Shown here: piece by piece, positions 1 to 64,000 of the stretch
Numbering within the stretch: position 1 is the stretch's first letter
How the letters are laid out: every line of letters begins with the position of its first letter
Origin: an uncultured Prochlorococcus sp.
GTDB taxonomy: Bacteria > Cyanobacteriota > Cyanobacteriia > PCC-6307 > Cyanobiaceae
Assembly (NCBI RefSeq): GCF_902616385.1
Contig: NZ_CACMSM010000002.1
Coordinates: forward strand, 1 to 64,000
Direction: 5' to 3'
DNA: 64,000 nucleotides
Translations under genes and position numbers: made by a program
Notes under the pieces: generated by a model
What the model saw: the letters and a program-made list of their open reading frames with translations, nothing else
Told to the model about the DNA's origin: nothing
Database searches by the model: none

Positions 1-235
1 AAAGAATTTGTTTAGAAACAGAATCAATTAAAGATGCTTAATTAAGGAGTGAAAATTCTAGTGGAAATAACTTATCAATATTAATGAAATTTAGAATTGG
101 ATAATAATGAAAAAAGAAAAATTAAAAGATAATTTAATTAAGAAATTTTTTTATGTTTTAAATTACTAATTACATTTATATTTTAATTAATCATCTCCTA
201 ATGATTTATAATTAGCCTATTTAATTTATTGATAA

Positions 236-955
236 ATGGCTTTTAATCCAGCTCATGAAATGATAGGAGGCTTTACTGAAAATGATGGAACAATTGACTA
301 TTATTCAAGAATTAATTGCTTAGTTAATCACAATTCAGTAGTTTTAGATTACGGCGCGGGCAGAGGCGGATTCATTGAAGACAAATGTAGCTACAGGAGA
401 GAATTGAGATTATTAAAAGGTAAAGTCAAGCATATAGTTGGATGTGATGTTGATGAAGCTATTTTTTTGAATAAAACTGTTGATGAAACAGTTTTAATTA
501 AAAACCAAAAAGTTCCCCTACAAGATTATTCATTTGATCTAATTAATTCTGACTATGTATTAGAGCATATAGATGATCCTAAATTATTCTCTTCTGAAAT
601 TGATCGTTTGCTAAAGCCTGGTGGATGGTTTTGCGCAAGAACTCCTCATAAATATTGCTATATTTCTTTATTTGCAGAACTTTTTAAAAACAACCTTCAT
701 GCAAAAATCTTAAATTTCGCCCAACCAAATAGACAAGTGGTTGATATATTCCCAACTAGGTATAAATTAAATACTCGAAAAGCAATTTCTAAATATTTCC
801 CTAACTTTGACAATAAAACATTTATTTATAGGTGTGAGCCTTCTTATTATTTCAACAATAAATATGTTTACAAATTAGAGAAAATGTTATCTAGAATAGC
901 TATCAAAGAATTTGTTGGGAATCTTTTTATATTTCTGCAAAAGCCCTGTAAATAA
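236..955 (+). CDS. Class I SAM-dependent methyltransferase
   Basis: A 239-residue protein with the class I methyltransferase fold. Motif I is VLDYGAGRG near residues 36-44, an acidic cofactor residue follows at GCDVD, and the SFDLINSDYVLEHI stretch is typical of the Methyltransf_11 group. The LLKPGGW loop after it is also standard. No substrate can be read; in this setting a sugar or lipid-linked intermediate is likely. The ATG at 236 is the only good start and no clear ribosome binding site precedes it. It stands alone on the plus strand, and the minus-strand Rieske gene ends 130 bases further on. Confidence 0.8.
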   Translation: MAFNPAHEMIGGFTENDGTIDYYSRINCLVNHNSVVLDYGAGRGGFIEDKCSYRRELRLLKGKVKHIVGCDVDEAIFLNKTVDETVLIKNQKVPLQDYSFDLINSDYVLEHIDDPKLFSSEIDRLLKPGGWFCARTPHKYCYISLFAELFKNNLHAKILNFAQPNRQVVDIFPTRYKLNTRKAISKYFPNFDNKTFIYRCEPSYYFNNKYVYKLEKMLSRIAIKEFVGNLFIFLQKPCK

Positions 956-1085
956 TTAATATTCAGGAGTAACTATAATTTTTCTAATACAAGATATTTT
1001 TTCTCTATTAAATTTCTTAAGTATCGGAATTTCTTTATATTGATATAAAATAATTTATATATAAAAGTTACAAGGTAAAAATTAA

Positions 1086-2402
1086 TTAATTTACAAGCTT
1101 ATCTGATTTTCTTAAACAATTTCTAAAATGATTAATTTTAATTTCTAAAGTCGATTCAAAATTGAGTGGTTTTTCGTTCCAACTCTCAATATTTATTTGA
1201 GAGCAAATTTCTGCATCTTCCTTAAATATTTGTAAGTTTGTTTCAGAAACACTTTTATAAAAACATTTCAGTGATTCATCATATTTTTTATTATTTGGCT
1301 CCATACACCAAAGCTTGGTTAAGCAAATTGTTGAATCTAATTTAGGACTTGGTTGATAAAGTTGATGCGCAAATGTTGTGGCTTCTGTAGAAGAAATCAT
1401 ACTAAAGGGAAATAAGTAAAGAGACCAATAACCTTCAAAATCGAATTTAATTTTTAACATTTTTTCAAAAAGTCGTTTTGTTTTTTTTAATTTGCTTGAT
1501 TTTATTTTGTCGTGAAATATTGATGCCCAATCGTATAATTTATTTTGTCCATTACTAATCCCAAGTGGAGCAAGAGTATTTTTATGTACCATAGAAATAT
1601 GATAGGGTTCTAGAGCATTTTCAATAGCAATTTTCCAGTTTGAATCAAATACTATATCTTGAGAAGAGTAATTTTGATAAATGGATTCTCCAATTAGGCA
1701 AATTATTTGGAAAACCTCATCGCCAAGTTGTTCTTGTATACTAAAAAGCGGTTTGTAAGAAATAAAAATTAAACCATTAATGTTTCTTATTTTCCATTCT
1801 TTTGGCCTTGCGTCGTTAATTAATTTTTCATCTTTAAATGTATCTTTTCTAGGGATAAATGCTTTATCAGGCGTAAAAGTCCATCCATGATAAGGACATG
1901 TGATTTTTGAATTTCCTCTATTAGTATTAAAAAACTTTGTGCCTCTATGAGGGCAAGAGTTCTCAATGGCCCACAAATTTCCTTTATAGTTGTGAATTAT
2001 TATTTCTAAATTAAAAAATTTCACTATTTGATATGAATTTTTTTCTTTAAAATCTGCTTCATGACCAATGCAATGCCAGTAGGAAAGAACCATAGCTTTT
2101 TCATTTAAAACAAGATTTTTTTGAAAATATTCATGGTTAAATTTCATATATAAATTGTCAATTCTCATATCATATTCATCTTTATAGCTTTCTTTTTTAT
2201 CTAATAAATTCTTATTTTTTAAATCCCTTAATTCCTTTTTTATTTTTTCTTCTATTTCCTTTTTCATAGAAAATGATTCTGACTTGTTATTGGACAATTT
2301 TCTAACAATAGAAGTTGTTTTAAGTTCTTTTCTCAATTCTCTAGGAACTGCAACTTGCAGATAATATCCCTTCCTATTTTTTCTTTGAAAAATTCGACCC
2401 AA
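1086..2402 (-). CDS. Rieske [2Fe-2S] oxygenase alpha-subunit-like protein with an integrase-like N-terminal extension
   Basis: The 438-residue frame contains a Rieske motif, C150-x-H152 then C169-x2-H172, in the context SCPHRG and CPYHGW. A ring-hydroxylating-oxygenase-like catalytic half follows, with an EPYHISMVHK stretch as in the mononuclear-iron histidine region. Such enzymes use a reductase to hydroxylate or demethylate small organic substrates. The first ~65 residues do not belong to the family: they resemble the N-terminal arm domain of tyrosine integrases. The frame opens with TTG at 2402. An internal ATG at 2168 (MRIDNLYM) gives a normal 360-residue Rieske protein and may be the real start. 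The 2OG oxygenase-like gene lies 160 bases upstream on the same strand. The substrate is unknown. Confidence 0.8.
   Translation of the reverse strand: MGRIFQRKNRKGYYLQVAVPRELRKELKTTSIVRKLSNNKSESFSMKKEIEEKIKKELRDLKNKNLLDKKESYKDEYDMRIDNLYMKFNHEYFQKNLVLNEKAMVLSYWHCIGHEADFKEKNSYQIVKFFNLEIIIHNYKGNLWAIENSCPHRGTKFFNTNRGNSKITCPYHGWTFTPDKAFIPRKDTFKDEKLINDARPKEWKIRNINGLIFISYKPLFSIQEQLGDEVFQIICLIGESIYQNYSSQDIVFDSNWKIAIENALEPYHISMVHKNTLAPLGISNGQNKLYDWASIFHDKIKSSKLKKTKRLFEKMLKIKFDFEGYWSLYLFPFSMISSTEATTFAHQLYQPSPKLDSTICLTKLWCMEPNNKKYDESLKCFYKSVSETNLQIFKEDAEICSQINIESWNEKPLNFESTLEIKINHFRNCLRKSDKLVN
2169..2402 (-). pseudogene. Tyrosine integrase N-terminal fragment, in frame with the Rieske gene
   Basis: Codons 1-78 of the Rieske frame read GRIFQRKNRKGYYLQV, then VPRELRKELKTT and IVRKLSNN, ending in a Lys/Glu-rich helix. 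The order 'xxYxxxVPxxLRxxL, then IxRSLxT, then a charged helix' is the arm-binding N-terminal pattern of phage-type integrases. No core-binding domain or catalytic R-H-R-Y region follows, so an intact integrase is absent. An ATG at 2428 on the same strand would join this frame if one base were added near 2403, which suggests a decayed start. This is pattern recognition by eye only. Confidence 0.55.
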
Positions 2403-2562
2403 TATGGTTTAACCAATGGTATGACCATTTAATGTTATATATATTTTAAAAATCTTGCAATAAAAACTTTTTAAATTAATACATTATTCTATCAAGGGAT
2501 AGCTTTGAAAAATCTTAAAGTCTTTTAATATTTTTTGGACAGTATATTAAATTGATTAAATT

Positions 2563-3414
2563 TTAATCGATGTTGTTATTTTCATGAAGTCGAAATTCAA
2601 GAGAGATTCTAGTCTCATCATCATTATTATTAACACCTAATCCATGAATAAGATGTGAAGAAAAAAGTAGCATTTCTCCTTCTTTTGGATAAATAAGTTT
2701 CATAGAGGAATCCCCATTCCAGGATTTTATGCAGTTTACTGAATAATTTTGGCCTTCTAGAGTTGATCCGCACCTTGTCCTTAAAATTAAGTCTTCATTA
2801 AGTAAATGAGTTTTTGGAGCGATAGGTAGTCCTGTTTTTTTATTTACACCACAAATTGGTATCCAAGAATTAACCATTTGTGGAGCGAATCCATTCATAT
2901 CAAATTCTTCATAAATATCTTTATGAGCAGGATTAAATCCCTTTGAATATGGAGGATTAATTCGGACTATAACCCAGTGAACAAAATCACTATTGTTTGG
3001 ACTAAAGCTTAATTTTTTTTGGATTGCATTTTCTATAAATTTAATAATTTTTTGATCTGGGAATTCATCTTTAGTAAAGTAAAGTCTCTTAGCACGCTTG
3101 CTTATTTCAAGATGTTGAGAATGATTTTTAATATATTTATGGTACTTATTTAGCTCGAAATTACTTAAATCAATTTTGGGTGAAACTTCTGAAATTATTT
3201 TTATTATGATATTCCTTAGTAATTTCTTTATTAAATTAATATCAATATATTTAGTAAAATCTAAAATCGTATAACCTTCATCATACCAATCGCAATCTTT
3301 GCATATATCATTAAATTTCTGACTAAGACAAACTTTTTCACCATAAAAGAAATGAGTATCTTCAGGAGCTTCAAAAACTATTTCTTCATTATTAATGTAG
3401 TATGGTAATTTCAT
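2563..3414 (-). CDS. Fe(II)/2-oxoglutarate-dependent oxygenase-like protein
   Basis: A 283-residue protein with a plausible facial triad: H164-x-D166 in NPAHKDIYEE, H257 in SSHLIHGLG and R269 in ETRISLEFR for the 2-oxoglutarate carboxylate. This spacing fits a phytanoyl-CoA-dioxygenase-like or related double-stranded beta-helix enzyme. The reaction would be hydroxylation of an unknown substrate. It lies upstream of the Rieske gene on the same strand, so the two oxidative enzymes may be co-transcribed. It is divergent from the KAS/ACP module across 288 AT-rich bases, so hydroxylation of that module's acyl product is conceivable but unproven. Confidence 0.65.
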   Translation of the reverse strand: MKLPYYINNEEIVFEAPEDTHFFYGEKVCLSQKFNDICKDCDWYDEGYTILDFTKYIDINLIKKLLRNIIIKIISEVSPKIDLSNFELNKYHKYIKNHSQHLEISKRAKRLYFTKDEFPDQKIIKFIENAIQKKLSFSPNNSDFVHWVIVRINPPYSKGFNPAHKDIYEEFDMNGFAPQMVNSWIPICGVNKKTGLPIAPKTHLLNEDLILRTRCGSTLEGQNYSVNCIKSWNGDSSMKLIYPKEGEMLLFSSHLIHGLGVNNNDDETRISLEFRLHENNNID

Positions 3415-3702
3415 AAAATGTTTAAAAAAATAAAATCAAAATTTTAAGTAAAATGTTATCAATTAATTTCCAATATTAATGGATGCAGAATAAAAGTTTT
3501 TAATTAATTTATAAAAGAATAATTAATCTCTTTAGTTTAAAGTATATTCAATTAAAAATTCAATTATTTAACTTATAATATTAAACTAAAAGCGTAGATT
3601 TTTATTTATATTCATAACAATGATTTAATTTTTTTTTGTAATTTTGATTTTTTAATTTTTTATTAATAAAATCTAATAATAGTTCAAGAAATTATTTTTA
3701 TA

Positions 3703-4653
3703 ATGCCTAGAATATTGGATATTGCGTCATATTTGCCTGAAAAGGTTATAACCAATGAAGAACTTGCTAATAAATTTGAGAATTGGACCCCTGAAAAGAT
3801 TTTTGAAAAAACTGGTATAAAGTTAAGACATTTTGCGGACGAAAATGAAAATGTCTCGGATATGGGTTTTTTTGCGGCAAAGAAATTATTGGAAAAAACT
3901 AACTTTAATAAGGAAAAAATAGACATGCTTATTCTAGTTACTCAATCACAGGATCAATGTTTGCCTTCTACCTCATGCATGATTCATGAAAAATTAGAAT
4001 TATCTAGTCAATGTGGAAATTTTGATATTAATCAAGGCTGTTCAGGATATATTTATGGTCTCTCGATAGCAAAAAGTTTAATCGCAAGTGGAGAGTTTAA
4101 AAACGTCCTTTTGATTACTGGAGACACTTATTCAAAACTAATAAATCAAAATGAAAGTTCAGTAGCTACATTATTTGGTGATGGAGCCACAGCAACTTTG
4201 ATTGTTCCTGATTATCCTGGAAAAAAAGGAATTGGACCAAGCTATTTTGGAACAGACAGTTCTAAAAAAGATTATTTAATTTGTAATTATTTGGGTTTGA
4301 AAAAACCTACAAAAAATCAAAAACCACTTATGATGAATGGCCCTGGAATCCTAAACTTTACACTAAGCATTTTACCAAAGGAATTGAATATTTATTTGAA
4401 ACAAAATAACCTATTAATAGAAGAATTTGATTTGGTTTTATTCCATCAAGCTAATAAATTTATACTTAAGAGTTTGTATAAAAAAATTGGAATTGAGGAC
4501 AAAGGCATAATTTCATTGGAGAATACTGGTAATACTGTTTCAAGCTCAATTCCAATGGTTTTAGAGACAATTATTCAAGATAATAAAAAAAATGTTCTTC
4601 TAGCTGGTTTTGGGGTCGGCTTGTCTTGGGCATTTACAAGTGTTGTAATATAA
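3703..4653 (+). CDS. 3-oxoacyl-ACP synthase III (FabH-like)
   Basis: A 316-residue KAS III-type condensing enzyme of normal length. The catalytic triad is visible: C113 in INQGCSGYIYG, H248 in LFHQAN and N277 in ENTGNTVSSSIP. The family condenses an acyl-CoA primer with malonyl-ACP. It is the first gene of a plus-strand run with its own ACP 20 bases downstream and a second KAS III after that. This points to a dedicated acyl product, not housekeeping fatty acid synthesis. The start is the ATG at 3703; the upstream 288 bases are very AT-rich and presumably hold the promoter. Confidence 0.9.
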   Translation: MPRILDIASYLPEKVITNEELANKFENWTPEKIFEKTGIKLRHFADENENVSDMGFFAAKKLLEKTNFNKEKIDMLILVTQSQDQCLPSTSCMIHEKLELSSQCGNFDINQGCSGYIYGLSIAKSLIASGEFKNVLLITGDTYSKLINQNESSVATLFGDGATATLIVPDYPGKKGIGPSYFGTDSSKKDYLICNYLGLKKPTKNQKPLMMNGPGILNFTLSILPKELNIYLKQNNLLIEEFDLVLFHQANKFILKSLYKKIGIEDKGIISLENTGNTVSSSIPMVLETIIQDNKKNVLLAGFGVGLSWAFTSVVI

Positions 4654-4673
4654 AAATAATGCTAATTTAGATT

Positions 4674-4910
4674 ATGGTTCCTGAAGGCAAAATAAATAAT
4701 TTCTTAGAGAATTTGGCAGAGGCATTAGAACTACAAGCAGAATGTTTATCTAAAGATACAAAATTAGATTCTATTAGTTGGGATTCTCTTGCGGTTATAA
4801 GTTGTATAGCACTTGCTGATGAATTTTTTGGTGTAATGTTATCTGGTGAAGAGCTATCTAAAGCAATTACTATAGAGGATATAATTAACTTAATTTTAGA
4901 AAAAGTTTGA
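4674..4910 (+). CDS. Dedicated acyl carrier protein
   Basis: A 78-residue acidic protein of typical ACP size. The phosphopantetheine attachment serine is S38 in SWDSLA, at the start of helix II, preceded by a helix I and followed by the EFFGV stretch. It differs from housekeeping AcpP, which usually reads GADSLD, and resembles the stand-alone carrier proteins of polysaccharide and secondary-metabolite loci. It sits between two KAS III genes, 20 bases after the first and 13 before the second. The Sfp-type transferase at 12167 is a likely activator. Confidence 0.88.
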   Translation: MVPEGKINNFLENLAEALELQAECLSKDTKLDSISWDSLAVISCIALADEFFGVMLSGEELSKAITIEDIINLILEKV

Positions 4911-4923
4911 GTTTAAATATCTG

Positions 4924-5910
4924 ATGCAAAGCTCAATAAAAACTTCCAACAAAATTGATATTGCTGGAGTGGTTTCCTGTTTACCTAATAGGAAAATTCT
5001 CAATTTTGATTTTCAGGATTCATTTACTAAAGAAGAAATAGAAAAAGTTTGTAATTCTATTGGTGTTAACTCTAGATTTCATGTCAAAGAAGAAGTAAAT
5101 ACTTCAGATTTATGTTTAGCAGCTGCTAAGCATTTAATTGAGAAACTTAGATGGGAAATTAATAGTATTGATGGCATAATTCTTTTAACACAGACACCTG
5201 ATTTTCAGTTGCCAGCATCTGCTTTTAGACTTCATAAGTTGCTAGGGCTAAAATTAGAAACTTTTGCTTTTGATATCAATTTAGGATGTTCCGCATATCC
5301 TTATGGACTTTGGTTGGCAAGTTCATTAATGAATACAGGGCCTAAAAGAGTAATCCTTTTAGCCGGGGACACTATCAGCAAAATCGTAAGTCCAAAAGAT
5401 AGATCTACGGCATTGCTTTTTGGTGATGCAGGAAGCGCAACCGCTATTGAAACATCTAGCAAAAATAATTGGAAATTTTCTTTGGGTTCAGATGGAAGCG
5501 GGATGGATAATATTAAAACAGATTTTGGAGGATGCTTGAATATGAATGGTTCAAAAATCTTTGAGTTTACATTATCCAAAATACCAGATTTAATAAAGAA
5601 TATTGATGAGGCAAATTCAAAACCTCATGATATTTATTTTTTCCATCAGGCAAATTCTTTTATGCTGAACTTTATTAGAAAAAAATGTAAAATATTGGAA
5701 GAAGCTTTTCCTATAAATATAAGTGAGTTTGGCAATACAAGTAGTGCCTCTATTCCCTTATTAATGACAGATTATTTTCTGAAAAATAAAATCAAAAAAA
5801 AGATAAATGCAGCATTAGTAGGATTTGGCGTTGGTTATTCATGGGCGGCAGCATCTCTAAATATAAAAAACTCTACTTTTTTTGATAAAATCTTTTTAAT
5901 GGATACATAA
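4924..5910 (+). CDS. Second 3-oxoacyl-ACP synthase III-like enzyme
   Basis: A 328-residue KAS III paralogue with a complete triad: C122 in INLGCSAYPYG, H241 in FFHQAN and N271 in EFGNTSSASIP. It aligns by eye with the gene at 3703, so both are probably active. The pair may have different primers, act in successive condensations, or one may act as an acyltransferase, as some KAS III homologues do. It ends two bases before the TTG start of the SDR gene, which indicates tight co-expression. Confidence 0.88.
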   Translation: MQSSIKTSNKIDIAGVVSCLPNRKILNFDFQDSFTKEEIEKVCNSIGVNSRFHVKEEVNTSDLCLAAAKHLIEKLRWEINSIDGIILLTQTPDFQLPASAFRLHKLLGLKLETFAFDINLGCSAYPYGLWLASSLMNTGPKRVILLAGDTISKIVSPKDRSTALLFGDAGSATAIETSSKNNWKFSLGSDGSGMDNIKTDFGGCLNMNGSKIFEFTLSKIPDLIKNIDEANSKPHDIYFFHQANSFMLNFIRKKCKILEEAFPINISEFGNTSSASIPLLMTDYFLKNKIKKKINAALVGFGVGYSWAAASLNIKNSTFFDKIFLMDT

Positions 5911-5912
5911 AC

Positions 5913-6680
5913 TTGGATATTTTTAAAGAAAATGCTCTTTTAAATAAAAATATCCTTATTACTGGAGCAAGCTCAGGAATAGGAGCTAATGCTTGTAAGT
6001 TATTTTCTTTATGCGGAGCAAGAACAATTTTATTAGGGAGAAATGAAGAAAAACTAAAACAGGTTATTTCAAATCTAAATGATGCTTATACTCATGCTTA
6101 CATAATATCTGACTTATCTTCAGAGGACTCAGCATATAATACAATTAAATCTTTGAAAACTGATTTTTTGCCATTGGATGGGATTTTTCATGCAGCTGGA
6201 TCTGAATTAGTAAAACCAATAAATTTAACTAAAACTAGAGATTTAAACTTTGTTTTTAATTCGTCTGTAGGGGGCGCTCTTAGTTTAAGTAGAGCTATAT
6301 CTAAAAGGGGGATAATGAAGGATGGTGGCTCTGTAATATTTATGTCCTCAGTCGCAGCAATCTCAGGAACTGCGGGTTTAAGTGCATATTCTGCAGGAAA
6401 AGCGGCAATTGGCGGTTTATTAAAATCATTGGCTATGGAATTTGCCAATAGAAAAATAAGGTTTAATTCAATAATATCAGGAGCTATTGAATCCCCTATG
6501 CATGAGAGACTTATCAAGAATATGTCAAAAAAGAGTATTGAAGAATATAGGGCAAAACACCCCTTTGGTTTTGGAAGCCTATCAGATATATCTAATTTAG
6601 CTGTATTTCTTATGAGTGATGCAAGTAAATGGATAACTGGCTCAGAGATAGTTATTGATGGTGGCTATACAGTTAGTTAA
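5913..6680 (+). CDS. Short-chain dehydrogenase/reductase, probable 3-oxoacyl-ACP reductase
   Basis: A 255-residue classical SDR. The NAD(P)-binding motif TGASSGIG is at residues 18-25, the catalytic serine is in MSSVAA near 145-146, and Y159-x3-K163 lies in AYSAGKAA. The C-terminal ITGSEIVIDGGYT block is typical of FabG-like enzymes. The start is TTG at 5913, two bases after the preceding stop, with no better ATG. Its place after two KAS III enzymes and an ACP suggests it reduces the beta-keto acyl-ACP to a 3-hydroxyacyl-ACP. A nucleotide-sugar reductase role cannot be excluded. Confidence 0.85.
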   Translation: MDIFKENALLNKNILITGASSGIGANACKLFSLCGARTILLGRNEEKLKQVISNLNDAYTHAYIISDLSSEDSAYNTIKSLKTDFLPLDGIFHAAGSELVKPINLTKTRDLNFVFNSSVGGALSLSRAISKRGIMKDGGSVIFMSSVAAISGTAGLSAYSAGKAAIGGLLKSLAMEFANRKIRFNSIISGAIESPMHERLIKNMSKKSIEEYRAKHPFGFGSLSDISNLAVFLMSDASKWITGSEIVIDGGYTVS

Positions 6681-6736
6681 AAATATTGAAATTAAAAAAA
6701 TTTTATTTAAGATTAAATAATAATAATTTTTAAGTA

Positions 6737-7381
6737 TTGGAAAGTAATAAAGAGAGGATAATAATAGTTGGAGGGGGCTCATTAGCTATTGAATTGATTT
6801 CATGGATCTTAAACTCAGATATTTTTGACAATATTGAGAAAAGATTATTTTTTATAGACGATTTTATTTCCGAAGATATTAACCTTGACAGTATAAAAGT
6901 AAAATTTTTAGGAAAAATAAAAGATATTATTCCAAAAGATGATGATAAATTTTACTTAGGTATAGCTAATCCTTTAAAAAAATCAGAAATAGTGAAAATT
7001 TTAGATGAGAAAAAAGTAAATTTCTGCACATTTATTCACCCAAGTGCAATAATTTCAAACACTACTAAGATAGGTAAAGGGTGTGTAATCTTTCCATTTA
7101 GTATTTGTTCATCTAATAGTAATTTGCAGAACTTTATTACTATAAACGTACATACCGCAGTTGGTCACGATGTTGGTATAGGTCCTTTTACTACTTTAAG
7201 TTCATTTGTTGATGTCACAGGTAAAGTTCAATTAGGTGAAAAAGTTATGGTTGGTTCTGGGGCAAGGTTCCTGCCTTCTATTAAAATAGGAGATAACTGT
7301 ACAATTGGAGCAGGAGCTACTGTTTATCATTCTGTTCCTAATGGGAAGACAGCTTATTGTAAACCTGCTAAGTTAATATAA
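6737..7381 (+). CDS. NeuD/PglD-family sugar O- or N-acyltransferase
   Basis: A 214-residue protein with an N-terminal Rossmann-like PglD_N half (IIIVGGGSLAIELI) and a C-terminal left-handed beta-helix of hexapeptide repeats (IGKGCV, VGHDVGIGPF, LGEKVMVGSGA, IGDNCTIGAGATV). Relatives acetylate sialic acid or the C4 amine of UDP-4-amino sugars. The start is TTG at 6737. It is the last gene of the KAS/ACP/SDR run, which makes it the natural candidate for transferring the acyl group to a sugar. Whether the donor is acyl-ACP or acetyl-CoA cannot be told from sequence. Confidence 0.85.
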   Translation: MESNKERIIIVGGGSLAIELISWILNSDIFDNIEKRLFFIDDFISEDINLDSIKVKFLGKIKDIIPKDDDKFYLGIANPLKKSEIVKILDEKKVNFCTFIHPSAIISNTTKIGKGCVIFPFSICSSNSNLQNFITINVHTAVGHDVGIGPFTTLSSFVDVTGKVQLGEKVMVGSGARFLPSIKIGDNCTIGAGATVYHSVPNGKTAYCKPAKLI

Positions 7382-7540
7382 TTTAATTTCTAGAATAATC
7401 TTTCCAGAGTAATCTTTGATAATAATACAAAAGAGAGTTTGCAATAATTATTCTCCAAAAATTAATAATATTAATATATGTACATTAATAAATAAATAAT
7501 TATTAAAAATGAAAAATACTATAGTAGGTTAAGAATTTTC

Positions 7541-7571
7541 TAGAATGTTTTTATTTTTAAAAAGCATTCTA
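7541..7571. terminator. Hairpin between convergent genes, candidate terminator
   Basis: TAGAATG at 7541-7547 is repeated inverted as CATTCTA at 7565-7571. The T/A-rich inner part extends the stem to about 12 pairs (one G-U) around a 7-nt loop. It lies between the plus-strand acyltransferase gene and the convergent membrane protein gene that ends at 7576. There is no clean U-tract, so its strength as an intrinsic terminator is uncertain. Confidence 0.4.
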
Positions 7572-7575
7572 AAAT

Positions 7576-8265
7576 TTAAGTAAATTTAAATTTCGGACGT
7601 TTAATTTTATCCAAAATATCTACTAAAAATACTAAATATATATTTAACTCTATAAGTTCTCCATAAATTAAAATACACCTGCCTTGCTCAAGGATATTTA
7701 AAATGCATAAAATAGTTGAAATAGCTTTTGTGATTATAAATATACATCCAAATAATGAATATCCTTTTTCTAAAAATATGCCTTTTAAATTATTATTTTT
7801 AAATATATAACCTCCATAACTTATAAAAATAAAAAAAATACAATATATAATTGTATCAAATTGTATATTGTCAATAATAGGAAATGTGAAGGTTAAATTA
7901 TTTATATTTTCAAATAACTTTAAGTTGTGAATATTTAATTCCCCATTTTTATTAAATGAATCACAAAATTTGCAGATTGATGCGCTTAAATAACTCAATT
8001 CTTCATATAAAATAAATCCAAAAAATAATAACCTCATTCTTAAAATATTTTTACCAAACTTTTTAACGAATATCTTTTTATTTGTATAAGTGAGAAATAT
8101 GATGGCAATCAAAACTAAAGCTTGAAGATATTCAACATAAGATTCATGTAAAATAAAGTATAAATAATCCTTTTCTTTTAAGGAGGTTATTATCAAAGAT
8201 ATAGATATTGAAAGTATTAAAAAACTTTTTTTATATTTCAAAGGATGCAAAAATTTTAAAAACAT
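7576..8265 (-). CDS. Polytopic membrane protein of unknown function
   Basis: A 229-residue protein with about six hydrophobic segments. The middle section reads LYEELSYL, a CKFCDSFN stretch, then NGELNIHNL. I recognise the order 'EExS..., short gap, GExNxHNL' from a family of uncharacterised bacterial membrane proteins, but I know no function for them. The two cysteines near the pattern are unusual. The start lies 5 bases after the end of the beta-barrel gene on the same strand, so the two are probably co-transcribed. A role in envelope or polysaccharide export is possible from context only. Confidence 0.6.
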   Translation of the reverse strand: MFLKFLHPLKYKKSFLILSISISLIITSLKEKDYLYFILHESYVEYLQALVLIAIIFLTYTNKKIFVKKFGKNILRMRLLFFGFILYEELSYLSASICKFCDSFNKNGELNIHNLKLFENINNLTFTFPIIDNIQFDTIIYCIFFIFISYGGYIFKNNNLKGIFLEKGYSLFGCIFIITKAISTILCILNILEQGRCILIYGELIELNIYLVFLVDILDKIKRPKFKFT

Positions 8266-8270
8266 ATTAT

Positions 8271-10028
8271 TTATAAAAGGTAATTAAATTTAATACCAAA
8301 TTTTTTATCTTTTGCTTTTATTATTTGTCCGAGATCTTGAAATCCTAAAGAATTTGAATAATAAATATCAACAGATTTTGAAGGATGATATTTATATCTT
8401 AATGCTAAGGTCGAATTATTATCAGAATTATTTTTGAGTGCAAAATTCATTTCTGGGATTATTTGAATTTTATCGGTAATATTCAAATAACTTGATATTC
8501 CTAATGCCCCAAAACTTTCTACTCCACTGTAAAAATATTTTGGGCTAATATTCAAAGCCATACGTTGGTTAACCCTAAAAGTATTAATCAATTCTGAAAA
8601 TGCGTAACCTTGATCAGTATGATTTCTGCCAAAAGTAGTTCTTAATGACGTCCAGATTAGATCGTCTTTTTGAGGACTGAATAAAAGTAATTTCCCACCT
8701 AATCTAAAATTAAGATTATTTTTGTCTAAATAATGATAATTAAGATTTTTATTTATTGAGTCGTTAACGCTCTTAACGTGTCCAATGTTGACTAACTCTA
8801 GTTGAAACAAATTAGAAAGAGAATATGCATAATATGCCAATAAATTCCCACTTGAATCAGTATTAAACCTTATATGAGAAATGCCTGATTTAGGAATTAA
8901 GGCATTGTTAACAGATAAACCCCCAAAATTAATTAATTGATCTTTTGAATTTAGATTGTTGAGTTTTATATCATCTTGGTAAGGCCTATAAGTAAAGTTA
9001 AGCGAATATAAAGGCTTATTATCTGAGGGAATTGTTAATATTCCTGTTGCAGGAGTTGATCCAAAAGAGTTTGTAATTCTTCCTTCTAAGCCAATTTTTG
9101 AGTTTAAATCCCAATTCATTCCATAGCTGTAAATTGGAACCCTTGAATAACTTAAATTTCTGTCAAAACTATTATTTCCTGGCCCTAGTAAATTTGTATA
9201 AGATGCAAATATTTTTAAATTTTTTGCAAAATTCATTTCTAGTCCATTGCTAATAAATAAGTTATTTCCGTATGATTTTTTGTTATTAAGAGTATCTGGC
9301 AAAAAAGAAATACCTGGAACAAAAAAATAGCTTACTTTATTTCCGATGCTCTTAGAAAATGGAAATGAAAATGAAGTTAGAAAGTTACTGTTACTTATAT
9401 TAGATTTTTCACTTAAATCGCCGAAAATATTTATAGTTTCATTTGATCCGCTGCCTCTCCTCCAGTATTCAATAGAACTAAAAAAAGATAATTTTGTAGA
9501 TGATTTAGATTTATTAAATAAGCTTTTCTTAATTGAAAATGCGTAGTTCTGCCAAAAATATTTTGAGCTTTTTCCTTGAATTAAGTTATATAAATCATCA
9601 TCAGCCTCTGCAAAATAAAAAGTTAATTGAGTATTCTTCGATAAACCATAATCTATTTTTAGCGAATTATTTTGTTGGCCTGTCCCTCCTCCTGATTGGC
9701 CGCCATAAAATGATGATTTCCATTCAGTTGATATTGAAATGTCACCTTGCTCAGGAAAAATATTTAAAGGAATAAATTCTGTAGCTCTTGTGTATTTGTT
9801 AGTTTGATCAGTATAAATTTTTTTTGGGATTTCATCGCTTAAATCTTCTAAGTAAATTTTATTTTCATCATATGACTCCCATAAGATTTTATTTTTTACG
9901 TTCTCGTTTGTTCTAAACTTATCCCATTTAATATTATTATTAATGATTGATTTATTATATAAATCTGCAACAACACCTACAGTAAAAAAAAGATGGCTAA
10001 AAATTAATATCTTAATAATTTTTATCAA
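8271..10028 (-). CDS. Outer-membrane beta-barrel protein
   Basis: A 585-residue protein with an N-terminal hydrophobic stretch (IIKILIFSHLFFTVGVVA) that fits a signal sequence. After about 100 residues come many alternating amphipathic strands rich in Tyr, Phe, Asn and Ser, ending in GIKFNYLL. This is the signature of a large outer-membrane barrel. A Gly-rich loop (GGQSGGGTGQQ) sits in the first strand region. YjbH/GfcD-type exopolysaccharide proteins have a comparable layout, but I cannot confirm membership. Placed between a membrane protein and an EpsG-like gene, it may serve polysaccharide export, since no Wza-like protein was found in the window. Confidence 0.65.
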   Translation of the reverse strand: MIKIIKILIFSHLFFTVGVVADLYNKSIINNNIKWDKFRTNENVKNKILWESYDENKIYLEDLSDEIPKKIYTDQTNKYTRATEFIPLNIFPEQGDISISTEWKSSFYGGQSGGGTGQQNNSLKIDYGLSKNTQLTFYFAEADDDLYNLIQGKSSKYFWQNYAFSIKKSLFNKSKSSTKLSFFSSIEYWRRGSGSNETINIFGDLSEKSNISNSNFLTSFSFPFSKSIGNKVSYFFVPGISFLPDTLNNKKSYGNNLFISNGLEMNFAKNLKIFASYTNLLGPGNNSFDRNLSYSRVPIYSYGMNWDLNSKIGLEGRITNSFGSTPATGILTIPSDNKPLYSLNFTYRPYQDDIKLNNLNSKDQLINFGGLSVNNALIPKSGISHIRFNTDSSGNLLAYYAYSLSNLFQLELVNIGHVKSVNDSINKNLNYHYLDKNNLNFRLGGKLLLFSPQKDDLIWTSLRTTFGRNHTDQGYAFSELINTFRVNQRMALNISPKYFYSGVESFGALGISSYLNITDKIQIIPEMNFALKNNSDNNSTLALRYKYHPSKSVDIYYSNSLGFQDLGQIIKAKDKKFGIKFNYLL

Positions 10029-10099
10029 AATAAGTTTATATTATTTTATGTTTTTTTTATCATATCATTAATTTAAAATCTAATTATTAAAACCTATAG

Positions 10100-11110
10100 C
10101 TAACTTAATGCTAGTGAACCAAAAGTTCTATAAATACCCCAAAATATTAATATGCCCCTTAAGAATTTAAATAAATTTCGATTTTGAATATCATACTCAT
10201 TTGCATTGAATGGGATTAGAAATAAATACCAAATCATAATTATAATCCTGTGAGTACCAAAAGCTGTTATTATCAAAAATAAGAAACTGCTAAAAGTAGC
10301 GCCAACAGATCTTGATCCACTAATTTTAAAAGCAATCCAGAAAAATATAAAAAACGATATTATGCCTTTTATAAAGGTATCAAAATTTAGTGTATAAATT
10401 GCATATCCATATATTTTTTTTGCAATTATTTCAAAAAATGAAAAAATTATTTCTTGATTAAAAAGATAAAACAAGAAAATTAAAAAAAAAGATATCAGAA
10501 AAATGTTCTGTAAATCTTTTTTTCTTATTATGTATAAATTTTTAACAAAGAAAAATATTTGTGCAAATATATTTATTCTTTCTTCTAAAATATACCTTGA
10601 TAAAATTAAAATAAGGGTTTGCGGGTGACTTATAATTGATAATAATAAAGATATCTTTGATGAAAGAGGATTAATGTATTTAAGCCTTTGATATAATATG
10701 TAAAAACTTATTGAGACTCCTAATTTTAAAGCGCTAAAAGTTAATATTATAGGATAAAGAGAAATACAAATAAAAATAAAAGTAATATTATTCACTCTTA
10801 AAGGAAAAAACACTCCTATGGAGGTACTTAAAAATATAAATAATGAAATAAAATAAAGAGAATTTGCATTTGTAGGTAAGAATAATTTTATAAAATATTG
10901 AAAAAGAAAATAACCGGGATAAGCACCAGTGGTTTCGGATGCATATTTCCAGAAGCTAATTTGTATATTTTCAAAATTAATTTTTGCTATGTCTTGATAG
11001 ACGAAATAATCTTTAGAAAAATATGAATCATAATTTACAGGATCTATGAAATCATATAGTAAATTAAAAACTAATAGTGAAAATAGAAACCTAATTAAAA
11101 AATTTTTCAT
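10100..11110 (-). CDS. EpsG-like polytopic membrane protein, candidate polysaccharide polymerase
   Basis: A 336-residue protein with about eight to ten membrane segments. Its opening (DPVNYDSYFSKDYFVYQDIAK, then a TTGAYPGYFLFQYFIKLF stretch) matches the EpsG/Wzy-like pattern, where a periplasmic loop of D-x-x-x-Y type precedes the second helix and a 'EPGY' or similar motif follows. These proteins polymerise lipid-linked repeats. It is the first gene of the minus-strand block; 71 bases separate it from the beta-barrel. Sequence conservation in the family is weak, so the call rests on topology and context. Confidence 0.55.
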   Translation of the reverse strand: MKNFLIRFLFSLLVFNLLYDFIDPVNYDSYFSKDYFVYQDIAKINFENIQISFWKYASETTGAYPGYFLFQYFIKLFLPTNANSLYFISLFIFLSTSIGVFFPLRVNNITFIFICISLYPIILTFSALKLGVSISFYILYQRLKYINPLSSKISLLLSIISHPQTLILILSRYILEERINIFAQIFFFVKNLYIIRKKDLQNIFLISFFLIFLFYLFNQEIIFSFFEIIAKKIYGYAIYTLNFDTFIKGIISFFIFFWIAFKISGSRSVGATFSSFLFLIITAFGTHRIIIMIWYLFLIPFNANEYDIQNRNLFKFLRGILIFWGIYRTFGSLALS

Positions 11111-11517
11111 TGTTTTTTTTACTACCTAAAGAAATATTTTTATGAGGGATTTTTAAATAAAGGAAATAGGGTTTAACTTGCGATTTAATATTATTTTAAA
11201 CACAATTTGAAGGCGTATTAAAATTTCTTATTTGAAAGTAATTATCATTACATGGATTTGTTAGTCAAATTAAAAATTATTTGGATGAAATATATGAGTT
11301 CTTTTTTTTAAATTAGAATTAGAAATCAATTTAAACTTTTTAATAATTTTTGGACTCATGAAATACAATTATTTGAGGATGTTGTATAATTAAATTTTTA
11401 TATTTAAATATAACAAATATAATTTTCTTAGAAATTTAATTGTAAAATCTTACTCGACAATAGTTATTTATTTATAAGACTTAGGGAAAGAATACTAAAT
11501 TAATAAATGTTGAATTT
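11111..11517. other. 407-base divergent intergenic region
   Basis: It separates the minus-strand membrane block from the plus-strand sugar transferase. It is extremely AT-rich, with no open frame of interest. A TATAAT lies at 11385-11390 without a convincing -35. A perfect 16-base AT-only palindrome (TTATATTTAAATATAA) lies at 11398-11413. Promoters for both directions must lie here, but none can be fixed by eye. Confidence 0.4.
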
Positions 11518-12156
11518 ATGAATAAAAAAGGAATTAATAAATTAAAAATTAAAATATATCCTGAATTTAAAAAAAATTCCGATTTTATATTTGCATTGTT
11601 TTTGATTTTTCTTCTAAGCCCATTATTACTAATCTTATCTTTTTTGGTGTATTTAAATTTTGGTACTCCAATAATTTTTTCGCAAAAGAGACTTGGTTTT
11701 AAAAATAAAATTTTTACTATTTACAAATTTAGATCAATGAATGATAAATATGATAAAAATGGTTTGTTGCTACCAGATAACTTAAGAATAACTAAATTTG
11801 GATCGTGGTTAAGGAGTTCCTCTATGGATGAATTGCCAGAATTATTTAATATTCTTAGAGGAGAAATGAGCATTGTAGGGCCAAGACCATTTATTTCTAA
11901 ATACAAAAAATTTTATAATAAAGAGGAATTAAGGAGACATAATGTAAGGCCTGGCATTACAGGTTTAGCACAAATAAAAGGTAGAAATTTATTATCATGG
12001 GAAGAAAAATTTCACTTTGATATTATTTATGTAGATAATTACAACTTAATTTTAGATTTGAAGATTATGTTTAAGACAATTCTTAAGGTATTTAATAGTG
12101 AAGGAATATCTTCAAGAAATCTTTCTCAAAATCAAGAATTTAAAAGGGATCTTTGA
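11518..12156 (+). CDS. Initiating sugar-phosphate transferase (PglC/WcaJ-type bacterial sugar transferase)
   Basis: A 212-residue monotopic phosphoglycosyl transferase. One N-terminal hydrophobic helix is followed by the family blocks KRLG-KNKIFTIYKFRSM, DELPELFNILRGEMSIVGPRP and RPGITGLAQIKGRN. The Asp-Glu pair in DELPEL is the catalytic dyad. It moves a sugar-1-phosphate from a UDP-sugar to undecaprenyl phosphate and so starts a repeat unit. The short length matches PglC rather than the longer WbaP/WcaJ. The phosphopantetheinyl transferase follows after 10 bases. A second, WecA-type initiator lies at 56982. Confidence 0.9.
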   Translation: MNKKGINKLKIKIYPEFKKNSDFIFALFLIFLLSPLLLILSFLVYLNFGTPIIFSQKRLGFKNKIFTIYKFRSMNDKYDKNGLLLPDNLRITKFGSWLRSSSMDELPELFNILRGEMSIVGPRPFISKYKKFYNKEELRRHNVRPGITGLAQIKGRNLLSWEEKFHFDIIYVDNYNLILDLKIMFKTILKVFNSEGISSRNLSQNQEFKRDL

Positions 12157-12166
12157 ATTTTGATAA

Positions 12167-12844
12167 ATGTCAACCACAGAAAATTCTGATAATAATTTTT
12201 TCTTAAAAAAATTTGATATATGCTTATCTCTTTTTACTTCATTAAATCCTAATAGTTATGAAGTTACAAAAGAGGAAAATTATTTTTCTGAAAACTTATC
12301 TTTGAGAAGAAAGATCGAATATTTAACTTCAAGAACTTACTTAAGACAATTTTTATCCTTGATATTTGATATTGAGCCTTTAAAGATACCTCTATATTCT
12401 CCTCCAGCTAAACCACCTCAATTGAAAAATGGTTTTGGTTACGTAAGTCTAAGTCATAGTAAAAATGGATTTTTGGTAGGATGGTCTAGTCTTCCAATTG
12501 GAGTAGATATTGAGCAAAGATATAGAAAGTTTAATGAATTTTCTATTATACAGAAATTATTTTCTGAAGAAGAGAAATCTTTGCTTAAGAAATTTTCAAA
12601 AGAAAAATTAAGAGATAAATGTTTGGATTTATGGGTCATTAAAGAAGCATCCATAAAATTGCAGCGAGGGAGTATATTTGAGGATTTTAAACAATGGAGA
12701 TATGATGATGATGAGAAAACAGTTTCAAACTTAATAAATGGAGAAAAAAAAAGTATAAATAATTTTAATTTTAATGAATTTAAAATTGCAGTAGCTTACG
12801 ATTTAAATATCAATAAGGAAAAAATTATACTTTGTTATCATTAA
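12167..12844 (+). CDS. 4'-phosphopantetheinyl transferase (Sfp family)
   Basis: A 225-residue Sfp-type enzyme. Visible motifs are SLSHS at residues 94-98, GVDIE at 112-116 with the Mg-binding Asp and Glu, and W156-x2-KEA at 159-161. The size is typical for Sfp-type enzymes, about twice that of AcpS. It transfers phosphopantetheine from CoA to a carrier-protein serine. The only carrier protein seen in the window is the ACP at 4674. In cyanobacteria a single such enzyme may serve the whole cell, so this could be the housekeeping copy or one dedicated to the island. Confidence 0.88.
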   Translation: MSTTENSDNNFFLKKFDICLSLFTSLNPNSYEVTKEENYFSENLSLRRKIEYLTSRTYLRQFLSLIFDIEPLKIPLYSPPAKPPQLKNGFGYVSLSHSKNGFLVGWSSLPIGVDIEQRYRKFNEFSIIQKLFSEEEKSLLKKFSKEKLRDKCLDLWVIKEASIKLQRGSIFEDFKQWRYDDDEKTVSNLINGEKKSINNFNFNEFKIAVAYDLNINKEKIILCYH

Positions 12845-12912
12845 TTAATTGTAATTGTCATTCTTAGAATTTTTTTATGAATGATGTATTATTAATAAAT
12901 TATTAAATAATC

Positions 12913-13602
12913 ATGGATCTTGAAGATAAAATTAGAGAGTCTTATCATTGTAAAAAGTTTTCTTATTCAACCCAAAAATATCCATTTAAAAATTTAGTTG
13001 AGGAAATTTTTGGAGTACCTCTGGGTGATCTTCATAAATGGATTGGAGAATATAATGTTTTCAATAGAGATAATGATCAGAATACTATTCTACATAAAGT
13101 CTTTTACTCTAATTTCAATAATAAATTGAAAGAAATTTATAATGATTTTATAAATAATCAGGTTAAAGAATACTTAAAAGAGGATTTTTATTATCAAAAA
13201 ATACCTACTTTTAGAGTTGGTTTGCCAGGTAACAAGTTTGTAGGGGAGTTTCATAAGGATTCTCAATATAATCATAAGGGTTATGAAATTAATTTCAATT
13301 TAGGTTTATCAAATTATTTAGGTAAGGCGGCTTTAAAAGTTCAAAAGGAAAGGTATAGCAATGATTATATTTATCTAGAATGTCCTTATGGCGAAATTTT
13401 TTCTTTTGATCATATTAATTGTATCCATGGGTCTGAAACAAATGTTACTGACATTACCATGGTTTCTTTTGATTTTAGAATAGCGTTAAAAAGGTTCTAT
13501 TATGACTCAGATGCTAAATCAATAGGTAATCAATCGAGTTTTAATAGAGGATTTTATTTTTCAGATGAACCTGTAAATGCATCCCACAAAAAAAATATTT
13601 AA
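12913..13602 (+). CDS. Fe(II)/2-oxoglutarate oxygenase-like protein (StrG-like)
   Basis: A 229-residue protein with a credible iron site: H114-x-D116 in EFHKDSQYNH, H172 in NCIHGSETN and R189 near DFRIAL. The PTFRVGLPGN strand before the site and the HGSE-N motif recall StrG-like and related oxygenases of sugar and antibiotic clusters. The reaction is probably hydroxylation or oxidation, substrate unknown. The nucleotide-sugar dehydrogenase starts about 10 bases downstream, so it may act on a sugar or its substituent. Confidence 0.6.
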   Translation: MDLEDKIRESYHCKKFSYSTQKYPFKNLVEEIFGVPLGDLHKWIGEYNVFNRDNDQNTILHKVFYSNFNNKLKEIYNDFINNQVKEYLKEDFYYQKIPTFRVGLPGNKFVGEFHKDSQYNHKGYEINFNLGLSNYLGKAALKVQKERYSNDYIYLECPYGEIFSFDHINCIHGSETNVTDITMVSFDFRIALKRFYYDSDAKSIGNQSSFNRGFYFSDEPVNASHKKNI

Positions 13603-13611
13603 TTTAATAAG

Positions 13612-14976
13612 TTGATGTCTAATTTACCAAATTTAAGAGAATGTACAATTTGTATTATTGGACTTGGATATGTAGGGCTCCCCTTGGCTGTTGAATTTGG
13701 TTCTAATAAAAAAAATTCTATTAACGATAAAAAAATCAATAGAAAAGTTATAGGCTTTGATATAAATGATGAGCGAGTTAAGCAAATTAACCTAGGTAAA
13801 GACGTAACAAATGAAGTAAGTATTGAAGAACTAAGTAAAGCTGATTATTTTGAAGCTACTTCAGATGAGAATATGTTAGTCGATGCTGATGTATTTATTG
13901 TCACTGTTCCTACCCCCGTAGACATTTATAAAAAGCCTGATTTGCATTTTTTAAAAGAAGCAACTTATCTTGTTGGGAAAACTTTGAAAAAAAGGAAAAA
14001 AAATTTAAAAAATTGTAACCCAGTTGTTATTTATGAAAGTACTGTCTACCCAGGTGCCACTACAGAAATTTGTGTACCTATTCTTGAAAAGGAATCTGGC
14101 TTAAAATTAAATAATAGTTTTAGAAACTTAGGATTCTACGTTGGATATAGTCCAGAAAGAATTAATCCAGGAGATAAAGATCATAGATTGACTCAGATCA
14201 CTAAAATTACAAGTGGATCAAATGATGACTCTGCTGATTGGATAAATCAACTATATGGTTCAATTATTGATGCTGGAACATTCAAGGCATCTAGTATAAA
14301 GGTTGCAGAGTCCGCAAAAATTATTGAAAATACTCAAAGAGATATAAATATTGCATTGATTAATGAATTAGCTATGATTTTTCATAAACTTGAAGTTGAT
14401 TCTTTAGAAGTTCTTGAAGCTGCAGGAACCAAATGGAATTTTTTACCCTTTAGGCCTGGATTAGTTGGTGGGCATTGCATAGGTGTTGACCCTTATTACT
14501 TAACTTTTAAGTCAGAACAACTTGGCTATACGCCAGAGTTATTAATTGCTGGCAGAAAAATTAATAATAAAATGCCTGAATGGATAGTTAAATTATTATT
14601 AACTGAAATGAATAATAAAAAAGTTCCTAAAAAGGGTGCTAAGATTCTAATTTTAGGATTGACCTTTAAGGAAAATTGCCCTGACACAAGAAATTCTAAA
14701 GTATTCGATATTATTAACTTTTTAGCAGATCTAGATATGAATATTTTCTTACATGATCCATATGTTAGTAGTTTAAAAGAATTGCCTTATATTGAACATA
14801 AACTTTGTAATGAAATTCCTTTTGAAGAAGATTTTGACGCTGTAATAGCTTGTGTTAAACATAATGAATATTTAGAATTAGATTTACATGATTGGAAATT
14901 ATTGATTTCCAACGGAGGCATAGTAATAGATATCAAATCAATAATTCCAAAAGAACTTGATCCAATAAGAATGTGA
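13612..14976 (+). CDS. tviB: UDP-N-acetylhexosamine 6-dehydrogenase (TviB/WbpO type)
   Basis: A 454-residue nucleotide-sugar dehydrogenase. The N-terminal Rossmann motif GLGYVGLP is at 17-24, the catalytic cysteine is C289 in GGHCIGVDPYYL, and the C-terminal UDP-binding domain has the LTFKENCPDTRNSK block. The AGRKINNKMPEW helix and overall layout fit the TviB/WbpO branch, which oxidises UDP-GlcNAc or UDP-GalNAc to the uronic acid with two NAD+. The frame opens with TTG at 13612; the ATG at 13615 (MSNLP) is equally likely. It is the first of three UDP-sugar dehydrogenases in the window. Confidence 0.9.
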   Translation: MMSNLPNLRECTICIIGLGYVGLPLAVEFGSNKKNSINDKKINRKVIGFDINDERVKQINLGKDVTNEVSIEELSKADYFEATSDENMLVDADVFIVTVPTPVDIYKKPDLHFLKEATYLVGKTLKKRKKNLKNCNPVVIYESTVYPGATTEICVPILEKESGLKLNNSFRNLGFYVGYSPERINPGDKDHRLTQITKITSGSNDDSADWINQLYGSIIDAGTFKASSIKVAESAKIIENTQRDINIALINELAMIFHKLEVDSLEVLEAAGTKWNFLPFRPGLVGGHCIGVDPYYLTFKSEQLGYTPELLIAGRKINNKMPEWIVKLLLTEMNNKKVPKKGAKILILGLTFKENCPDTRNSKVFDIINFLADLDMNIFLHDPYVSSLKELPYIEHKLCNEIPFEEDFDAVIACVKHNEYLELDLHDWKLLISNGGIVIDIKSIIPKELDPIRM

Positions 14977-14994
14977 AATAAATATTATTTATTA

Positions 14995-15939
14995 ATGAAA
15001 TTTATTACTTCTATATTCCCAAATACATGGAAAGCATTAATTTATTCCAAAAAATCCATTAGTCTCATATCAGCTACGATTATTGAATCTTTTGTTGAAG
15101 TTTCTATAGTTATTGTTCTTAGCCAATTTGGGTTATTCCTTAGTAAGAACAATAATATAACTTTGATAATTTCTTTTTTCTCAATTTATGCAATTTTTAC
15201 TTACATAACCTTATTCAGAAGTAAAAAATATAAGTGCATTGTTTTATATGAATTAGAGCAGAAGTTATCCAATTCAATATTATCTTCTATGTTAAGTATT
15301 GATAAATATAAAGATTATGAGCACGATGATACCTGTATTAGCTTAGTTGATACAGGTGTTATGACATTTGTTGGGAGGGGTTTCTCAGCATTCCTTGATT
15401 TGATAAAGCAATCATTATTATGTTTTATAATAGTTATATTTTTTGCTGTAAAATACACCTCTGCATTCATATTATTTTCTCCTTTTTTAATTGTATATAT
15501 ATTTTTAATAAAGAAAAATAGAAAGAAAATGTCAAAAAGATCTATTGCAATTGCCAAAGGAATGAGAGATTCTAGTAAATCGTCAAGAGAAATTAAACTA
15601 AATAAAAGGGATATTTTACTTTTGAATTTGGAGAAAATTGTATTAGATGATTATTCTGATAATAGTAAATTATGGAGAACTGCTGCTTGGCAATCAACGG
15701 CAGAAAGTATTATACCTAAAATAACTATTGAAAGTTTTTCAATTTTTATATTTGGAATTATAATATCAACTACATTTTTTTATGAATTTAAAATATATGA
15801 ATTAATTGCTATTGGGCTTGGAATTTATAAAGTTTCTTCAGGACTAGGAGGTGTTGCAAGATGTTTTTCTATAATTAATAGTGTTGAAGTAATAGGACAA
15901 AATATATTTTCAATAATTAATTTTAAAAATTTAGACTAA
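14995..15939 (+). CDS. ABC transporter permease half, split from its ATPase
   Basis: A 314-residue membrane protein with about five to six hydrophobic helices and long charged inner loops. It has the layout of the membrane domain of type IV (PglK/MsbA-like) exporters, including the SSREIKLNKRD coupling region and the SAESIIPKITIESFSI helix that parallels LPRYIVETLIF in the transporter at 54056. The ATPase domain is encoded by the next gene, which overlaps by one base (TAATG). Together they would equal a normal half-transporter. Likely cargo is a lipid-linked sugar or related glycolipid. Confidence 0.75.
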   Translation: MKFITSIFPNTWKALIYSKKSISLISATIIESFVEVSIVIVLSQFGLFLSKNNNITLIISFFSIYAIFTYITLFRSKKYKCIVLYELEQKLSNSILSSMLSIDKYKDYEHDDTCISLVDTGVMTFVGRGFSAFLDLIKQSLLCFIIVIFFAVKYTSAFILFSPFLIVYIFLIKKNRKKMSKRSIAIAKGMRDSSKSSREIKLNKRDILLLNLEKIVLDDYSDNSKLWRTAAWQSTAESIIPKITIESFSIFIFGIIISTTFFYEFKIYELIAIGLGIYKVSSGLGGVARCFSIINSVEVIGQNIFSIINFKNLD

Positions 15940-16595
15940 TGAAAAATTCTATAGAAATCATAAAATATGAAACAGGAAATAAAGAAATTAATATGAAAAT
16001 ACCCCCTGGAAGTACTTGTAGAATAAAAGGAAATTCTGGATCTGGCAAAACTTTTCTTTTGGATACAATAGTTGGTTTACAGTCTTGTAAAAAAGGTTTA
16101 ATTAAGATTACAAAAGAAAATCTGAAAAAAAAAGATTTATTTATAAATCATTCTAAAGGTAACATAAATGCCCAAAAAGAATATTTTAAAAACATGAGAG
16201 GGCTCATTAGTTATTGTTCTCAATTTGGATATGTAGGGAATAAAACTATATTGGAAATTTTAGAATTAGGTTTTTTAAATAAAAATACAAAAAACTTTGA
16301 TGATATCTTGGAGAAAATTGGCATAAATAATATTTGTAGGAAAAGAGGCCAAAACATTAAATCATTACTTGCATCATCACTTAGTGGAGGAGAGAGGCAA
16401 AGAATATTTATTGCGAGAGCTTTATTAACTAATAAAAATATAATTATCTTAGATGAACCAACTTCTTCTTTAGATCAAAAAAATTCAAAAAAAGTTTGGC
16501 AGGTAATTAGTGAATATACAAAAAATAAATTATTGATATTTACTACACATTCCAATATATCGATTAAAAATGAAATAACTATAGATCTTGATTAG
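15939..16595 (+). CDS. ABC transporter ATP-binding subunit
   Basis: A 218-residue ATPase domain. Walker A GNSGSGKT is at 31-38, the signature LSGGE at 148-152, Walker B IIILDE at 168-173, and the switch histidine is in FTTHSN near 204. All catalytic parts are present. It starts inside the stop of the permease gene, so translation is coupled. The combined length of 532 residues resembles a single-chain half-transporter, so the pair may derive from fission of one gene. Confidence 0.9.
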   Translation: MKNSIEIIKYETGNKEINMKIPPGSTCRIKGNSGSGKTFLLDTIVGLQSCKKGLIKITKENLKKKDLFINHSKGNINAQKEYFKNMRGLISYCSQFGYVGNKTILEILELGFLNKNTKNFDDILEKIGINNICRKRGQNIKSLLASSLSGGERQRIFIARALLTNKNIIILDEPTSSLDQKNSKKVWQVISEYTKNKLLIFTTHSNISIKNEITIDLD

Positions 16596-16678
16596 ATAAA
16601 ATTACTTTTTGGGATTTAAAATCATTAATAAATTATTTCTGCTTTTCTAAACTTTAATTTTATTGTAAGTTTTAAATA

Positions 16679-17884
16679 TTGAGATATCACGAAATGCAAT
16701 TTATAGAAGCTGTTTTCGGACATAGTTTTTGCGACTATTTTTCATGGGGTGACTTAGATATAAATTATGATGTTTTTCTAGAGAATTATTTGCAAAGTAG
16801 AAAAATTAATTCTTTTGATCACTTTTCTAATTTAATGAGTGATTTATGGAAAATATCAATTAATAATTTGGTTACTTCTAATCTAAATAAAAAAGTTTGT
16901 ATCCCATTAAGTGGAGGTTACGATAGCAGGTTAATATTAAATTATTTTTTTGAAGAAAACCAAAATCAAGAAATATTAACCTCAACTTTTGGAATTCGAG
17001 GTTCAAGAGAAATAAAAATAGCAAAAAATATTTCTGAAATTTTTAATGTTTCTCATAAGACAACTTTTATTGAGAAATTTAATTTTTTATCTTTATTAGA
17101 TAATTATTCTGATAATACCAGAAATGGTATAAATTTATTGCATAGAGCATTAAATATTTCTTGCCATAGATCCGATTTTATTTTGAATGGTTTTTTAGCA
17201 AATACTTTAGCTGGTAATCACTTATCAAATATTGAAGAAAAATTTGAAGATGCTTTTGATAGGTATTTAAATACAGAAATTAATGTAAATTTATTAAAAA
17301 CCAATTTCCCTTCCTTCTATAAAAATATAAAAAATAAAGTTGAAAACGCTATTAATGCAAAAGCTTTTGAAAGATTAAATATATCTAATTATGAAAAGAT
17401 AATAATTTCTCAAAGACAAAAAATGCGTATAAAGTTTATTCTTGGTAATGATAAGCATTTTGTACATTCTCCTTTTGCAGATCCTGCAATAGCAGGGCTA
17501 TTGTTAGGATTAAATTCTAGTTATAGAAGTAATCAAGTTTTCTACCAACATTGGGTTAAGAATAAATTCGTAGAGAAAATTCAAAACTTTAGAACCTCCA
17601 AATATATTTATCTTCGGGAAAATTTAATAAATAAAAAATTTAAGCATTTTTTGTATATTTTAATTAAATCTCAAGGAAAATTGCATAACTTATCAGGAGG
17701 ATTAATTTTTCCATATTTTTCAAATTATGGTAGAGATTTGTTTTTGATTTCAAAAAATGAAACTTACAAAAAACTTTTAGAAAAGTTTAATAATAAAGAT
17801 TATTTTTTGATTGCTGAACGTTTAGGTTCAAGGCATTATACTAATCAAAAGATAATTTCTTACAATGTTGGTAGACTATATTGA
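16679..17884 (+). CDS. Asparagine-synthetase-like amide ligase without a glutaminase domain
   Basis: A 401-residue protein with the PP-loop SGGYDSR at 78-84 of an AsnB-type synthetase domain. The N-terminal Ntn glutaminase domain, which begins MCG, is missing. Such proteins activate a carboxylate as an adenylate and join it to ammonia or an amine. In polysaccharide loci they amidate uronic acids; in other loci they make lactams or peptides. The frame opens with TTG at 16679; an ATG at 16694 is an alternative. It overlaps the hydroxylase-like gene by 20 bases. The substrate is unknown. Confidence 0.75.
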   Translation: MRYHEMQFIEAVFGHSFCDYFSWGDLDINYDVFLENYLQSRKINSFDHFSNLMSDLWKISINNLVTSNLNKKVCIPLSGGYDSRLILNYFFEENQNQEILTSTFGIRGSREIKIAKNISEIFNVSHKTTFIEKFNFLSLLDNYSDNTRNGINLLHRALNISCHRSDFILNGFLANTLAGNHLSNIEEKFEDAFDRYLNTEINVNLLKTNFPSFYKNIKNKVENAINAKAFERLNISNYEKIIISQRQKMRIKFILGNDKHFVHSPFADPAIAGLLLGLNSSYRSNQVFYQHWVKNKFVEKIQNFRTSKYIYLRENLINKKFKHFLYILIKSQGKLHNLSGGLIFPYFSNYGRDLFLISKNETYKKLLEKFNNKDYFLIAERLGSRHYTNQKIISYNVGRLY

Positions 17885-18533
17885 TGCTAAAGATGAATTG
17901 AATTTATTAACTAAAGAAATAGAAAAAAAATATTCTTCATTTGATTTTAAAAGACATTTTCGTTTCGATCACCATACAGGTGGATGGTTAGTTTTTAATA
18001 TAAAATCTTTTGATGGCAGTAATCATGGCAAGGCAAGTAGCAAATCTTATAAATATGAGGAAGTAATCAATGAATTACCAAGTACTAAATCTTTTTTAGA
18101 AAAATACTTCCGATCGGCTAGGAGAATAAGATTAATGTCATTAAAAAAAAATAATTCTATTTTTTGGCATTATGACAGCTTAGAGAGTGCTGATTTTGGG
18201 ATCTCCAGGATACATATACCTATTAAAAGCTCTCATAAAATAATTACTAGAATATTTACTAATGCTTCATCATGGAAACCATATAGAATTTATTATGGAG
18301 ATTTCTCTTTCCCGCATAGAGTTGATAACTTAAGTAAAGATGATTGGTTGCATTTGGTTATCGATTATGAGGGTGACATTCACCCTTTTTTTAGAAAAAG
18401 TTATATTTTTAAACCAAAATTTATGATTCTAAGAAAATTTCTTAGAAAAATTATTCAATTTATTTGTGATTTCTATTGCATGCATAGAGGCATTAAAGAT
18501 ATTAAAAGATTTATTAAAATTTATTTTCTGTAA
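17865..18533 (+). CDS. Aspartyl/asparaginyl beta-hydroxylase-like protein
   Basis: A 222-residue protein with H102-x-D104 in FWHYDSLESAD, R115-I-H117-I-P119, then PHRVDNLSKDDWLHLVIDYEG with H151, N155, H163 and D167. This order matches the Asp/Asn beta-hydroxylase family (PF05118), an Fe(II)/2OG oxygenase fold. The ATG at 17865 lies 20 bases inside the preceding synthetase gene, so the two are tightly coupled. The target may be a small amide or amino acid made by that partner instead of a protein. The hydrophobic C-terminus is extra. Confidence 0.7.
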   Translation: MLVDYIDAKDELNLLTKEIEKKYSSFDFKRHFRFDHHTGGWLVFNIKSFDGSNHGKASSKSYKYEEVINELPSTKSFLEKYFRSARRIRLMSLKKNNSIFWHYDSLESADFGISRIHIPIKSSHKIITRIFTNASSWKPYRIYYGDFSFPHRVDNLSKDDWLHLVIDYEGDIHPFFRKSYIFKPKFMILRKFLRKIIQFICDFYCMHRGIKDIKRFIKIYFL

Positions 18534-18535
18534 TA

Positions 18536-19420
18536 ATGAATATCCATTTTATAATTAGATCATCAAACGAAAGGACTATTGATTATCTATATAATTCTTT
18601 AATAAATAATGATTATTTTGATAAGAAAAATGTTTCAGTTGTTGTTGAAAAACCATTCTGGAGATCTTTAGAGAAATCAATCAAAATTGCGAAAGAATAC
18701 CAAACTTCTTATTTCGCATTAATAGATGGGGATGTATTGATTTCTAGTAAATTTTTGAGTTTTTTATTTTTTTACTCTGAAAAAAAACTTCTACCTAATG
18801 CTTATTTTGGAATACAATTTAACATTCTTGATTATTTATTTGGGGGTCCTAGATCTGGAGGAATGCATTTATATAGAAGAGATATTTTGATAGAGGGCGA
18901 AAGCTATCTCAATGAAATTAAATATTCTGATCGTCCAGAAACAGAACTTAAGAAACTTTTACAAAAATCATCTGATAAAAAGTGGAAATATAGTAATGTA
19001 TTAATTGGTATACACGATTATTTTCAGAGTTATAAGGACTATTTTAGGAAAGGTTACATTTTTGGGATTAAACATTATTCGGCCTTTGATTATTTCTCCA
19101 GTTATTGGTCCTCAAAGTCATTTGAAAATTTTCAGTATAGAGCTTCTTTATTTGGACTAATTGAAGGATACGGAAAAAAAAGAGAATCGGAATACTCTTC
19201 AGATGATAGATATATTAATTCTGCTTGGTCTAAATATAAACATATTTTTGATGAATGCGAAGAACAGATAATAACAAGCCCTGATGATGTTATTAAAAAT
19301 TGGAAGCCAACAAATTTCTTTTTAAAACATTACTCTAGAAAAATATCAAATAATGAATTACCAAGAGTAAAGTTGGTGTATCATTATTTATTTTTAAAAA
19401 TGATAAGGAGATTAATATAA
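18536..19420 (+). CDS. Glycosyltransferase-like protein (GT-A fold)
   Basis: A 294-residue protein starting with a beta strand (IHFIIRSSNERT) and carrying ALIDGDVLIS at about 62-70, where DGD could be the metal- and nucleotide-sugar-binding DxD motif. The C-terminal half is aromatic and poorly conserved. The pattern fits a divergent GT2-like transferase. It follows the hydroxylase-like gene by two bases and ends the tight plus-strand run that began at 14995. Donor and acceptor are unknown. Confidence 0.6.
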   Translation: MNIHFIIRSSNERTIDYLYNSLINNDYFDKKNVSVVVEKPFWRSLEKSIKIAKEYQTSYFALIDGDVLISSKFLSFLFFYSEKKLLPNAYFGIQFNILDYLFGGPRSGGMHLYRRDILIEGESYLNEIKYSDRPETELKKLLQKSSDKKWKYSNVLIGIHDYFQSYKDYFRKGYIFGIKHYSAFDYFSSYWSSKSFENFQYRASLFGLIEGYGKKRESEYSSDDRYINSAWSKYKHIFDECEEQIITSPDDVIKNWKPTNFFLKHYSRKISNNELPRVKLVYHYLFLKMIRRLI

Positions 19421-19485
19421 ACAAGCATTTTTCTTTCTACCCTTGCGTCAAGAAATCTTGTTGAAATTCTTATTGATATCAAATT

Positions 19486-19917
19486 AGTAAAATATTAAGG
19501 CTTAAGCCAAAAAACACTCTGGAAATTGGATGCGTAGCTAAAATAACATCTTAGATACTTCCCTAAGAAGTTATTCAGGTAAAGACTTTGGATATTATTC
19601 CTTTAAATGATAATGATGGCTCTGCTACTAATATGCCTTTAGAAAATAATTAATTTGATTTTTTTGTTATTTTCAGGTGTTAGAACATATAGCTTTGAGA
19701 AATAGACTCACATCTATTGATCAAAGAAAAAGGGTTCCAAAAAAAATTAGTTTTGTATCTCCAAATCCACTTAATGTATGTTTATATTTAGTTAATTTGC
19801 TCTTTTTGGGAAATATTTAAGATCTTGTAAGGAATCCAAAATCTTTCCCTGTGGCCAATGAATAGGATGGTAAGCATTACTGGAAAGCTAGCAATAGGGG
19901 GATTTTGTATAAAGAAA
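19486..19917 (+). pseudogene. Decayed SAM-dependent methyltransferase
   Basis: The 576-base gap between two glycosyltransferase genes is not empty. From 19498 one frame reads RLKPKNTLEIGCVAKITS, then stops, then VKTLDIIPLND and MPLENN-stop-FDFF. After a frameshift near 19672 it continues QVLEHIALRNRL. Further on, RNPKSFPVANE-stop-DGKHYWKASN is readable. 'LKPxxxLEIGCG', 'MPLENxSFDF' and 'QVLEHI' are methyltransferase motifs I, post-II and IV in the right order and spacing. Several in-frame stops and at least one frameshift show the gene is dead. No intact copy of this protein was seen in the window. Confidence 0.7.
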
Positions 19918-19996
19918 TAATAAAAAATATTACTTATTCAAAATTAAAATTAATATAAGAATTTAGAATTTCCCCCAAACGTATGACATCATTTTT

Positions 19997-20893
19997 TTGT
20001 TTTCCAAAACATCAATACCCAAATTAACAGTTGGAGTGGCCTTATTTAGGGCTCATGAATCATTATCAATAAAGCTAACAAAAGTAATAGAAGAAATTAT
20101 TAAAAATAATATTAATGAAATATGCTTTCTGATATTTGATGATTCATATCCTGAAAAACCTCCTAAATATTTTTTAGAATTTGTTGAGAAATACTCCAAA
20201 TATATAAAGTACAAAATAAACAATTATAATTTTGGAGAATTAAAAAATTTAAGGGATCTTCTGCATTATTGTCATACTGATTATTTTACTTGGTTGGAAG
20301 ATGATGACAATCCATCCTTAAGTTTTTATCAAAATGCAATAGAAATTTTAGAAAATAGAAAAAATATTTCTATCGTTGCGCCTATAACAGAAAGGTACTT
20401 AGATAATAAGTTTTGGTATCAATATATACCTATTGATACAACTAAAAAGTCAAAAAAAGATAGAATTATGATTTTATTAGAATATTGTTTAAGGGCTCCT
20501 AATGCTTTTGAGTCAGTATGCGATAGAGGTGTTTTTAGGCAGAAATTAATTTCTAAGAAATTTGAACTTAAGTATTCAAAGTCAATACCAGTTTTTTTAT
20601 TTATTATGGCTCTAGAAGGAGATATATATACCACTAATGATATCTTAAGAAAAAATACTTCATATGAAAATTTAAATAAATATAAAGAGAAGAATCACAT
20701 GGTAATACCTTGGTTTTTAAAAATATTTGGAAGAAAATACTATATCTATGGATTTTTAAGAATAAGACTTATCTATAATATTTTGAAGAGCTCTGTAAGT
20801 AATAGAATAAAAATTAAAGTTTTAAAAAGAATAATTTTTAATAAATTGAATAATAAAATAAACGTTTTAGACCCTTATTGTCCTCCTCCCTAA
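19997..20893 (+). CDS. Family 2-like glycosyltransferase
   Basis: A 298-residue GT-A protein. The N-terminal strand LTVGVALFRAH, the FLIFDDSYPEKPP region and EDDDNPS at 101-107 (a DxD-type metal site) are GT2 features. The start is uncertain: TTG at 19997 is the first start in frame. An ATG at 19983 would be in frame if the run of seven T at 19992-19998 had eight, so a single-base slip there is possible. The C-terminus is basic. It lies just after the methyltransferase remnant. Confidence 0.7.
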   Translation: MFSKTSIPKLTVGVALFRAHESLSIKLTKVIEEIIKNNINEICFLIFDDSYPEKPPKYFLEFVEKYSKYIKYKINNYNFGELKNLRDLLHYCHTDYFTWLEDDDNPSLSFYQNAIEILENRKNISIVAPITERYLDNKFWYQYIPIDTTKKSKKDRIMILLEYCLRAPNAFESVCDRGVFRQKLISKKFELKYSKSIPVFLFIMALEGDIYTTNDILRKNTSYENLNKYKEKNHMVIPWFLKIFGRKYYIYGFLRIRLIYNILKSSVSNRIKIKVLKRIIFNKLNNKINVLDPYCPPP

Positions 20894-20900
20894 TAATATT

Positions 20901-21440
20901 ATGAGCTCTTATTCTCGGAATAATTATGGTGTTCTTTTTGAAGCATTATTAAAACAATTTAGACCACTGACAATAGTGGAGTTTGGTATACTAGATGGTT
21001 ATAGTTTGGATGTTTTTATAAAGAATTCATTACCAGAATCAAAAATCTATGCCTTTGATATTTTTGAAGAATTTATAGGAAATTCAAGTAAAGAAAGACA
21101 GATTAGAGAGAAGTATGAAGATTTTGAGAATGTTTTTATTGAAAAGATAGATTATTACAGCTCATTGGAAATTTTAAAAAAATTAGGAAAAATAGATTTT
21201 TTACATATAGATGTTGCTAATGATGGAGATGTCTTTGAATTTGCCATTGAAAATTTATTGCCATTATGTAAGGTTTTGGTTTTAGAGGGCGGATCTGAAG
21301 AAAGAGATAATGTAGAGTGGATGGGAAAATACAACAAAAAGCCTATAAATCCAATTTTAAATAATTTAAAGTTACGAACACATAGCTTTTTTACTGTAGA
21401 TTATTTCCCCTCCATAACTATTTTTCATCCATTTTGTTAA
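20901..21440 (+). CDS. Small class I methyltransferase-like protein
   Basis: A 179-residue protein with motif I VEFGILDGYSL near 26-36, an acidic residue in YAFDIFEEF, and IDFLHIDVANDGD followed by VLVLEGGSEE. This arrangement resembles Methyltransf_24 and cephalosporin-hydroxylase/rhamnosyl-O-methyltransferase types, which use a metal. It is shorter than most, so it may be a minimal version. It starts seven bases after the preceding glycosyltransferase. A sugar O-methylation role is inferred from context. Confidence 0.6.
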   Translation: MSSYSRNNYGVLFEALLKQFRPLTIVEFGILDGYSLDVFIKNSLPESKIYAFDIFEEFIGNSSKERQIREKYEDFENVFIEKIDYYSSLEILKKLGKIDFLHIDVANDGDVFEFAIENLLPLCKVLVLEGGSEERDNVEWMGKYNKKPINPILNNLKLRTHSFFTVDYFPSITIFHPFC

Positions 21441-21465
21441 GCTTTACTCTTAATTAATTTATTTA

Positions 21466-22644
21466 ATGCCAAAGCAAATACCACTTTTTAAAGTTTTTAT
21501 GTCTGAAGAAGCTCCTTTAGAGGCTTCAAAAGTACTTCAGTCTGGATACATTGGCCAAGGTCCTATTGTTGAAAAATTTGAATATTCATTAAAAAACTTT
21601 TTTGGCAATCAAAACATTGTTACTACAAATTCGGCAACATCTGCAGAACATTTGATCCTACATATGCTGAGGAAAGACAATAGAGAAATGGTTCGGGGAA
21701 AACATTTATATAGTTGGCCTGGTATTAATGAGGAAGATGAGATTCTTACCTCTCCCTTAACATGTACTGCAACAAATTGGCCTATTATCTTAAATAACTA
21801 CAAAATTAAATGGGTTGATGTTGAACCTAATTCTTGCAATATTGATCTTAAAGATTTAGAAAGAAAAATTTCAATAAAAACTAAAATAATAGTCTTAGTT
21901 CATTGGGGTGGTAATCCTGTTGATCTTGATAAATTATCAATTATTCTTGATAAGTCTGAGAAAAAATTTGGTTTTCGACCCCTAGTTATTGAAGATTGCG
22001 CTCATGCCTTCGGAAGTATTTATAATAATGCACTTATCGGAACACATGGAAATTTTGCTACTTTTAGTTTTCAAGCTATAAAGCATTTAACTTCTGTAGA
22101 TGGAGGTTGCATGATATTACCAAATGAGAATCTTGTTAAAAGAGCTAAATTGTTACGGTGGTATGGAATTGATAGAGAGCAGAATAGAAAAGATTTTAGA
22201 TGTGAAGAGGATGTATCAGAGGCGGGATTTAAAATGCATTTGAATGATGTTAACGCTGCTGTTGGTTTGGCAAATTTAAACCATGTTATTAATAAAGTAA
22301 TACCTCTTCATAGAAATAACGCTTCATTTTATAAGGAAAGACTTGCTGATTTAGGGGGTATAAATTTATCAAATGAAATAGAAAATTCAGAAAGCAGTTA
22401 TTGGCTTTTTACGTTATTTGTCGAAGAACAACAAAAGTTTATTGAATGTCTTACGAAGCAAGGAATTCAAGTTAGTAGAGTTCATGAAAGAAATGATATT
22501 CATTCATGCGTTGATCAATATAAAACTGATCTTCCAGGCGTAAATCAGGCTGTCAGTAAAATGGTTTGTATCCCCGTTGGGTGGTGGGTTTCTGAAGAAG
22601 ATAGAAATTATATTTTAGATACTATTAAATCCGGTTGGATTTAA
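21466..22644 (+). CDS. DegT/DnrJ/EryC1/StrS family sugar aminotransferase
   Basis: A 392-residue PLP enzyme. The Schiff-base lysine is K206 in SFQAIKHLTSVDGG and the pyridine-binding aspartate is D177 in IEDCAHAFG. The N-terminal GYIGQGPIVEKFE and SATSAEHL blocks are standard for the family. It transfers an amino group from glutamate to a keto-sugar nucleotide. A DNREMVRGKHLYSWPGINEEDE insert after SATSAEHL is longer than usual. A 4-keto sugar from RmlB or the CapD-type dehydratase is a possible substrate, but C3 or C4 specificity cannot be read. Confidence 0.85.
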   Translation: MPKQIPLFKVFMSEEAPLEASKVLQSGYIGQGPIVEKFEYSLKNFFGNQNIVTTNSATSAEHLILHMLRKDNREMVRGKHLYSWPGINEEDEILTSPLTCTATNWPIILNNYKIKWVDVEPNSCNIDLKDLERKISIKTKIIVLVHWGGNPVDLDKLSIILDKSEKKFGFRPLVIEDCAHAFGSIYNNALIGTHGNFATFSFQAIKHLTSVDGGCMILPNENLVKRAKLLRWYGIDREQNRKDFRCEEDVSEAGFKMHLNDVNAAVGLANLNHVINKVIPLHRNNASFYKERLADLGGINLSNEIENSESSYWLFTLFVEEQQKFIECLTKQGIQVSRVHERNDIHSCVDQYKTDLPGVNQAVSKMVCIPVGWWVSEEDRNYILDTIKSGWI

Positions 22645-22671
22645 AACAAGAGAGATTTAAAAATAAAAGAA

Positions 22672-23781
22672 ATGAAATTATTTCTAGTTGATTGTACAAG
22701 AGCATCTTCAGGAGGAAGTTTGCAACATATATCAAGCTTTATTGACCAAGCAAGAAAAAACAATCAAACTCATATATTCGATATTGTTATTTCAAATAAT
22801 ATTAAAAAAAGGGTTATTTCGGATATAGGTGGGATTAATGATTTGAATATTATTTGGGTTTCAAACAATTTTTTATTGAGTTCACTTTACCTTTCAATCA
22901 TACAATTTAGATATAAATCAATATTTATTTTAGTTGGACCACCTTTATGGATTCCATTAAGGAATTCAATAACTTGTTTTGCAGTTCCTCATTATTTATA
23001 TAATTTTTCTGAATTTTGCTCAGTTTATGAATATGCTAAACATCCAATTTTTAAGCTTCTTTTTGTAAGAACTAATATATTTTTTCGTAAACTTATACAC
23101 TTTATTTTTTTAATACCTAATAATAAGATTCTTGTCCAAACTGAAGTTGTAAAAAAAAGATTAGGACAAAATTTGCAATTTGTAAAAGATAAAGTTTTTG
23201 TTATGCCTAATAGTTTACCTTCTCTTGTTATGAATAATAAAGTTAAAAAAATTCCTTTTAAAGAGAAATCATTTTTTCGTGTTCTGATTCCTTCTTCATA
23301 TTATCCTCATAAGAATTTAGATTCAATTTCATTTCTAAGCAGATATAAATTCCCTTTTAAATTAAAAATATTTTTTACGCTTAGAAGAAATCAATTACCA
23401 AAAAATTATAATCTTTTCAAATTAAAAAATGTAGAAATTATTTTTACTGGTCAACTTAATTTAGATGAGTTAAGTAATGCTTATTTAAATACTGATATAG
23501 TTTTATTACCTTCGATTTTGGAATGCTTTTCATCTGTTTATCAGGAGGCAAGTTTTTTTGAAAGACCATTTATTACTCCTGATACAGATTTCGCTAGAGA
23601 AGTCCTAGGAGATACAGCATATTTTTATGATCATAAACAAAAGTCCTCTCTTTATAATGCAATATTAAAAGTTAAGAAAGATTTTGAAAACAATGAAGTT
23701 AAATTCCCTAAAGTAAGAAAAAAATATAATATTTCTCCAGAAGAAAAATATAATTTGCAATTATCTTATTTATTAAATTAA
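22672..23781 (+). CDS. Family 4-like glycosyltransferase
   Basis: A 369-residue GT-B protein. An N-terminal acceptor domain is followed by RVLIPSSYYPHKNLD and IFTGQLNLDELSNAY, then the donor motif LPSILECFSSVYQEASFFERPFI, which has the E-x7-E retaining arrangement. It probably adds one sugar to the lipid-linked repeat at the inner membrane. It starts 27 bases after the aminotransferase. Donor unknown. Confidence 0.8.
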   Translation: MKLFLVDCTRASSGGSLQHISSFIDQARKNNQTHIFDIVISNNIKKRVISDIGGINDLNIIWVSNNFLLSSLYLSIIQFRYKSIFILVGPPLWIPLRNSITCFAVPHYLYNFSEFCSVYEYAKHPIFKLLFVRTNIFFRKLIHFIFLIPNNKILVQTEVVKKRLGQNLQFVKDKVFVMPNSLPSLVMNNKVKKIPFKEKSFFRVLIPSSYYPHKNLDSISFLSRYKFPFKLKIFFTLRRNQLPKNYNLFKLKNVEIIFTGQLNLDELSNAYLNTDIVLLPSILECFSSVYQEASFFERPFITPDTDFAREVLGDTAYFYDHKQKSSLYNAILKVKKDFENNEVKFPKVRKKYNISPEEKYNLQLSYLLN

Positions 23782-23806
23782 AATTTAATAAATATATAGT
23801 TCTAAT

Positions 23807-24883
23807 ATGTTAGTTTTAGGGGATGTTTGTATCGCAGAAAAAGATATTATTGAAATTGATGCGGAAATTCAATCTATTTTTGAAAAAAATATTGCTGTTT
23901 GCAATTTAGAGGGTCCTATTAATTATAAAAAATTATTTAGTTCAGATGATATATGTATGTTCAATAAATCTAATATTTGTGATTTGTTTGAAAGTCTTAA
24001 AATTAAATCTGTTTCATTAGCTAACAATCATATTCATGATTTTGGGGTAAATGCAATAAGTGAAACAATAGAGTACTTAAGAAGAAATAATATAGACTAT
24101 TTTGGTTTGGGAGATAAAAAAAACTACTTTGGTAAATATAGTCTTATAGAGCAAGATAATTCAAAATATGCATTTTTTGGTTTTGGATGGTCAGTAATTG
24201 GTTGTAAAACAAATTACAAAATAAAATCTAGAGTCATGCCATTAAATAAAAAAACAATCGATTTTCTTATCGAAGAAGTAATACCTAAAATGCCAAAACA
24301 TATAAAAAAAGTTGTTTATTTGCATTGGTGTTATGAGCTTGAGAAATATCCGCAACCAAGACATAGAGATTATGCGAAATTTTTAATAGATAATGGGGTC
24401 GATTTTGTAATTGGTTCTCATCCACATGTTTATGGGCCAATAGAAAAATATAAAAATGGAATAATTATTTATAATCTAGGAAATTTTATGTTTTCAGATA
24501 AAAAGTTTCTTTCTGGCAAATTGTCATTTCCGAAAATCTCAAATCAAAACTTGATAGTTGATCTTTCTTTTAATGCAAAAAAAAATATATTCCTTATTGA
24601 AAGAGATAGAAATTTTCTGCAATTAAAAAATTCTTATAGTTTTAATGATATTCCAAATTTTCTTAACCCGCCCTTCAACGATTTTTCTAGTAAGGAATAT
24701 TTCTTCTGGTATAAAACTTGGTCTAGGGGAAAAAATAGGTTTTTACCAATCTTTTCCTCGAATCAAAATAAGTTAATAAATTTTCTTCTCCATGCGCAAA
24801 TTCTTGCAAGAATGATATTAATAAATATTTTAACTACATTAAAAATTAAAGATATTGCCAAAAGAAGAGATATCGGCAATTAA
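23807..24883 (+). CDS. CapA-family metallophosphatase-like protein
   Basis: A 358-residue protein with the CapA order: LGDVCIAE at the start, AVCNLEGPI near 30, SLANNHIHDFG near 70, HWCYELEKYPQPRHR in the middle and VIGSHPHVYGPIEKY followed by YNLGNFMF. These Asp, Asn, Glu and His residues fit a calcineurin-like metal site. CapA/PgsA proteins act in poly-gamma-glutamate capsule synthesis, and homologues occur in many polysaccharide loci where their job is not settled. No signal peptide is visible. No CapB or CapC was seen, so poly-glutamate is unlikely. Confidence 0.85.
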   Translation: MLVLGDVCIAEKDIIEIDAEIQSIFEKNIAVCNLEGPINYKKLFSSDDICMFNKSNICDLFESLKIKSVSLANNHIHDFGVNAISETIEYLRRNNIDYFGLGDKKNYFGKYSLIEQDNSKYAFFGFGWSVIGCKTNYKIKSRVMPLNKKTIDFLIEEVIPKMPKHIKKVVYLHWCYELEKYPQPRHRDYAKFLIDNGVDFVIGSHPHVYGPIEKYKNGIIIYNLGNFMFSDKKFLSGKLSFPKISNQNLIVDLSFNAKKNIFLIERDRNFLQLKNSYSFNDIPNFLNPPFNDFSSKEYFFWYKTWSRGKNRFLPIFSSNQNKLINFLLHAQILARMILINILTTLKIKDIAKRRDIGN

Positions 24884-24973
24884 TTTAAAAATATAAATAA
24901 CTTTCAATAATTAAATATCTTGAAGTGCTATGTTTATATTTGATGCTAGTTTTGTATAAAGGTTGGTGTAAAT

Positions 24974-26863
24974 ATGTGCGGAATTTCAGGAATTTTTAAT
25001 TTATCTATTCCTAAAACTGATTTAAAAAAATATATTCGCAAAATGGGCAGTGCTCAATATCATAGAGGTCCTGACGAATGGGGGGAAATGATCTCTGAAT
25101 TTATTGCATTTGGTCATAACAGATTGACAATTCTGGATGATAAGGGAGGTAAACAGCCAATGACCATTAATAATGTTTCAATAATATTCAATGGAGAGAT
25201 ATATAATAATATCCAAATTAGAGAGTCATTGGCAAAAGAAGGTATAAAATTTACCTCAACACACTCTGATACAGAGAGTATTTTGAGAGCCTATCTTAAA
25301 TGGGGGACAAATGCATTTCAAAAATTAGATGGAATGTTCTCATTTGCAATATTAGACTCAAGAGTTGGTAAATTTTATTTAGCTAGGGACTTTATTGGTA
25401 TAAAGCCTCTATATTATTTCTCTAAGGATGATGGATTGATTTTTTCAAGTGAAATTAAAGGAATAATTGCAAGTGGATTATACAAGCCTTCAATTAATAA
25501 AGAACAATTACCAAATTTCTTTTTTAATAGATCGGTTTATGGTAGTCAAACATTATTTGAAAATATTTATAAGCTCCCTCCAGGAAAATTTATTACCTAT
25601 GATATGCAAAAATGTAATTTTCATATTTCTAGTTTTGTCCCAGATTCCTTTTGTGAGATAAGAAATAATCAAAATTTGGAACACTTGTTAAAATCTGAGG
25701 TTAATTCACATTTACAGGCAGATTGTGAAGTTTCAGTAGCTTTATCAGGAGGCATAGACTCGTCGTTAATTGCATATTATTCATCTTTAAATTCATCTAA
25801 AATTTCAACCTTCAATATTAAAACTGAATCAGTTTTTGACGAGTCAAAGTATGCAGAAAAAATTGTTAAACACATAAAAAGTAATCACTATTCTCTTTTG
25901 CTTGATAATAAAAAAATGATAAAATATTTTGAGAATTGGTCTTTATATAATGATGACCCAGTAGGTGATCCTTCATCTCTGGCATTATATTATATGAATA
26001 AAGAAGTAAATAAAAATGGGTTTAAAGTTTTATTAAGTGGTGAAGGTGCTGATGAATTATTTGTTGGTTATAACTCCTACATTAGATACTTTATTTTTCG
26101 TTTATTAGGTTTGTTACCTTTTTCAAATATAGCTGTTAAGCTTTTAGCTAAAATTTTAAATGATTTTAGACTTTTAGATTATTTTTTAATGAGTAAAAAA
26201 TTAAAAAGGCCCTATTTTTTAGGAACCTCACATAGTATTTCAATTGAAAATTTATCTAATCTTTTTATTGATTCAAAAAAATCTGTAAAAAATATTTTTG
26301 ATTTTATAAAGGAAAATCAAATTAATCCTAAAAGTATTTATTCTTCTTTATTTTATGATCAAGAGTTTAGGCTGCCGTATGATTTACTATTAAGAGCAGA
26401 TAAAGCATCAATGGCAAATTCTGTAGAAATAAGAGTTCCTTTTCTTTCCTCAAAATTAATTGCTTTTTCAAGAAAAAATGCTTTTTATAAGTTATTTTCT
26501 TTTTTACCAATGTTGAATAAAATAAAATTAAAATTTATTTCTGCAAAATTTTTTGGCTTTTTATTTTCATTTAGAAAAAAAAATGGTTTTGAATTACCTG
26601 TTGATAAATGGATAAAATTTCTAGATCAAAAATTTTTAAAGGTTTTTTTTAAAGAGGCATTATTTTGCAAAATTATAAATTATTCATATCTTTATAAGTC
26701 TTTATACTCTCCCATTCATCAAAAAAAATGTATTCCTTTAATTTGGAATTGGATTGTGCTAGAAATTTGGTATAGAAATTGGATCTTAGATTATTCAAAA
26801 TCTTTAGAAAATATTTCAAATAAAATTCCTAATGATTATTTTGATTCCAAACTTAATAATTAA
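24974..26863 (+). CDS. asnB: Glutamine-hydrolysing asparagine synthetase-like protein
   Basis: A 629-residue protein. Cys2 in MCGISGIF is the glutaminase nucleophile; the Ntn domain covers about 1-200 with HRGPD and FNGEIYN; the synthetase PP-loop SGGIDSS is at 258-264 and a LSGEGADELF block follows. All active-site parts are present. In polysaccharide clusters such proteins often amidate uronic acids on the nucleotide sugar or glycan. Its neighbours (CapA, CapK-like, two-domain oxidoreductase, WecC) support that over bulk asparagine synthesis. It is one of three such proteins in the window. Confidence 0.88.
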   Translation: MCGISGIFNLSIPKTDLKKYIRKMGSAQYHRGPDEWGEMISEFIAFGHNRLTILDDKGGKQPMTINNVSIIFNGEIYNNIQIRESLAKEGIKFTSTHSDTESILRAYLKWGTNAFQKLDGMFSFAILDSRVGKFYLARDFIGIKPLYYFSKDDGLIFSSEIKGIIASGLYKPSINKEQLPNFFFNRSVYGSQTLFENIYKLPPGKFITYDMQKCNFHISSFVPDSFCEIRNNQNLEHLLKSEVNSHLQADCEVSVALSGGIDSSLIAYYSSLNSSKISTFNIKTESVFDESKYAEKIVKHIKSNHYSLLLDNKKMIKYFENWSLYNDDPVGDPSSLALYYMNKEVNKNGFKVLLSGEGADELFVGYNSYIRYFIFRLLGLLPFSNIAVKLLAKILNDFRLLDYFLMSKKLKRPYFLGTSHSISIENLSNLFIDSKKSVKNIFDFIKENQINPKSIYSSLFYDQEFRLPYDLLLRADKASMANSVEIRVPFLSSKLIAFSRKNAFYKLFSFLPMLNKIKLKFISAKFFGFLFSFRKKNGFELPVDKWIKFLDQKFLKVFFKEALFCKIINYSYLYKSLYSPIHQKKCIPLIWNWIVLEIWYRNWILDYSKSLENISNKIPNDYFDSKLNN

Positions 26864-26896
26864 AACATTATCACTTCAGAAATTTAAATTATTTAA

Positions 26897-28279
26897 ATGA
26901 GTAATATAAATACTATATATAGTTCTTTGTCTCCATGGGCTCAAAATTTATCATGCACAGCCTATGGAATATTAAAAAATAGAGAAAGACAAGGATATGA
27001 ATTTTATAATTATTATCACTCATTATTAAAAAGTGAATTTGATTCGGCCGAATTAATTAGAAAAAATCAACAAAATAGTTTACGAAAAGTTCTTAAAAAC
27101 GCATCAATAAATAATCCTTATTACAGGGATATATTTCGAAGTTTTAATTTAGAGCATAATAATTACTATGAGCTTCTTGAAAAAATTCCAATTTTAACTA
27201 AAGAAAAAATTATAAAAAATAAAGATAAATTAATCTCATCAAATATTAATAAAAATAAACTTATTAATGCAAAAACAAGTGGATCTACTGGTACGGCTTT
27301 AAGTTTTTATACAACAAAATCCTTAATTGCTTTTCAATGGGCAGTATGGTGGAGATATCGAAGAAGATTTTCCTTCTTGCCTAAACAATGGCATGTTAAT
27401 TTCACAGGGAAACCTGTTATAAAAATAGATCAACTAAATCCTCCTTTTTGGAGGATAGATTATGCAAGAAAGCAGGTTATAATATGTTCTTCTCAATTAA
27501 ATAATAAAAAAATAAAATATATATTAGATTTCATAAATAGAAAAAAGATTAATATTTTTACTGGCTATCCATCTATAGTCACTCAATTTTGCGAACTTAT
27601 TATCAGTAATTCACTATCTTTAGATTTCAAACCATCTTTGGTAACTTTAGGAGCTGAAAAATGCTATGAATATCAGAAAAAAATCATTCATCAGGTTACT
27701 GGAGCATTAATTACAGATCAATATGGAATATCAGAGGGGTGTGCAAATGCTTCTAAATGTCAATATGGAAATTATCATGAAGACTCTGAATTCAGTTACT
27801 TAGAATGTTTAGATAAAGTACAAAATAAAGATGGAAGTTACACAGGCAAAGTTATAGCTACAAGTCTAATCAATAACTCATTCCCTTTCATCAGATATCA
27901 GACTGGTGATACAGCAACTTGGGCGCCAAATAATTTTAAATGTCCTTGCGGACGAGAATCAAAGGTTTTGTTGCGGATAGAGGGTAGAATAGAGGATTAT
28001 GTTTTAACTTCTGATGGCAATAAATTTATGAGATTTGATTATTTATTTAAAGAAACTTCTTCAATAAAAGAAGCCCAAATCTATCAAAAAGAAATTGATT
28101 ACATAACAATTAGATATATTCCAAGAGATGATTTTAAAAAAGATGATTTAGAGAAAATAAGAAAATTATCTAGTGAATATATTAGTCCTCTTCTAAAAAT
28201 AAATTTTGAAGAAGTTAATGAAATTGAAAGGACTAAGAGTGGTAAATTTAAAGCAGTTATATCTGACATTAAAAAATAA
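26897..28279 (+). CDS. CapK/PaaK-like adenylate-forming protein
   Basis: A 460-residue member of the phenylacetate-CoA ligase-like family. Visible are the P-loop TSGSTGTALSFY near 130, ITDQYGISEGCAN, IRYQTGDTATW and the C-terminal RIEGRIEDYV block. A CPCG cysteine pair precedes it, as in PaaK. Capsule-locus members are called CapK and have no firmly known substrate; activation of a carboxylate to an acyl-adenylate is expected. The GTG start of the oxidoreductase follows 12 bases later. Confidence 0.85.
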   Translation: MSNINTIYSSLSPWAQNLSCTAYGILKNRERQGYEFYNYYHSLLKSEFDSAELIRKNQQNSLRKVLKNASINNPYYRDIFRSFNLEHNNYYELLEKIPILTKEKIIKNKDKLISSNINKNKLINAKTSGSTGTALSFYTTKSLIAFQWAVWWRYRRRFSFLPKQWHVNFTGKPVIKIDQLNPPFWRIDYARKQVIICSSQLNNKKIKYILDFINRKKINIFTGYPSIVTQFCELIISNSLSLDFKPSLVTLGAEKCYEYQKKIIHQVTGALITDQYGISEGCANASKCQYGNYHEDSEFSYLECLDKVQNKDGSYTGKVIATSLINNSFPFIRYQTGDTATWAPNNFKCPCGRESKVLLRIEGRIEDYVLTSDGNKFMRFDYLFKETSSIKEAQIYQKEIDYITIRYIPRDDFKKDDLEKIRKLSSEYISPLLKINFEEVNEIERTKSGKFKAVISDIKK

Positions 28280-28290
28280 ATTCTTTTATT

Positions 28291-30396
28291 GTGAAGCAGC
28301 TTGTTCAAAACCTTTCTGAGAAATCTACATCTTTTATTGAAATTCCTTGTCCTAAAGTTGATAAAGGAGAGATCCTCATAGAAACATCAAAAACTCTTCT
28401 TTCTGCTGGAACTGAAAGAATGCTAGTCGATTTTTCAAAATCTAATATTGTAGAAAAAATCAAAAAACAACCAGATAAAACAAAAGATGTTATAAATAAA
28501 CTTAAAACTGATGGAATTATTCCAACATTAGAAGCAGTATCAAATAAATTAAATTCTTACATTCCTCTTGGATATTGCAATGTTGGAACAATAAAGGAAA
28601 TTGGCAAAGATGTTGATGGATTCAAAATTGGTGATAGGGTTTTGTCTAATGGACCACATTCTGAATATGTAGTTGTACCTAAAAATCTTTGTGCTCTTAT
28701 TCCTAGAAATGTTGTTGATGAAGATGCTACATTCACAGTTCTTGGAGCTATTGGTTTGCAGGGGACTAGATTAGCAAATCCTACCTTTGGAGAAACATTT
28801 GTGGTAATTGGATTAGGATTGATTGGCCTTTTGACTTGTCAATTACTTCAGGCCCAAGGGTGTATCGTATATGGATTTGACTTGGATAAAAAAAGATGCA
28901 AACTCGCTGAAACTTTTGGAATTAAGACTTACGATGTTAGAGACATTATTGATGTTTCTCAATGGTTAAAGGATAATTTAAATGGTATGGGAGTTGATGG
29001 AGTTATAATAACCGCTTCCACAACTAGTAATGATCCAGTTACTCTAGCTGCAGATTTATGTAGAAAGCGCGGAAGAATTATTTTAGTTGGAGTGACGGGA
29101 TTGAATTTAAGAAGAGATCTTTTTTATAAAAAAGAATTGCTATTTCAAGTAAGTTGTTCATACGGTCCTGGAAGATATGATCCTACATATGAAGAGAATG
29201 GTAATGATTATCCAATTGGATTTGTAAGATGGACAGAAAAAAGAAACTTTGAAGCCGTTTTAAATGCATTATCTAGGGGTTCATTAGATGTTAAAAAACT
29301 AATTTCACATAGATTTGATTTTAATGATGCGAATAAAGGCTATGACCTACTAACAAATAGCAAAGATATATTAGGAATCATATTTGATTATCCAAAAAAA
29401 GATGGAAAGCCACCAAGAGTTATCAGTTTGAATTCAAATAAAAATTCGTTAACTTCAAGAAATAATTGTAATGTAAGTTTTATAGGTGCAGGTAATTACG
29501 CAAGTAGAGTTCTTGTTCCAAACTTTAAAAATTGTGGAGCAAACTTGATTTCAATTTGTTCTAAAAATGGTTTAAATGCTTCAATAGTTTCTAAGAAATT
29601 TCCTTTCTCAAAGGCTTCAAGCTCTTACAATTCAATATTTGAAGAAAATGAATCAGATACAGTAGTTATTGCAACTAGACACAATACACATTACCAACTT
29701 GTTAAAGAGGCAATTTTATCTAATAAAAATATTTTTGTAGAGAAACCTCTTTGTTTGAAAAAAGAAGAATTACAAGATCTTCATGATATATATAATCAAA
29801 AATCAGGAAATTGTATACTTATGGTTGGTTTTAATAGAAGGTTTTCTAAATTAATTAAAGTTTTAAAAGATAATTTAGATAAATTATGTCAGCAACGTCA
29901 TTTTATTTTTACTTGTAATGCTGGATTTATTGAGAAAGATCACTGGCTGCAAAATAAAGATATTGGAGGGGGGAGATTTATTGGAGAATCTTGCCATTTT
30001 GTTGATCTTTTAAGATTTTTAGCCGATAGTGCCATAGTGGATTTAAGATTAAATATTCCATCTATATCTAATGAAAATGATGATAATTTTACAATTAATA
30101 TTGCCTTTGAAAATGGATCTATGGGAACAATTCATTATTTCTCAAATGGGCATAAATCTTTTCCTAAAGAGCGATTAGAGGTTTTTTCTGGGGGTAAAAT
30201 TTTTAGAATAGATAATTTTAGGGAGTTAAGTATATGGGCTTCAAAAGGATCAAAAAAAAAGAAATTAATTACTCAAGACAAAGGGCAAAAAGAATGTATT
30301 AATGCATTTATTAATGCAATTAAAAAAAATGAATCCTCACCAATACCAATTAATGAAATATTTGAAGTACACTCTTTTATGTTAAAAGCAATTTAG
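28291..30396 (+). CDS. Two-domain oxidoreductase: MDR alcohol dehydrogenase fused to Gfo/Idh/MocA
   Basis: A 701-residue fusion. Residues 1 to about 360 are a medium-chain dehydrogenase with VIGLGLIGLLTCQLLQAQG as cofactor motif; residues about 385-701 are a Gfo/Idh/MocA domain with VSFIGAGNYASRVL, then VEKPLC and GFNRRFS. This bi-domain protein recurs in exopolysaccharide loci next to heparinase-like, CapK-like and asparagine-synthetase-like genes, as here. The substrate is not established; oxidation and re-reduction of a sugar or sugar acid is likely. The start is GTG at 28291. WecC begins two bases after the stop. Confidence 0.88.
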   Translation: MKQLVQNLSEKSTSFIEIPCPKVDKGEILIETSKTLLSAGTERMLVDFSKSNIVEKIKKQPDKTKDVINKLKTDGIIPTLEAVSNKLNSYIPLGYCNVGTIKEIGKDVDGFKIGDRVLSNGPHSEYVVVPKNLCALIPRNVVDEDATFTVLGAIGLQGTRLANPTFGETFVVIGLGLIGLLTCQLLQAQGCIVYGFDLDKKRCKLAETFGIKTYDVRDIIDVSQWLKDNLNGMGVDGVIITASTTSNDPVTLAADLCRKRGRIILVGVTGLNLRRDLFYKKELLFQVSCSYGPGRYDPTYEENGNDYPIGFVRWTEKRNFEAVLNALSRGSLDVKKLISHRFDFNDANKGYDLLTNSKDILGIIFDYPKKDGKPPRVISLNSNKNSLTSRNNCNVSFIGAGNYASRVLVPNFKNCGANLISICSKNGLNASIVSKKFPFSKASSSYNSIFEENESDTVVIATRHNTHYQLVKEAILSNKNIFVEKPLCLKKEELQDLHDIYNQKSGNCILMVGFNRRFSKLIKVLKDNLDKLCQQRHFIFTCNAGFIEKDHWLQNKDIGGGRFIGESCHFVDLLRFLADSAIVDLRLNIPSISNENDDNFTINIAFENGSMGTIHYFSNGHKSFPKERLEVFSGGKIFRIDNFRELSIWASKGSKKKKLITQDKGQKECINAFINAIKKNESSPIPINEIFEVHSFMLKAI

Positions 30397-30397
30397 G

Positions 30398-31600
30398 ATG
30401 GCAAAGTGTTGTATTTTTGGTTTAGGTTATATAGGGTTGCCTACTGCAGCTGTTCTTTGTGATGCAGGGCATCAAGTTTTTGGTGTAGATACAAATTTAG
30501 ACGTTGTTGAAAGTATAAATTCTGGGAAGGTACATATATTTGAACCCAATTTGGAAGAAAAGATATCTAAATATATTAGTTCAGGTGATTTAAAAGCATC
30601 CATAACTCCATCTAAAGCAGAAATATTTATTATTGCAGTGCCTACACCTTTTAATAATTCTAAAAATAGAATTCCAATTCCCAATATTGATTATGTTATA
30701 AGTGCATCTAAGACAATAGCTTCAGTTATTAAAGAAGGAGATATTGTAATATTGGAGTCAACTTGTCCAATAGGAACAACCAGAAATGTTTATGATTTAA
30801 TTTCAAAAATTAGCAAAGTAAAAAATTTTCATTTGGCTTATTGTCCTGAAAGAGTTTTACCAGGAAATATTCTTAAAGAGCTGGTTTCAAATAGTAGAGT
30901 TATTGGTGGATTAAATCAATTAGATTCTGATAAGATTTTTAATTTTTATAAAACTTTTTGTGAAGGGAAAATTATTAAGACTGATTCTAAAACTGCTGAA
31001 TTAGTAAAGTTGTCAGAGAATGCATTCAGAGATGTTAATATTGCTTTTGCAAATGAGATGTCTATTATTTGTAATAAATTAGGAGTAAATCCATGGGAAC
31101 TAATTAATATTTGTAATCAACATCCAAGGGTAAATATTCTTAACCCTGGATGCGGCGTAGGAGGTCATTGTATAGCTATTGATCCATGGTTTATTGCTCA
31201 TAAGTTTCCTGAAGAAACAAAATTAATTCAGCAAGCCAGGAATACTAATAACCAAAAATCTGAATGGGTAATTACTCAAATTGAAACCAAATCAAGGGAA
31301 CTTTCCTTAGATTTATCTAAAAAAATTAAAATCGGTTGTTTTGGGTTATCTTTTAAACCTGATATTGATGATTTAAGAGAATCGCCTGCTTTAAAAATAG
31401 TTTTGAATTTAATTGAGAAAGGATTAGATGTTATTGTCTGTGAACCTAATATTAATTCACACACTGACTTTGATTTATGCGATTTTGAAATTGTTGAGGA
31501 AAAAGCTGATTTGCTTGTTTTTCTTGTGAATCATTCAAAATTTAAAACAAAAAATATTAATAAAAAACCAATTTTGGATTACTGTGGTTTATTGAACTAG
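30398..31600 (+). CDS. wecC: UDP-N-acetyl-D-mannosamine dehydrogenase
   Basis: A 400-residue nucleotide-sugar dehydrogenase. GLGYIGLPTAAVL at the start, the VPTPF loop, the catalytic C258 in GVGGHCIAIDPWFI and the LSFKPDIDDLRESPA C-terminal block match WecC. It oxidises UDP-ManNAc to UDP-ManNAcA with NAD+. WecB, which makes UDP-ManNAc, is at 34259, separated by the reverse-oriented Rml genes. Together they supply UDP-ManNAcA for the glycan. The two genes were probably parted by insertion of the Rml block. Confidence 0.9.
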   Translation: MAKCCIFGLGYIGLPTAAVLCDAGHQVFGVDTNLDVVESINSGKVHIFEPNLEEKISKYISSGDLKASITPSKAEIFIIAVPTPFNNSKNRIPIPNIDYVISASKTIASVIKEGDIVILESTCPIGTTRNVYDLISKISKVKNFHLAYCPERVLPGNILKELVSNSRVIGGLNQLDSDKIFNFYKTFCEGKIIKTDSKTAELVKLSENAFRDVNIAFANEMSIICNKLGVNPWELINICNQHPRVNILNPGCGVGGHCIAIDPWFIAHKFPEETKLIQQARNTNNQKSEWVITQIETKSRELSLDLSKKIKIGCFGLSFKPDIDDLRESPALKIVLNLIEKGLDVIVCEPNINSHTDFDLCDFEIVEEKADLLVFLVNHSKFKTKNINKKPILDYCGLLN

Positions 31601-31613
31601 ATTTTTATTTATT

Positions 31614-32678
31614 TCAAAAGCTTCTTTTTAACATTTCATTACACCATTCTATATTTTGTGCATACCAAAAAATAGTTTTTTTTATGTTTTTTTCGAAAGA
31701 ATTTTTTTCTTCCCAACCAAGTTCCTCTCTTATTTTTTTGGAATTTATAGAGTATCTTCTATCATGTCCAGGCCTATCTTCGACATAAGTTAATAAATCT
31801 ATGTGAGGCGAATGATTTGGATTTATATCATCTAAATGTTTACAAATATTTTTTATAACTTCATAATTACTTTTCTCATTTGAGCCCCCAATACAATATC
31901 TGCTACCTATTTCTCCTTTGCTAGCTACCAAAATAAGTGCATTTATATGATCTTCAACAAATAACCAATCTCTTACATTTTTACCATCTCCATAAAGTGG
32001 AATAAATTCTTTTTTTAAACCTCTTAAAGTTACTAATGGGATTAATTTTTCTGGAAATTGCCAAGGCCCAAAATTATTAGAGCAATTCGTTATTATCACA
32101 GGGAATCCATAAGTATGGAACCAAGCATTAGCTAAATGATCGCTAGAAGCCTTACTAGCAGAGTATGGACTTCTAGGATCATAAGGAGAATTTTCATTAA
32201 AACTTCCTAGTTCCCCAAGCGATCCAAATACCTCATCAGTACTTATGTGTAAAAATCTAAAGTTACTCTTTTCTGAAGAATTTAATGAATCCCAATATTT
32301 AAAACTTGAGTCAATCAAATTGTAAGTTCCAATTATATTATTCTCAATAAAAATTCCTGGGGATTTAATCGAATTATCTACATGACTTTCAGCCGCTAAG
32401 TGAAAAATAAGATCTGGTTTTGCTAATTGAATAGCCTGGTCAATTTTTTCATTTTCTCGAAGATCTAAATTGAAAAATTGATATCTTGATTTCTTTTCAT
32501 TATTTTTTGCAAGGAAATTATTTATTCTGTTGGTGTCACTTGCATAACCTAATTTATCAATGTTAAAAATTCGAGAATTAGTGTTTTGTAGTAAATTTAT
32601 AATTAAGTTGCCTCCTATAAAACCGCATCCCCCAGTGATTAAAATATTTTTACAATAGTCAAAATTTAAGTTATTCAA
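31614..32678 (-). CDS. rfbB: dTDP-glucose 4,6-dehydratase
   Basis: A 354-residue extended SDR. The NAD motif TGGCGFIGGN is at 15-24, the catalytic triplet T147-D148-E149 in STDEVFG, and Y172-x3-K176 in PYSASKASSDH. All residues needed for dehydration of dTDP-glucose to dTDP-4-keto-6-deoxyglucose are present. It is the last gene of the order A-C-B on the minus strand, four bases after rfbC. It converges on wecC with only 13 bases between. Confidence 0.95.
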   Translation of the reverse strand: MNNLNFDYCKNILITGGCGFIGGNLIINLLQNTNSRIFNIDKLGYASDTNRINNFLAKNNEKKSRYQFFNLDLRENEKIDQAIQLAKPDLIFHLAAESHVDNSIKSPGIFIENNIIGTYNLIDSSFKYWDSLNSSEKSNFRFLHISTDEVFGSLGELGSFNENSPYDPRSPYSASKASSDHLANAWFHTYGFPVIITNCSNNFGPWQFPEKLIPLVTLRGLKKEFIPLYGDGKNVRDWLFVEDHINALILVASKGEIGSRYCIGGSNEKSNYEVIKNICKHLDDINPNHSPHIDLLTYVEDRPGHDRRYSINSKKIREELGWEEKNSFEKNIKKTIFWYAQNIEWCNEMLKRSF

Positions 32679-32681
32679 AAT

Positions 32682-33263
32682 TTAAAAATTAAAGAGGTCT
32701 GAATCAGATAAATTATAAAGTAAATTTGCTTCTTTATCTTTAGCGGAAAGTATTGGTTCTCCTTTTGTTGTTGGCCAAGTAATTTTTAAATTAGGATCAT
32801 TCCACCTGATTGATCTTTCAAGATTTTTATACCAATATTCATCGACTTTATAAATAACTGAAGCTTCATCTGAAATAGTAAGAAAACCATGAGCAAATCC
32901 CTGAGGTATCCAAATTTGTTTATGATTTTGATCATTAAGATAAAATCCTGACCAAAGACCAAAAGTTTTTGAATTTTTTCTTAAATCTATAACGACATCA
33001 AAAATATTACCTTTAACACATTTAACTAGTTTTCCTTGAGGTTTTGGAGATATTTGATAATGAAGTCCCCTTAAAATGTTCTTTTTTGAAATTGAATAAT
33101 TATCTTGAACAAATTCTTTTTTATTTCCAGTTAGATCATTAAAAAGTTTTTTATTCCAACTCTCCATGAATATACCTCTTTGATCCAAAAATAACTTAGG
33201 AGTCATTAATAAAGGTCCATTAATAATTATTCCATCCTTATTCTTGATAAATTCAATTTTCAT
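32682..33263 (-). CDS. rfbC: dTDP-4-dehydrorhamnose 3,5-epimerase
   Basis: A 193-residue cupin of full family length. H68 in RGLHYQ and Y138 in IYKVDEYW are the catalytic base and acid. It turns dTDP-4-keto-6-deoxyglucose into dTDP-4-keto-rhamnose. It lies between rfbA and rfbB. The final reductase RfbD is not in the window, so either it is encoded elsewhere or the keto sugar is used by another enzyme. Confidence 0.94.
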   Translation of the reverse strand: MKIEFIKNKDGIIINGPLLMTPKLFLDQRGIFMESWNKKLFNDLTGNKKEFVQDNYSISKKNILRGLHYQISPKPQGKLVKCVKGNIFDVVIDLRKNSKTFGLWSGFYLNDQNHKQIWIPQGFAHGFLTISDEASVIYKVDEYWYKNLERSIRWNDPNLKITWPTTKGEPILSAKDKEANLLYNLSDSDLFNF

Positions 33264-33301
33264 TTGCGTAAATAATTAAATAACTCTATTTTTCTAATTC
33301 G

Positions 33302-34177
33302 TTATTCATTAACAATATTTATTAGGTACTTCGAATATTCACTATTTATCATTTTATTTGCCATTTGAATTAAATTTTCTTTATTTATCCATCCTAAACG
33401 CCAAGCCACTTCCTCTGGACAGCCAATTTTTAAACCTTGCCTCTTCTCTAATGTTCTAATATAGTTGCTAGCATCATTTAACCCTTCGAATGTCCCAGTA
33501 TCTAGCCAAGTTATACCTCTACCCATAATCTCAACTTTTAAGTCTTTTTCATCTAAATACTTCTGATTTATTGAAGTAATTTCAAGTTCTCCTCTTTCAG
33601 ATGGTTTTATATCTTTTGCCTTTTTTATAACATCATTTTTATAAAAATATAATCCAGTAATTGCAAATTTGCTTTTAGGATATTTAGGCTTTTCTTCTAT
33701 GCTAGTAACGTTTTTATGCTTATCAAAAATTACAATTCCATATTCTTCAGGATTACTGACCTGATAGGCAAAAACTTTACCTCCTGATGTTGAATTATTG
33801 GTATTTCTTAGCATGGAAATTAAATCATGCCCATGAAAAAGATTATCGCCTAATATTAAAGCAACATTATCATCACCTATAAAACTTTCTCCTATTATGA
33901 ATGCCTCTGCTATTCCTGAAGGGTACTCTTGTATTGCGTAATTAATATTAATTCCCCATTGTGAACCATCTTTTAAAAGGTTTTTAAAAGTTTCTTTATC
34001 CTTCTTATTTACTATTATTAAAATATCTTTGATATTAGCAAACATTAAAGTTGTTAGAGGATAATAAATCATTGGTTTGTCGTAAACTGGTAAAAGTTGT
34101 TTACTTATAGCGTTCGTAAGAGGCTTTAGCCTGCTCCCGGTACCTCCAGCCAGTATTATCCCTTTTCTTTTACTCAT
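33302..34177 (-). CDS. rfbA: Glucose-1-phosphate thymidylyltransferase
   Basis: A 291-residue nucleotidyltransferase. GIILAGGTGSRLKPLT at 5-20 is the nucleotide-binding signature; KPMIYYPL, ILGDNLFHG and ITGLYFYKND follow in order. It makes dTDP-glucose from dTTP and glucose-1-phosphate, the first step of the deoxysugar route. It is the first gene of the minus-strand Rml set and is divergent from wecB across 81 bases, which must hold both promoters. Confidence 0.95.
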   Translation of the reverse strand: MSKRKGIILAGGTGSRLKPLTNAISKQLLPVYDKPMIYYPLTTLMFANIKDILIIVNKKDKETFKNLLKDGSQWGININYAIQEYPSGIAEAFIIGESFIGDDNVALILGDNLFHGHDLISMLRNTNNSTSGGKVFAYQVSNPEEYGIVIFDKHKNVTSIEEKPKYPKSKFAITGLYFYKNDVIKKAKDIKPSERGELEITSINQKYLDEKDLKVEIMGRGITWLDTGTFEGLNDASNYIRTLEKRQGLKIGCPEEVAWRLGWINKENLIQMANKMINSEYSKYLINIVNE

Positions 34178-34258
34178 TGTATATAAAGTTATAATTTATT
34201 ATTGTAGATCCCGGACCATTAAGGAATTATAATTTTTAAGGAGATTTTATAATTTGGA

Positions 34259-35371
34259 ATGATTCCAAAACCTCTAGTTTCATTAGTAATTGGTACTAGA
34301 CCGGAAGCTATAAAGCTTGCACCAATTATTATTGAATTTAGAAAGAGTAATGAGATTAACCTTAGAGTAATTTTGACCGGTCAGCATAAAGAAATGGTTT
34401 TACAGGTATTAAATCTTTTTGATATTCAAGCTGATTTAGATTTAGAGATAATGAAAAAGTTTCAGAGTCTTACATATATAACTTCCTCAATATTAGAAAG
34501 TCTGGAAAATGAATTTTCAAAATTTAAACCCAATTTGGTAATAGTTCAGGGAGATACTACTTCCGCTTTAGCTGCAGCTTTGGCTGCATATTACCAAAAA
34601 ATACCTATTGCTCATGTAGAGGCAGGTTTAAGAACAAATAACCTTTATTATCCTTTCCCTGAGGAGGCTAATAGAAAGATTATCTCTCAAATAACTAGTT
34701 TAAATTTTGCTCCAACTCAAATTTCTGCTGATAATTTATTAGCATCAAATACTGCTGGAAAAATCTTGATTACTGGTAATACAGTTGTTGATGCCTTAAT
34801 AATAATGTCTGAAAAAATAAAATTCCTTAAAAATGATTATTTAAATAATCTTAATAAGAGCTTCATTTTATGTACTATCCATAGAAGAGAAAACTGGGGT
34901 ATGAATTTAGATAATATCATTGAAGGAATTATAAGAATATTAGATAAACATCCGGATATATCAATATTAATTCCAATGCATAAAAACGACATTGTTAGAG
35001 ATCCTTTTTTGGAAAACTTTAAATCAATTAGCAGAGTAATTTTAACTGAGCCATTAAGTTATGCTGAGCTTGTTTTCTATTTGAAAGATTGTATTTTTGT
35101 TCTTACAGATTCTGGAGGTTTGCAAGAAGAGGCACCAACTTTTGGGAAACCTGTACTAGTTTTAAGAGATAATACTGAAAGGCCTGAGGGTATAGAAGCT
35201 GGTACATCTAAATTGATTGGGACTTGTCCGGATGGAATTTTCCAAGAAGTAAATAATTTACTAACCAATTCAGAAATTTATAGAAAAATGTCAACGGCAA
35301 TTAATCCTTATGGAGATGGAACTGCAAGTGTAAAAATTGTTGAAGAATGTAAGAAATTTCTTCTAAATTGA
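34259..35371 (+). CDS. wecB: UDP-N-acetylglucosamine 2-epimerase (non-hydrolysing)
   Basis: A 370-residue GT-B-like epimerase. GTRPEAIKLAP near 13-23, VQGDTTSALAAALAAYY, HVEAGLRTN, the TIHRRENWG block and TDSGGLQEEAP are family hallmarks. It interconverts UDP-GlcNAc and UDP-ManNAc, feeding WecC at 30398. A rare clear AAGGAG lies at 34238-34243, 15 bases before the ATG, which is rather far. Its stop overlaps the TTG start of the heparinase-like gene. Confidence 0.94.
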   Translation: MIPKPLVSLVIGTRPEAIKLAPIIIEFRKSNEINLRVILTGQHKEMVLQVLNLFDIQADLDLEIMKKFQSLTYITSSILESLENEFSKFKPNLVIVQGDTTSALAAALAAYYQKIPIAHVEAGLRTNNLYYPFPEEANRKIISQITSLNFAPTQISADNLLASNTAGKILITGNTVVDALIIMSEKIKFLKNDYLNNLNKSFILCTIHRRENWGMNLDNIIEGIIRILDKHPDISILIPMHKNDIVRDPFLENFKSISRVILTEPLSYAELVFYLKDCIFVLTDSGGLQEEAPTFGKPVLVLRDNTERPEGIEAGTSKLIGTCPDGIFQEVNNLLTNSEIYRKMSTAINPYGDGTASVKIVEECKKFLLN

Positions 35372-37257
35372 ATTTGAAAAAATTAATTTGTTATTTAAAG
35401 ACTTTAAAAAAATTAGGGATTAGAAATTGTCTAAGAGTTTTTAAATATAGAATTTTTTTGAAAATTGGATATTTCCAATTATTTTTCCCTATAAAAAATT
35501 GTCCAATTCCAGAAATTTTTTTTAATTCAAAGGCGAAAAAGAAATTATTTGAAAATGATGCTGAAAATATAAAAGAAAATTGTATTAATCATGCAAATAA
35601 AATAGTTAATGGATATTTCCAATGGTTCAATAATAAAAGCTATTTTGTTAAATTCCCCCCTGATTGGCATCAAGATCCTATTTCGGGAGAAAAATATCCT
35701 AAGGGACTTCATTGGTCTAATGAAAATTCTTATTTTAATTCCGATATTAAAAGAATATGGGAATTATCTAGATGGTCATGGTTACCTTTATTGGCTAGGG
35801 CAGCTAAATATACTGATGATACTAAATTTATAGATGCAATAAATTTTTTAATAAAAGATTGGTGCATAAATAATCAATTAAATTCATCCCCTAATTGGAT
35901 TTGTGCCCAGGAAGTTTCCATTAGAATGATTCATGCTTTTCAGTCATGGCAGATATTAGAAGGCGGAGATATGATCCCCAAAAAGACAAAAAGTAGAAAA
36001 GATTTTATAGTAATGCATTTAGAAAGAATTCTATCTACTTTAGATTATGCTTTAGCTCAAGATAATAATCATTCCATTTCAGAAGCTGCTGCTCTATATA
36101 TTGGAGGTGGTTGGTTAGGTCAAAAAAGATTCTGTGATTTAGGTAGGAGGTTATTAGAAAGGAATGTTTATAAACTAATAATGATGGATGGCTCCTTTTC
36201 TCAATACTCCACAAATTATCACAGACTTGTTATTGATACTCTAACTCAAGTAGAAATATTTAGGAAAATAAGTGGTCTTGAAAAATTTTCTGAGAAATTT
36301 TATAAGAAATTTAACTTGGCAATTGAATGGCTTTTTTATTTTATTGATAATGAATCTGGAGAAGTACCTAACTTAGGAGGCAATGATGGAGCTTATTGTT
36401 ATAAATTGAACTCACTCGAATATAAAAATTTTAAACCATCTATTCAAATTGCAAATATGTTATTAAATAATCAAAAAATATATAAATCTGGTCCATGGGA
36501 TGAACAATTTTATTGGTATGAATCTTCTAGGATTTTTAAAAAAGATATTTCAGTAATAAATAAAAAACGGGATAAATTTAAATTTTTTCATGAAGGCGGA
36601 TATTTTGTTATTTCACCAAATAAAGAAAACTGGGCAATATTAAGGTTGCCAAACTTTAAGTTCAGGCCCTCTCAATCAGATGTTTTCCATTTTGATTTGT
36701 GGTCAAAAGGAAAAAATATTTTAAAAGATTCGGGATCTTATTCATATAAACAGGAAACCGATTACAGTAATTATTTCTCTGGGATAAAAGGTCACAATAC
36801 AGTAGAAATAGATGAAAAAGAACCCATGACTAAATTAGGCACATTCTTGTGGGGAGATTGGTCTCAAAATTATCAAAAACCAATTGTAAATAAAACAAAA
36901 AATTTCTATGAATTTAAATTCATAAATAAATATCATGGAATAATTCATAAAAGAAATATTAAAGTATCAATAGATGGAAATAATTGGCAAATAGAAGATA
37001 AAGTTACTGGGATAAAAAAAGTTGCAATTCTAAGGTGGAGATTAGCTAATTTTAATTGGTCTATGTTTGAAAATAAATTAATATCAGAAAGAGCAAGTTT
37101 AATAATAAAGAGTAAGAATAATTTAAATTCTTTGAAATTATCAGATGGATTCGAATCATTATTTTATGATTCAAAACAGACTACACCTATACTAGAAGCA
37201 TTATTTGAAACTAATTATTTAGAAGTTGTTACTGAAGTATCTCTGAATAATATATAA
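35368..37257 (+). CDS. Heparinase II/III family protein
   Basis: A 629-residue protein with an N-terminal alpha-helical toroid (ICAQEVSIRMIHAFQSW, NNHSISEAAALYIGG, GSFSQYSTNYHRLV) and a C-terminal beta-sandwich (FHFDLWSKGKNILKDSGSYSY, GHNTVEID). This is the layout of heparinase II/III-like lyases. No signal peptide is evident, so many homologues in polysaccharide loci are thought to act on, or proofread, the glycan in or near the inner membrane. The start is TTG at 35368, overlapping the wecB stop by four bases. It recurs with WbuB-like and two-domain oxidoreductase genes. Confidence 0.85.
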   Translation: MNLKKLICYLKTLKKLGIRNCLRVFKYRIFLKIGYFQLFFPIKNCPIPEIFFNSKAKKKLFENDAENIKENCINHANKIVNGYFQWFNNKSYFVKFPPDWHQDPISGEKYPKGLHWSNENSYFNSDIKRIWELSRWSWLPLLARAAKYTDDTKFIDAINFLIKDWCINNQLNSSPNWICAQEVSIRMIHAFQSWQILEGGDMIPKKTKSRKDFIVMHLERILSTLDYALAQDNNHSISEAAALYIGGGWLGQKRFCDLGRRLLERNVYKLIMMDGSFSQYSTNYHRLVIDTLTQVEIFRKISGLEKFSEKFYKKFNLAIEWLFYFIDNESGEVPNLGGNDGAYCYKLNSLEYKNFKPSIQIANMLLNNQKIYKSGPWDEQFYWYESSRIFKKDISVINKKRDKFKFFHEGGYFVISPNKENWAILRLPNFKFRPSQSDVFHFDLWSKGKNILKDSGSYSYKQETDYSNYFSGIKGHNTVEIDEKEPMTKLGTFLWGDWSQNYQKPIVNKTKNFYEFKFINKYHGIIHKRNIKVSIDGNNWQIEDKVTGIKKVAILRWRLANFNWSMFENKLISERASLIIKSKNNLNSLKLSDGFESLFYDSKQTTPILEALFETNYLEVVTEVSLNNI

Positions 37258-37280
37258 TAGCTAAACGTAAATCTTTTAAA

Positions 37281-38546
37281 TTGAAAGTAGTTTATCTTCA
37301 TCAATATTTTTCTACAAATAGTGGTTCTGGTGGTATAAGATCTTTTGAATTTGCTAAAGCTTTAATAAGAAATGGCCATCATGTTCATGTAATTTGTCTA
37401 TACATAAACTCAAAAGCAACTGGTTTAAAGGGACCTTTTATAAATGGTAAAAGACATGGCTATTTTGAAGAAATAGAAATTACGGAGTTTAAAATAAATT
37501 ATTCCAATTATCAAAATCTTTTTCAAAGAAGCTTAGTTTTTCTTAGGTATTTAATAAGAGCTTCTAAAGCTTGCTTAACACTTAAATATGATTTAACTTT
37601 TGCTACTTCAACACCACTTACAATTTTAATTCCAGCTTTATTAAGTAAATTATTTAAAGGAACACCCTATATTTTTGAAGTAAGAGATTTGTGGCCTGAA
37701 TTGCCAATAAAAATGGGTTTAATAAAAAATAGAATTCTAATTTGGCTTTTAACTTTGCTAGAGAATATTGGGTATAGATATGCATCGCATTGTATAGGTT
37801 TAGCTCCTGGAATATGTAACGAAATTAATTCAAGGGGAATACCCAAGGAAACAATAAGTTTTATTCCTAATTTTTCTAATTTAAATATTTTCTATCCATC
37901 AATAAAAAAAGAATGTAAGAGTAAATATATAGAAAAATATTTTAAAGATAAGATTAGTAAAAAAGATTTCATTCTTGCTTTTACTGGTGCTCATGGACTT
38001 GCGAATGGCTTAGAAAATATTATTGAAGTTGCAAATTATTTAAGATTAAAGAATCAAAAAAATATAAAATTTATATTCATTGGCGATGGTGCTCAGAAGC
38101 CTTATTTGATTTCTTTAGTAAAGAAAAGAAATTTAAAAAATTGTCATTTTTTTGATCCAATATCTAGAAATGATCTTGCAATTGTTCTTAGGGAAGTGGT
38201 TGATGTTGGCTTAATGTGCCTTCAGAGAAATCCATCTTTTTTTTATGGAACATCTCCTAATAAATTTTTTGACTATCTCGCCTCAGGCTTACCCATCATC
38301 ATTAATTATCCAGGATGGTTAACTGATCTTATACTCAAAGAAAAAAATGGAGTATTCTGCGACTCAAATAATGTTGAGTATTTTGGTGATTCAATAATTA
38401 AACTTTCAAAAGATTCATCTAGTTTAAAGTTGTACGCCAATAACTCAAGAAAAATTGCAGAAAATAAATATTCAAAGGAATTGATGACAAGAAAGTTAAT
38501 TGATATTTTTAAATTGGCTATTCAAAATAAAACTCTCAAAAACTAA
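37281..38546 (+). CDS. WbuB-like family 4 glycosyltransferase
   Basis: A 421-residue GT-B protein. The opening VVYLHQYFSTNSGSGGIRSFEFAKAL is close to the WbuB pattern; EVRDLWPELPIKMG and the donor-site stretch FFYGTSPNKFFDYLASGLPIII follow. WbuB-type enzymes move an N-acetylated aminodeoxysugar such as FucNAc; the donor here is inferred only by likeness. The start is TTG at 37281, 23 bases after the heparinase-like gene. Confidence 0.85.
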   Translation: MKVVYLHQYFSTNSGSGGIRSFEFAKALIRNGHHVHVICLYINSKATGLKGPFINGKRHGYFEEIEITEFKINYSNYQNLFQRSLVFLRYLIRASKACLTLKYDLTFATSTPLTILIPALLSKLFKGTPYIFEVRDLWPELPIKMGLIKNRILIWLLTLLENIGYRYASHCIGLAPGICNEINSRGIPKETISFIPNFSNLNIFYPSIKKECKSKYIEKYFKDKISKKDFILAFTGAHGLANGLENIIEVANYLRLKNQKNIKFIFIGDGAQKPYLISLVKKRNLKNCHFFDPISRNDLAIVLREVVDVGLMCLQRNPSFFYGTSPNKFFDYLASGLPIIINYPGWLTDLILKEKNGVFCDSNNVEYFGDSIIKLSKDSSSLKLYANNSRKIAENKYSKELMTRKLIDIFKLAIQNKTLKN

Positions 38547-38644
38547 TTTAAAAGTTAATTTTCTTATCTAATAGTTTTTAAACTATTTAAAGCATTATAA
38601 GATTTTCTTAAGTTAAACTATTAAAAAATAAGAAGAATAACTGC

Positions 38645-39820
38645 ATGATATCTTCATGGCCAAGTTACGATGATGAGCAGATAGAAGCTGTTAATAAGGT
38701 TCTTATTAATGGAAAAGTTAATTATTGGACGGGTTCTGAGACTTCAAATTTTGAAAAGGAATATTGTAATTGGACAAATTCTAAATATGCAGTTGCATTA
38801 TCTAATGGTTCATTAGCCTTAACTGCAGCATATACAGCTCTTGGGATAGGCCCAGGAGACGAGATAATTACAACTCCTAGAACATTTATTGCGACTACAT
38901 CCTGTTTCGTTTTATTGGGGGCAAAACCTGTATTTGCTGATGTTAATAGAAACTCAGGGTTGATTACTGTCGATACAATTGAACCATTAATAAATAATAA
39001 AACAAAGGCTATTGTCGTTGTTCATTTGGCAGGTTGGCCTGCAAACATGGTTGAAATTTGTAAATTAGCGAAGAAATATAATATTAAGGTTGTAGAAGAT
39101 TGTTCACAAGCACATGGAGCTAAAATATTAGTAGATGATAAATATTGTTCAGTGGGAACATTTGGGGATATATCAACTTGGAGCTTTTGCCAAGATAAAA
39201 TTATAAGTACAGGAGGAGAGGGAGGAATTATTACTACTAATGAAAAAAAAATCTGGGAGAAAGTTTGGTCATTTAAAGATCATGGTAAGTCATACTATAA
39301 TGTTTTCTCTAAAAAACATCCTACTGGTTATAGATGGTTACATGATAATTTCGGTACAAATTTTCGTCTTACAGAAATGCAAAGTGCCATAGGTAGAATT
39401 CAGCTTAAAAAAGTTGATTCTTGGCATAAAATTAGAGTTAGAAATGCAATGATAATTAAAGATAAATTGAGTAAATTAAAATTGGTAAGAATCCCAATGC
39501 CAACTCAATCATATATTCATGCATGGTATAAATTTTATGTATATCTTGATAATTCTTTTTTAAAAAATGGATGGGATAGAAATAGAATAATAGAAGAAAT
39601 AAACAAAAGAAAATATCCTGCATTTCATGGAGGCTGTGGAGAGATTTATTTAGAGAAATGTTTTCAAGACAGTGGACTAGCCCCAAAAAAAAGATTACCA
39701 ATTGCTAAGGATTTATCAGAAAATAGTATTATGTTTTTAGTTCATCCAACAATCAAATTAGAAGAAATTAATTCATATGCTGAAGTAATAAAGGAAGTCC
39801 TTGAAATGGCACAAAAGTGA
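38645..39820 (+). CDS. DegT-type sugar aminotransferase (PglE-like)
   Basis: A 391-residue PLP enzyme. D152 in VEDCSQAHGA binds the pyridine ring and K185 in FCQDKIISTGGEGG forms the Schiff base. It starts a new run 98 bases after the glycosyltransferase and is followed after eight bases by a UDP-HexNAc 4,6-dehydratase. That pairing mirrors PglE/PglF, which make UDP-4-amino-4,6-dideoxy-GlcNAc. The amino sugar could then be acylated by the NeuD/PglD-type protein at 6737. Confidence 0.88.
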   Translation: MISSWPSYDDEQIEAVNKVLINGKVNYWTGSETSNFEKEYCNWTNSKYAVALSNGSLALTAAYTALGIGPGDEIITTPRTFIATTSCFVLLGAKPVFADVNRNSGLITVDTIEPLINNKTKAIVVVHLAGWPANMVEICKLAKKYNIKVVEDCSQAHGAKILVDDKYCSVGTFGDISTWSFCQDKIISTGGEGGIITTNEKKIWEKVWSFKDHGKSYYNVFSKKHPTGYRWLHDNFGTNFRLTEMQSAIGRIQLKKVDSWHKIRVRNAMIIKDKLSKLKLVRIPMPTQSYIHAWYKFYVYLDNSFLKNGWDRNRIIEEINKRKYPAFHGGCGEIYLEKCFQDSGLAPKKRLPIAKDLSENSIMFLVHPTIKLEEINSYAEVIKEVLEMAQK

Positions 39821-39828
39821 ATTAATTA

Positions 39829-41703
39829 ATGATTAATAATAAAAATTTTAATAAATATAAAATTTTATTTAGAATAAGAAACTTTGTCTCTAAATTTAGA
39901 AGCTACTTTAATATATTAATTGAATTTTTTAATATAATTATTGCTACTTCTTTTACCATATGGTTGAAATTTAATACTATAGATTTCTATGATAATTCTT
40001 TTAATGAATTTTTACTTTTATTAGTTTTAATTATAGGTATCGGAATTCCTCTTTATAGTAGAACTGGACAAAATAAGGTTTTAAGTCTCTACCTTTCAAG
40101 CAATTCTCTCTATCAAATTTTTGCTAGGAATGCACTGCTTATTTCCTTTATTTATTTTCTGAATTTTTATTTAAGATTTGAATTTCTTGATATTCAGTTT
40201 TCTATTCTGTTGTGGATATCATTATCTACTTTAACTTGTATAACTAAGGTAATGATAAAAGATATTTTAAGATATATAAAAAGTTTGGAATTTAAAAATT
40301 ATAAATCTGTTGTTATTTATGGTGCAGGTTCTGCCGGTGCTCAATTAGCTGCTCAACTAAGAAATTCTACTGAATATAAAGTAAAGTTTTTTATTGATGA
40401 TTCAGAATATTTGTTAGATAGAAGAATTTATAATATTCCAATTTTTTCTCCAGATATACTAAAAAAAGGATACTTTAAAATTGATGAAATTTTACTTGCA
40501 ATACCATCTTTAACAATAAATGAAAGATCCACTATTTTAGAAAAATTATCACCATATCAAATAAAAGTTCTTCAGATACCATCCATTGAGGAATTGTCCA
40601 GAGGGAATAAAAAAATAGATTCTTTTAGACCTGTAAAAATAGAAGACTTGCTTGGAAGAAAAATAGTTAGACCAAAAACAAGTTTGTTAAAAAATGCCAT
40701 ATCCAATGGTGTTGTTTGCGTTACAGGTGCTGGAGGGTCTATTGGTAGTGAATTATCTAGACAAATATTAAAATTAAGTCCTAAAAAACTTATCCTTTTA
40801 GAGCAAAATGAATTTAATCTATATTCTATAAAAAATCAAATGGATAAACTAAATCATAAGAAATTAACTATCATTACTGCTTTAGGAAGTGCAAATGACA
40901 AAAACTTTTTAAAAAAACTGCTTAGTTTTCATAAGGTTAATATCATCTTTCATGCAGCAGCATATAAGCATGTTCCACTTGTAGAGGAAAATCCTCTTCA
41001 AGGAATTTTAAATAATGTTTTTTCAACCAAAACCATTTGTGATGTAGCAATACATTTGAATATTCAGAAAGTGATTTTGATTTCTAGCGATAAAGCTGTG
41101 AGACCAACAAATGTGATGGGAGCAACTAAAAGATTATCTGAAATTATTTTTCTTTATTATGACTCTAAAAAACTTGGACTTACAAAGTTTTCGATGGTTC
41201 GATTTGGGAATGTTTTAGGTTCTTCTGGTTCTGTTATTCCTCTATTCCAAAAGCAAATTGATGAAGGAGGGCCATTAACCCTCACACATCCAAAAGTAAA
41301 TAGATATTTCATGACAATACCAGAAGCAGCAGAGTTAGTTTTACAATCTGCTGCGATTAGTAAAGGTGGAGAGATTTTTCTACTAGACATGGGAAAACCT
41401 GTTTTAATTAAATCTTTAGCAGAGAAATTAATTAAACTAAATGGTAAAACTATAATTGACAAAAATAACCCTGAAGGTGATATTGAGATTGTTGACGTAG
41501 GACTAAGACCTGGAGAAAAATTATATGAGGAATTACTCATAGATGGAGAAGCTTCACAAACTATTAATCCATTAATTTTTAAAGCAAATGAGAAATTCTC
41601 AATGTTATTAGATTTTGAAAAAAAACTCGATGAATTGTTAGATGCAGTAAAATCACAAAATAAATCTAAATCATTGGAAATATTAAAATTTATGGTTAAA
41701 TAA
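39829..41703 (+). CDS. Membrane-bound UDP-HexNAc 4,6-dehydratase (CapD/WbpM/PglF family)
   Basis: A 624-residue protein. About four N-terminal membrane helices (residues 25-140) lead to a CoA-binding-like Rossmann domain (GAGSAGAQLAAQ, 165-176) and a catalytic SDR domain (TGAGGSIGSE, 299-308). The active site SSDKAVRPTNVMGATKR has S420, M430 and K434, the S-M-K triad of this family in place of the usual Tyr. It removes water from UDP-GlcNAc to give UDP-4-keto-6-deoxy sugars. The adjacent aminotransferase is the expected next enzyme. Confidence 0.92.
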   Translation: MINNKNFNKYKILFRIRNFVSKFRSYFNILIEFFNIIIATSFTIWLKFNTIDFYDNSFNEFLLLLVLIIGIGIPLYSRTGQNKVLSLYLSSNSLYQIFARNALLISFIYFLNFYLRFEFLDIQFSILLWISLSTLTCITKVMIKDILRYIKSLEFKNYKSVVIYGAGSAGAQLAAQLRNSTEYKVKFFIDDSEYLLDRRIYNIPIFSPDILKKGYFKIDEILLAIPSLTINERSTILEKLSPYQIKVLQIPSIEELSRGNKKIDSFRPVKIEDLLGRKIVRPKTSLLKNAISNGVVCVTGAGGSIGSELSRQILKLSPKKLILLEQNEFNLYSIKNQMDKLNHKKLTIITALGSANDKNFLKKLLSFHKVNIIFHAAAYKHVPLVEENPLQGILNNVFSTKTICDVAIHLNIQKVILISSDKAVRPTNVMGATKRLSEIIFLYYDSKKLGLTKFSMVRFGNVLGSSGSVIPLFQKQIDEGGPLTLTHPKVNRYFMTIPEAAELVLQSAAISKGGEIFLLDMGKPVLIKSLAEKLIKLNGKTIIDKNNPEGDIEIVDVGLRPGEKLYEELLIDGEASQTINPLIFKANEKFSMLLDFEKKLDELLDAVKSQNKSKSLEILKFMVK

Positions 41704-41771
41704 AACCTATATTTGACTTCATTTATAGTAATCGATATTTAAAGTTAAGTTAATCTAAATTTTAGTTTATT

Positions 41772-43625
41772 ATGTGCGGAATATATGGACACTATTTTTT
41801 TAAAAATAATCAAAGGTTTATAGAAAAAAATAATATAGAAAAATTAGATTATAGAGGTCCTGACTCTACTGGTATATTCAATATTGGAAGTTTATGTTTA
41901 GCTCATAAAAGACTTGCAATTTTAGATTTATCTAAAAACGGTTCGCAACCTTATATTTATAAAAATCTTACAATTATTTTTAACGGTGAAATATATAATC
42001 ACAAAAAAATTAGGAATAAATTATTAAGTTATTCTTATGATTTTGAAGGTAGGTCTGATACTGAAGTCTTAATTAAAGCATTTCATAAGTGGGGCAGTTC
42101 GATTATTAAGGATTTGATAGGCATGTTTGCTTTTGTTATTTATGATTCTGAAACAAATAAATTGATTATGGCTAGAGATCGCGCTGGCGAAAAACCAATT
42201 TATTATTTTTTAGATGATGAAAAACTTGTTTTTGCTTCGGAAATTAAGGCTTTGCAGATAGATAAAAGAGATTTTGATTATGATTCTATTTCTTATTATT
42301 TCTCTTATGGATATTTCCCTAGGACAAATACACCATATAGCAAAATTAAGAAGCTTTTACCTGGATCATATGCAGAAATATCACTTCAGAAAAAGGAAAT
42401 TAATTTATTTAAATATTGGGAACCAATTTCTTATTCCCAAAAATTTAAAGTAAGTAGATCAAAAAATTCTAAATATTATCATTTAAGTAATATAGATAAA
42501 TTACTAAAATATTCGATACAAAATCAACTTCAAGCTGATGTAAAAGTTGCAGTATTGTTAAGTGGAGGAATAGACTCTGGACTAATTACTGCTATTGCAA
42601 GTCATTACAAGCCTGATATTGAAGCTTTTACAGTTAAATTTGAAGATAGCCTTTTCGATGAGTCAGAAGATGCAAAATTGGTAGCAAAACATTTAGATGT
42701 AAAACATACTATTTTTACTGTTTCAGCTCCTAAATTTAAGAAGTTTAAGGAAATAGTTTCAAAAGTTGATGAGCCATTTGCTGACTCATCAATAATTCCT
42801 ACTTATTTTTTATGTAAAAATGTTTCTAAGGATTATAAAGTGGCTTTGAGTGGTGATGGTGGAGATGAATTATTTGGGGGATATAATTACTATAAATGGT
42901 GTCGTAAACAAATTTTATTACGTAGGATTTTCCCTAAGACTTTTTTGAATTTAGTTTCAAAATTTGCTTCTAGTAAATTAATATCTGGTCAAAGAGGATT
43001 TAATTTTTTTAATGCTCTTAGTGGAGATATTAAAAATGCATATGCTTGTGCAAATAGATTATTGACTCCATCTCAAATAAGTAATTTATTTGATGAAAAA
43101 GTAATTTATGATTATGAATATGCATTAGATTTTAAAAAAAATTTATTTGATAAATTTCGTGGGAGTGACTTATTAAAAACTATAATGAAAGCTGACTTTT
43201 TGACATATCTTCCAGATGATATTTTAATTAAAACTGATAGAAGTAGTATGTTTTCCTCCCTAGAACTAAGAACTCCTTTTTTAGATAAAGAAATTATAAA
43301 ATATGCTTACGAAAAAATACCTTCTAATCTTTCTGTAAAAAATGGACGTACAAAAATTCTTTTAAGGATGCTTGCTAAAAATTACCTACCAAATAGTATC
43401 TTGAACCAAAAAAAAAGAGGTTTTGAGATACCTTTAGAAAATTGGATGAAAAATTTTTGGTATAAAGAGATAAGAGACTATTTTTTTTATAGTAATTCAA
43501 ATATTTTGGATCATAACTTTTTAAAAAAAATATTTATTAGATGGGAGATAGATGGATCGCAATCAAATATAATATATTCGATTTTGTGCTTTCTCATATG
43601 GGAAGAAAATAATAAATATTTTTAA
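41772..43625 (+). CDS. asnB: Asparagine synthetase (glutamine-hydrolysing)-like protein
   Basis: A 617-residue protein with Cys2 in MCGIYGHYF, YRGPDSTG and FNGEIYNH in the glutaminase half, and SGGIDSG at 264-270 plus LSGDGGDELFGGY in the synthetase half. It is full length with all active-site residues. It belongs to the capsule-locus AsnB type that presumably amidates a uronic acid. It follows the 4,6-dehydratase by 68 bases and converges on a TylF-like methyltransferase gene. Confidence 0.88.
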   Translation: MCGIYGHYFFKNNQRFIEKNNIEKLDYRGPDSTGIFNIGSLCLAHKRLAILDLSKNGSQPYIYKNLTIIFNGEIYNHKKIRNKLLSYSYDFEGRSDTEVLIKAFHKWGSSIIKDLIGMFAFVIYDSETNKLIMARDRAGEKPIYYFLDDEKLVFASEIKALQIDKRDFDYDSISYYFSYGYFPRTNTPYSKIKKLLPGSYAEISLQKKEINLFKYWEPISYSQKFKVSRSKNSKYYHLSNIDKLLKYSIQNQLQADVKVAVLLSGGIDSGLITAIASHYKPDIEAFTVKFEDSLFDESEDAKLVAKHLDVKHTIFTVSAPKFKKFKEIVSKVDEPFADSSIIPTYFLCKNVSKDYKVALSGDGGDELFGGYNYYKWCRKQILLRRIFPKTFLNLVSKFASSKLISGQRGFNFFNALSGDIKNAYACANRLLTPSQISNLFDEKVIYDYEYALDFKKNLFDKFRGSDLLKTIMKADFLTYLPDDILIKTDRSSMFSSLELRTPFLDKEIIKYAYEKIPSNLSVKNGRTKILLRMLAKNYLPNSILNQKKRGFEIPLENWMKNFWYKEIRDYFFYSNSNILDHNFLKKIFIRWEIDGSQSNIIYSILCFLIWEENNKYF

Positions 43626-43669
43626 AATAATATTCTTTTTTTGAAGATAATTATATAAAAAAATTATTT

Positions 43670-44464
43670 TTATTCTTTAGTTATAAAATATCTCTCAAAT
43701 TCACCTTCCCTTGTTTTGTTTTTTCTTAGTAATGCTTTTTTATTATTTTTTAAGAACTCATCAGTTGCAATTTTTGCACCAGGATATTTTAATGAATAAT
43801 ATTCATCTAAATTAAGAAAACCACCTTTTTCAAGATTTTTAAATATTATTGGCAGGCATAATTTATAACCTTCATATAAATCACAATCTAAATTAGCGCT
43901 AAAAATCTTTCTTGATTTGTTTTCGAAATGTTCATAGACAGTATTTTTAAAGTCGCCTTTGACAAGTGTTATATTTTTTAAACCTAAATTTTCAATTTTT
44001 TCAAGCAATAAATCATAAGATGTATTTCTAAACAATCCTGATTTTCCAAGTTTTGAAAGTGATAAATTTAAATTTTCTTTATTAATTTCTTTATTGGTCA
44101 TTTTTATTTTTGCAAGTATCTTTGCATCTTTTATATGTTCATCTTCAAATCCATTTTTCTTATTGAAATTAATTAGTTTATCTTTCTTAGATAAATTAGG
44201 AAAACCAGAAAAAGTATCAAATCCCCAAAAATGTTTATTAGATTTAATTTTCTTTGCTAATAACGCAATTGCTAATAAGGATGAACCTCTATAAACACCA
44301 AATTCATAAATATCGCCTATCCTTTTACTATGATTATCCCTTAAATCTTTAAACCAGAATCTAAATGGGCTTTGAGATTTATTACTAATATTTTCAATTT
44401 CTAGAGCATTATATATAAATTCTTTTTCATAATTATTTAGTGAATTGAAAAGTTCTTTAAACAA
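43670..44464 (-). CDS. TylF/macrocin-O-methyltransferase-like protein
   Basis: A 264-residue protein. EFGVYRGSSLLAIALL near 54-69 is motif I, FWGFDTFSGFP follows, and SANLDCDLYEGYKLCLP then LNLDEYYSLKYPGAK give the metal-binding aspartates typical of TylF. The family methylates a sugar hydroxyl using SAM and Mg2+. It lies at the 3' end of the minus-strand nonulosonate block, 95 bases beyond the glycosyltransferase, and converges on the asparagine-synthetase gene. Confidence 0.82.
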   Translation of the reverse strand: MFKELFNSLNNYEKEFIYNALEIENISNKSQSPFRFWFKDLRDNHSKRIGDIYEFGVYRGSSLLAIALLAKKIKSNKHFWGFDTFSGFPNLSKKDKLINFNKKNGFEDEHIKDAKILAKIKMTNKEINKENLNLSLSKLGKSGLFRNTSYDLLLEKIENLGLKNITLVKGDFKNTVYEHFENKSRKIFSANLDCDLYEGYKLCLPIIFKNLEKGGFLNLDEYYSLKYPGAKIATDEFLKNNKKALLRKNKTREGEFERYFITKE

Positions 44465-44559
44465 TTTTTGAGGTTAATGTATTTCTATATTATCAAAATT
44501 AAAAGGGCATTTTCCTCGAAAATTAATTTTTATTATTTTAATGTTAATCAAATATAAAT

Positions 44560-45228
44560 TTATCCAATACCTTTCCAAGTATGGCCCTCAGATGTGTAAA
44601 AGTGATTAACCTCGAATTCTGGTTGATATAAAATCTTATTGTTTTTATTTATCCAATCTTTTGCCCAGTATCTATCTTCTTTGCCAGCAAGCTCTGTGTC
44701 AAAAGGATATTGTTTTAAAATTTCTTTTTTGAAAATAGATGCTGCATTGTGAAAGAAATATCTACCTTCAGATTCCGACCACATATTAATTTTCTCTTTT
44801 TCTATAAAATTACTCCAAATATAGTTTTTTTGAATTCTTTTGCCATAGTAATATGGAATTTGATTGCCAAATAAGACACCATATTCACTTAAATTTTCCT
44901 GAATTAATTTATTATTAAATTTTGTGATACTGCAGTGGCTTGAAAGAATAATAATGTTCTCTCTAGTACAGTGATTCACTCCTATATTTAAAGCCTTGCC
45001 TGGGGTGTATTCATTAATGTCAACAATTTTAAGATTGCAGTAATTTGATTTGGAATCTTTCTGAATATTATTATTTGATATAAACAATCTACAAATATAG
45101 GTTGATTTATCATTAGAGTTATTATTTACTATTATAATTTCTGGGTTTTCTAAAAAATCAATACAAGACTGGATTGCCTGTCCAATATGCAACTCTTCAT
45201 TCTTTACTCTTATTATTACAGAATACAT
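44560..45228 (-). CDS. Family 2 glycosyltransferase
   Basis: A 222-residue GT2 protein. YSVIIRVKNEELHIGQAI and IIIVNNNSNDKST are the usual UDP-binding start; GKEDRYWAKDW near the C-terminus is the likely acceptor-activating region. It is short, with no membrane helix. It starts eight bases after the 2-hydroxyacid dehydrogenase-like gene and may transfer the nonulosonate-linked unit or another sugar. Confidence 0.82.
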   Translation of the reverse strand: MYSVIIRVKNEELHIGQAIQSCIDFLENPEIIIVNNNSNDKSTYICRLFISNNNIQKDSKSNYCNLKIVDINEYTPGKALNIGVNHCTRENIIILSSHCSITKFNNKLIQENLSEYGVLFGNQIPYYYGKRIQKNYIWSNFIEKEKINMWSESEGRYFFHNAASIFKKEILKQYPFDTELAGKEDRYWAKDWINKNNKILYQPEFEVNHFYTSEGHTWKGIG

Positions 45229-45236
45229 TTATTCGA

Positions 45237-46205
45237 TTATATTTTTTCAATTGAGGCTTTTAACAATTTTGCAGCATGATCAAAAGCTAAATTTTGGGCT
45301 TCTTTTGTCATACCTCCTATATGTGGAGTAATTGTAATTTGATTTTTATGATCTTTATGATATCTCATAATAGGATTTTTACTAATGTCATTAACTTCAT
45401 TAGAAAGAACATCAGTAGCATATTTTGCACTTTTATTTTTCTTCAAAAAATTTATTAAATGATTCTCATTTACCACCTCTCCTCGAGAGGTATTTATTAT
45501 TAATACTGAATCTTTGCAATAAGCAAGAAATTCTGAGTTTATCATTTGGTTTGTTTCTTCAGTCACATGAACATGTAAAGAAATTATATCAGAGCTAATT
45601 GCTAATTCTTCTAGAGTTAAAGATTGCCTAATCCTAGTATGAATTACCGATTTGTAAGGGTCATAGACTAAAACATTTGCTCCAAAGCTTTCTGCATAAT
45701 TTGCGAAAAATGTACCTAATCTTCCATATCCTATTACGCCAATTGTTAAAGAATCTATTTGTCTTCCGATAAATGGTTCGTAATCCCAATTTTTTTCACT
45801 TACATTATTATTTGCCTCTGGAATATTTCTAATACTTGCAATCATTAGAGCAAAAGCGTGTTCAGCAGTACTAGATATCTTATTGATAACATTTCTTTCC
45901 TCGGTTAATGAGATGATATTGATATTTTTATTTTTACAAAAATCTTTATCAATATGTACTGTGCCTGTTGAAGCTGTGCATATAAATTTAAGTGTATCAA
46001 ATTCTTTTAGATTATCTTTACCTAAAAAAATAGTCGACTTATTTGGATTAGTAAAGATTGCAAAGCTATCAGAATGTTTTTTAAAATCAATATATTCGCA
46101 ATCAGGCAAATAAACTATCTTACTTGCCGGAATACTTCTCAGAATCTTTTCTACATTTAGTAAATGAGAGATAGGAGTTATTACAAGAATTTTTCTTTTG
46201 ATCAT
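45237..46205 (-). CDS. D-isomer-specific 2-hydroxyacid dehydrogenase-like protein
   Basis: About 322 residues. The NAD motif GVIGYGRLGTFFANYA, the NTSRGEVV arginine loop and TPHIGGMT with the catalytic histidine mark the family. I place the start at the ATG at 46205, which overlaps the stop of the cytidylyltransferase gene as ATGA. A longer frame from 46253 would overlap that gene by 52 bases and adds nothing conserved. It oxidises or reduces a 2-hydroxy/2-keto acid; in this block the substrate may be linked to the nonulosonate. Confidence 0.82.
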   Translation of the reverse strand: MIKRKILVITPISHLLNVEKILRSIPASKIVYLPDCEYIDFKKHSDSFAIFTNPNKSTIFLGKDNLKEFDTLKFICTASTGTVHIDKDFCKNKNINIISLTEERNVINKISSTAEHAFALMIASIRNIPEANNNVSEKNWDYEPFIGRQIDSLTIGVIGYGRLGTFFANYAESFGANVLVYDPYKSVIHTRIRQSLTLEELAISSDIISLHVHVTEETNQMINSEFLAYCKDSVLIINTSRGEVVNENHLINFLKKNKSAKYATDVLSNEVNDISKNPIMRYHKDHKNQITITPHIGGMTKEAQNLAFDHAAKLLKASIEKI

Positions 46206-46903
46206 TTCTGAAGATGACTCTTTATGATTATATCTGCCAGTAACAAATCCCACTTTGTATCAATATTGATGTTAGAGGGTTCTTTCATAATATAGGCTAA
46301 ACTTTTGTCCCCTCCAAATCTATAACTTTCTTTAACAAGTTTATCTCTAGAAATCAAATATATTGATCCATTTCTTATATAAGCATCTGGCTTTAATTCT
46401 TGTCTGCGCGATGAGTTTTCTGGAACAGCAAAATCTCTAATGTAACCATTAACTATTTTTTTAATTCTTGCAGGGTGATGATCCTCTAATTTTGAAACTC
46501 CTATAACAGAATCGACCTTATTTTTTAAAAATAATCTTACACAATTATCAATATCTAATGCAGTCTTAAAAGGATTAGTACACATTAGTTCTACTACTAA
46601 ATCATATTTGTTTTTTTCTTCTTCTTCGCAATATTCAACAGCATGCTTTAGAGCATCTGCAGAAGTTGCAGTATCTGAAGCAAGATGGGAGGGTCTTATA
46701 AAGGGTACATCTATTCCCCTTTTCATCCCATATTCTGCTATCTCTTCATCATCAGTTGAAAGTATATATCTATCTAATAGTTTTGATTTTAATGCTTCTT
46801 TAAAAGTATATTCAATAAGAGGTTTTCCATCTAAGAGAGCTAGATTCTTTTTTGGGATTCCTTTGGATCCTCCTCTCGCAAGTGTTATTCCTATAACACG
46901 CAT
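46202..46903 (-). CDS. neuA: Acylneuraminate cytidylyltransferase (NeuA-like)
   Basis: A 233-residue CMP-sugar synthetase. TLARGGSKGIPKKN at 7-20 is the CTP-binding signature; STDDEEIAEYG and LMCTNPFKTALDID follow as in the family. It activates a nonulosonic acid or related 2-keto sugar as the CMP derivative. The NeuB-like synthase lies 89 bases upstream, and the dehydrogenase gene overlaps its stop. Which acid (sialic, legionaminic, pseudaminic or other) cannot be told. Confidence 0.88.
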   Translation of the reverse strand: MRVIGITLARGGSKGIPKKNLALLDGKPLIEYTFKEALKSKLLDRYILSTDDEEIAEYGMKRGIDVPFIRPSHLASDTATSADALKHAVEYCEEEEKNKYDLVVELMCTNPFKTALDIDNCVRLFLKNKVDSVIGVSKLEDHHPARIKKIVNGYIRDFAVPENSSRRQELKPDAYIRNGSIYLISRDKLVKESYRFGGDKSLAYIMKEPSNINIDTKWDLLLADIIIKSHLQK

Positions 46904-46992
46904 AAAAAATAAAATTTCTTTAATTATAAATCAAATATCACTAAAGTAATTTTTATAAGTTTGCAAATTTAATATTTAATTTTTGCTGTATA

Positions 46993-47805
46993 TTATTTTT
47001 TATCAAATCGTCCTCTATATGAATCTCTTGAAGGTATTTCTATATCTTGATAATCAATTCCATGATCTATCATACTATTTTTGTTCTCTTTTATGTATTC
47101 AGTAATGAATTTCATTTCATCAGGTAAAACCGCAAATTTATTATCTCTTCCAGGTAAATTTTTATCTGTAGTAAAATGTTTTTCTATAGCTATAGGATTA
47201 AGATTAATACATGATAATGTGGATTTAATTCCTAATGTATGATCACTGAATCCTACCTTTTCAAAATATTTTCTTAAATGTTTTATGCGTGGCAAATTAA
47301 TATTTTTTGAGCTGCATGGATAAGCTGATACACAATGCATAACAATTAATTCATTATCCCAATTTTCAAAAAGATCGTGAACTGAGATAATCTCCTCTTC
47401 ATTAGCCGTACCTGTAGATAAGTAAATCCTATAAAAATTATTTTTACAGTAATTTAACAAATCAAGATTTGAAATTTCAAAGCTTGGTATTTTAATTGAT
47501 TCGCAACCAATTTTTTTTAAAAGTTTTGCGTCTTCTATAGAAAAAGCAGAACTAAGAAAATTTATGGAATTTTCCTTACATTTATTTTTTAAAAAATAAT
47601 GACTTTCTTCAGATAATTCTGCATTTTGATAGATTTCTCTCCTACCATCATTATCCCACTCTCCATTTTCTAACCTACTTACTTTCCAAGTTTGAAATTT
47701 TGCAATATGGCAACCTGCTTTTTTTGCCTCTACAATCATTTTTTCTGCAATCTCCATATTCCCCATATGGTTCCAGCCAATTTCAGCTATTAAATAAGGA
47801 TTCAT
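46993..47805 (-). CDS. neuB: NeuB-like nonulosonate synthase lacking the SAF domain
   Basis: A 270-residue TIM-barrel protein. IAEIGWNHMGNMEIAEKMI, AKFQTWKV, FLSSAFSIEDA, KIPSFEISNLDLL, LSTGTANEEEI and GFSDHTLGI appear in NeuB order. It condenses PEP with an aldose to a 2-keto acid. The family normally has about 340 residues with a C-terminal antifreeze-like SAF domain that completes the partner's active site. Here the chain stops just after RDSYRGRF. The 89 bases downstream hold no SAF remnant, so this is a short form and not a recent truncation. Confidence 0.82.
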   Translation of the reverse strand: MNPYLIAEIGWNHMGNMEIAEKMIVEAKKAGCHIAKFQTWKVSRLENGEWDNDGRREIYQNAELSEESHYFLKNKCKENSINFLSSAFSIEDAKLLKKIGCESIKIPSFEISNLDLLNYCKNNFYRIYLSTGTANEEEIISVHDLFENWDNELIVMHCVSAYPCSSKNINLPRIKHLRKYFEKVGFSDHTLGIKSTLSCINLNPIAIEKHFTTDKNLPGRDNKFAVLPDEMKFITEYIKENKNSMIDHGIDYQDIEIPSRDSYRGRFDKK

Positions 47806-47904
47806 AATATTATTATTTTTAAAACTTTAGCATATGAATATTATTCCTACTTCTTGCTATCGTGATTAAAGATCTAATTAATATTGAATTAAAAATATAA
47901 TTCT

Positions 47905-49140
47905 ATGACTAAATATACAAAGATTTTAGCTTTTGATCTGAACTATAAAGCTAATTATCGTTTTGTATCACTTTATAAAACTTTTAAAGATAATAATTAT
48001 GAACTATTTTTAATTTGCGATGATGCTGCTTTTAAAAAAAATAATGAAAATATTAATGGATTATTAATCAAAAATATTTCTAGTTATTCTTCAAAAAACT
48101 ATTTAAGCATATTAAATTATGAAACCCCATCTTTGGTAATAGTATTAGGAATAAATAATTTGAAAATTAGAGCTTTAAATAGATGCTGTAAATTTCTAGA
48201 GATACCAATCATGTTATTAGAACATGGCGTTACTTCCGCATCTGGTTTAACAAATTCAAAAAGATTTAATTCAAAAAAGTTTATTTTAAAAAGATTTAAA
48301 AGAATCATAAAGGGAGAATTAATAAAAGATTATTTTTTCTACATTAGATATTTATTTCTAACCAATTCATCTATAAAAGATTGGAGTTTGTTTTCTATAG
48401 AAAGTTTTGCAAAATTAATTGGAAAAGATATACCCTCAAAGGATTGGAATTATTCAGCTTATTGTGTGTTTCTAGATTCAGATAGATTGCAATTAATGCA
48501 TCAACTAAAAAATAAAATAGATAAAAGTAAAATTCATGTCGTAGGAAATTATGATTTAAATTTATTTGATATTGCTACTGAAAATTTTAATTCTTATAAC
48601 AATAATAATTCTAGTAAAACAGTTTTATATATTGACTCTGATTGTGTATTTAGAACTTTTGATGGGAAATTAAAATTATATTTTGATTATATAAATAGAA
48701 TAAAAAGAATACTAAATAAAAGTGGCTATAAACTTAACATTAAACTCCATCCAAATGGTATTAATAGGGGTTTAAATCAAAAATTAGCAAATTATCATAT
48801 AAAAACCATTTTTGATGCAGATTTTATATCAGAATTAATGAATTCTAAATTTGTTATTAGCGAACCAAGTAGTTTGACATCATTAGTTGGTTTGACTGGG
48901 ATCCCAATCCTTACACCAACTATAAAACCTTTTAATAAAAAAAGATACGGTCAAATATTTGATGAATACCCTAATAGAAAAAATTTCTCTTCATATTCAG
49001 AACTTGAGAATTTTTTAAATCAACAAAAAATCTACTCTAATAAAACTAAAGTAAATATTTGGATTGAAAAATATGCTGGTCCTTTACCACCTTCAGAATT
49101 CCCATTAAGAGTTATAAAAGTAATTAAAAATATTATTTAA
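47905..49140 (+). CDS. Putative GT-B glycosyltransferase
   Basis: A 411-residue protein I do not firmly recognise. It has LLEHGVTSASGL, a HVVGNYDLNLF linker, VLYIDSDCVFRTF, then NIKLHPNGINRGL and FVISEPSSLTSLVGLTGIPILTP. 'KLHP' followed by 'EPSSLTS' is the donor-site pattern of polysialyl- and CDP-glycerol-type GT-B transferases. The neighbouring NeuA/NeuB genes, divergent across 99 bases, make a CMP-nonulosonate transferase a fair guess. Its stop overlaps the convergent glycosyltransferase gene by four bases. Confidence 0.55.
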   Translation: MTKYTKILAFDLNYKANYRFVSLYKTFKDNNYELFLICDDAAFKKNNENINGLLIKNISSYSSKNYLSILNYETPSLVIVLGINNLKIRALNRCCKFLEIPIMLLEHGVTSASGLTNSKRFNSKKFILKRFKRIIKGELIKDYFFYIRYLFLTNSSIKDWSLFSIESFAKLIGKDIPSKDWNYSAYCVFLDSDRLQLMHQLKNKIDKSKIHVVGNYDLNLFDIATENFNSYNNNNSSKTVLYIDSDCVFRTFDGKLKLYFDYINRIKRILNKSGYKLNIKLHPNGINRGLNQKLANYHIKTIFDADFISELMNSKFVISEPSSLTSLVGLTGIPILTPTIKPFNKKRYGQIFDEYPNRKNFSSYSELENFLNQQKIYSNKTKVNIWIEKYAGPLPPSEFPLRVIKVIKNII

Positions 49141-50411
49141 TTTGTAATCCAATTATTTGAGTTTTTATTTTTGAAATTTGTATTAGTAAGATTTCGATTT
49201 ACCTTTTCTATATGTTCATAAGCCATCAAGGTTTTCATAACTATTTGGTGTTCTGAGAGATTTTGTTTCGCAAATAATCTTCCTTTTTTTATTTTCTGTT
49301 TTAAGTTATCTTTTAAATAATCATCAATTATTTGATCTATACAATTAATATATGAATTCAAAAAATTATCTTTAGCAATATATACAAGAGATTCGTCAAA
49401 ATAATCACATGATGCTTCCTTGCTACATATAACTGGGATACCTAAAGTTAATGCTTCTGCTATTCCTCTCGGTAAACCCTCTCCATATACTGATGGTAGA
49501 ACTAGAATTGGAAAATTATTTTTTTGTATTAAAAGTGGGTTTTCCTTAACTCCATGAAACTTTATATTTTCATTATTTTTTTTAATTTGAATTATTTCAT
49601 CTTTATTTAATGAGTCTCTTGAAGATTTATCAATACCACCATAAACTGAAGATTTTAAATTTTTAAAATTTTTTGATATTTCGATGAATCTCAATATACC
49701 TTTTGATTTTAATAGTCTACCAAGATATATTAGATGAAAATTTATTGCTAATTTATTTTTAGATAATTTTATAGATTTTTCCCATCTATTATTTTTAGAT
49801 TTAACAAAGTAATAATCTGGCACTCCAGATCCATTTATCAAAAAGTTTTTATTACTTGAAATTTTAATTATATTTTCTATAAATTTCATATCATTTTTAT
49901 TTTGGAAAATAAATGAAGTTCTTTTTGATGATTTTTCTAAAAAATTTCTGCCAATTTTTCTATATGAGAGAAAACCTATTATTTTTATTATGAAAATAAA
50001 TATTGTTTTTTTTAATCCTTTTGTTCTAGATATTTGACCTAATCCCGCAAATGAAATTATGCAAGGTATCCCAAATATAAATGATGCTATCGTAGTTAAA
50101 AAGTTTGTCTTTAAAGTATGTGAATGTACAATTCTAGGCTTAAATATTCTGAAGATTAATATTATTCTTAATAAGCTTAAAAAAAACATTATCAAATTTT
50201 TGTTGCCAGATCTAAAAACCCTCAAAGGTATATGTAATGATATTTTTGATAGTTCTAGAGTATTTTTATCAATCGGAGATAAGGTTACTAAATAATTTTT
50301 TTCATCTTTAAATTTTCTTAAAAGAAGATTTCTATAATGAAATAAATACCAACTACTATTAGCTATTAAAATAATTGGTCTATAATTTATATTATTCATC
50401 TTATTATTCAT
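49137..50411 (-). CDS. Family 4 glycosyltransferase
   Basis: A 424-residue GT-B protein with SHTLKTNFLTTIASFIFGIPCIISFAGLG in the acceptor half and IYLGRLLKSKGILRFIE then LPSVYGEGLPRGIAEALTLGIPVI in the donor half. The E-x7-E motif is intact. The start at 50411 overlaps the upstream methyltransferase gene by eight bases; the second methionine at 50399 would avoid this. It is the last gene of the minus-strand transferase cassette. Confidence 0.85.
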   Translation of the reverse strand: MNNKMNNINYRPIILIANSSWYLFHYRNLLLRKFKDEKNYLVTLSPIDKNTLELSKISLHIPLRVFRSGNKNLIMFFLSLLRIILIFRIFKPRIVHSHTLKTNFLTTIASFIFGIPCIISFAGLGQISRTKGLKKTIFIFIIKIIGFLSYRKIGRNFLEKSSKRTSFIFQNKNDMKFIENIIKISSNKNFLINGSGVPDYYFVKSKNNRWEKSIKLSKNKLAINFHLIYLGRLLKSKGILRFIEISKNFKNLKSSVYGGIDKSSRDSLNKDEIIQIKKNNENIKFHGVKENPLLIQKNNFPILVLPSVYGEGLPRGIAEALTLGIPVICSKEASCDYFDESLVYIAKDNFLNSYINCIDQIIDDYLKDNLKQKIKKGRLFAKQNLSEHQIVMKTLMAYEHIEKVNRNLTNTNFKNKNSNNWITN

Positions 50412-51036
50412 TTATTTTTATTAGATATATTGATCGCAATGAATTAGATATTTTTTTGCTACTTAAAATTTTACCAATCTTAAAGAGATCATTTTTAGTA
50501 TGAACATATTTGTAATGATTATTAGTGTTATTATTTATAAGATCAATAATTAAGTAATTAACTTTATATTTAATAGAAAATAATTTTATTGCATTTTGAA
50601 ATTTATTAAATTCATATTCGTGTGGCCAGTTAATACATATCAAAATATTTCTTGAAAATTTTTTACTTTCAAACTCTTTTATATATAAATCATTATCAAA
50701 AATAGATCCTTTTATTAAATTTATTTTATCCTTGAAAATAAACTTACAGGCATTTATTATATTTTGATCTAAGTCAATTGCTATTTTCTGCTTACAATTT
50801 ATTCTGCTTATAATTTCACATAATCCACAACCTATTTCGATAGCATTATCAAATTCAAAAGAATTTACCAAATTCACCACTTCCTCTTTGTAGGGTCTTA
50901 AAAAGTAATTTGATTTAATGTGCCATGATTTAAATTTAAAAATTTTGAATAAAATATAGTTTTTAAATAAATGGAATAAACCCAGAAATAAGAATCTTTT
51001 CTTTATAGATAATAATTTTTTTATTTTTTTTTTCAT
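50404..51036 (-). CDS. Class I methyltransferase-like protein
   Basis: A 210-residue protein with a basic N-terminus (KKKIKKLLSIKKR), then AIEIGCGLCEIISRI as motif I and KIAIDLDQNIINACKFIF as motif II. The later part is divergent. It starts inside the stop of the deacetylase-like gene (ATGA overlap), so expression is coupled. Target unknown. Confidence 0.65.
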   Translation of the reverse strand: MKKKIKKLLSIKKRFLFLGLFHLFKNYILFKIFKFKSWHIKSNYFLRPYKEEVVNLVNSFEFDNAIEIGCGLCEIISRINCKQKIAIDLDQNIINACKFIFKDKINLIKGSIFDNDLYIKEFESKKFSRNILICINWPHEYEFNKFQNAIKLFSIKYKVNYLIIDLINNNTNNHYKYVHTKNDLFKIGKILSSKKISNSLRSIYLIKINE

Positions 51037-51794
51037 AATGATTGATTTGCTGACCTCTTATAATTTCTAATCTTTCTTAGAGATTGTATTGATTTAGCAG
51101 TAAAAATTTCTAATGTTTTTACTACGAATGGTGATGGAGTTGGTATAGAAATGTACTCTTCGAAAGGTATAATTCTGTTTCTATTTAATTTAATGAAATC
51201 TATTATTTTATTAATATCCTTTTTATTTAATGAATTTGAGTGAATACATAATGTAGTAACACCAAAACCTAAATTAAAAGGCATCGATGAATTTTGAGGA
51301 ATAAATTCAATTCCACTTCTTTGATATGGGAAAAAGCCATATCCATCAGTAATTTGTTTAAAACCTAATTTTTTTAAACAATCTAATGTTATTTCATCAA
51401 AAGAATGGGATGGAGCCATAAATACGGGTTGCCAGCAATTATTTTTTTTTAAAATTGATTTTCCTTTTTCAAGAAGAGAATATTGATATTTAAAACTATG
51501 TCCGGCAAATTCTGATCTGTTATTTATTTTTAGAAGTCCTGAAGAGTTTGAAGTATATTTGTGAAATGTCCCATGCTGTGCAATTGTATCCCCATAATCT
51601 TTATAGGTATTAATGATCTCAAAAAATTTATCTTTATATTCATAAGTTAATAACTTTTTATCTTGATTATCAGGAATAACTCCAAGAAGTGATCTTATCC
51701 CAAGCTGAATTAAATGTTCCTTTATATAAAGAAAAGATTCCCAATTCATATTTGGACAAATATCATCAAATCGTAAAATAATTTTTGTATCCAT
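51033..51794 (-). CDS. DUF2334 polysaccharide-deacetylase-like protein
   Basis: A 253-residue protein starting ILRFDDICPNMNW, with RSLLGVIPDNQD, DTIAQHGTFHKY and MAPSHSFDEITLDCLKKLGF. The Asp-Asp pair near the N-terminus and the H-x3-H motif parallel the metal site of NodB-type deacetylases; this layout is the DUF2334 branch. It may remove an acetyl group from a sugar in the glycan or its lipid-linked precursor. It is in the middle of a glycosyltransferase cassette, two bases after the preceding gene. Confidence 0.75.
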   Translation of the reverse strand: MDTKIILRFDDICPNMNWESFLYIKEHLIQLGIRSLLGVIPDNQDKKLLTYEYKDKFFEIINTYKDYGDTIAQHGTFHKYTSNSSGLLKINNRSEFAGHSFKYQYSLLEKGKSILKKNNCWQPVFMAPSHSFDEITLDCLKKLGFKQITDGYGFFPYQRSGIEFIPQNSSMPFNLGFGVTTLCIHSNSLNKKDINKIIDFIKLNRNRIIPFEEYISIPTPSPFVVKTLEIFTAKSIQSLRKIRNYKRSANQSL

Positions 51795-51796
51795 AT

Positions 51797-52891
51797 TTAT
51801 TTAAATATCAAATTGTTGTATTTTTCAAAAATAACTTTTTCATGAAATATATATGATCTTGGTTTTGGATCAATAATTTCATTGTTTTTTAAAACTTTAA
51901 TAATAGTCTTTGCCATTTCATCAGGATTGTCTTTATCTATGAGATATCCCCATTCATTTTCCCCAATAATTTCTTGAGAACCAATACAGTCAGTAGCTAT
52001 TAATGGAGTCCCAATTGCCATTGCTTCAATCAATACATTTGGCAACCCTTCATGCCTAGATGATAATACATAGACATTTGCTTCTCTTATATATGGGTAA
52101 GGGTTTGATATTATGCCAGGCAAATAAACTAAGTCATTTAGTCCAAGTCTTTCAATTAAGTTAACAAGGTTTTTTCTCTGGCTTCCCTCTCCTATTATTA
52201 TTAGTGAACAATTAATTTGTCTTGATACCTTTGCAAATGATTTTATTAATATGTCATATCCTTTAACATCTTCAAGTCTGCCAACACTTACTATTGTAGG
52301 TTTTTCAAATACTTTTTTATATTTTATATTGATCTTAGACTTTGATTGCTTGATTAATTTATTAGAAAAAGATGGATTATAAATTACTTCGATATCATTT
52401 AATGGTAATTTTAATGTTTCAGATAAATCCTTAGCTACACCATGCGAAACTGCAATAACACTATTTGCAAATCTGTATGTTATCGAAGCAATTTTCTTGA
52501 AAAAAAAGTTATATAATTTTGATTTTTTTAATTCCTTTGAAAAGACACCTCTTTCACTTATAAAAACCTTGCTTTTTGGAGATGCTATTTTTGAAGATAT
52601 AATTACAAAAATATTTAAATAATTTAAACAAGTTACTATCGCATATGGTTTTCTTCTTACTAAAAAAAAGATTAATTGAAAGAAAGAATGTGTAATTTTT
52701 TTCTTTCGAAAAAATGTACATTTAATTTCAGAATTAATTTCATCTTTAAGATCAGATGGACTACCGATTACTAATATTTCAATTTTGTTTTTATTAGCAA
52801 AGAAAATATTTGCAAGTCTTATAAATGTTTTTTGTGCACCTCCCGTTCTTAGATTTGGTAGAATAAAAAGTATCTCTTTATTTTTTCTCAT
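51797..52891 (-). CDS. Family 4 glycosyltransferase
   Basis: A 364-residue GT-B protein. FILPNLRTGGAQKTFIRLANIF at the start, VSVGRLEDVKGYDILIKSF in the middle and LSSRHEGLPNVLIEAMAIGTPLIATD as donor site are all standard. The start overlaps the stop of the upstream transferase by one base (TAATG). It adds one sugar to the repeat unit on the cytoplasmic face. Confidence 0.9.
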   Translation of the reverse strand: MRKNKEILFILPNLRTGGAQKTFIRLANIFFANKNKIEILVIGSPSDLKDEINSEIKCTFFRKKKITHSFFQLIFFLVRRKPYAIVTCLNYLNIFVIISSKIASPKSKVFISERGVFSKELKKSKLYNFFFKKIASITYRFANSVIAVSHGVAKDLSETLKLPLNDIEVIYNPSFSNKLIKQSKSKINIKYKKVFEKPTIVSVGRLEDVKGYDILIKSFAKVSRQINCSLIIIGEGSQRKNLVNLIERLGLNDLVYLPGIISNPYPYIREANVYVLSSRHEGLPNVLIEAMAIGTPLIATDCIGSQEIIGENEWGYLIDKDNPDEMAKTIIKVLKNNEIIDPKPRSYIFHEKVIFEKYNNLIFK

Positions 52892-54009
52892 TAAATCAAA
52901 TCTTTATAAATTTTTAAGTAACTATCACTCATTTTTTTTATTGAAAAATCTTTATCTACAATTTTTTCATTAATTATTGAAATAGTATTTTTTTCTTTGA
53001 TAGATAGTTTATTAAATTCTTGAAATGCTTTAAAAAGACTATTTTCATCTTCAATTTTAGATATAAATTTTTTATTTCTTAAAATATCTTTCACATCACC
53101 AACATCAGTACTAATACAGAGTGTTCCACAAGCCATAGATTCTAAAACAACTAAAGGAAAAGCTTCACTAAGAGAAGATGTAATATGAAGGTCAATTGCA
53201 TTCATAACAGCGCAAATATCATTTTCTATCCCTTTCAATATAATTATTTCTTGTAAACTATATTTGTTTATTAGCTTTTTAAGTTGAAGATTTTTCTTAT
53301 CAATATTTTTGCCAACCAATAAATATTTGAATTTTAAGCCTGTTTTTTTTATAAGATTAATTGTCTTAAATAAGGTTATATGATCCTTACTCGGGTCATG
53401 TCTAGCAACAGTACCATACAAATTCTCTTTAATATTTATATTTAATTTTTCTCTATATCTTCTTCTTAGTTCAAAAGACCTTTTAAACTTTTTTGTATCA
53501 ATCCCATTATTAATTATAACAATTTTTCTTTTATTAAAGCCATATTTTAAATGTTCTATCTTTGATCTTTTTGCACACATAATTATTTTTTTTGGAACTA
53601 TATGTGACAATAGGCCATTTAGTTTAGCAATTATTATTGTTGTTTTTTTATTTAATTTAGGACTTAGTGTTGAATGATGAATACCCCAAACAATATTTCT
53701 TTTATTTACTAAATATGATGTAATTCCTCCAATTAAATTGGCATGATACATCCATGTTTGAATAATATCCGGGTCATGCATTTTTATGATTTTAGCTAAA
53801 TTAATTATTTTTTTTAAAAAGGAAAAATCCAAAGATAAATTTATACAAAAGATCTCGAAACCTTTATCTCTGAATTTTTTACCGTATTTACCTTCTCCTC
53901 TTAAAGAAATTATAAAATGCTTATTTGTATCTGAATTATTTACAAAATTATATAAAGTAGCTTCAGCTCCTCCATCTTCTAATCCTGTTATTATATGTAC
54001 AATTCTCAT
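52891..54009 (-). CDS. Family 4 glycosyltransferase
   Basis: A 372-residue GT-B protein. IVHIITGLEDGGAEATLYNFV is the acceptor start, TWMYHANLIGGI and GTVARHDPSKDHITLF follow, and SSLSEAFPLVVLESMACGTLCISTD is the donor site. It is a relative of, but clearly distinct from, the gene at 51797. The ABC flippase lies 46 bases upstream on the same strand. Confidence 0.9.
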   Translation of the reverse strand: MRIVHIITGLEDGGAEATLYNFVNNSDTNKHFIISLRGEGKYGKKFRDKGFEIFCINLSLDFSFLKKIINLAKIIKMHDPDIIQTWMYHANLIGGITSYLVNKRNIVWGIHHSTLSPKLNKKTTIIIAKLNGLLSHIVPKKIIMCAKRSKIEHLKYGFNKRKIVIINNGIDTKKFKRSFELRRRYREKLNINIKENLYGTVARHDPSKDHITLFKTINLIKKTGLKFKYLLVGKNIDKKNLQLKKLINKYSLQEIIILKGIENDICAVMNAIDLHITSSLSEAFPLVVLESMACGTLCISTDVGDVKDILRNKKFISKIEDENSLFKAFQEFNKLSIKEKNTISIINEKIVDKDFSIKKMSDSYLKIYKDLI

Positions 54010-54055
54010 AAATTAAAATTAATTTAAAGTTATTTTGAATAAAAAAATTTTATGA

Positions 54056-55729
54056 TTATGTATTTAAATCTATAATATTATCATATTTAATTTTTACAAT
54101 TGGCCTGTGAGTTATCATAATTATTGTTTGTCTTGGCTTAATATTAATTATATTTGTAAGGATTTCTTCTTCTGTTTTTTTGTCTAAAGCACTTGTTGCT
54201 TCATCAAGAAAAATTATTTCTTTTTTCTGATAAATTGCTCTTGCAATTCCTATTCGTTGTTTTTGTCCTCCTGATAATAATGAACCTCTTTCACCTACAA
54301 ATGTTTCTAAACCATTTTTTAATCCTTTGATAACTTCAGTTAAAGCACTTACCTCTAATGCGTAATTTACTAAATCTTTATTTATATCTTTTTCTGGTAT
54401 ACCAAATGCAATATTTTTCATAACAGTATCATCTAAAAGAAGAATCTCTTGAGGGACATGGGCTATTTTTTTTGTCCATGAATAAACATTATTTCTTTTA
54501 ATTTCATTATTATCAATCAACAATATTCCATCATATGTATTTATAAGGCCCATCATAATATCTATCAATGTAGATTTACCACTGCCTGAGCCTCCTATTA
54601 TGCAAACTATTTCCCCTTTTTTGATTTTTAAATTTAAGTTATTTATAACTTTGCGTTTTGTGTTTGGATAAATAAAACTTATTCCTTTCAGCTCAATTTT
54701 GTTTGAAAAATCTAGATTTGTTTGATTTGTATTGATATTTCTATTAAATATTTTTAGATATTTGACTATGTCCTTAACACTAAAAGTTGAAGATCTAATT
54801 GTAGAAAAAGATCTATAAGTAATTTGTGCTAATGGTAATAATCTTTGACTCCCATATAAAAAAGCTCCCAATGAGCCAATTACTATAGAATAATTATTAT
54901 TGCTGGAGTATGAAAAAAATAAACTTATTATAATTATTGTTGTAAAAATCAAAGTTTCAACAATATAACGAGGAAGATCGCTTAAAACCCTTACATTAGT
55001 TTTTGCATTTCGTAGAGAAATTTCATTTTTCGAGAATATGCCGTGAATTCTTTTTTCAAAGCCGGCTAATTTTATTTCTCTAAAACTATTTACTGATTCT
55101 TGAACTATTTTTATATTTTTAGAGCTATTTTTGCTAATTATCTGAGAATTTCTTCGCATAGATTTTGTCGAAACTTTTGATATTATTAAATATCCAAGGA
55201 AAACTGCTAAAAAGGAAAAGGAAGTAAAAATTGGTGACTTTCTAAAAATTGAAATTCCAATAAAAAACATCATTAAAAGTGATGAAGATATTGTTATTAG
55301 GGGTAATATTAAATTTGTAGATAAAATTTCAATTTTAGTAGTTACTATTGAAATCAATTCAGAACTATTTGAACTTAAAAAATCCAAATAATCTTGTTCA
55401 AGGTGATTTTTATAAACTTTTTGACAAACTTGTGATGAGCAAACATATGATAGCTTTATTCCTAAGTAGGTTACAAAAGCTCTACCTAAATTAGTAATTA
55501 ATATCAATAATAAAAAAGTTAAAGAGTGATTGATTCCTAAAAAAGAAATAGCTTTTTTTTCTATGTCTAATCCAAGAAGGTTTTTTGCGAATATACCTGA
55601 CTCACCGATTGTAAAATATTCCCCAATTGCTACAAAAATTACTAATAAAAAAAACAAAATAAAAAAAAGTTTTGTTTTTCCATTAATGGCTCTAATTATA
55701 TATTTCAAGTCATTTTTGTTTAATATCAT
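54056..55729 (-). CDS. ABC transporter, PglK-like lipid-linked oligosaccharide flippase
   Basis: A 557-residue half-transporter with six membrane helices in residues 20-320 and a complete ATPase domain: Walker A GGSGSGKST at 379-387, signature LSGGQ at 485-489 and Walker B IIFLDE at 505-510, with a MITHRP switch. Length, the FREIKLAG coupling helix and LPRYIVETLIF recall PglK, which flips undecaprenyl-linked glycans. No Wzx-type flippase was seen in the window, so this protein or the split pair at 14995 is the best candidate for export of the repeat. Confidence 0.85.
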   Translation of the reverse strand: MILNKNDLKYIIRAINGKTKLFFILFFLLVIFVAIGEYFTIGESGIFAKNLLGLDIEKKAISFLGINHSLTFLLLILITNLGRAFVTYLGIKLSYVCSSQVCQKVYKNHLEQDYLDFLSSNSSELISIVTTKIEILSTNLILPLITISSSLLMMFFIGISIFRKSPIFTSFSFLAVFLGYLIISKVSTKSMRRNSQIISKNSSKNIKIVQESVNSFREIKLAGFEKRIHGIFSKNEISLRNAKTNVRVLSDLPRYIVETLIFTTIIIISLFFSYSSNNNYSIVIGSLGAFLYGSQRLLPLAQITYRSFSTIRSSTFSVKDIVKYLKIFNRNINTNQTNLDFSNKIELKGISFIYPNTKRKVINNLNLKIKKGEIVCIIGGSGSGKSTLIDIMMGLINTYDGILLIDNNEIKRNNVYSWTKKIAHVPQEILLLDDTVMKNIAFGIPEKDINKDLVNYALEVSALTEVIKGLKNGLETFVGERGSLLSGGQKQRIGIARAIYQKKEIIFLDEATSALDKKTEEEILTNIINIKPRQTIIMITHRPIVKIKYDNIIDLNT

Positions 55730-55815
55730 TGAAAAAAATAATTGACTACTTAAGCATACTTCTTGTGAATTTTTTTTTAATATTGATTAATAATTTAGTA
55801 ATTTAATAATTTGGT

Positions 55816-56835
55816 TTAAGTAATTTTGTAATACATTTTGTACCATTTTACAAATTCTTGAATACCTTTTTTTATATCAGTTTCTGGTTTGAAACCGATC
55901 CAATTTTCTAAAAGAGTAGTATCTGCTGAAGTTGAAACTACATCACCAGGCTGCATAGGTAGAAATTGTTTAATTGCTTTTTTATCTAATATTTCTTCAA
56001 TACTTGAAATATATTTTCTTAAATTTATTGGATTAGAGTTCCCAATATTAAAAACTCTATATGGAGCCCAACTGTTTGATGGATTAGGGTTGGTTTTGTC
56101 AAAATTTTTATTAGGCTTTGCTTTTTTGTAAATAACCCTGTACAAGCCTTCTATTATGTCATCAATATAAGTAAAATCCCTAATCATATTGCCATTATTA
56201 AATACTTTAATTGGTCTATCGTTGATAATTGCATCCGTAAAAAGAAATAGAGCCATATCTGGTCTACCCCATGGCCCGTAAACGGTAAAAAATCTTAAGC
56301 CTGTTGAGGGTAAATCATATAAATGGCTATAAGAATGTGCCATTAGTTCATTCGATTTTTTGCTTGCAGCGTAAAGGCTTACAGGATGATCAACACTATC
56401 AGTTTCAGAAAATGGCATTTTTTCATTACCTCCATAAACCGAACTACTTGAAGCGTAGATAAGGTGTTCTATTTTATTTCTTCTACAATTCTCCAAGATA
56501 TTATTGAAACCCACAATGTTTGATTGAATATAAGCACTAGGATTTTCAATAGAATATCTTACTCCAGCCTGAGCTGCTAAATTAACTACTATAGAAGGTT
56601 GATATTCTTGGAATAAAATACTCAGATTTTTATTATCCTCAATACTTAAATTTTTAAAAATAAAATTTGATTTGGTTGATATTTTTTTTAGCTCTTCTAA
56701 TCTTTTTTCTTTTAATTTCTTGTCATAATAATTATTCATATTGTCTACCCCTATTACTATTTCGCCATTTTGTAAAAGCCTTCTTGAAAGATGATATCCT
56801 ATAAAACCTGAAGAACCAGTAATCAATATTGTCAT
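55816..56835 (-). CDS. UDP-glucuronate 4-epimerase-like protein
   Basis: A 339-residue extended [15 protein letters not shown] at 6-17, the [18 protein letters not shown] stretch typical of UDP-GlcA epimerases, [11 protein letters not shown], and [15 protein letters not shown] with the catalytic Tyr and Lys are present. It turns UDP-GlcA into UDP-GalA. UDP-GlcA is supplied by the dehydrogenase at 59154. It heads the minus-strand cassette and is divergent from the WecA-like gene. Confidence 0.9.
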
Positions 56836-56981
56836 TTTTTTATTTTTTATGTACAGTTTATGGTAGTATTCAACTGTTCAAAAATAAAACTTTGATCTTA
56901 AAAATTAATTATTTATTTAAAAATTATATAGATTATGAATAGTATCATTTTTCTCTTTTTTACTTAAATAACTACTAAAGT

Positions 56982-58070
56982 ATGAGTATGACTTTAGGAA
57001 GTAGTTTTATAAATTTTAATTTATATTCTTCATTATTTTGTATTAGTTTATCAACATTTATAAGCTTATTTTTTAACCCTATACTTATAAAACTAGGAAA
57101 AAAATATAATTTTTTTGATTCCCCATCTGTAAGAGAAATAAAAAAAAATAATAATGCTCTTGTTAATATTGGGGGAGTTTCATTATTTGTAGGATTTTTT
57201 TCGGTAATTTTCTTTATATATTTACTTTTTAAATCAAATTTTGTAGGTATTTATGATGATATTTTTTTGACAATTCCTGTAATTTCTTTTGCGTGTTTAA
57301 TTATTTTCAGTACTGGATTTTATGATGATAAATTTCCTTTATCTCCTTTCCTAAGGCTTGTTATCCAATTCTCATCTGCGTCAATCATGTGGGTAATGGG
57401 ATTAAGGATCGAGTTTTTAGATTTAAATTTTTTGATTGAAAGTTATGACTTAATAGAATTACCAAGAATAATAAGTTATTTTTTGACTATTATTTGGATA
57501 GTCGGGATAATAAATGCTATTAATTGGTTAGATGGTATTGATGGCTTGGCTTCAGGTACGAGCTTATTAATTTCTTTAGGAATGCTAATAATTGGATTTT
57601 ATTTTCAGAACAGCATAGCAATACTTTTTACTTCATCCATTATTGGTTCTTGCTCGGGTTTTTTATTTTATAATCTGCCGCCTGCAAGAATCATCATGGG
57701 GGACGGAGGATCAAATTTATTAGGTTTCCTTTTGGCTTTAACTAGTATTATCCTTTTTAAAGAAAATACAAATTTAGCTATTCTTCCTTTTTCAATTTTG
57801 ATTTTTCTAGTTCCAATTTTTGATATGTCTAAAGTTATACTTTTAAGAATTAAGAAAGGAAATTCTCCTTTCCTACCTGATAAGAATCATTTGCATTTTC
57901 AACTTTTGGAAAAAGGGTTTAATGAAAAAGAAGTGTTGATGATAATTTTTCTTTTGGTTTGTATTAGCCTATCTGTAAGTCTATTATTCTTGGACTTTAA
58001 GCTTTTTCTTCCCTTCTTAATTTCTTCAATTGTTGGAATTTTAATAATATTTTTAAAAAAATTATTCTAG
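56982..58070 (+). CDS. WecA-type undecaprenyl-phosphate HexNAc-1-phosphate transferase
   Basis: A 362-residue polytopic enzyme with about ten membrane helices. The Mg-binding pair is D115-D116 in GFYDDKF, NAINWLDGIDG is at 178-188, GDGGSNLLG at 240-248 and the HLH motif at 303-305. It transfers GlcNAc- or related sugar-1-phosphate to undecaprenyl phosphate, starting a glycan. It is a second, structurally unrelated initiator besides the PglC-type enzyme at 11518. MraY is excluded by the HLH motif and context. Confidence 0.9.
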   Translation: MSMTLGSSFINFNLYSSLFCISLSTFISLFFNPILIKLGKKYNFFDSPSVREIKKNNNALVNIGGVSLFVGFFSVIFFIYLLFKSNFVGIYDDIFLTIPVISFACLIIFSTGFYDDKFPLSPFLRLVIQFSSASIMWVMGLRIEFLDLNFLIESYDLIELPRIISYFLTIIWIVGIINAINWLDGIDGLASGTSLLISLGMLIIGFYFQNSIAILFTSSIIGSCSGFLFYNLPPARIIMGDGGSNLLGFLLALTSIILFKENTNLAILPFSILIFLVPIFDMSKVILLRIKKGNSPFLPDKNHLHFQLLEKGFNEKEVLMIIFLLVCISLSVSLLFLDFKLFLPFLISSIVGILIIFLKKLF

Positions 58071-58077
58071 TTTTTTA

Positions 58078-59124
58078 ATGAAAAATATTTTAGTTACTGG
58101 TGGAGCAGGATTTATTGGAAGTCATTTATGCATAACTCTTTTAGAAAATAATTATGGTCTATATGTTTTGGATTCTTATTTAAATAGTTATCCTAAGGCA
58201 ATAAAAAGGATAAAATCAATTTGCAACATTAATGGGATAAAATATAAAAATAAACTAAAAATATTTTCCGGAGATTTAAGAGAGAAAAAATCAATTGAAA
58301 ATCTATTTAATTTTGCTAATAATTGTGGCGAATCAATTGATAGTGTTATTCATCTTGCAGGACTAAAATCAGTTTATGAATCAATATTAAATCCATTAAG
58401 TTATTGGGAAAATAATTTAATTTCTACAATAAATTTAGTTGATGTTATGGCAAAAAATAATTGTTTTACGATTGTTTTTAGTAGTAGTGCATCTATTTAT
58501 GAAAATAAAAAAAACCTAATAGATGAAAATACTAAAATTGTTGGATTACATCCCTATGCAAATACAAAAATAGCTCTCGAAAAATTACTTAATGATGTAT
58601 TTATAAGTGATCCAAATAAATGGAGAGTAGCTAACTTACGTTATTTTAATCCAATTGGGGCACATGAATCAGGACTGATTGGGGAAGATCCATCAGTTAA
58701 TACAAATAATATTTTCCCTAGAATTATACAAGCAGCATCTAAACAAATAAGAGAGTTAAAAATTTATGGAAAAAACTGGCCCACTATTGATGGAACGGGA
58801 ATAAGAGATTATATTCATGTAATGGACTTGGCTGATGGACACTTGAGTGCACTCTCCTTTTTGAATTCAAATAAACCAAATATATTTAATATTAACTTAG
58901 GTACTGGTAAAGGTACTTCTGTATTAGAGTTGATAAATATTTTTGAAGAAATAAATAAAGTTAAGGTTCCCTATAGCTTTGTTGATAGAAGGAAGGGAGA
59001 TTCCGCTATAGTAGTTGCAGATAATTCTCTAGCAAAATCTCTACTTAATTTTGTCCCAAGAAGAAATATTAATTCTATGTGCCGTGATGGATGGTGTTGG
59101 CACTTAAAAAACTTTTGTAATTAA
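58078..59124 (+). CDS. galE: UDP-glucose 4-epimerase
   Basis: A 348-residue extended SDR. TGGAGFIGSHL is at 7-17; VLDSYLNSYPKAIKRI, SSSASIYEN, the Y-x3-K in YANTKIALEK and YFNPIGAHESG with GTGIRDYIHVMDLADGH follow exactly the GalE order. It interconverts UDP-glucose/galactose and perhaps the N-acetyl forms. It starts seven bases after the WecA-like gene, so they probably form an operon. Confidence 0.92.
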   Translation: MKNILVTGGAGFIGSHLCITLLENNYGLYVLDSYLNSYPKAIKRIKSICNINGIKYKNKLKIFSGDLREKKSIENLFNFANNCGESIDSVIHLAGLKSVYESILNPLSYWENNLISTINLVDVMAKNNCFTIVFSSSASIYENKKNLIDENTKIVGLHPYANTKIALEKLLNDVFISDPNKWRVANLRYFNPIGAHESGLIGEDPSVNTNNIFPRIIQAASKQIRELKIYGKNWPTIDGTGIRDYIHVMDLADGHLSALSFLNSNKPNIFNINLGTGKGTSVLELINIFEEINKVKVPYSFVDRRKGDSAIVVADNSLAKSLLNFVPRRNINSMCRDGWCWHLKNFCN

Positions 59125-59153
59125 AAAAAAATTAAAAAATCATATTTTTAAAT

Positions 59154-60587
59154 CTAAATTCCATCACCTATTCTCCAGAAATTTAGACCAGTATTACGAA
59201 CTTTATTAGGATCTATGATTGATCTAGCATCAAAGAGCCAAGATGGTTTTCGCATTACCTTCGAGACATTCTTCCAATTTATTTTTTTATATTCTTCCCA
59301 TTCGGTAAGAATTAAAACTGCATCTGCAGAATTAAAATTTGTTTCAACAGTATCTATTGGTTCCCAATAACCTTCATTATTTTTCTCACTATAATTTTTA
59401 TTTTTATTTTTATTAAATGGTCTTAAATTAAGGTCTTGCTCAATTTGCTTATAACCTACTTGAGGATCATGAATAAGTAAATAAGCACCTTCTTCTATAA
59501 GGTTTTTACAGATTTGGATAGCTGCAGATTCCCTAGTATCATTAGTATTACTTTTAAAAGCAAATCCTAAAATAACTATTTTTTTACCAGAAAGAGTTCC
59601 AAAAAGTTTTTTTGTAATCAACTTTGATATCCTATGCTGGTGCCAAGTGTTTAAAGTAACTACACTATTCCAAAAAGAAGCAACCTCAGGTAAGCCGAAA
59701 TATTCAGAAAGATAAACAAGATTTAAAATATCTTTTTTAAAACAACTACCTCCAAAACCAGGTCCTGCATCAAGAAATTTTGAACCAATTCTACTATCAA
59801 AACCAATGGCTTTTGCAACTTCTCTAACATCAGCACCAGTTGCTTCACATAATGCACCTATAGAGTTTATTGAACTTACCCTCTGAGCTAAAAAGGCATT
59901 CGCAGTTAGCTTTGCTAATTCACTACTCCAGATATTAGTTTTAAGTATTTTCTCCTCTGGAACCCAATTTTTATAAACTTTTGATAGTGCATCCATAGCT
60001 TGATGACTTTCCCCTCCAATAAGTACTCTATCGGGGTTTTCTAGATCGTTAATAGCAGAACCTTCTGATAGAAATTCAGGATTTGATAAGATTTCAAAAG
60101 TTGTTGACTCTTCCTTATTTTTCAAGGAATGTTCTTTTGATTTTAAAATTTCTTTTATTACTTCAGCGGTTCTAACAGGTAAAGTACTTTTCTCTACAAC
60201 TATAGTATGACCTTTAGCAAATAAAGATACTTGTCTGGCAGATGCTTCAATCCATTTTAAATTGCTTGCTTTACCAGCACCTATTCCTTTAGTTTTGGTA
60301 GGTGTATTTACTGAGATAAAGATCATATCTGCCTTGGCTATTTGTTTTTCAATATCTGTTGAAAAAAATAAATTTTTATTCCGTCTTCTTTTTATGATTT
60401 TATCAAGTCCAGGCTCATAAATAGGCAGATTTTCTAATTTTGAACTGTTCCATAAATTTATTCTATCTTTATTTATATCTACAACATTAACTTCAATGTG
60501 TGGACATCTATCAGCTATTACAGCCATAGTAGGTCCTCCTACATATCCTGCACCTATGCAACAAATATTTGATATTACGTTATTCAT
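59154..60587 (-). CDS. ugd: UDP-glucose 6-dehydrogenase, animal/plant-like type
   Basis: A 477-residue enzyme. The opening CIGAGYVGGPTMAVIA, the VNTPTKTKGIGAGKASNL loop, VEKSTLPVRTAE and C282 in GFGGSCFKKD closely follow the UGDH form known from animals and plants, which is also found in some bacteria and is longer than the common bacterial one. It makes UDP-GlcA with two NAD+, feeding the epimerase at 55816. It converges on galE with 29 bases between. Confidence 0.93.
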   Translation of the reverse strand: MNNVISNICCIGAGYVGGPTMAVIADRCPHIEVNVVDINKDRINLWNSSKLENLPIYEPGLDKIIKRRRNKNLFFSTDIEKQIAKADMIFISVNTPTKTKGIGAGKASNLKWIEASARQVSLFAKGHTIVVEKSTLPVRTAEVIKEILKSKEHSLKNKEESTTFEILSNPEFLSEGSAINDLENPDRVLIGGESHQAMDALSKVYKNWVPEEKILKTNIWSSELAKLTANAFLAQRVSSINSIGALCEATGADVREVAKAIGFDSRIGSKFLDAGPGFGGSCFKKDILNLVYLSEYFGLPEVASFWNSVVTLNTWHQHRISKLITKKLFGTLSGKKIVILGFAFKSNTNDTRESAAIQICKNLIEEGAYLLIHDPQVGYKQIEQDLNLRPFNKNKNKNYSEKNNEGYWEPIDTVETNFNSADAVLILTEWEEYKKINWKNVSKVMRKPSWLFDARSIIDPNKVRNTGLNFWRIGDGI

Positions 60588-60643
60588 TTATTAATTATAA
60601 TTCATCTACCTATTCTAATTAATTACTTTTTTAAAGTCTTTAC

Positions 60644-61933
60644 TTAATTCCTGATTATTGCCCAAGCTCCAGCTAATAATGACCAGCCAGCTATACTTAT
60701 CCTTCCATCAAAATATTGAATGTCAACTAAATGAGATATTGATAAAAGAATTAATGAAGTGATCCAAGCCCTATCAAAAAGTGTTTCTTTGATTTGATGA
60801 TAACGATTAATAAAAATTTCTTCATAAGATTTCTTTATTAGGAAAGTTATTGGAATTAAAATTGATATTGCAGCTGGAATCCCATAGCTAACCATTAATT
60901 CAAGAGGAAGATTATGAGAGTGTGCTCTCCATATTCCAATCTTTGATTCAAGTAGATATCCATATGTAGAAGATCCTGTTCCAAACAATGGATTCTCTGA
61001 AATCATTTTTAATGCTTCTTTCCATAACCCTAATCGAGATATACTTCCATCGTATTCATAAATTGATGGATTAAAGTTTTCCCAAATTCCAGAAGGTATG
61101 AGTTGCTTCATTAAATTTTGAAATTCTATTCCAAAAATTGGAATAAAAATCAATAAAAAAATTGTAAGAATTAAAATCAATAAAGGGATAAAAAATTTTA
61201 AGCTTTTTGATCCAAAGAAAATCGGTATTGATATTAATAAATTTAACCAGGCGGCTCTGGATGCAGATAAAATTATTGAAAATGCAATTAAAACCTGAAA
61301 TGCAAAAATAAATATTTTACGCAATATAGCTCGATCTTTCTCTAAAAAAAGTGCTAATCCAAATGGCCAGATTATTGTAAGCCAGCTACCTAAATAATTT
61401 TGGTTATTAAAAAGGCCTGTTACACTGGTTATCCCATTTATTGGTCTTTGATACCATATTATTAATCCATTGAGAAATTGTAAAGGACCATGCCAGTCAA
61501 AAAATGCTTGGCCAACTACAGAATAAATTACTGGTAAAGTACCAAGAAAAAGTAAAACAGCACTATTTCTTCGAAAGGATCGGCTTTTAAGATAAGTTTG
61601 AAAACTATAAAAACATAATATTAAAGGTAACCAATTTAATAAACCAATATTTTTTGTAAACCAATCTATACTTTCTAATCCTTGGATTTCATTTACACTA
61701 TTAGAATTGAATAAGCTACTTATCAATAACAGGAAAATTGAAGCTAGAAAAAATTTATTTAAATTATCATGAAATAAACTTTGCCTTACATAAAAAAAAC
61801 TCAAAATTGATGCAAAAAGCAGGATTATAGCGGAAATGGAAAAAGCTGATGGAAGTAAAAACAAACCCGTATAGTAACTATATTGTCCTACGGCCCTTAA
61901 AATTTGGCTTCTTTCTAATAATAAATTTTTCAA
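60644..61933 (-). CDS. O-antigen ligase/polymerase-like membrane protein
   Basis: A 429-residue protein with about ten to twelve membrane segments. A long loop contains GTGSSTYG and RAHSHNLPLELMVSYGIP, the conserved His-containing region of the Wzy_C/O-antigen ligase family. It either polymerises repeats or attaches the finished chain to lipid A core. IctB-like cyanobacterial proteins share the same fold, so that label is possible. It lies at the right edge of the island, next to tRNA-Arg, and may be a conserved flank gene. Confidence 0.8.
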   Translation of the reverse strand: MKNLLLERSQILRAVGQYSYYTGLFLLPSAFSISAIILLFASILSFFYVRQSLFHDNLNKFFLASIFLLLISSLFNSNSVNEIQGLESIDWFTKNIGLLNWLPLILCFYSFQTYLKSRSFRRNSAVLLFLGTLPVIYSVVGQAFFDWHGPLQFLNGLIIWYQRPINGITSVTGLFNNQNYLGSWLTIIWPFGLALFLEKDRAILRKIFIFAFQVLIAFSIILSASRAAWLNLLISIPIFFGSKSLKFFIPLLILILTIFLLIFIPIFGIEFQNLMKQLIPSGIWENFNPSIYEYDGSISRLGLWKEALKMISENPLFGTGSSTYGYLLESKIGIWRAHSHNLPLELMVSYGIPAAISILIPITFLIKKSYEEIFINRYHQIKETLFDRAWITSLILLSISHLVDIQYFDGRISIAGWSLLAGAWAIIRN

Positions 61934-61992
61934 AATAAATTCATTTTTATTTGAATTAAGGTTATTTTTACTAACATTTTTAAAAAATAATA

Positions 61993-62066
<74 letters not shown>

Positions 62067-62358
62067 TGAAGTTTTTCGAGGTATTGCTCGCAGAACTGTT
62101 GGCAGAGATGAAATATCATACAACTTTTACAGCTCTCTAAATAAGTAACCCAAATAACCATTTTATTTTAAAACAGCCCTGCAATCTCAACAAGTAAATT
62201 TTTAAAAAGAAATACTCTTTATGTAACTGAATAAATATTTATTTAAATATTAGAAGCAATTGTACTTCTTAGAGTTTGGTATGAATGGTTAAAAAATTTA
62301 TTTATAAAAAGCTTTTATTAATGTAAAATTTTCATAGTGTAATAATTAATTCCTAACT

Positions 62359-63039
62359 TTGGCAAAAAGACTTTCAATAGATGATAAAAAAAATATTGTC
62401 GATTCTTTTACTAATGGAGCAACTTTAAACGAATTATCTAGAAACTTTAGCTGCACAAAATTAACCATAATAAGAAATTTGAAGCAGAGTATTGGAGAAA
62501 ATTTATATAAAGAATTGTCTGAAAAAAATAAAAATTCTAATCAAAAAGACTCCATACAGAACAGTAGAGTAGATAGTCTTTCCCAAGAGATCAATCTTAA
62601 ATCTACTAATGAAGAAATTTTGGATATATCAAATGGCAATGAAAACATATTACAAGCAGAATTTTCGCCAAATGAATCTTTTTTTGAAATCGCACCTTTA
62701 AACTATGACATAGAAAATTCATCAAGAAAGGAGTTATCTTCTGTTTCCATCTCAGAAATTGATTTCCCAAAAATTGTTTACATGATTGTTAATAAAAACA
62801 TTGAATTGGAAATTAAACTTTTAAAAGACTATCCACAGTGGGATTTTCTGCCTATTAGTGACTTAAATAGAAAAACGATAGAAATATATAATGATATTAA
62901 AGTTGCAAAAAGATTCTGTAATAAAGAGCAAAAAGTTATTAAAGTTCCAAACACTGAAGTTTTTAGGATTGTAGCTCCTACTTTAGTTGCTAGAGGGATC
63001 TCGAGAATAATATGCTCTGAACAATTAATAGCGTTATAA
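62359..63039 (+). CDS. Conserved hypothetical protein with N-terminal helix-turn-helix
   Basis: A 226-residue protein. Residues 5-40 (DDKKNIVDSFTNGATLNELSRNF, then CTKLTIIRNLKQSIG) form a helix-turn-helix of the transposase/resolvase type that picks a site with its second helix. A charged, poorly conserved linker (45-125) leads to a compact C-terminal part starting near FPKIVYMIV and ending LVARGISRIICSEQ. It looks like a picocyanobacterial core protein of unknown role, perhaps a regulator. The start is TTG at 62359; no ATG gives the full HTH. Confidence 0.7.
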   Translation: MAKRLSIDDKKNIVDSFTNGATLNELSRNFSCTKLTIIRNLKQSIGENLYKELSEKNKNSNQKDSIQNSRVDSLSQEINLKSTNEEILDISNGNENILQAEFSPNESFFEIAPLNYDIENSSRKELSSVSISEIDFPKIVYMIVNKNIELEIKLLKDYPQWDFLPISDLNRKTIEIYNDIKVAKRFCNKEQKVIKVPNTEVFRIVAPTLVARGISRIICSEQLIAL

Positions 63040-63042
63040 GAT

Positions 63043-63264
63043 TCATTTTTTATTTGTCAAACTCAAAGTAAAGAAGTTTCCTACTATTGATCCGGCGATA
63101 AAACTAGTCCCAACAATAAAACCTATTGGTAATTTTACGGTTTCATCAAACATCAAATTGACTTTACTTTTGTTTGAATTGTTCTGTAAACCAATCATCA
63201 ATAATGTAAATAAACAAGAATTGAAAATTGTTGAAAAAAAAATCTTTTTAAGATCAAAATTCAT
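63043..63264 (-). CDS. Small membrane protein of unknown function
   Basis: A 73-residue protein with two hydrophobic helices (about 8-24 and 47-67) separated by a short polar loop. No known domain is recognised. Its start overlaps the rsmI stop as ATGA, which supports that it is a real, translated gene. It converges on the helix-turn-helix gene with three bases between. Confidence 0.65.
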   Translation of the reverse strand: MNFDLKKIFFSTIFNSCLFTLLMIGLQNNSNKSKVNLMFDETVKLPIGFIVGTSFIAGSIVGNFFTLSLTNKK

Positions 63265-64000
63265 ATCTGTCGTTTAATTAAATTATAAATGAAACCTTTT
63301 TTAAGACCATTTTTCTTCGCCAAGTATTTAGAAGCGGCTGATAAGCTTAATCCAGCATTCATTAATTCTTTAAGATCTTTTCTTAAATCTGATTCATTAA
63401 ATATACTCATCTTTTTATCAATCCCTTTTAGGATAACTGTTATTTCTCCAGTTATTTCCTTATCTTTAAAAAAATCAATTGCATCATCTATTTTGTGTCC
63501 AATATGCTCTTCAAACCTTTTTGTTAATTCTCTTGCTACCATTATTTCTCTGTCACCTCCACAGAAAACAGAAAGTTCTTGTAGTAATTTTTTTAATCTA
63601 TGAGGAGACTCATAAATTATTGTTGTTTTCTTATTTTTACTTATTTCATGAAGTGTTTTGTTTCTATCACTTTGCTTTTTTGGGAGAAATCCTTCAAATA
63701 TAAAACTTGAAGAGGGTAACCCACTTGAAACAAGAGCTGTTATTGCAGCACATGCTCCAGGAACGCAAATCATATCAATGCCTTCATATTTTAGGCTCCT
63801 AGCAATATCTTCCCCTGGATCGCAAATCCCTGGCATGCCAGCATCACTTACGAGGGCAATTGATTTTCCTTCTTTGAGATCTTTTACTATTTTTGGAGTT
63901 TTTATTAAAGAATTATGTTTATTAAAACTTATAAGTTTATTTGAAATATTGAACTTGTTCATTATTTTTTTTGTTTGTCTTGTATCCTCACAAGCAACTA
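63261..64000 (-). CDS. rsmI: 16S rRNA (cytidine1402-2'-O)-methyltransferase, 5' end outside the window
   Basis: The frame is open to the window edge and reads VACEDTRQTKKIMNKF upstream of the first visible methionine at 63962, so the N-terminus is cut off by the window and not by mutation. ALVSDAGMPGICDPGE, VPGACAAITALVSSGLP, FEGFLPKK and IIYESPHRL are the hallmark blocks of RsmI, a tetrapyrrole-methylase-fold enzyme that methylates the 2'-hydroxyl of C1402 in 16S rRNA. It marks the start of the conserved core genome to the right of the island. Confidence 0.95.
   Translation of the reverse strand, partial: VACEDTRQTKKIMNKFNISNKLISFNKHNSLIKTPKIVKDLKEGKSIALVSDAGMPGICDPGEDIARSLKYEGIDMICVPGACAAITALVSSGLPSSSFIFEGFLPKKQSDRNKTLHEISKNKKTTIIYESPHRLKKLLQELSVFCGGDREIMVARELTKRFEEHIGHKIDDAIDFFKDKEITGEITVILKGIDKKMSIFNESDLRKDLKELMNAGLSLSAASKYLAKKNGLKKGFIYNLIKRQI

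Follow-up and report, generated by a model that had tools for sequence, protein, structure and literature searches.

A two-KASIII, acyl carrier protein and acyltransferase module in a picocyanobacterial glycan island, with a predicted role in amino sugar acylation

The closest described counterpart of the locus analyzed here is wfpC-wfpG of Flavobacterium psychrophilum, a set that encodes a KAS, an ACP, a second and different KAS, a ketoacyl reductase, and a PglD homologue in an O-polysaccharide locus (accessions MK214915 and MK214917) that also contains PglE and PglF (PMC6519341). The set, whose gene roles are predictions, was proposed as the source of the 3,5-dihydroxyhexanoyl group on UDP-Qui2NAc4N, the group itself having been determined by NMR, and the main text of the report, gene table excluded, makes no mention of a Rieske protein, an oxygenase, a hydroxylase, or a phosphopantetheinyl function (PMC6519341). 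In the viosamine island of Pseudomonas syringae, which comprises the seven ORFs vioA, vioM, vioT, vioS, vioB, vioR, and acp, the combination vioS/acp/vioR/vioB with its single KAS goes together with a 3-hydroxybutyryl group, and a vioR mutant lacks the acylated sugar (PMC3927599). This island and the glycosylation island of P. aeruginosa PAK resemble the window (i.e., the whole stretch of 64,000 nucleotides from an uncultured Prochlorococcus sp. that was analyzed) in having KASIII, ACP, reductase, and acyltransferase genes and acylate a 4-amino-4,6-dideoxy sugar, but they differ from it in their single KAS, the dTDP-viosamine acceptor, and the flagellin glycan (PMC3927599). An identical five-gene order, extended by a Rieske gene, is present in flagellar islands of Burkholderia/Paraburkholderia (L023, L040, L042, L043, and L049; vioA-KAS-ACP-KAS-SDR-acetyltransferase-Rieske), which differ from the window in the flagellar context and VioA, and for which no published description was found in literature searches that were not exhaustive. 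The proteins of B. glumae are 37-49% identical to those of the five module genes and 29% identical to the Rieske protein.

Recognition of marine picocyanobacteria by phages and grazers is believed to depend on their surface glycans, of which, to our knowledge, few structures are known. The glycan island in the window contains at positions 3703-7381 a module of five ORFs on the plus strand, with intergenic gaps of 20, 13, 2, and 56 bases from 5' to 3':

3703..4653, +, KASIII-1 (KAS1 clade), putative first condensing enzyme, 316 aa (family profiles, tree, motif alignment)
4674..4910, +, ACP of the module with the WDSL serine, 78 aa (PP-binding profile, motif)
4924..5910, +, KASIII-2 (KAS2 clade), proposed to carry out the second condensation, 328 aa (profiles, tree, motif alignment)
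5913..6680, +, FabG-like SDR, putative 3-ketoacyl-ACP reductase acting in both rounds, 255 aa, TTG start (profiles, motifs)
6737..7381, +, PglD/NeuD-type left-handed beta-helix N-acyltransferase retaining the Asp-Asp pair and the catalytic His, 214 aa, TTG start (profiles, motifs)

ORFs, profiles, motifs, and constraint agree with the earlier note, which had described five tightly packed genes of these kinds in this order in a glycan island, and motif alignments confirm its claim of intact Cys-His-Asn triads in both KASs and an attachment serine in the ACP. According to Pfam and NCBIfam profile scores, compared with the family cut-offs, both KASs exceed the Pfam thresholds, and the ACP, with an intact WDSL motif including the serine, lies barely above that for PP-binding (21.1 bits, cut-off 20.8). 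The SDR contains the Ser, YxxxK, and TGxxSGIG and scores below the FabG equivalog TIGR01830 (131.2 vs 297.75). The hexapeptide-type acyltransferase falls 1.2 bits under the cut-off of NeuD_NnaD/TIGR03570 (159.6 vs 160.8 bits) and has the PglD-type catalytic His and nucleotide-binding Asp pair, whose roles have been described (PMC8040287); acetyl-CoA is the donor for two described relatives, which speaks against an acyl-ACP donor. A second genome of the genus (G500) carries all five genes in order together with a divergent Rieske gene (56-63% identity), and comparison with it indicates that all five are intact and under constraint, with dN of 0.27-0.39, dS of 1.37-1.76 (near saturation), and dN/dS well below 1.

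The Cys-His-Asn triad is common to all 132 aligned KASIII rows. KASIII-1 lies above and KASIII-2 below the broad model NF006829 (260.7 and 211.3 vs 249), and the FabH model TIGR00747 (292.1) is reached by neither (234.8 and 173.7, respectively). The FabH residues Trp32, Arg36, and Arg249, which we take to be CoA and ACP sites, are changed in 130 of 130 non-FabH rows including the module KASs, so that the use of starters by these enzymes is uncertain. In a KAS tree from which 7 of 129 stretches had been removed beforehand (cut, over-long, or fragmentary ORFs) and which excludes the later-retrieved KASs of G500, G447, and G505, KAS1 and KAS2 form separate clades (SH-aLRT of 98 and 94), and one KAS per clade was found in 17 of the 18 KAS-ACP-KAS-SDR loci for which the tree includes both KASs. 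The locus L085 has the same arrangement, yet its KASs all fall in one and the same clade.

The module is accompanied in the island by further genes, and the five genes, which the earlier note had treated as the full set, are extended by a Rieske oxygenase, a phosphopantetheinyl transferase (PPTase), and a PglE/PglF pair:

1086..2402, -, Rieske non-haem oxygenase with N-terminal extension, proposed sixth component for oxidation of the acyl group or the sugar (profiles, motifs)
2563..3414, -, PhyH/2OG-Fe(II) oxygenase between the Rieske gene and the module, link to the module doubtful (profiles)
11518..12156, +, small sugar-1-phosphate transferase of PglC-like size, candidate for moving the acylated sugar onto a lipid carrier
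12167..12844, +, island-borne 4'-phosphopantetheinyl transferase of the Sfp type, proposed loader of the module ACP (profiles, genome comparison)
21466..22644, +, a further sugar aminotransferase, closest among solved proteins to 4zwv, 4xau, and CalS13
31614-32678, rmlB
33302-34177, rmlA
38645..39820, +, aminotransferase of the DegT/PglE type, closest among solved proteins to Pcryo_0638, which forms UDP-QuiNAc4N
39829..41703, +, PglF/WbpM-type 4,6-dehydratase, closest among solved proteins to C. jejuni WlaL, which we take to be PglF

The Rieske protein exceeds the cut-offs for both the Rieske and the catalytic domain and contains CxH...CxxH and His-x4-His, motifs that we assume to have their usual roles in such a protein. 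Its gene occurs in 2 of 400 genomes of the family, the same two in which the full module was found. The N-terminal extension was considered as a recombination scar, but it is conserved in G500 and hence probably translated. Membership of the PhyH gene (2563-3414) in the module was rejected, as no homologue was found in the 80 neighborhoods among the matches listed or in the G500 stretch.

The module appears to belong to the described wfpC-wfpG kind, which it resembles in the kinds and order of its genes; the Rieske and PPTase genes are extra parts, and the host with its large island, taken to be a picocyanobacterium from genome size, low GC, and relatives, is new. The earlier note knew of no described system with this gene set in marine picocyanobacteria, and while the same five genes are on record for F. 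psychrophilum (PMC6519341), the restriction to this group is uncontradicted by the titles and abstracts that literature searches on Prochlorococcus gave. Features of the P. syringae-type viosamine island, i.e., a VioA-type aminotransferase, a single KAS, and a flagellar link, were not found in the window, whose two aminotransferases share at most 25-26% identity with VioA of B. glumae and among whose 57 proteins no FliD homologue was found.

Recurrence in other genomes was assessed in 80 of 209 relatives, kept as named loci among the matches listed and biased toward KAS2-like proteins. The search for the same gene order, which the earlier note had proposed, was successful in 12 of these 80 loci (some of them flagellar and one from Nostoc) and in the second genome of the genus. 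KAS-ACP-KAS-SDR was present in 21 of the 80, and other combinations occurred in many of them; in L044 the initiating transferase, the five module genes, Rieske, aminotransferase, and dehydratase genes form a single run. A sugar, initiating-transferase, or flagellar marker was detected in 47 of the 80 listed neighborhoods and a homologue of the 11518..12156 transferase in 19, and all four sampled marker-free loci (17 proteins in total, not whole loci) contain a glycosyltransferase, which excludes that the homologues always reside in fatty-acid or terpene loci.

From the genes, their order, motifs, and constraint, and their co-occurrence with sugar, Rieske, and PPTase genes, we infer a small iterative type II synthase. 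The island PPTase would arm the ACP, and one KAS would join a C2 starter and a malonyl unit to acetoacetyl-ACP, which the SDR may reduce to 3-hydroxybutyryl-ACP. Extension by the second KAS would lead to 5-hydroxy-3-oxohexanoyl-ACP and a second round of the SDR to 3,5-dihydroxyhexanoyl-ACP, with both hydroxyls retained because neither a dehydratase nor an enoyl reductase is among the five module genes. The PglD-like enzyme would then form an amide at N-4 of a nucleotide-linked 4-amino-4,6-dideoxy sugar. The likeliest such acceptor is UDP-2-acetamido-4-amino-2,4,6-trideoxyglucose (UDP-QuiNAc4N), the putative product of the PglF and PglE homologues in the island, and the Rieske oxygenase may contribute a further oxidation. 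That an ACP-borne chain is transferred to an amino sugar, as the earlier note had suggested, is highly probable from the gene content, and a dedicated chain and the glycan setting are both supported. The hydroxybutyryl group that it had named fares less well, since two KASs in a wfpC-wfpG-like set make a C6 chain likelier, and by analogy we lean toward a C6 dihydroxy type or an oxidized derivative. The complete sequence of steps, including the acceptor, is on balance our preferred reading. The locus would accordingly predict a bacillosamine acylated on its 4-N by a C6 hydroxy acid, and we propose as a rule of thumb, which might be applied across many phyla, that a single KAS indicates a C4 chain and a pair of KASs a C6 chain; that KAS number sets chain length rests by analogy on two described chemistries, a thin base. 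A 3,5-dihydroxyhexanoyl group is also reported for the O-antigen glycans of V. cholerae O3 and O100.

It is rather unlikely that the product is 3-hydroxybutyryl or an acetoacetyl-derived C4 group as in P. syringae, with a second KAS that gates, loads, or transfers instead of extending. KASIII-fold proteins with a non-extending role, e.g., of the CerJ type, do exist and count for such a product, but Cys-His-Asn is present in both module KASs and both are constrained. The one-KAS island of P. syringae yields 3-hydroxybutyryl (PMC3927599) and 3-hydroxybutanoic acids are the most abundant such groups according to a review (PMC10609480), whereas the described two-KAS set pairs with a C6 group (PMC6519341). 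A change of acceptor to dTDP-4-amino-4,6-dideoxyglucose (viosamine type), which would leave the chain chemistry untouched, appears unlikely: the window offers rmlA, rmlB, and the CalS13-like aminotransferase as a rival source of dTDP-Qui4N, and many module relatives have VioA, but the 21466 aminotransferase shares just 25% identity with VioA of B. glumae, and a PglE-type gene is common to both module genomes and adjoins PglF in each. Very improbable, finally, is a free small molecule or lipid as the product of KAS, ACP, and SDR, with an ordinary N-acetyltransferase as a chance neighbor. Such an origin would suit the 33 of 80 KAS neighborhoods without sugar or flagellar markers among the matches listed and relatives such as Chryseobacterium L103 and L109, in which the ACP or an adjacent acyltransferase was not seen; it is at odds with the fixed order including the acyltransferase in the 12 listed loci and again in G500, and with the glycosyltransferases of the sampled marker-free loci.

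UDP-QuiNAc4N is the likely acceptor, given the PglF- and PglE-type genes in the window, which lie in the same island as the module but at a distance of 31 kb. The PglE-type aminotransferase occurs in 27 of 400 family genomes, among them both module carriers (chance of about 0.004), 25 of the 400 having it without the full module. The PglF-type gene does not discriminate, being present in six of seven cassette genomes with 43-47% identity in the five other than that of the window. The Asp-Asp pair of the acyltransferase was tried as a discriminator between UDP and dTDP acceptors in 33 of 36 loci, those left after dropping acyltransferase ORFs of <180 aa, and is weakly informative, as it occurs in 9 of 9 loci of the PglE/PglF type and likewise in 6 of 13 of the VioA type.

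The island PPTase exceeds the PF01648 gathering cut-off (48.6 vs 25) and stays below the HetI equivalog (33 vs 370). A PF01648 search had suggested that 12167-12844 is the sole housekeeping PPTase of the genome, which was discarded when a protein search gave a second copy missed by the family model. An island-type PPTase is located near the cassette in all seven genomes of the genus found with such cassettes, and the resident PPTase is broken in four of the seven, including that of the window, where a single stop is possibly an assembly error. It is conceivable, if tentative, that the cassette is a mobile and self-sufficient acyl-sugar line (C6 via two KASs, Rieske tailoring, and its own PPTase) whose PPTase also serves the fatty-acid ACP, so that the resident gene decays and the hypervariable surface-glycan island gains an essential gene of core metabolism. 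If this replacement is true, it would illustrate how a housekeeping function that the cell cannot do without may pass to a variable surface island.

The neighboring proteins of shorter cassettes are unclassified, with a Pfam match for none of five, and the label "GNAT-like" was dropped for them. With respect to viral contigs, a single-protein query returned no relatives among 53 matching stretches; an alignment query gave one contig match, L113.

The window carries five head-to-tail ORFs at 3703-7381 (+), separated by intergenic gaps of 20, 13, 2 and 56 bases, which Pfam and NCBIfam place in the order KASIII, PP-binding, KASIII, SDR and hexapeptide/NeuD_NnaD:

3703-4653 (+), first KASIII (KAS1)
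4674-4910 (+), ACP
4924-5910 (+), second KASIII (KAS2)
5913-6680 (+), SDR
6737-7381 (+), PglD/NeuD-type acyltransferase

The acyltransferase scores 1.2 bits under the curated cut-off of NCBIfam NeuD_NnaD, the SDR is under the FabG equivalog cut-off, and both KASs are under the FabH cut-off, with KAS1 over the broader NF006829. The genome also encodes a separate FabH, in which the E. coli FabH residues chosen for comparison are kept. All 132 aligned KASIII rows, both window KASs among them, have Cys-His-Asn, and a sequence check found the ACP serine, the Ser/YxxxK of the SDR and the His of the acyltransferase retained. The ORFs, families and motifs thus confirm the KASIII-ACP-KASIII-SDR-acyltransferase set with intact triads and attachment serine described in the earlier note. 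Its reading of the module, an acyl chain made on the ACP and handed to a sugar, is right in outline, and the gene set belongs to an already described kind. As far as our searches of the literature show, it is new that such a set occurs in this lineage, that it has a Rieske partner and a dedicated phosphopantetheinyl transferase (PPTase), and that the resident PPTase has apparently decayed.

In the passages cited here, Cisar et al. 2019 assigned the NMR-determined 3,5-dihydroxyhexanoyl group of F. psychrophilum to the genes wfpC-wfpG, with predicted roles of wfpC and wfpE as ketoacyl-ACP synthases, wfpD as ACP, wfpF as reductase and wfpG as PglD homologue, and the sugar to pglE/pglF (PMC6519341). 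Likewise, in the cited parts of Yamamoto et al. 2011, N-(3-hydroxybutyryl)viosamine is tied to vioS, vioR, acp and vioB, and the acylated sugar is absent from a vioR mutant (PMC3927599). For V. cholerae, the passages concerned describe a 3,5-dihydroxyhexanoyl group in O3 (PMC3210612) and in O3 and O100 (PMC8074265). Because of what these passages describe for wfpC-wfpG (PMC6519341) and vioS/vioR/acp/vioB (PMC3927599), each KAS would catalyze one condensation with no dehydration, and by analogy one KAS would yield a C4 chain and two KASs a C6 chain.

Named genomes were scanned once with a KAS2-type alignment, the best 80 of 209 loci were kept, and neighboring genes were found by tblastn with queries from the window, Burkholderia glumae and a few others; since the loci were gathered via KAS2, all counts over these best 80 are frequencies among KAS2 relatives and not among all bacteria. 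The exact five-gene order, for which the earlier note had proposed a search, was found in 12 of the 80 loci (Paraburkholderia, Massilia, Undibacterium, a Comamonadaceae bacterium, Nostoc and Amylibacter marinus) and in G500, a second genome of the genus. KAS-ACP-KAS-SDR occurred in 21/80 (15 of them with a Rieske homologue, 17 with an acyltransferase and 17 with an aminotransferase), and at least two KASs with ACP, SDR and acyltransferase in any order in 28/80. Across these best 80 neighborhoods, Rieske homologues were present in 46, aminotransferases in 35, initiating sugar transferases in 19, PglF-type dehydratases in 12 and FliD in 4. A sugar, initiating-transferase or flagellar marker was found in 47 of the 80; four of the 33 marker-free neighborhoods were sampled (five proteins each from loci L103, L035 and L066, two from L076), and each contained a glycosyltransferase. 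Among the named entries of the plasmid collection, B. glumae gave the closest match, with the order fliD, fliT, TPR protein, vioA, KAS, ACP, second KAS, SDR, acetyltransferase and Rieske. The second KAS of this pBGF3 cluster (L023 7001-8021) has a frameshift in the record and is unannotated there. An IMG/VR contig labeled viral (L113), either a virus or misassigned bacterial DNA, carries a KAS2 relative with nearby ACP, SDR, VioA-like and TPR matches.

A quick maximum-likelihood tree of 132 KAS rows, with SH-aLRT support only, separated a KAS1 clade (42 rows, support 98) from a KAS2 clade (87 rows, support 94), the long-branched L066_K2 falling outside both. Both KASs were on the tree for 18 of the 21 KAS-ACP-KAS-SDR loci, and 17 of these 18 had one in each clade, L085 being the exception. 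Each window KAS pairs with its Amylibacter marinus counterpart (support 91 and 89, neither starred). With long branches and a flagged letter composition in the window rows, this pairing would fit a joint transfer of the whole module but does not prove it. In simple sequence identity, the window KAS2 is nearest to Nostoc (47%). All 130 rows other than the two FabH rows have changes at E. coli Trp32, Arg36 and Arg249, which we take to be sites for CoA and ACP binding, a hint that the substrate or the partner ACP is a different one.

Within 149 relatives, of which 90 belong to the genus, the KAS2 search rose above the housekeeping-FabH level only in G025, G029 and G057, all of the genus, and the KASs of all three lie inside the KAS1 clade. 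In a 400-genome family sample searched with KAS1, a relative (E 1e-45 or better) was found in five genomes, the window's own counted. G500, which is among these five, has all five genes in the same order (56-63% identity) and a divergent Rieske gene by the module (61%); for these six genes, dN is 0.27-0.39 and dS 1.37-1.76, near saturation. The other cassettes found are shorter: KAS-ACP adjoining a gene without Pfam match (G025, G447), KAS-ACP-SDR (G029) and ACP-KAS-SDR (G057, G505). Such reduced cassettes of the genus (L027, L028, L029, L127 and L128) come with a PPTase and with unclassified neighbors that lack a Pfam match, as if acyl modules were swapped within the island.

Of 400 family genomes, two have the Rieske gene (1086-2402 (-); E 1e-30 or better), and it is in these two that the full module was found. 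The window protein has intact motifs and is extended by some 78 aa at the N-terminus (window 2150-2402 (-); L126 11311-11550), a stretch that is conserved in G500 and absent from five other homologues aligned. The extension matches DUF6538, presumably an integrase N-terminal domain, weakly and under the cut-off (E 0.002-0.009). The main text of the F. psychrophilum paper makes no mention of a Rieske protein (PMC6519341); the Rieske partner of the window module points to a putative further oxidation in the window system.

All seven genus genomes in which a cassette was found (G000, the window's own, G500, G447, G505, G025, G029 and G057) have a PPTase by it, directly adjacent in six and 4.8 kb downstream in the window (12167-12844 (+)). 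In a search with the protein-family model the latter appeared to be the only PPTase of its genome, which was ruled out when a protein search found a second copy on G000:C4. This resident copy (G000:C4:11377-11940; L142), to which the cassette PPTases are 34-36% identical, is flanked by genes for an MgsA/RarA-type ATPase and an AhpC/TSA peroxiredoxin. In all ten genus relatives that gave a single PPTase match, the resident gene is open (G001-G004, G007-G012, that of G012 cut by a contig end); the protein search found no PPTase in G006. Eight genomes have an additional PPTase, the seven cassette genomes and G005, which has two PPTases. With the same flanks, the resident gene is broken in four of them: G000 has an in-frame TGA, the gene of G500 is split between frames, that of G505 has many stops, and that of G025 has a TAG and lies in several frames. 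It is open in G447, G029 and G005, and the search of G057, a genome 75% complete, found no resident copy. For the seven genomes with an additional PPTase and a resident copy found, against the ten with a single match, 4/7 versus 0/10 broken gives a Fisher p of 0.015; the sample is small and its genomes are related. An assembly error could account for the single stop in G000. The island copy may have taken the place of the resident PPTase, and if the breaks are real, the island enzyme would have to serve the fatty-acid ACP as well.

Two sets of sugar genes bear on the acceptor:

38645-41703, DegT aminotransferase and 624-aa PF02719 protein (Pfam)
21466-22644, second aminotransferase, CalS13-like (best solved relative)

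The best solved relative of the PF02719 protein is C. jejuni WlaL, which we take to be PglF. That of the DegT aminotransferase is Pcryo_0638 (438.5 bits), shown in the passage cited to form UDP-QuiNAc4N (PMC8040287). A rival acceptor is dTDP-Qui4N, for which the CalS13-like aminotransferase, rmlA and rmlB are all present in the window. As for the UDP-QuiNAc4N-type pair, G500 has the same two genes side by side on the contig of its module (aminotransferase, 59%), and only G500 and the window genome have the aminotransferase at >39% among the seven cassette genomes. The dehydratase does not discriminate, because six of the seven have one. Among 400 family genomes, 27 have the aminotransferase, 25 of them without the full module; the chance that both module genomes fall among the 27 is about 0.004. 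A heparinase II/III-like protein (35368-37257) lies among the glycan synthesis genes, and the island further encodes a PhyH-like protein (2563-3414), a protein without Pfam match (12913-13602) and an Asp/Arg-hydroxylase-like protein (17865-18533).
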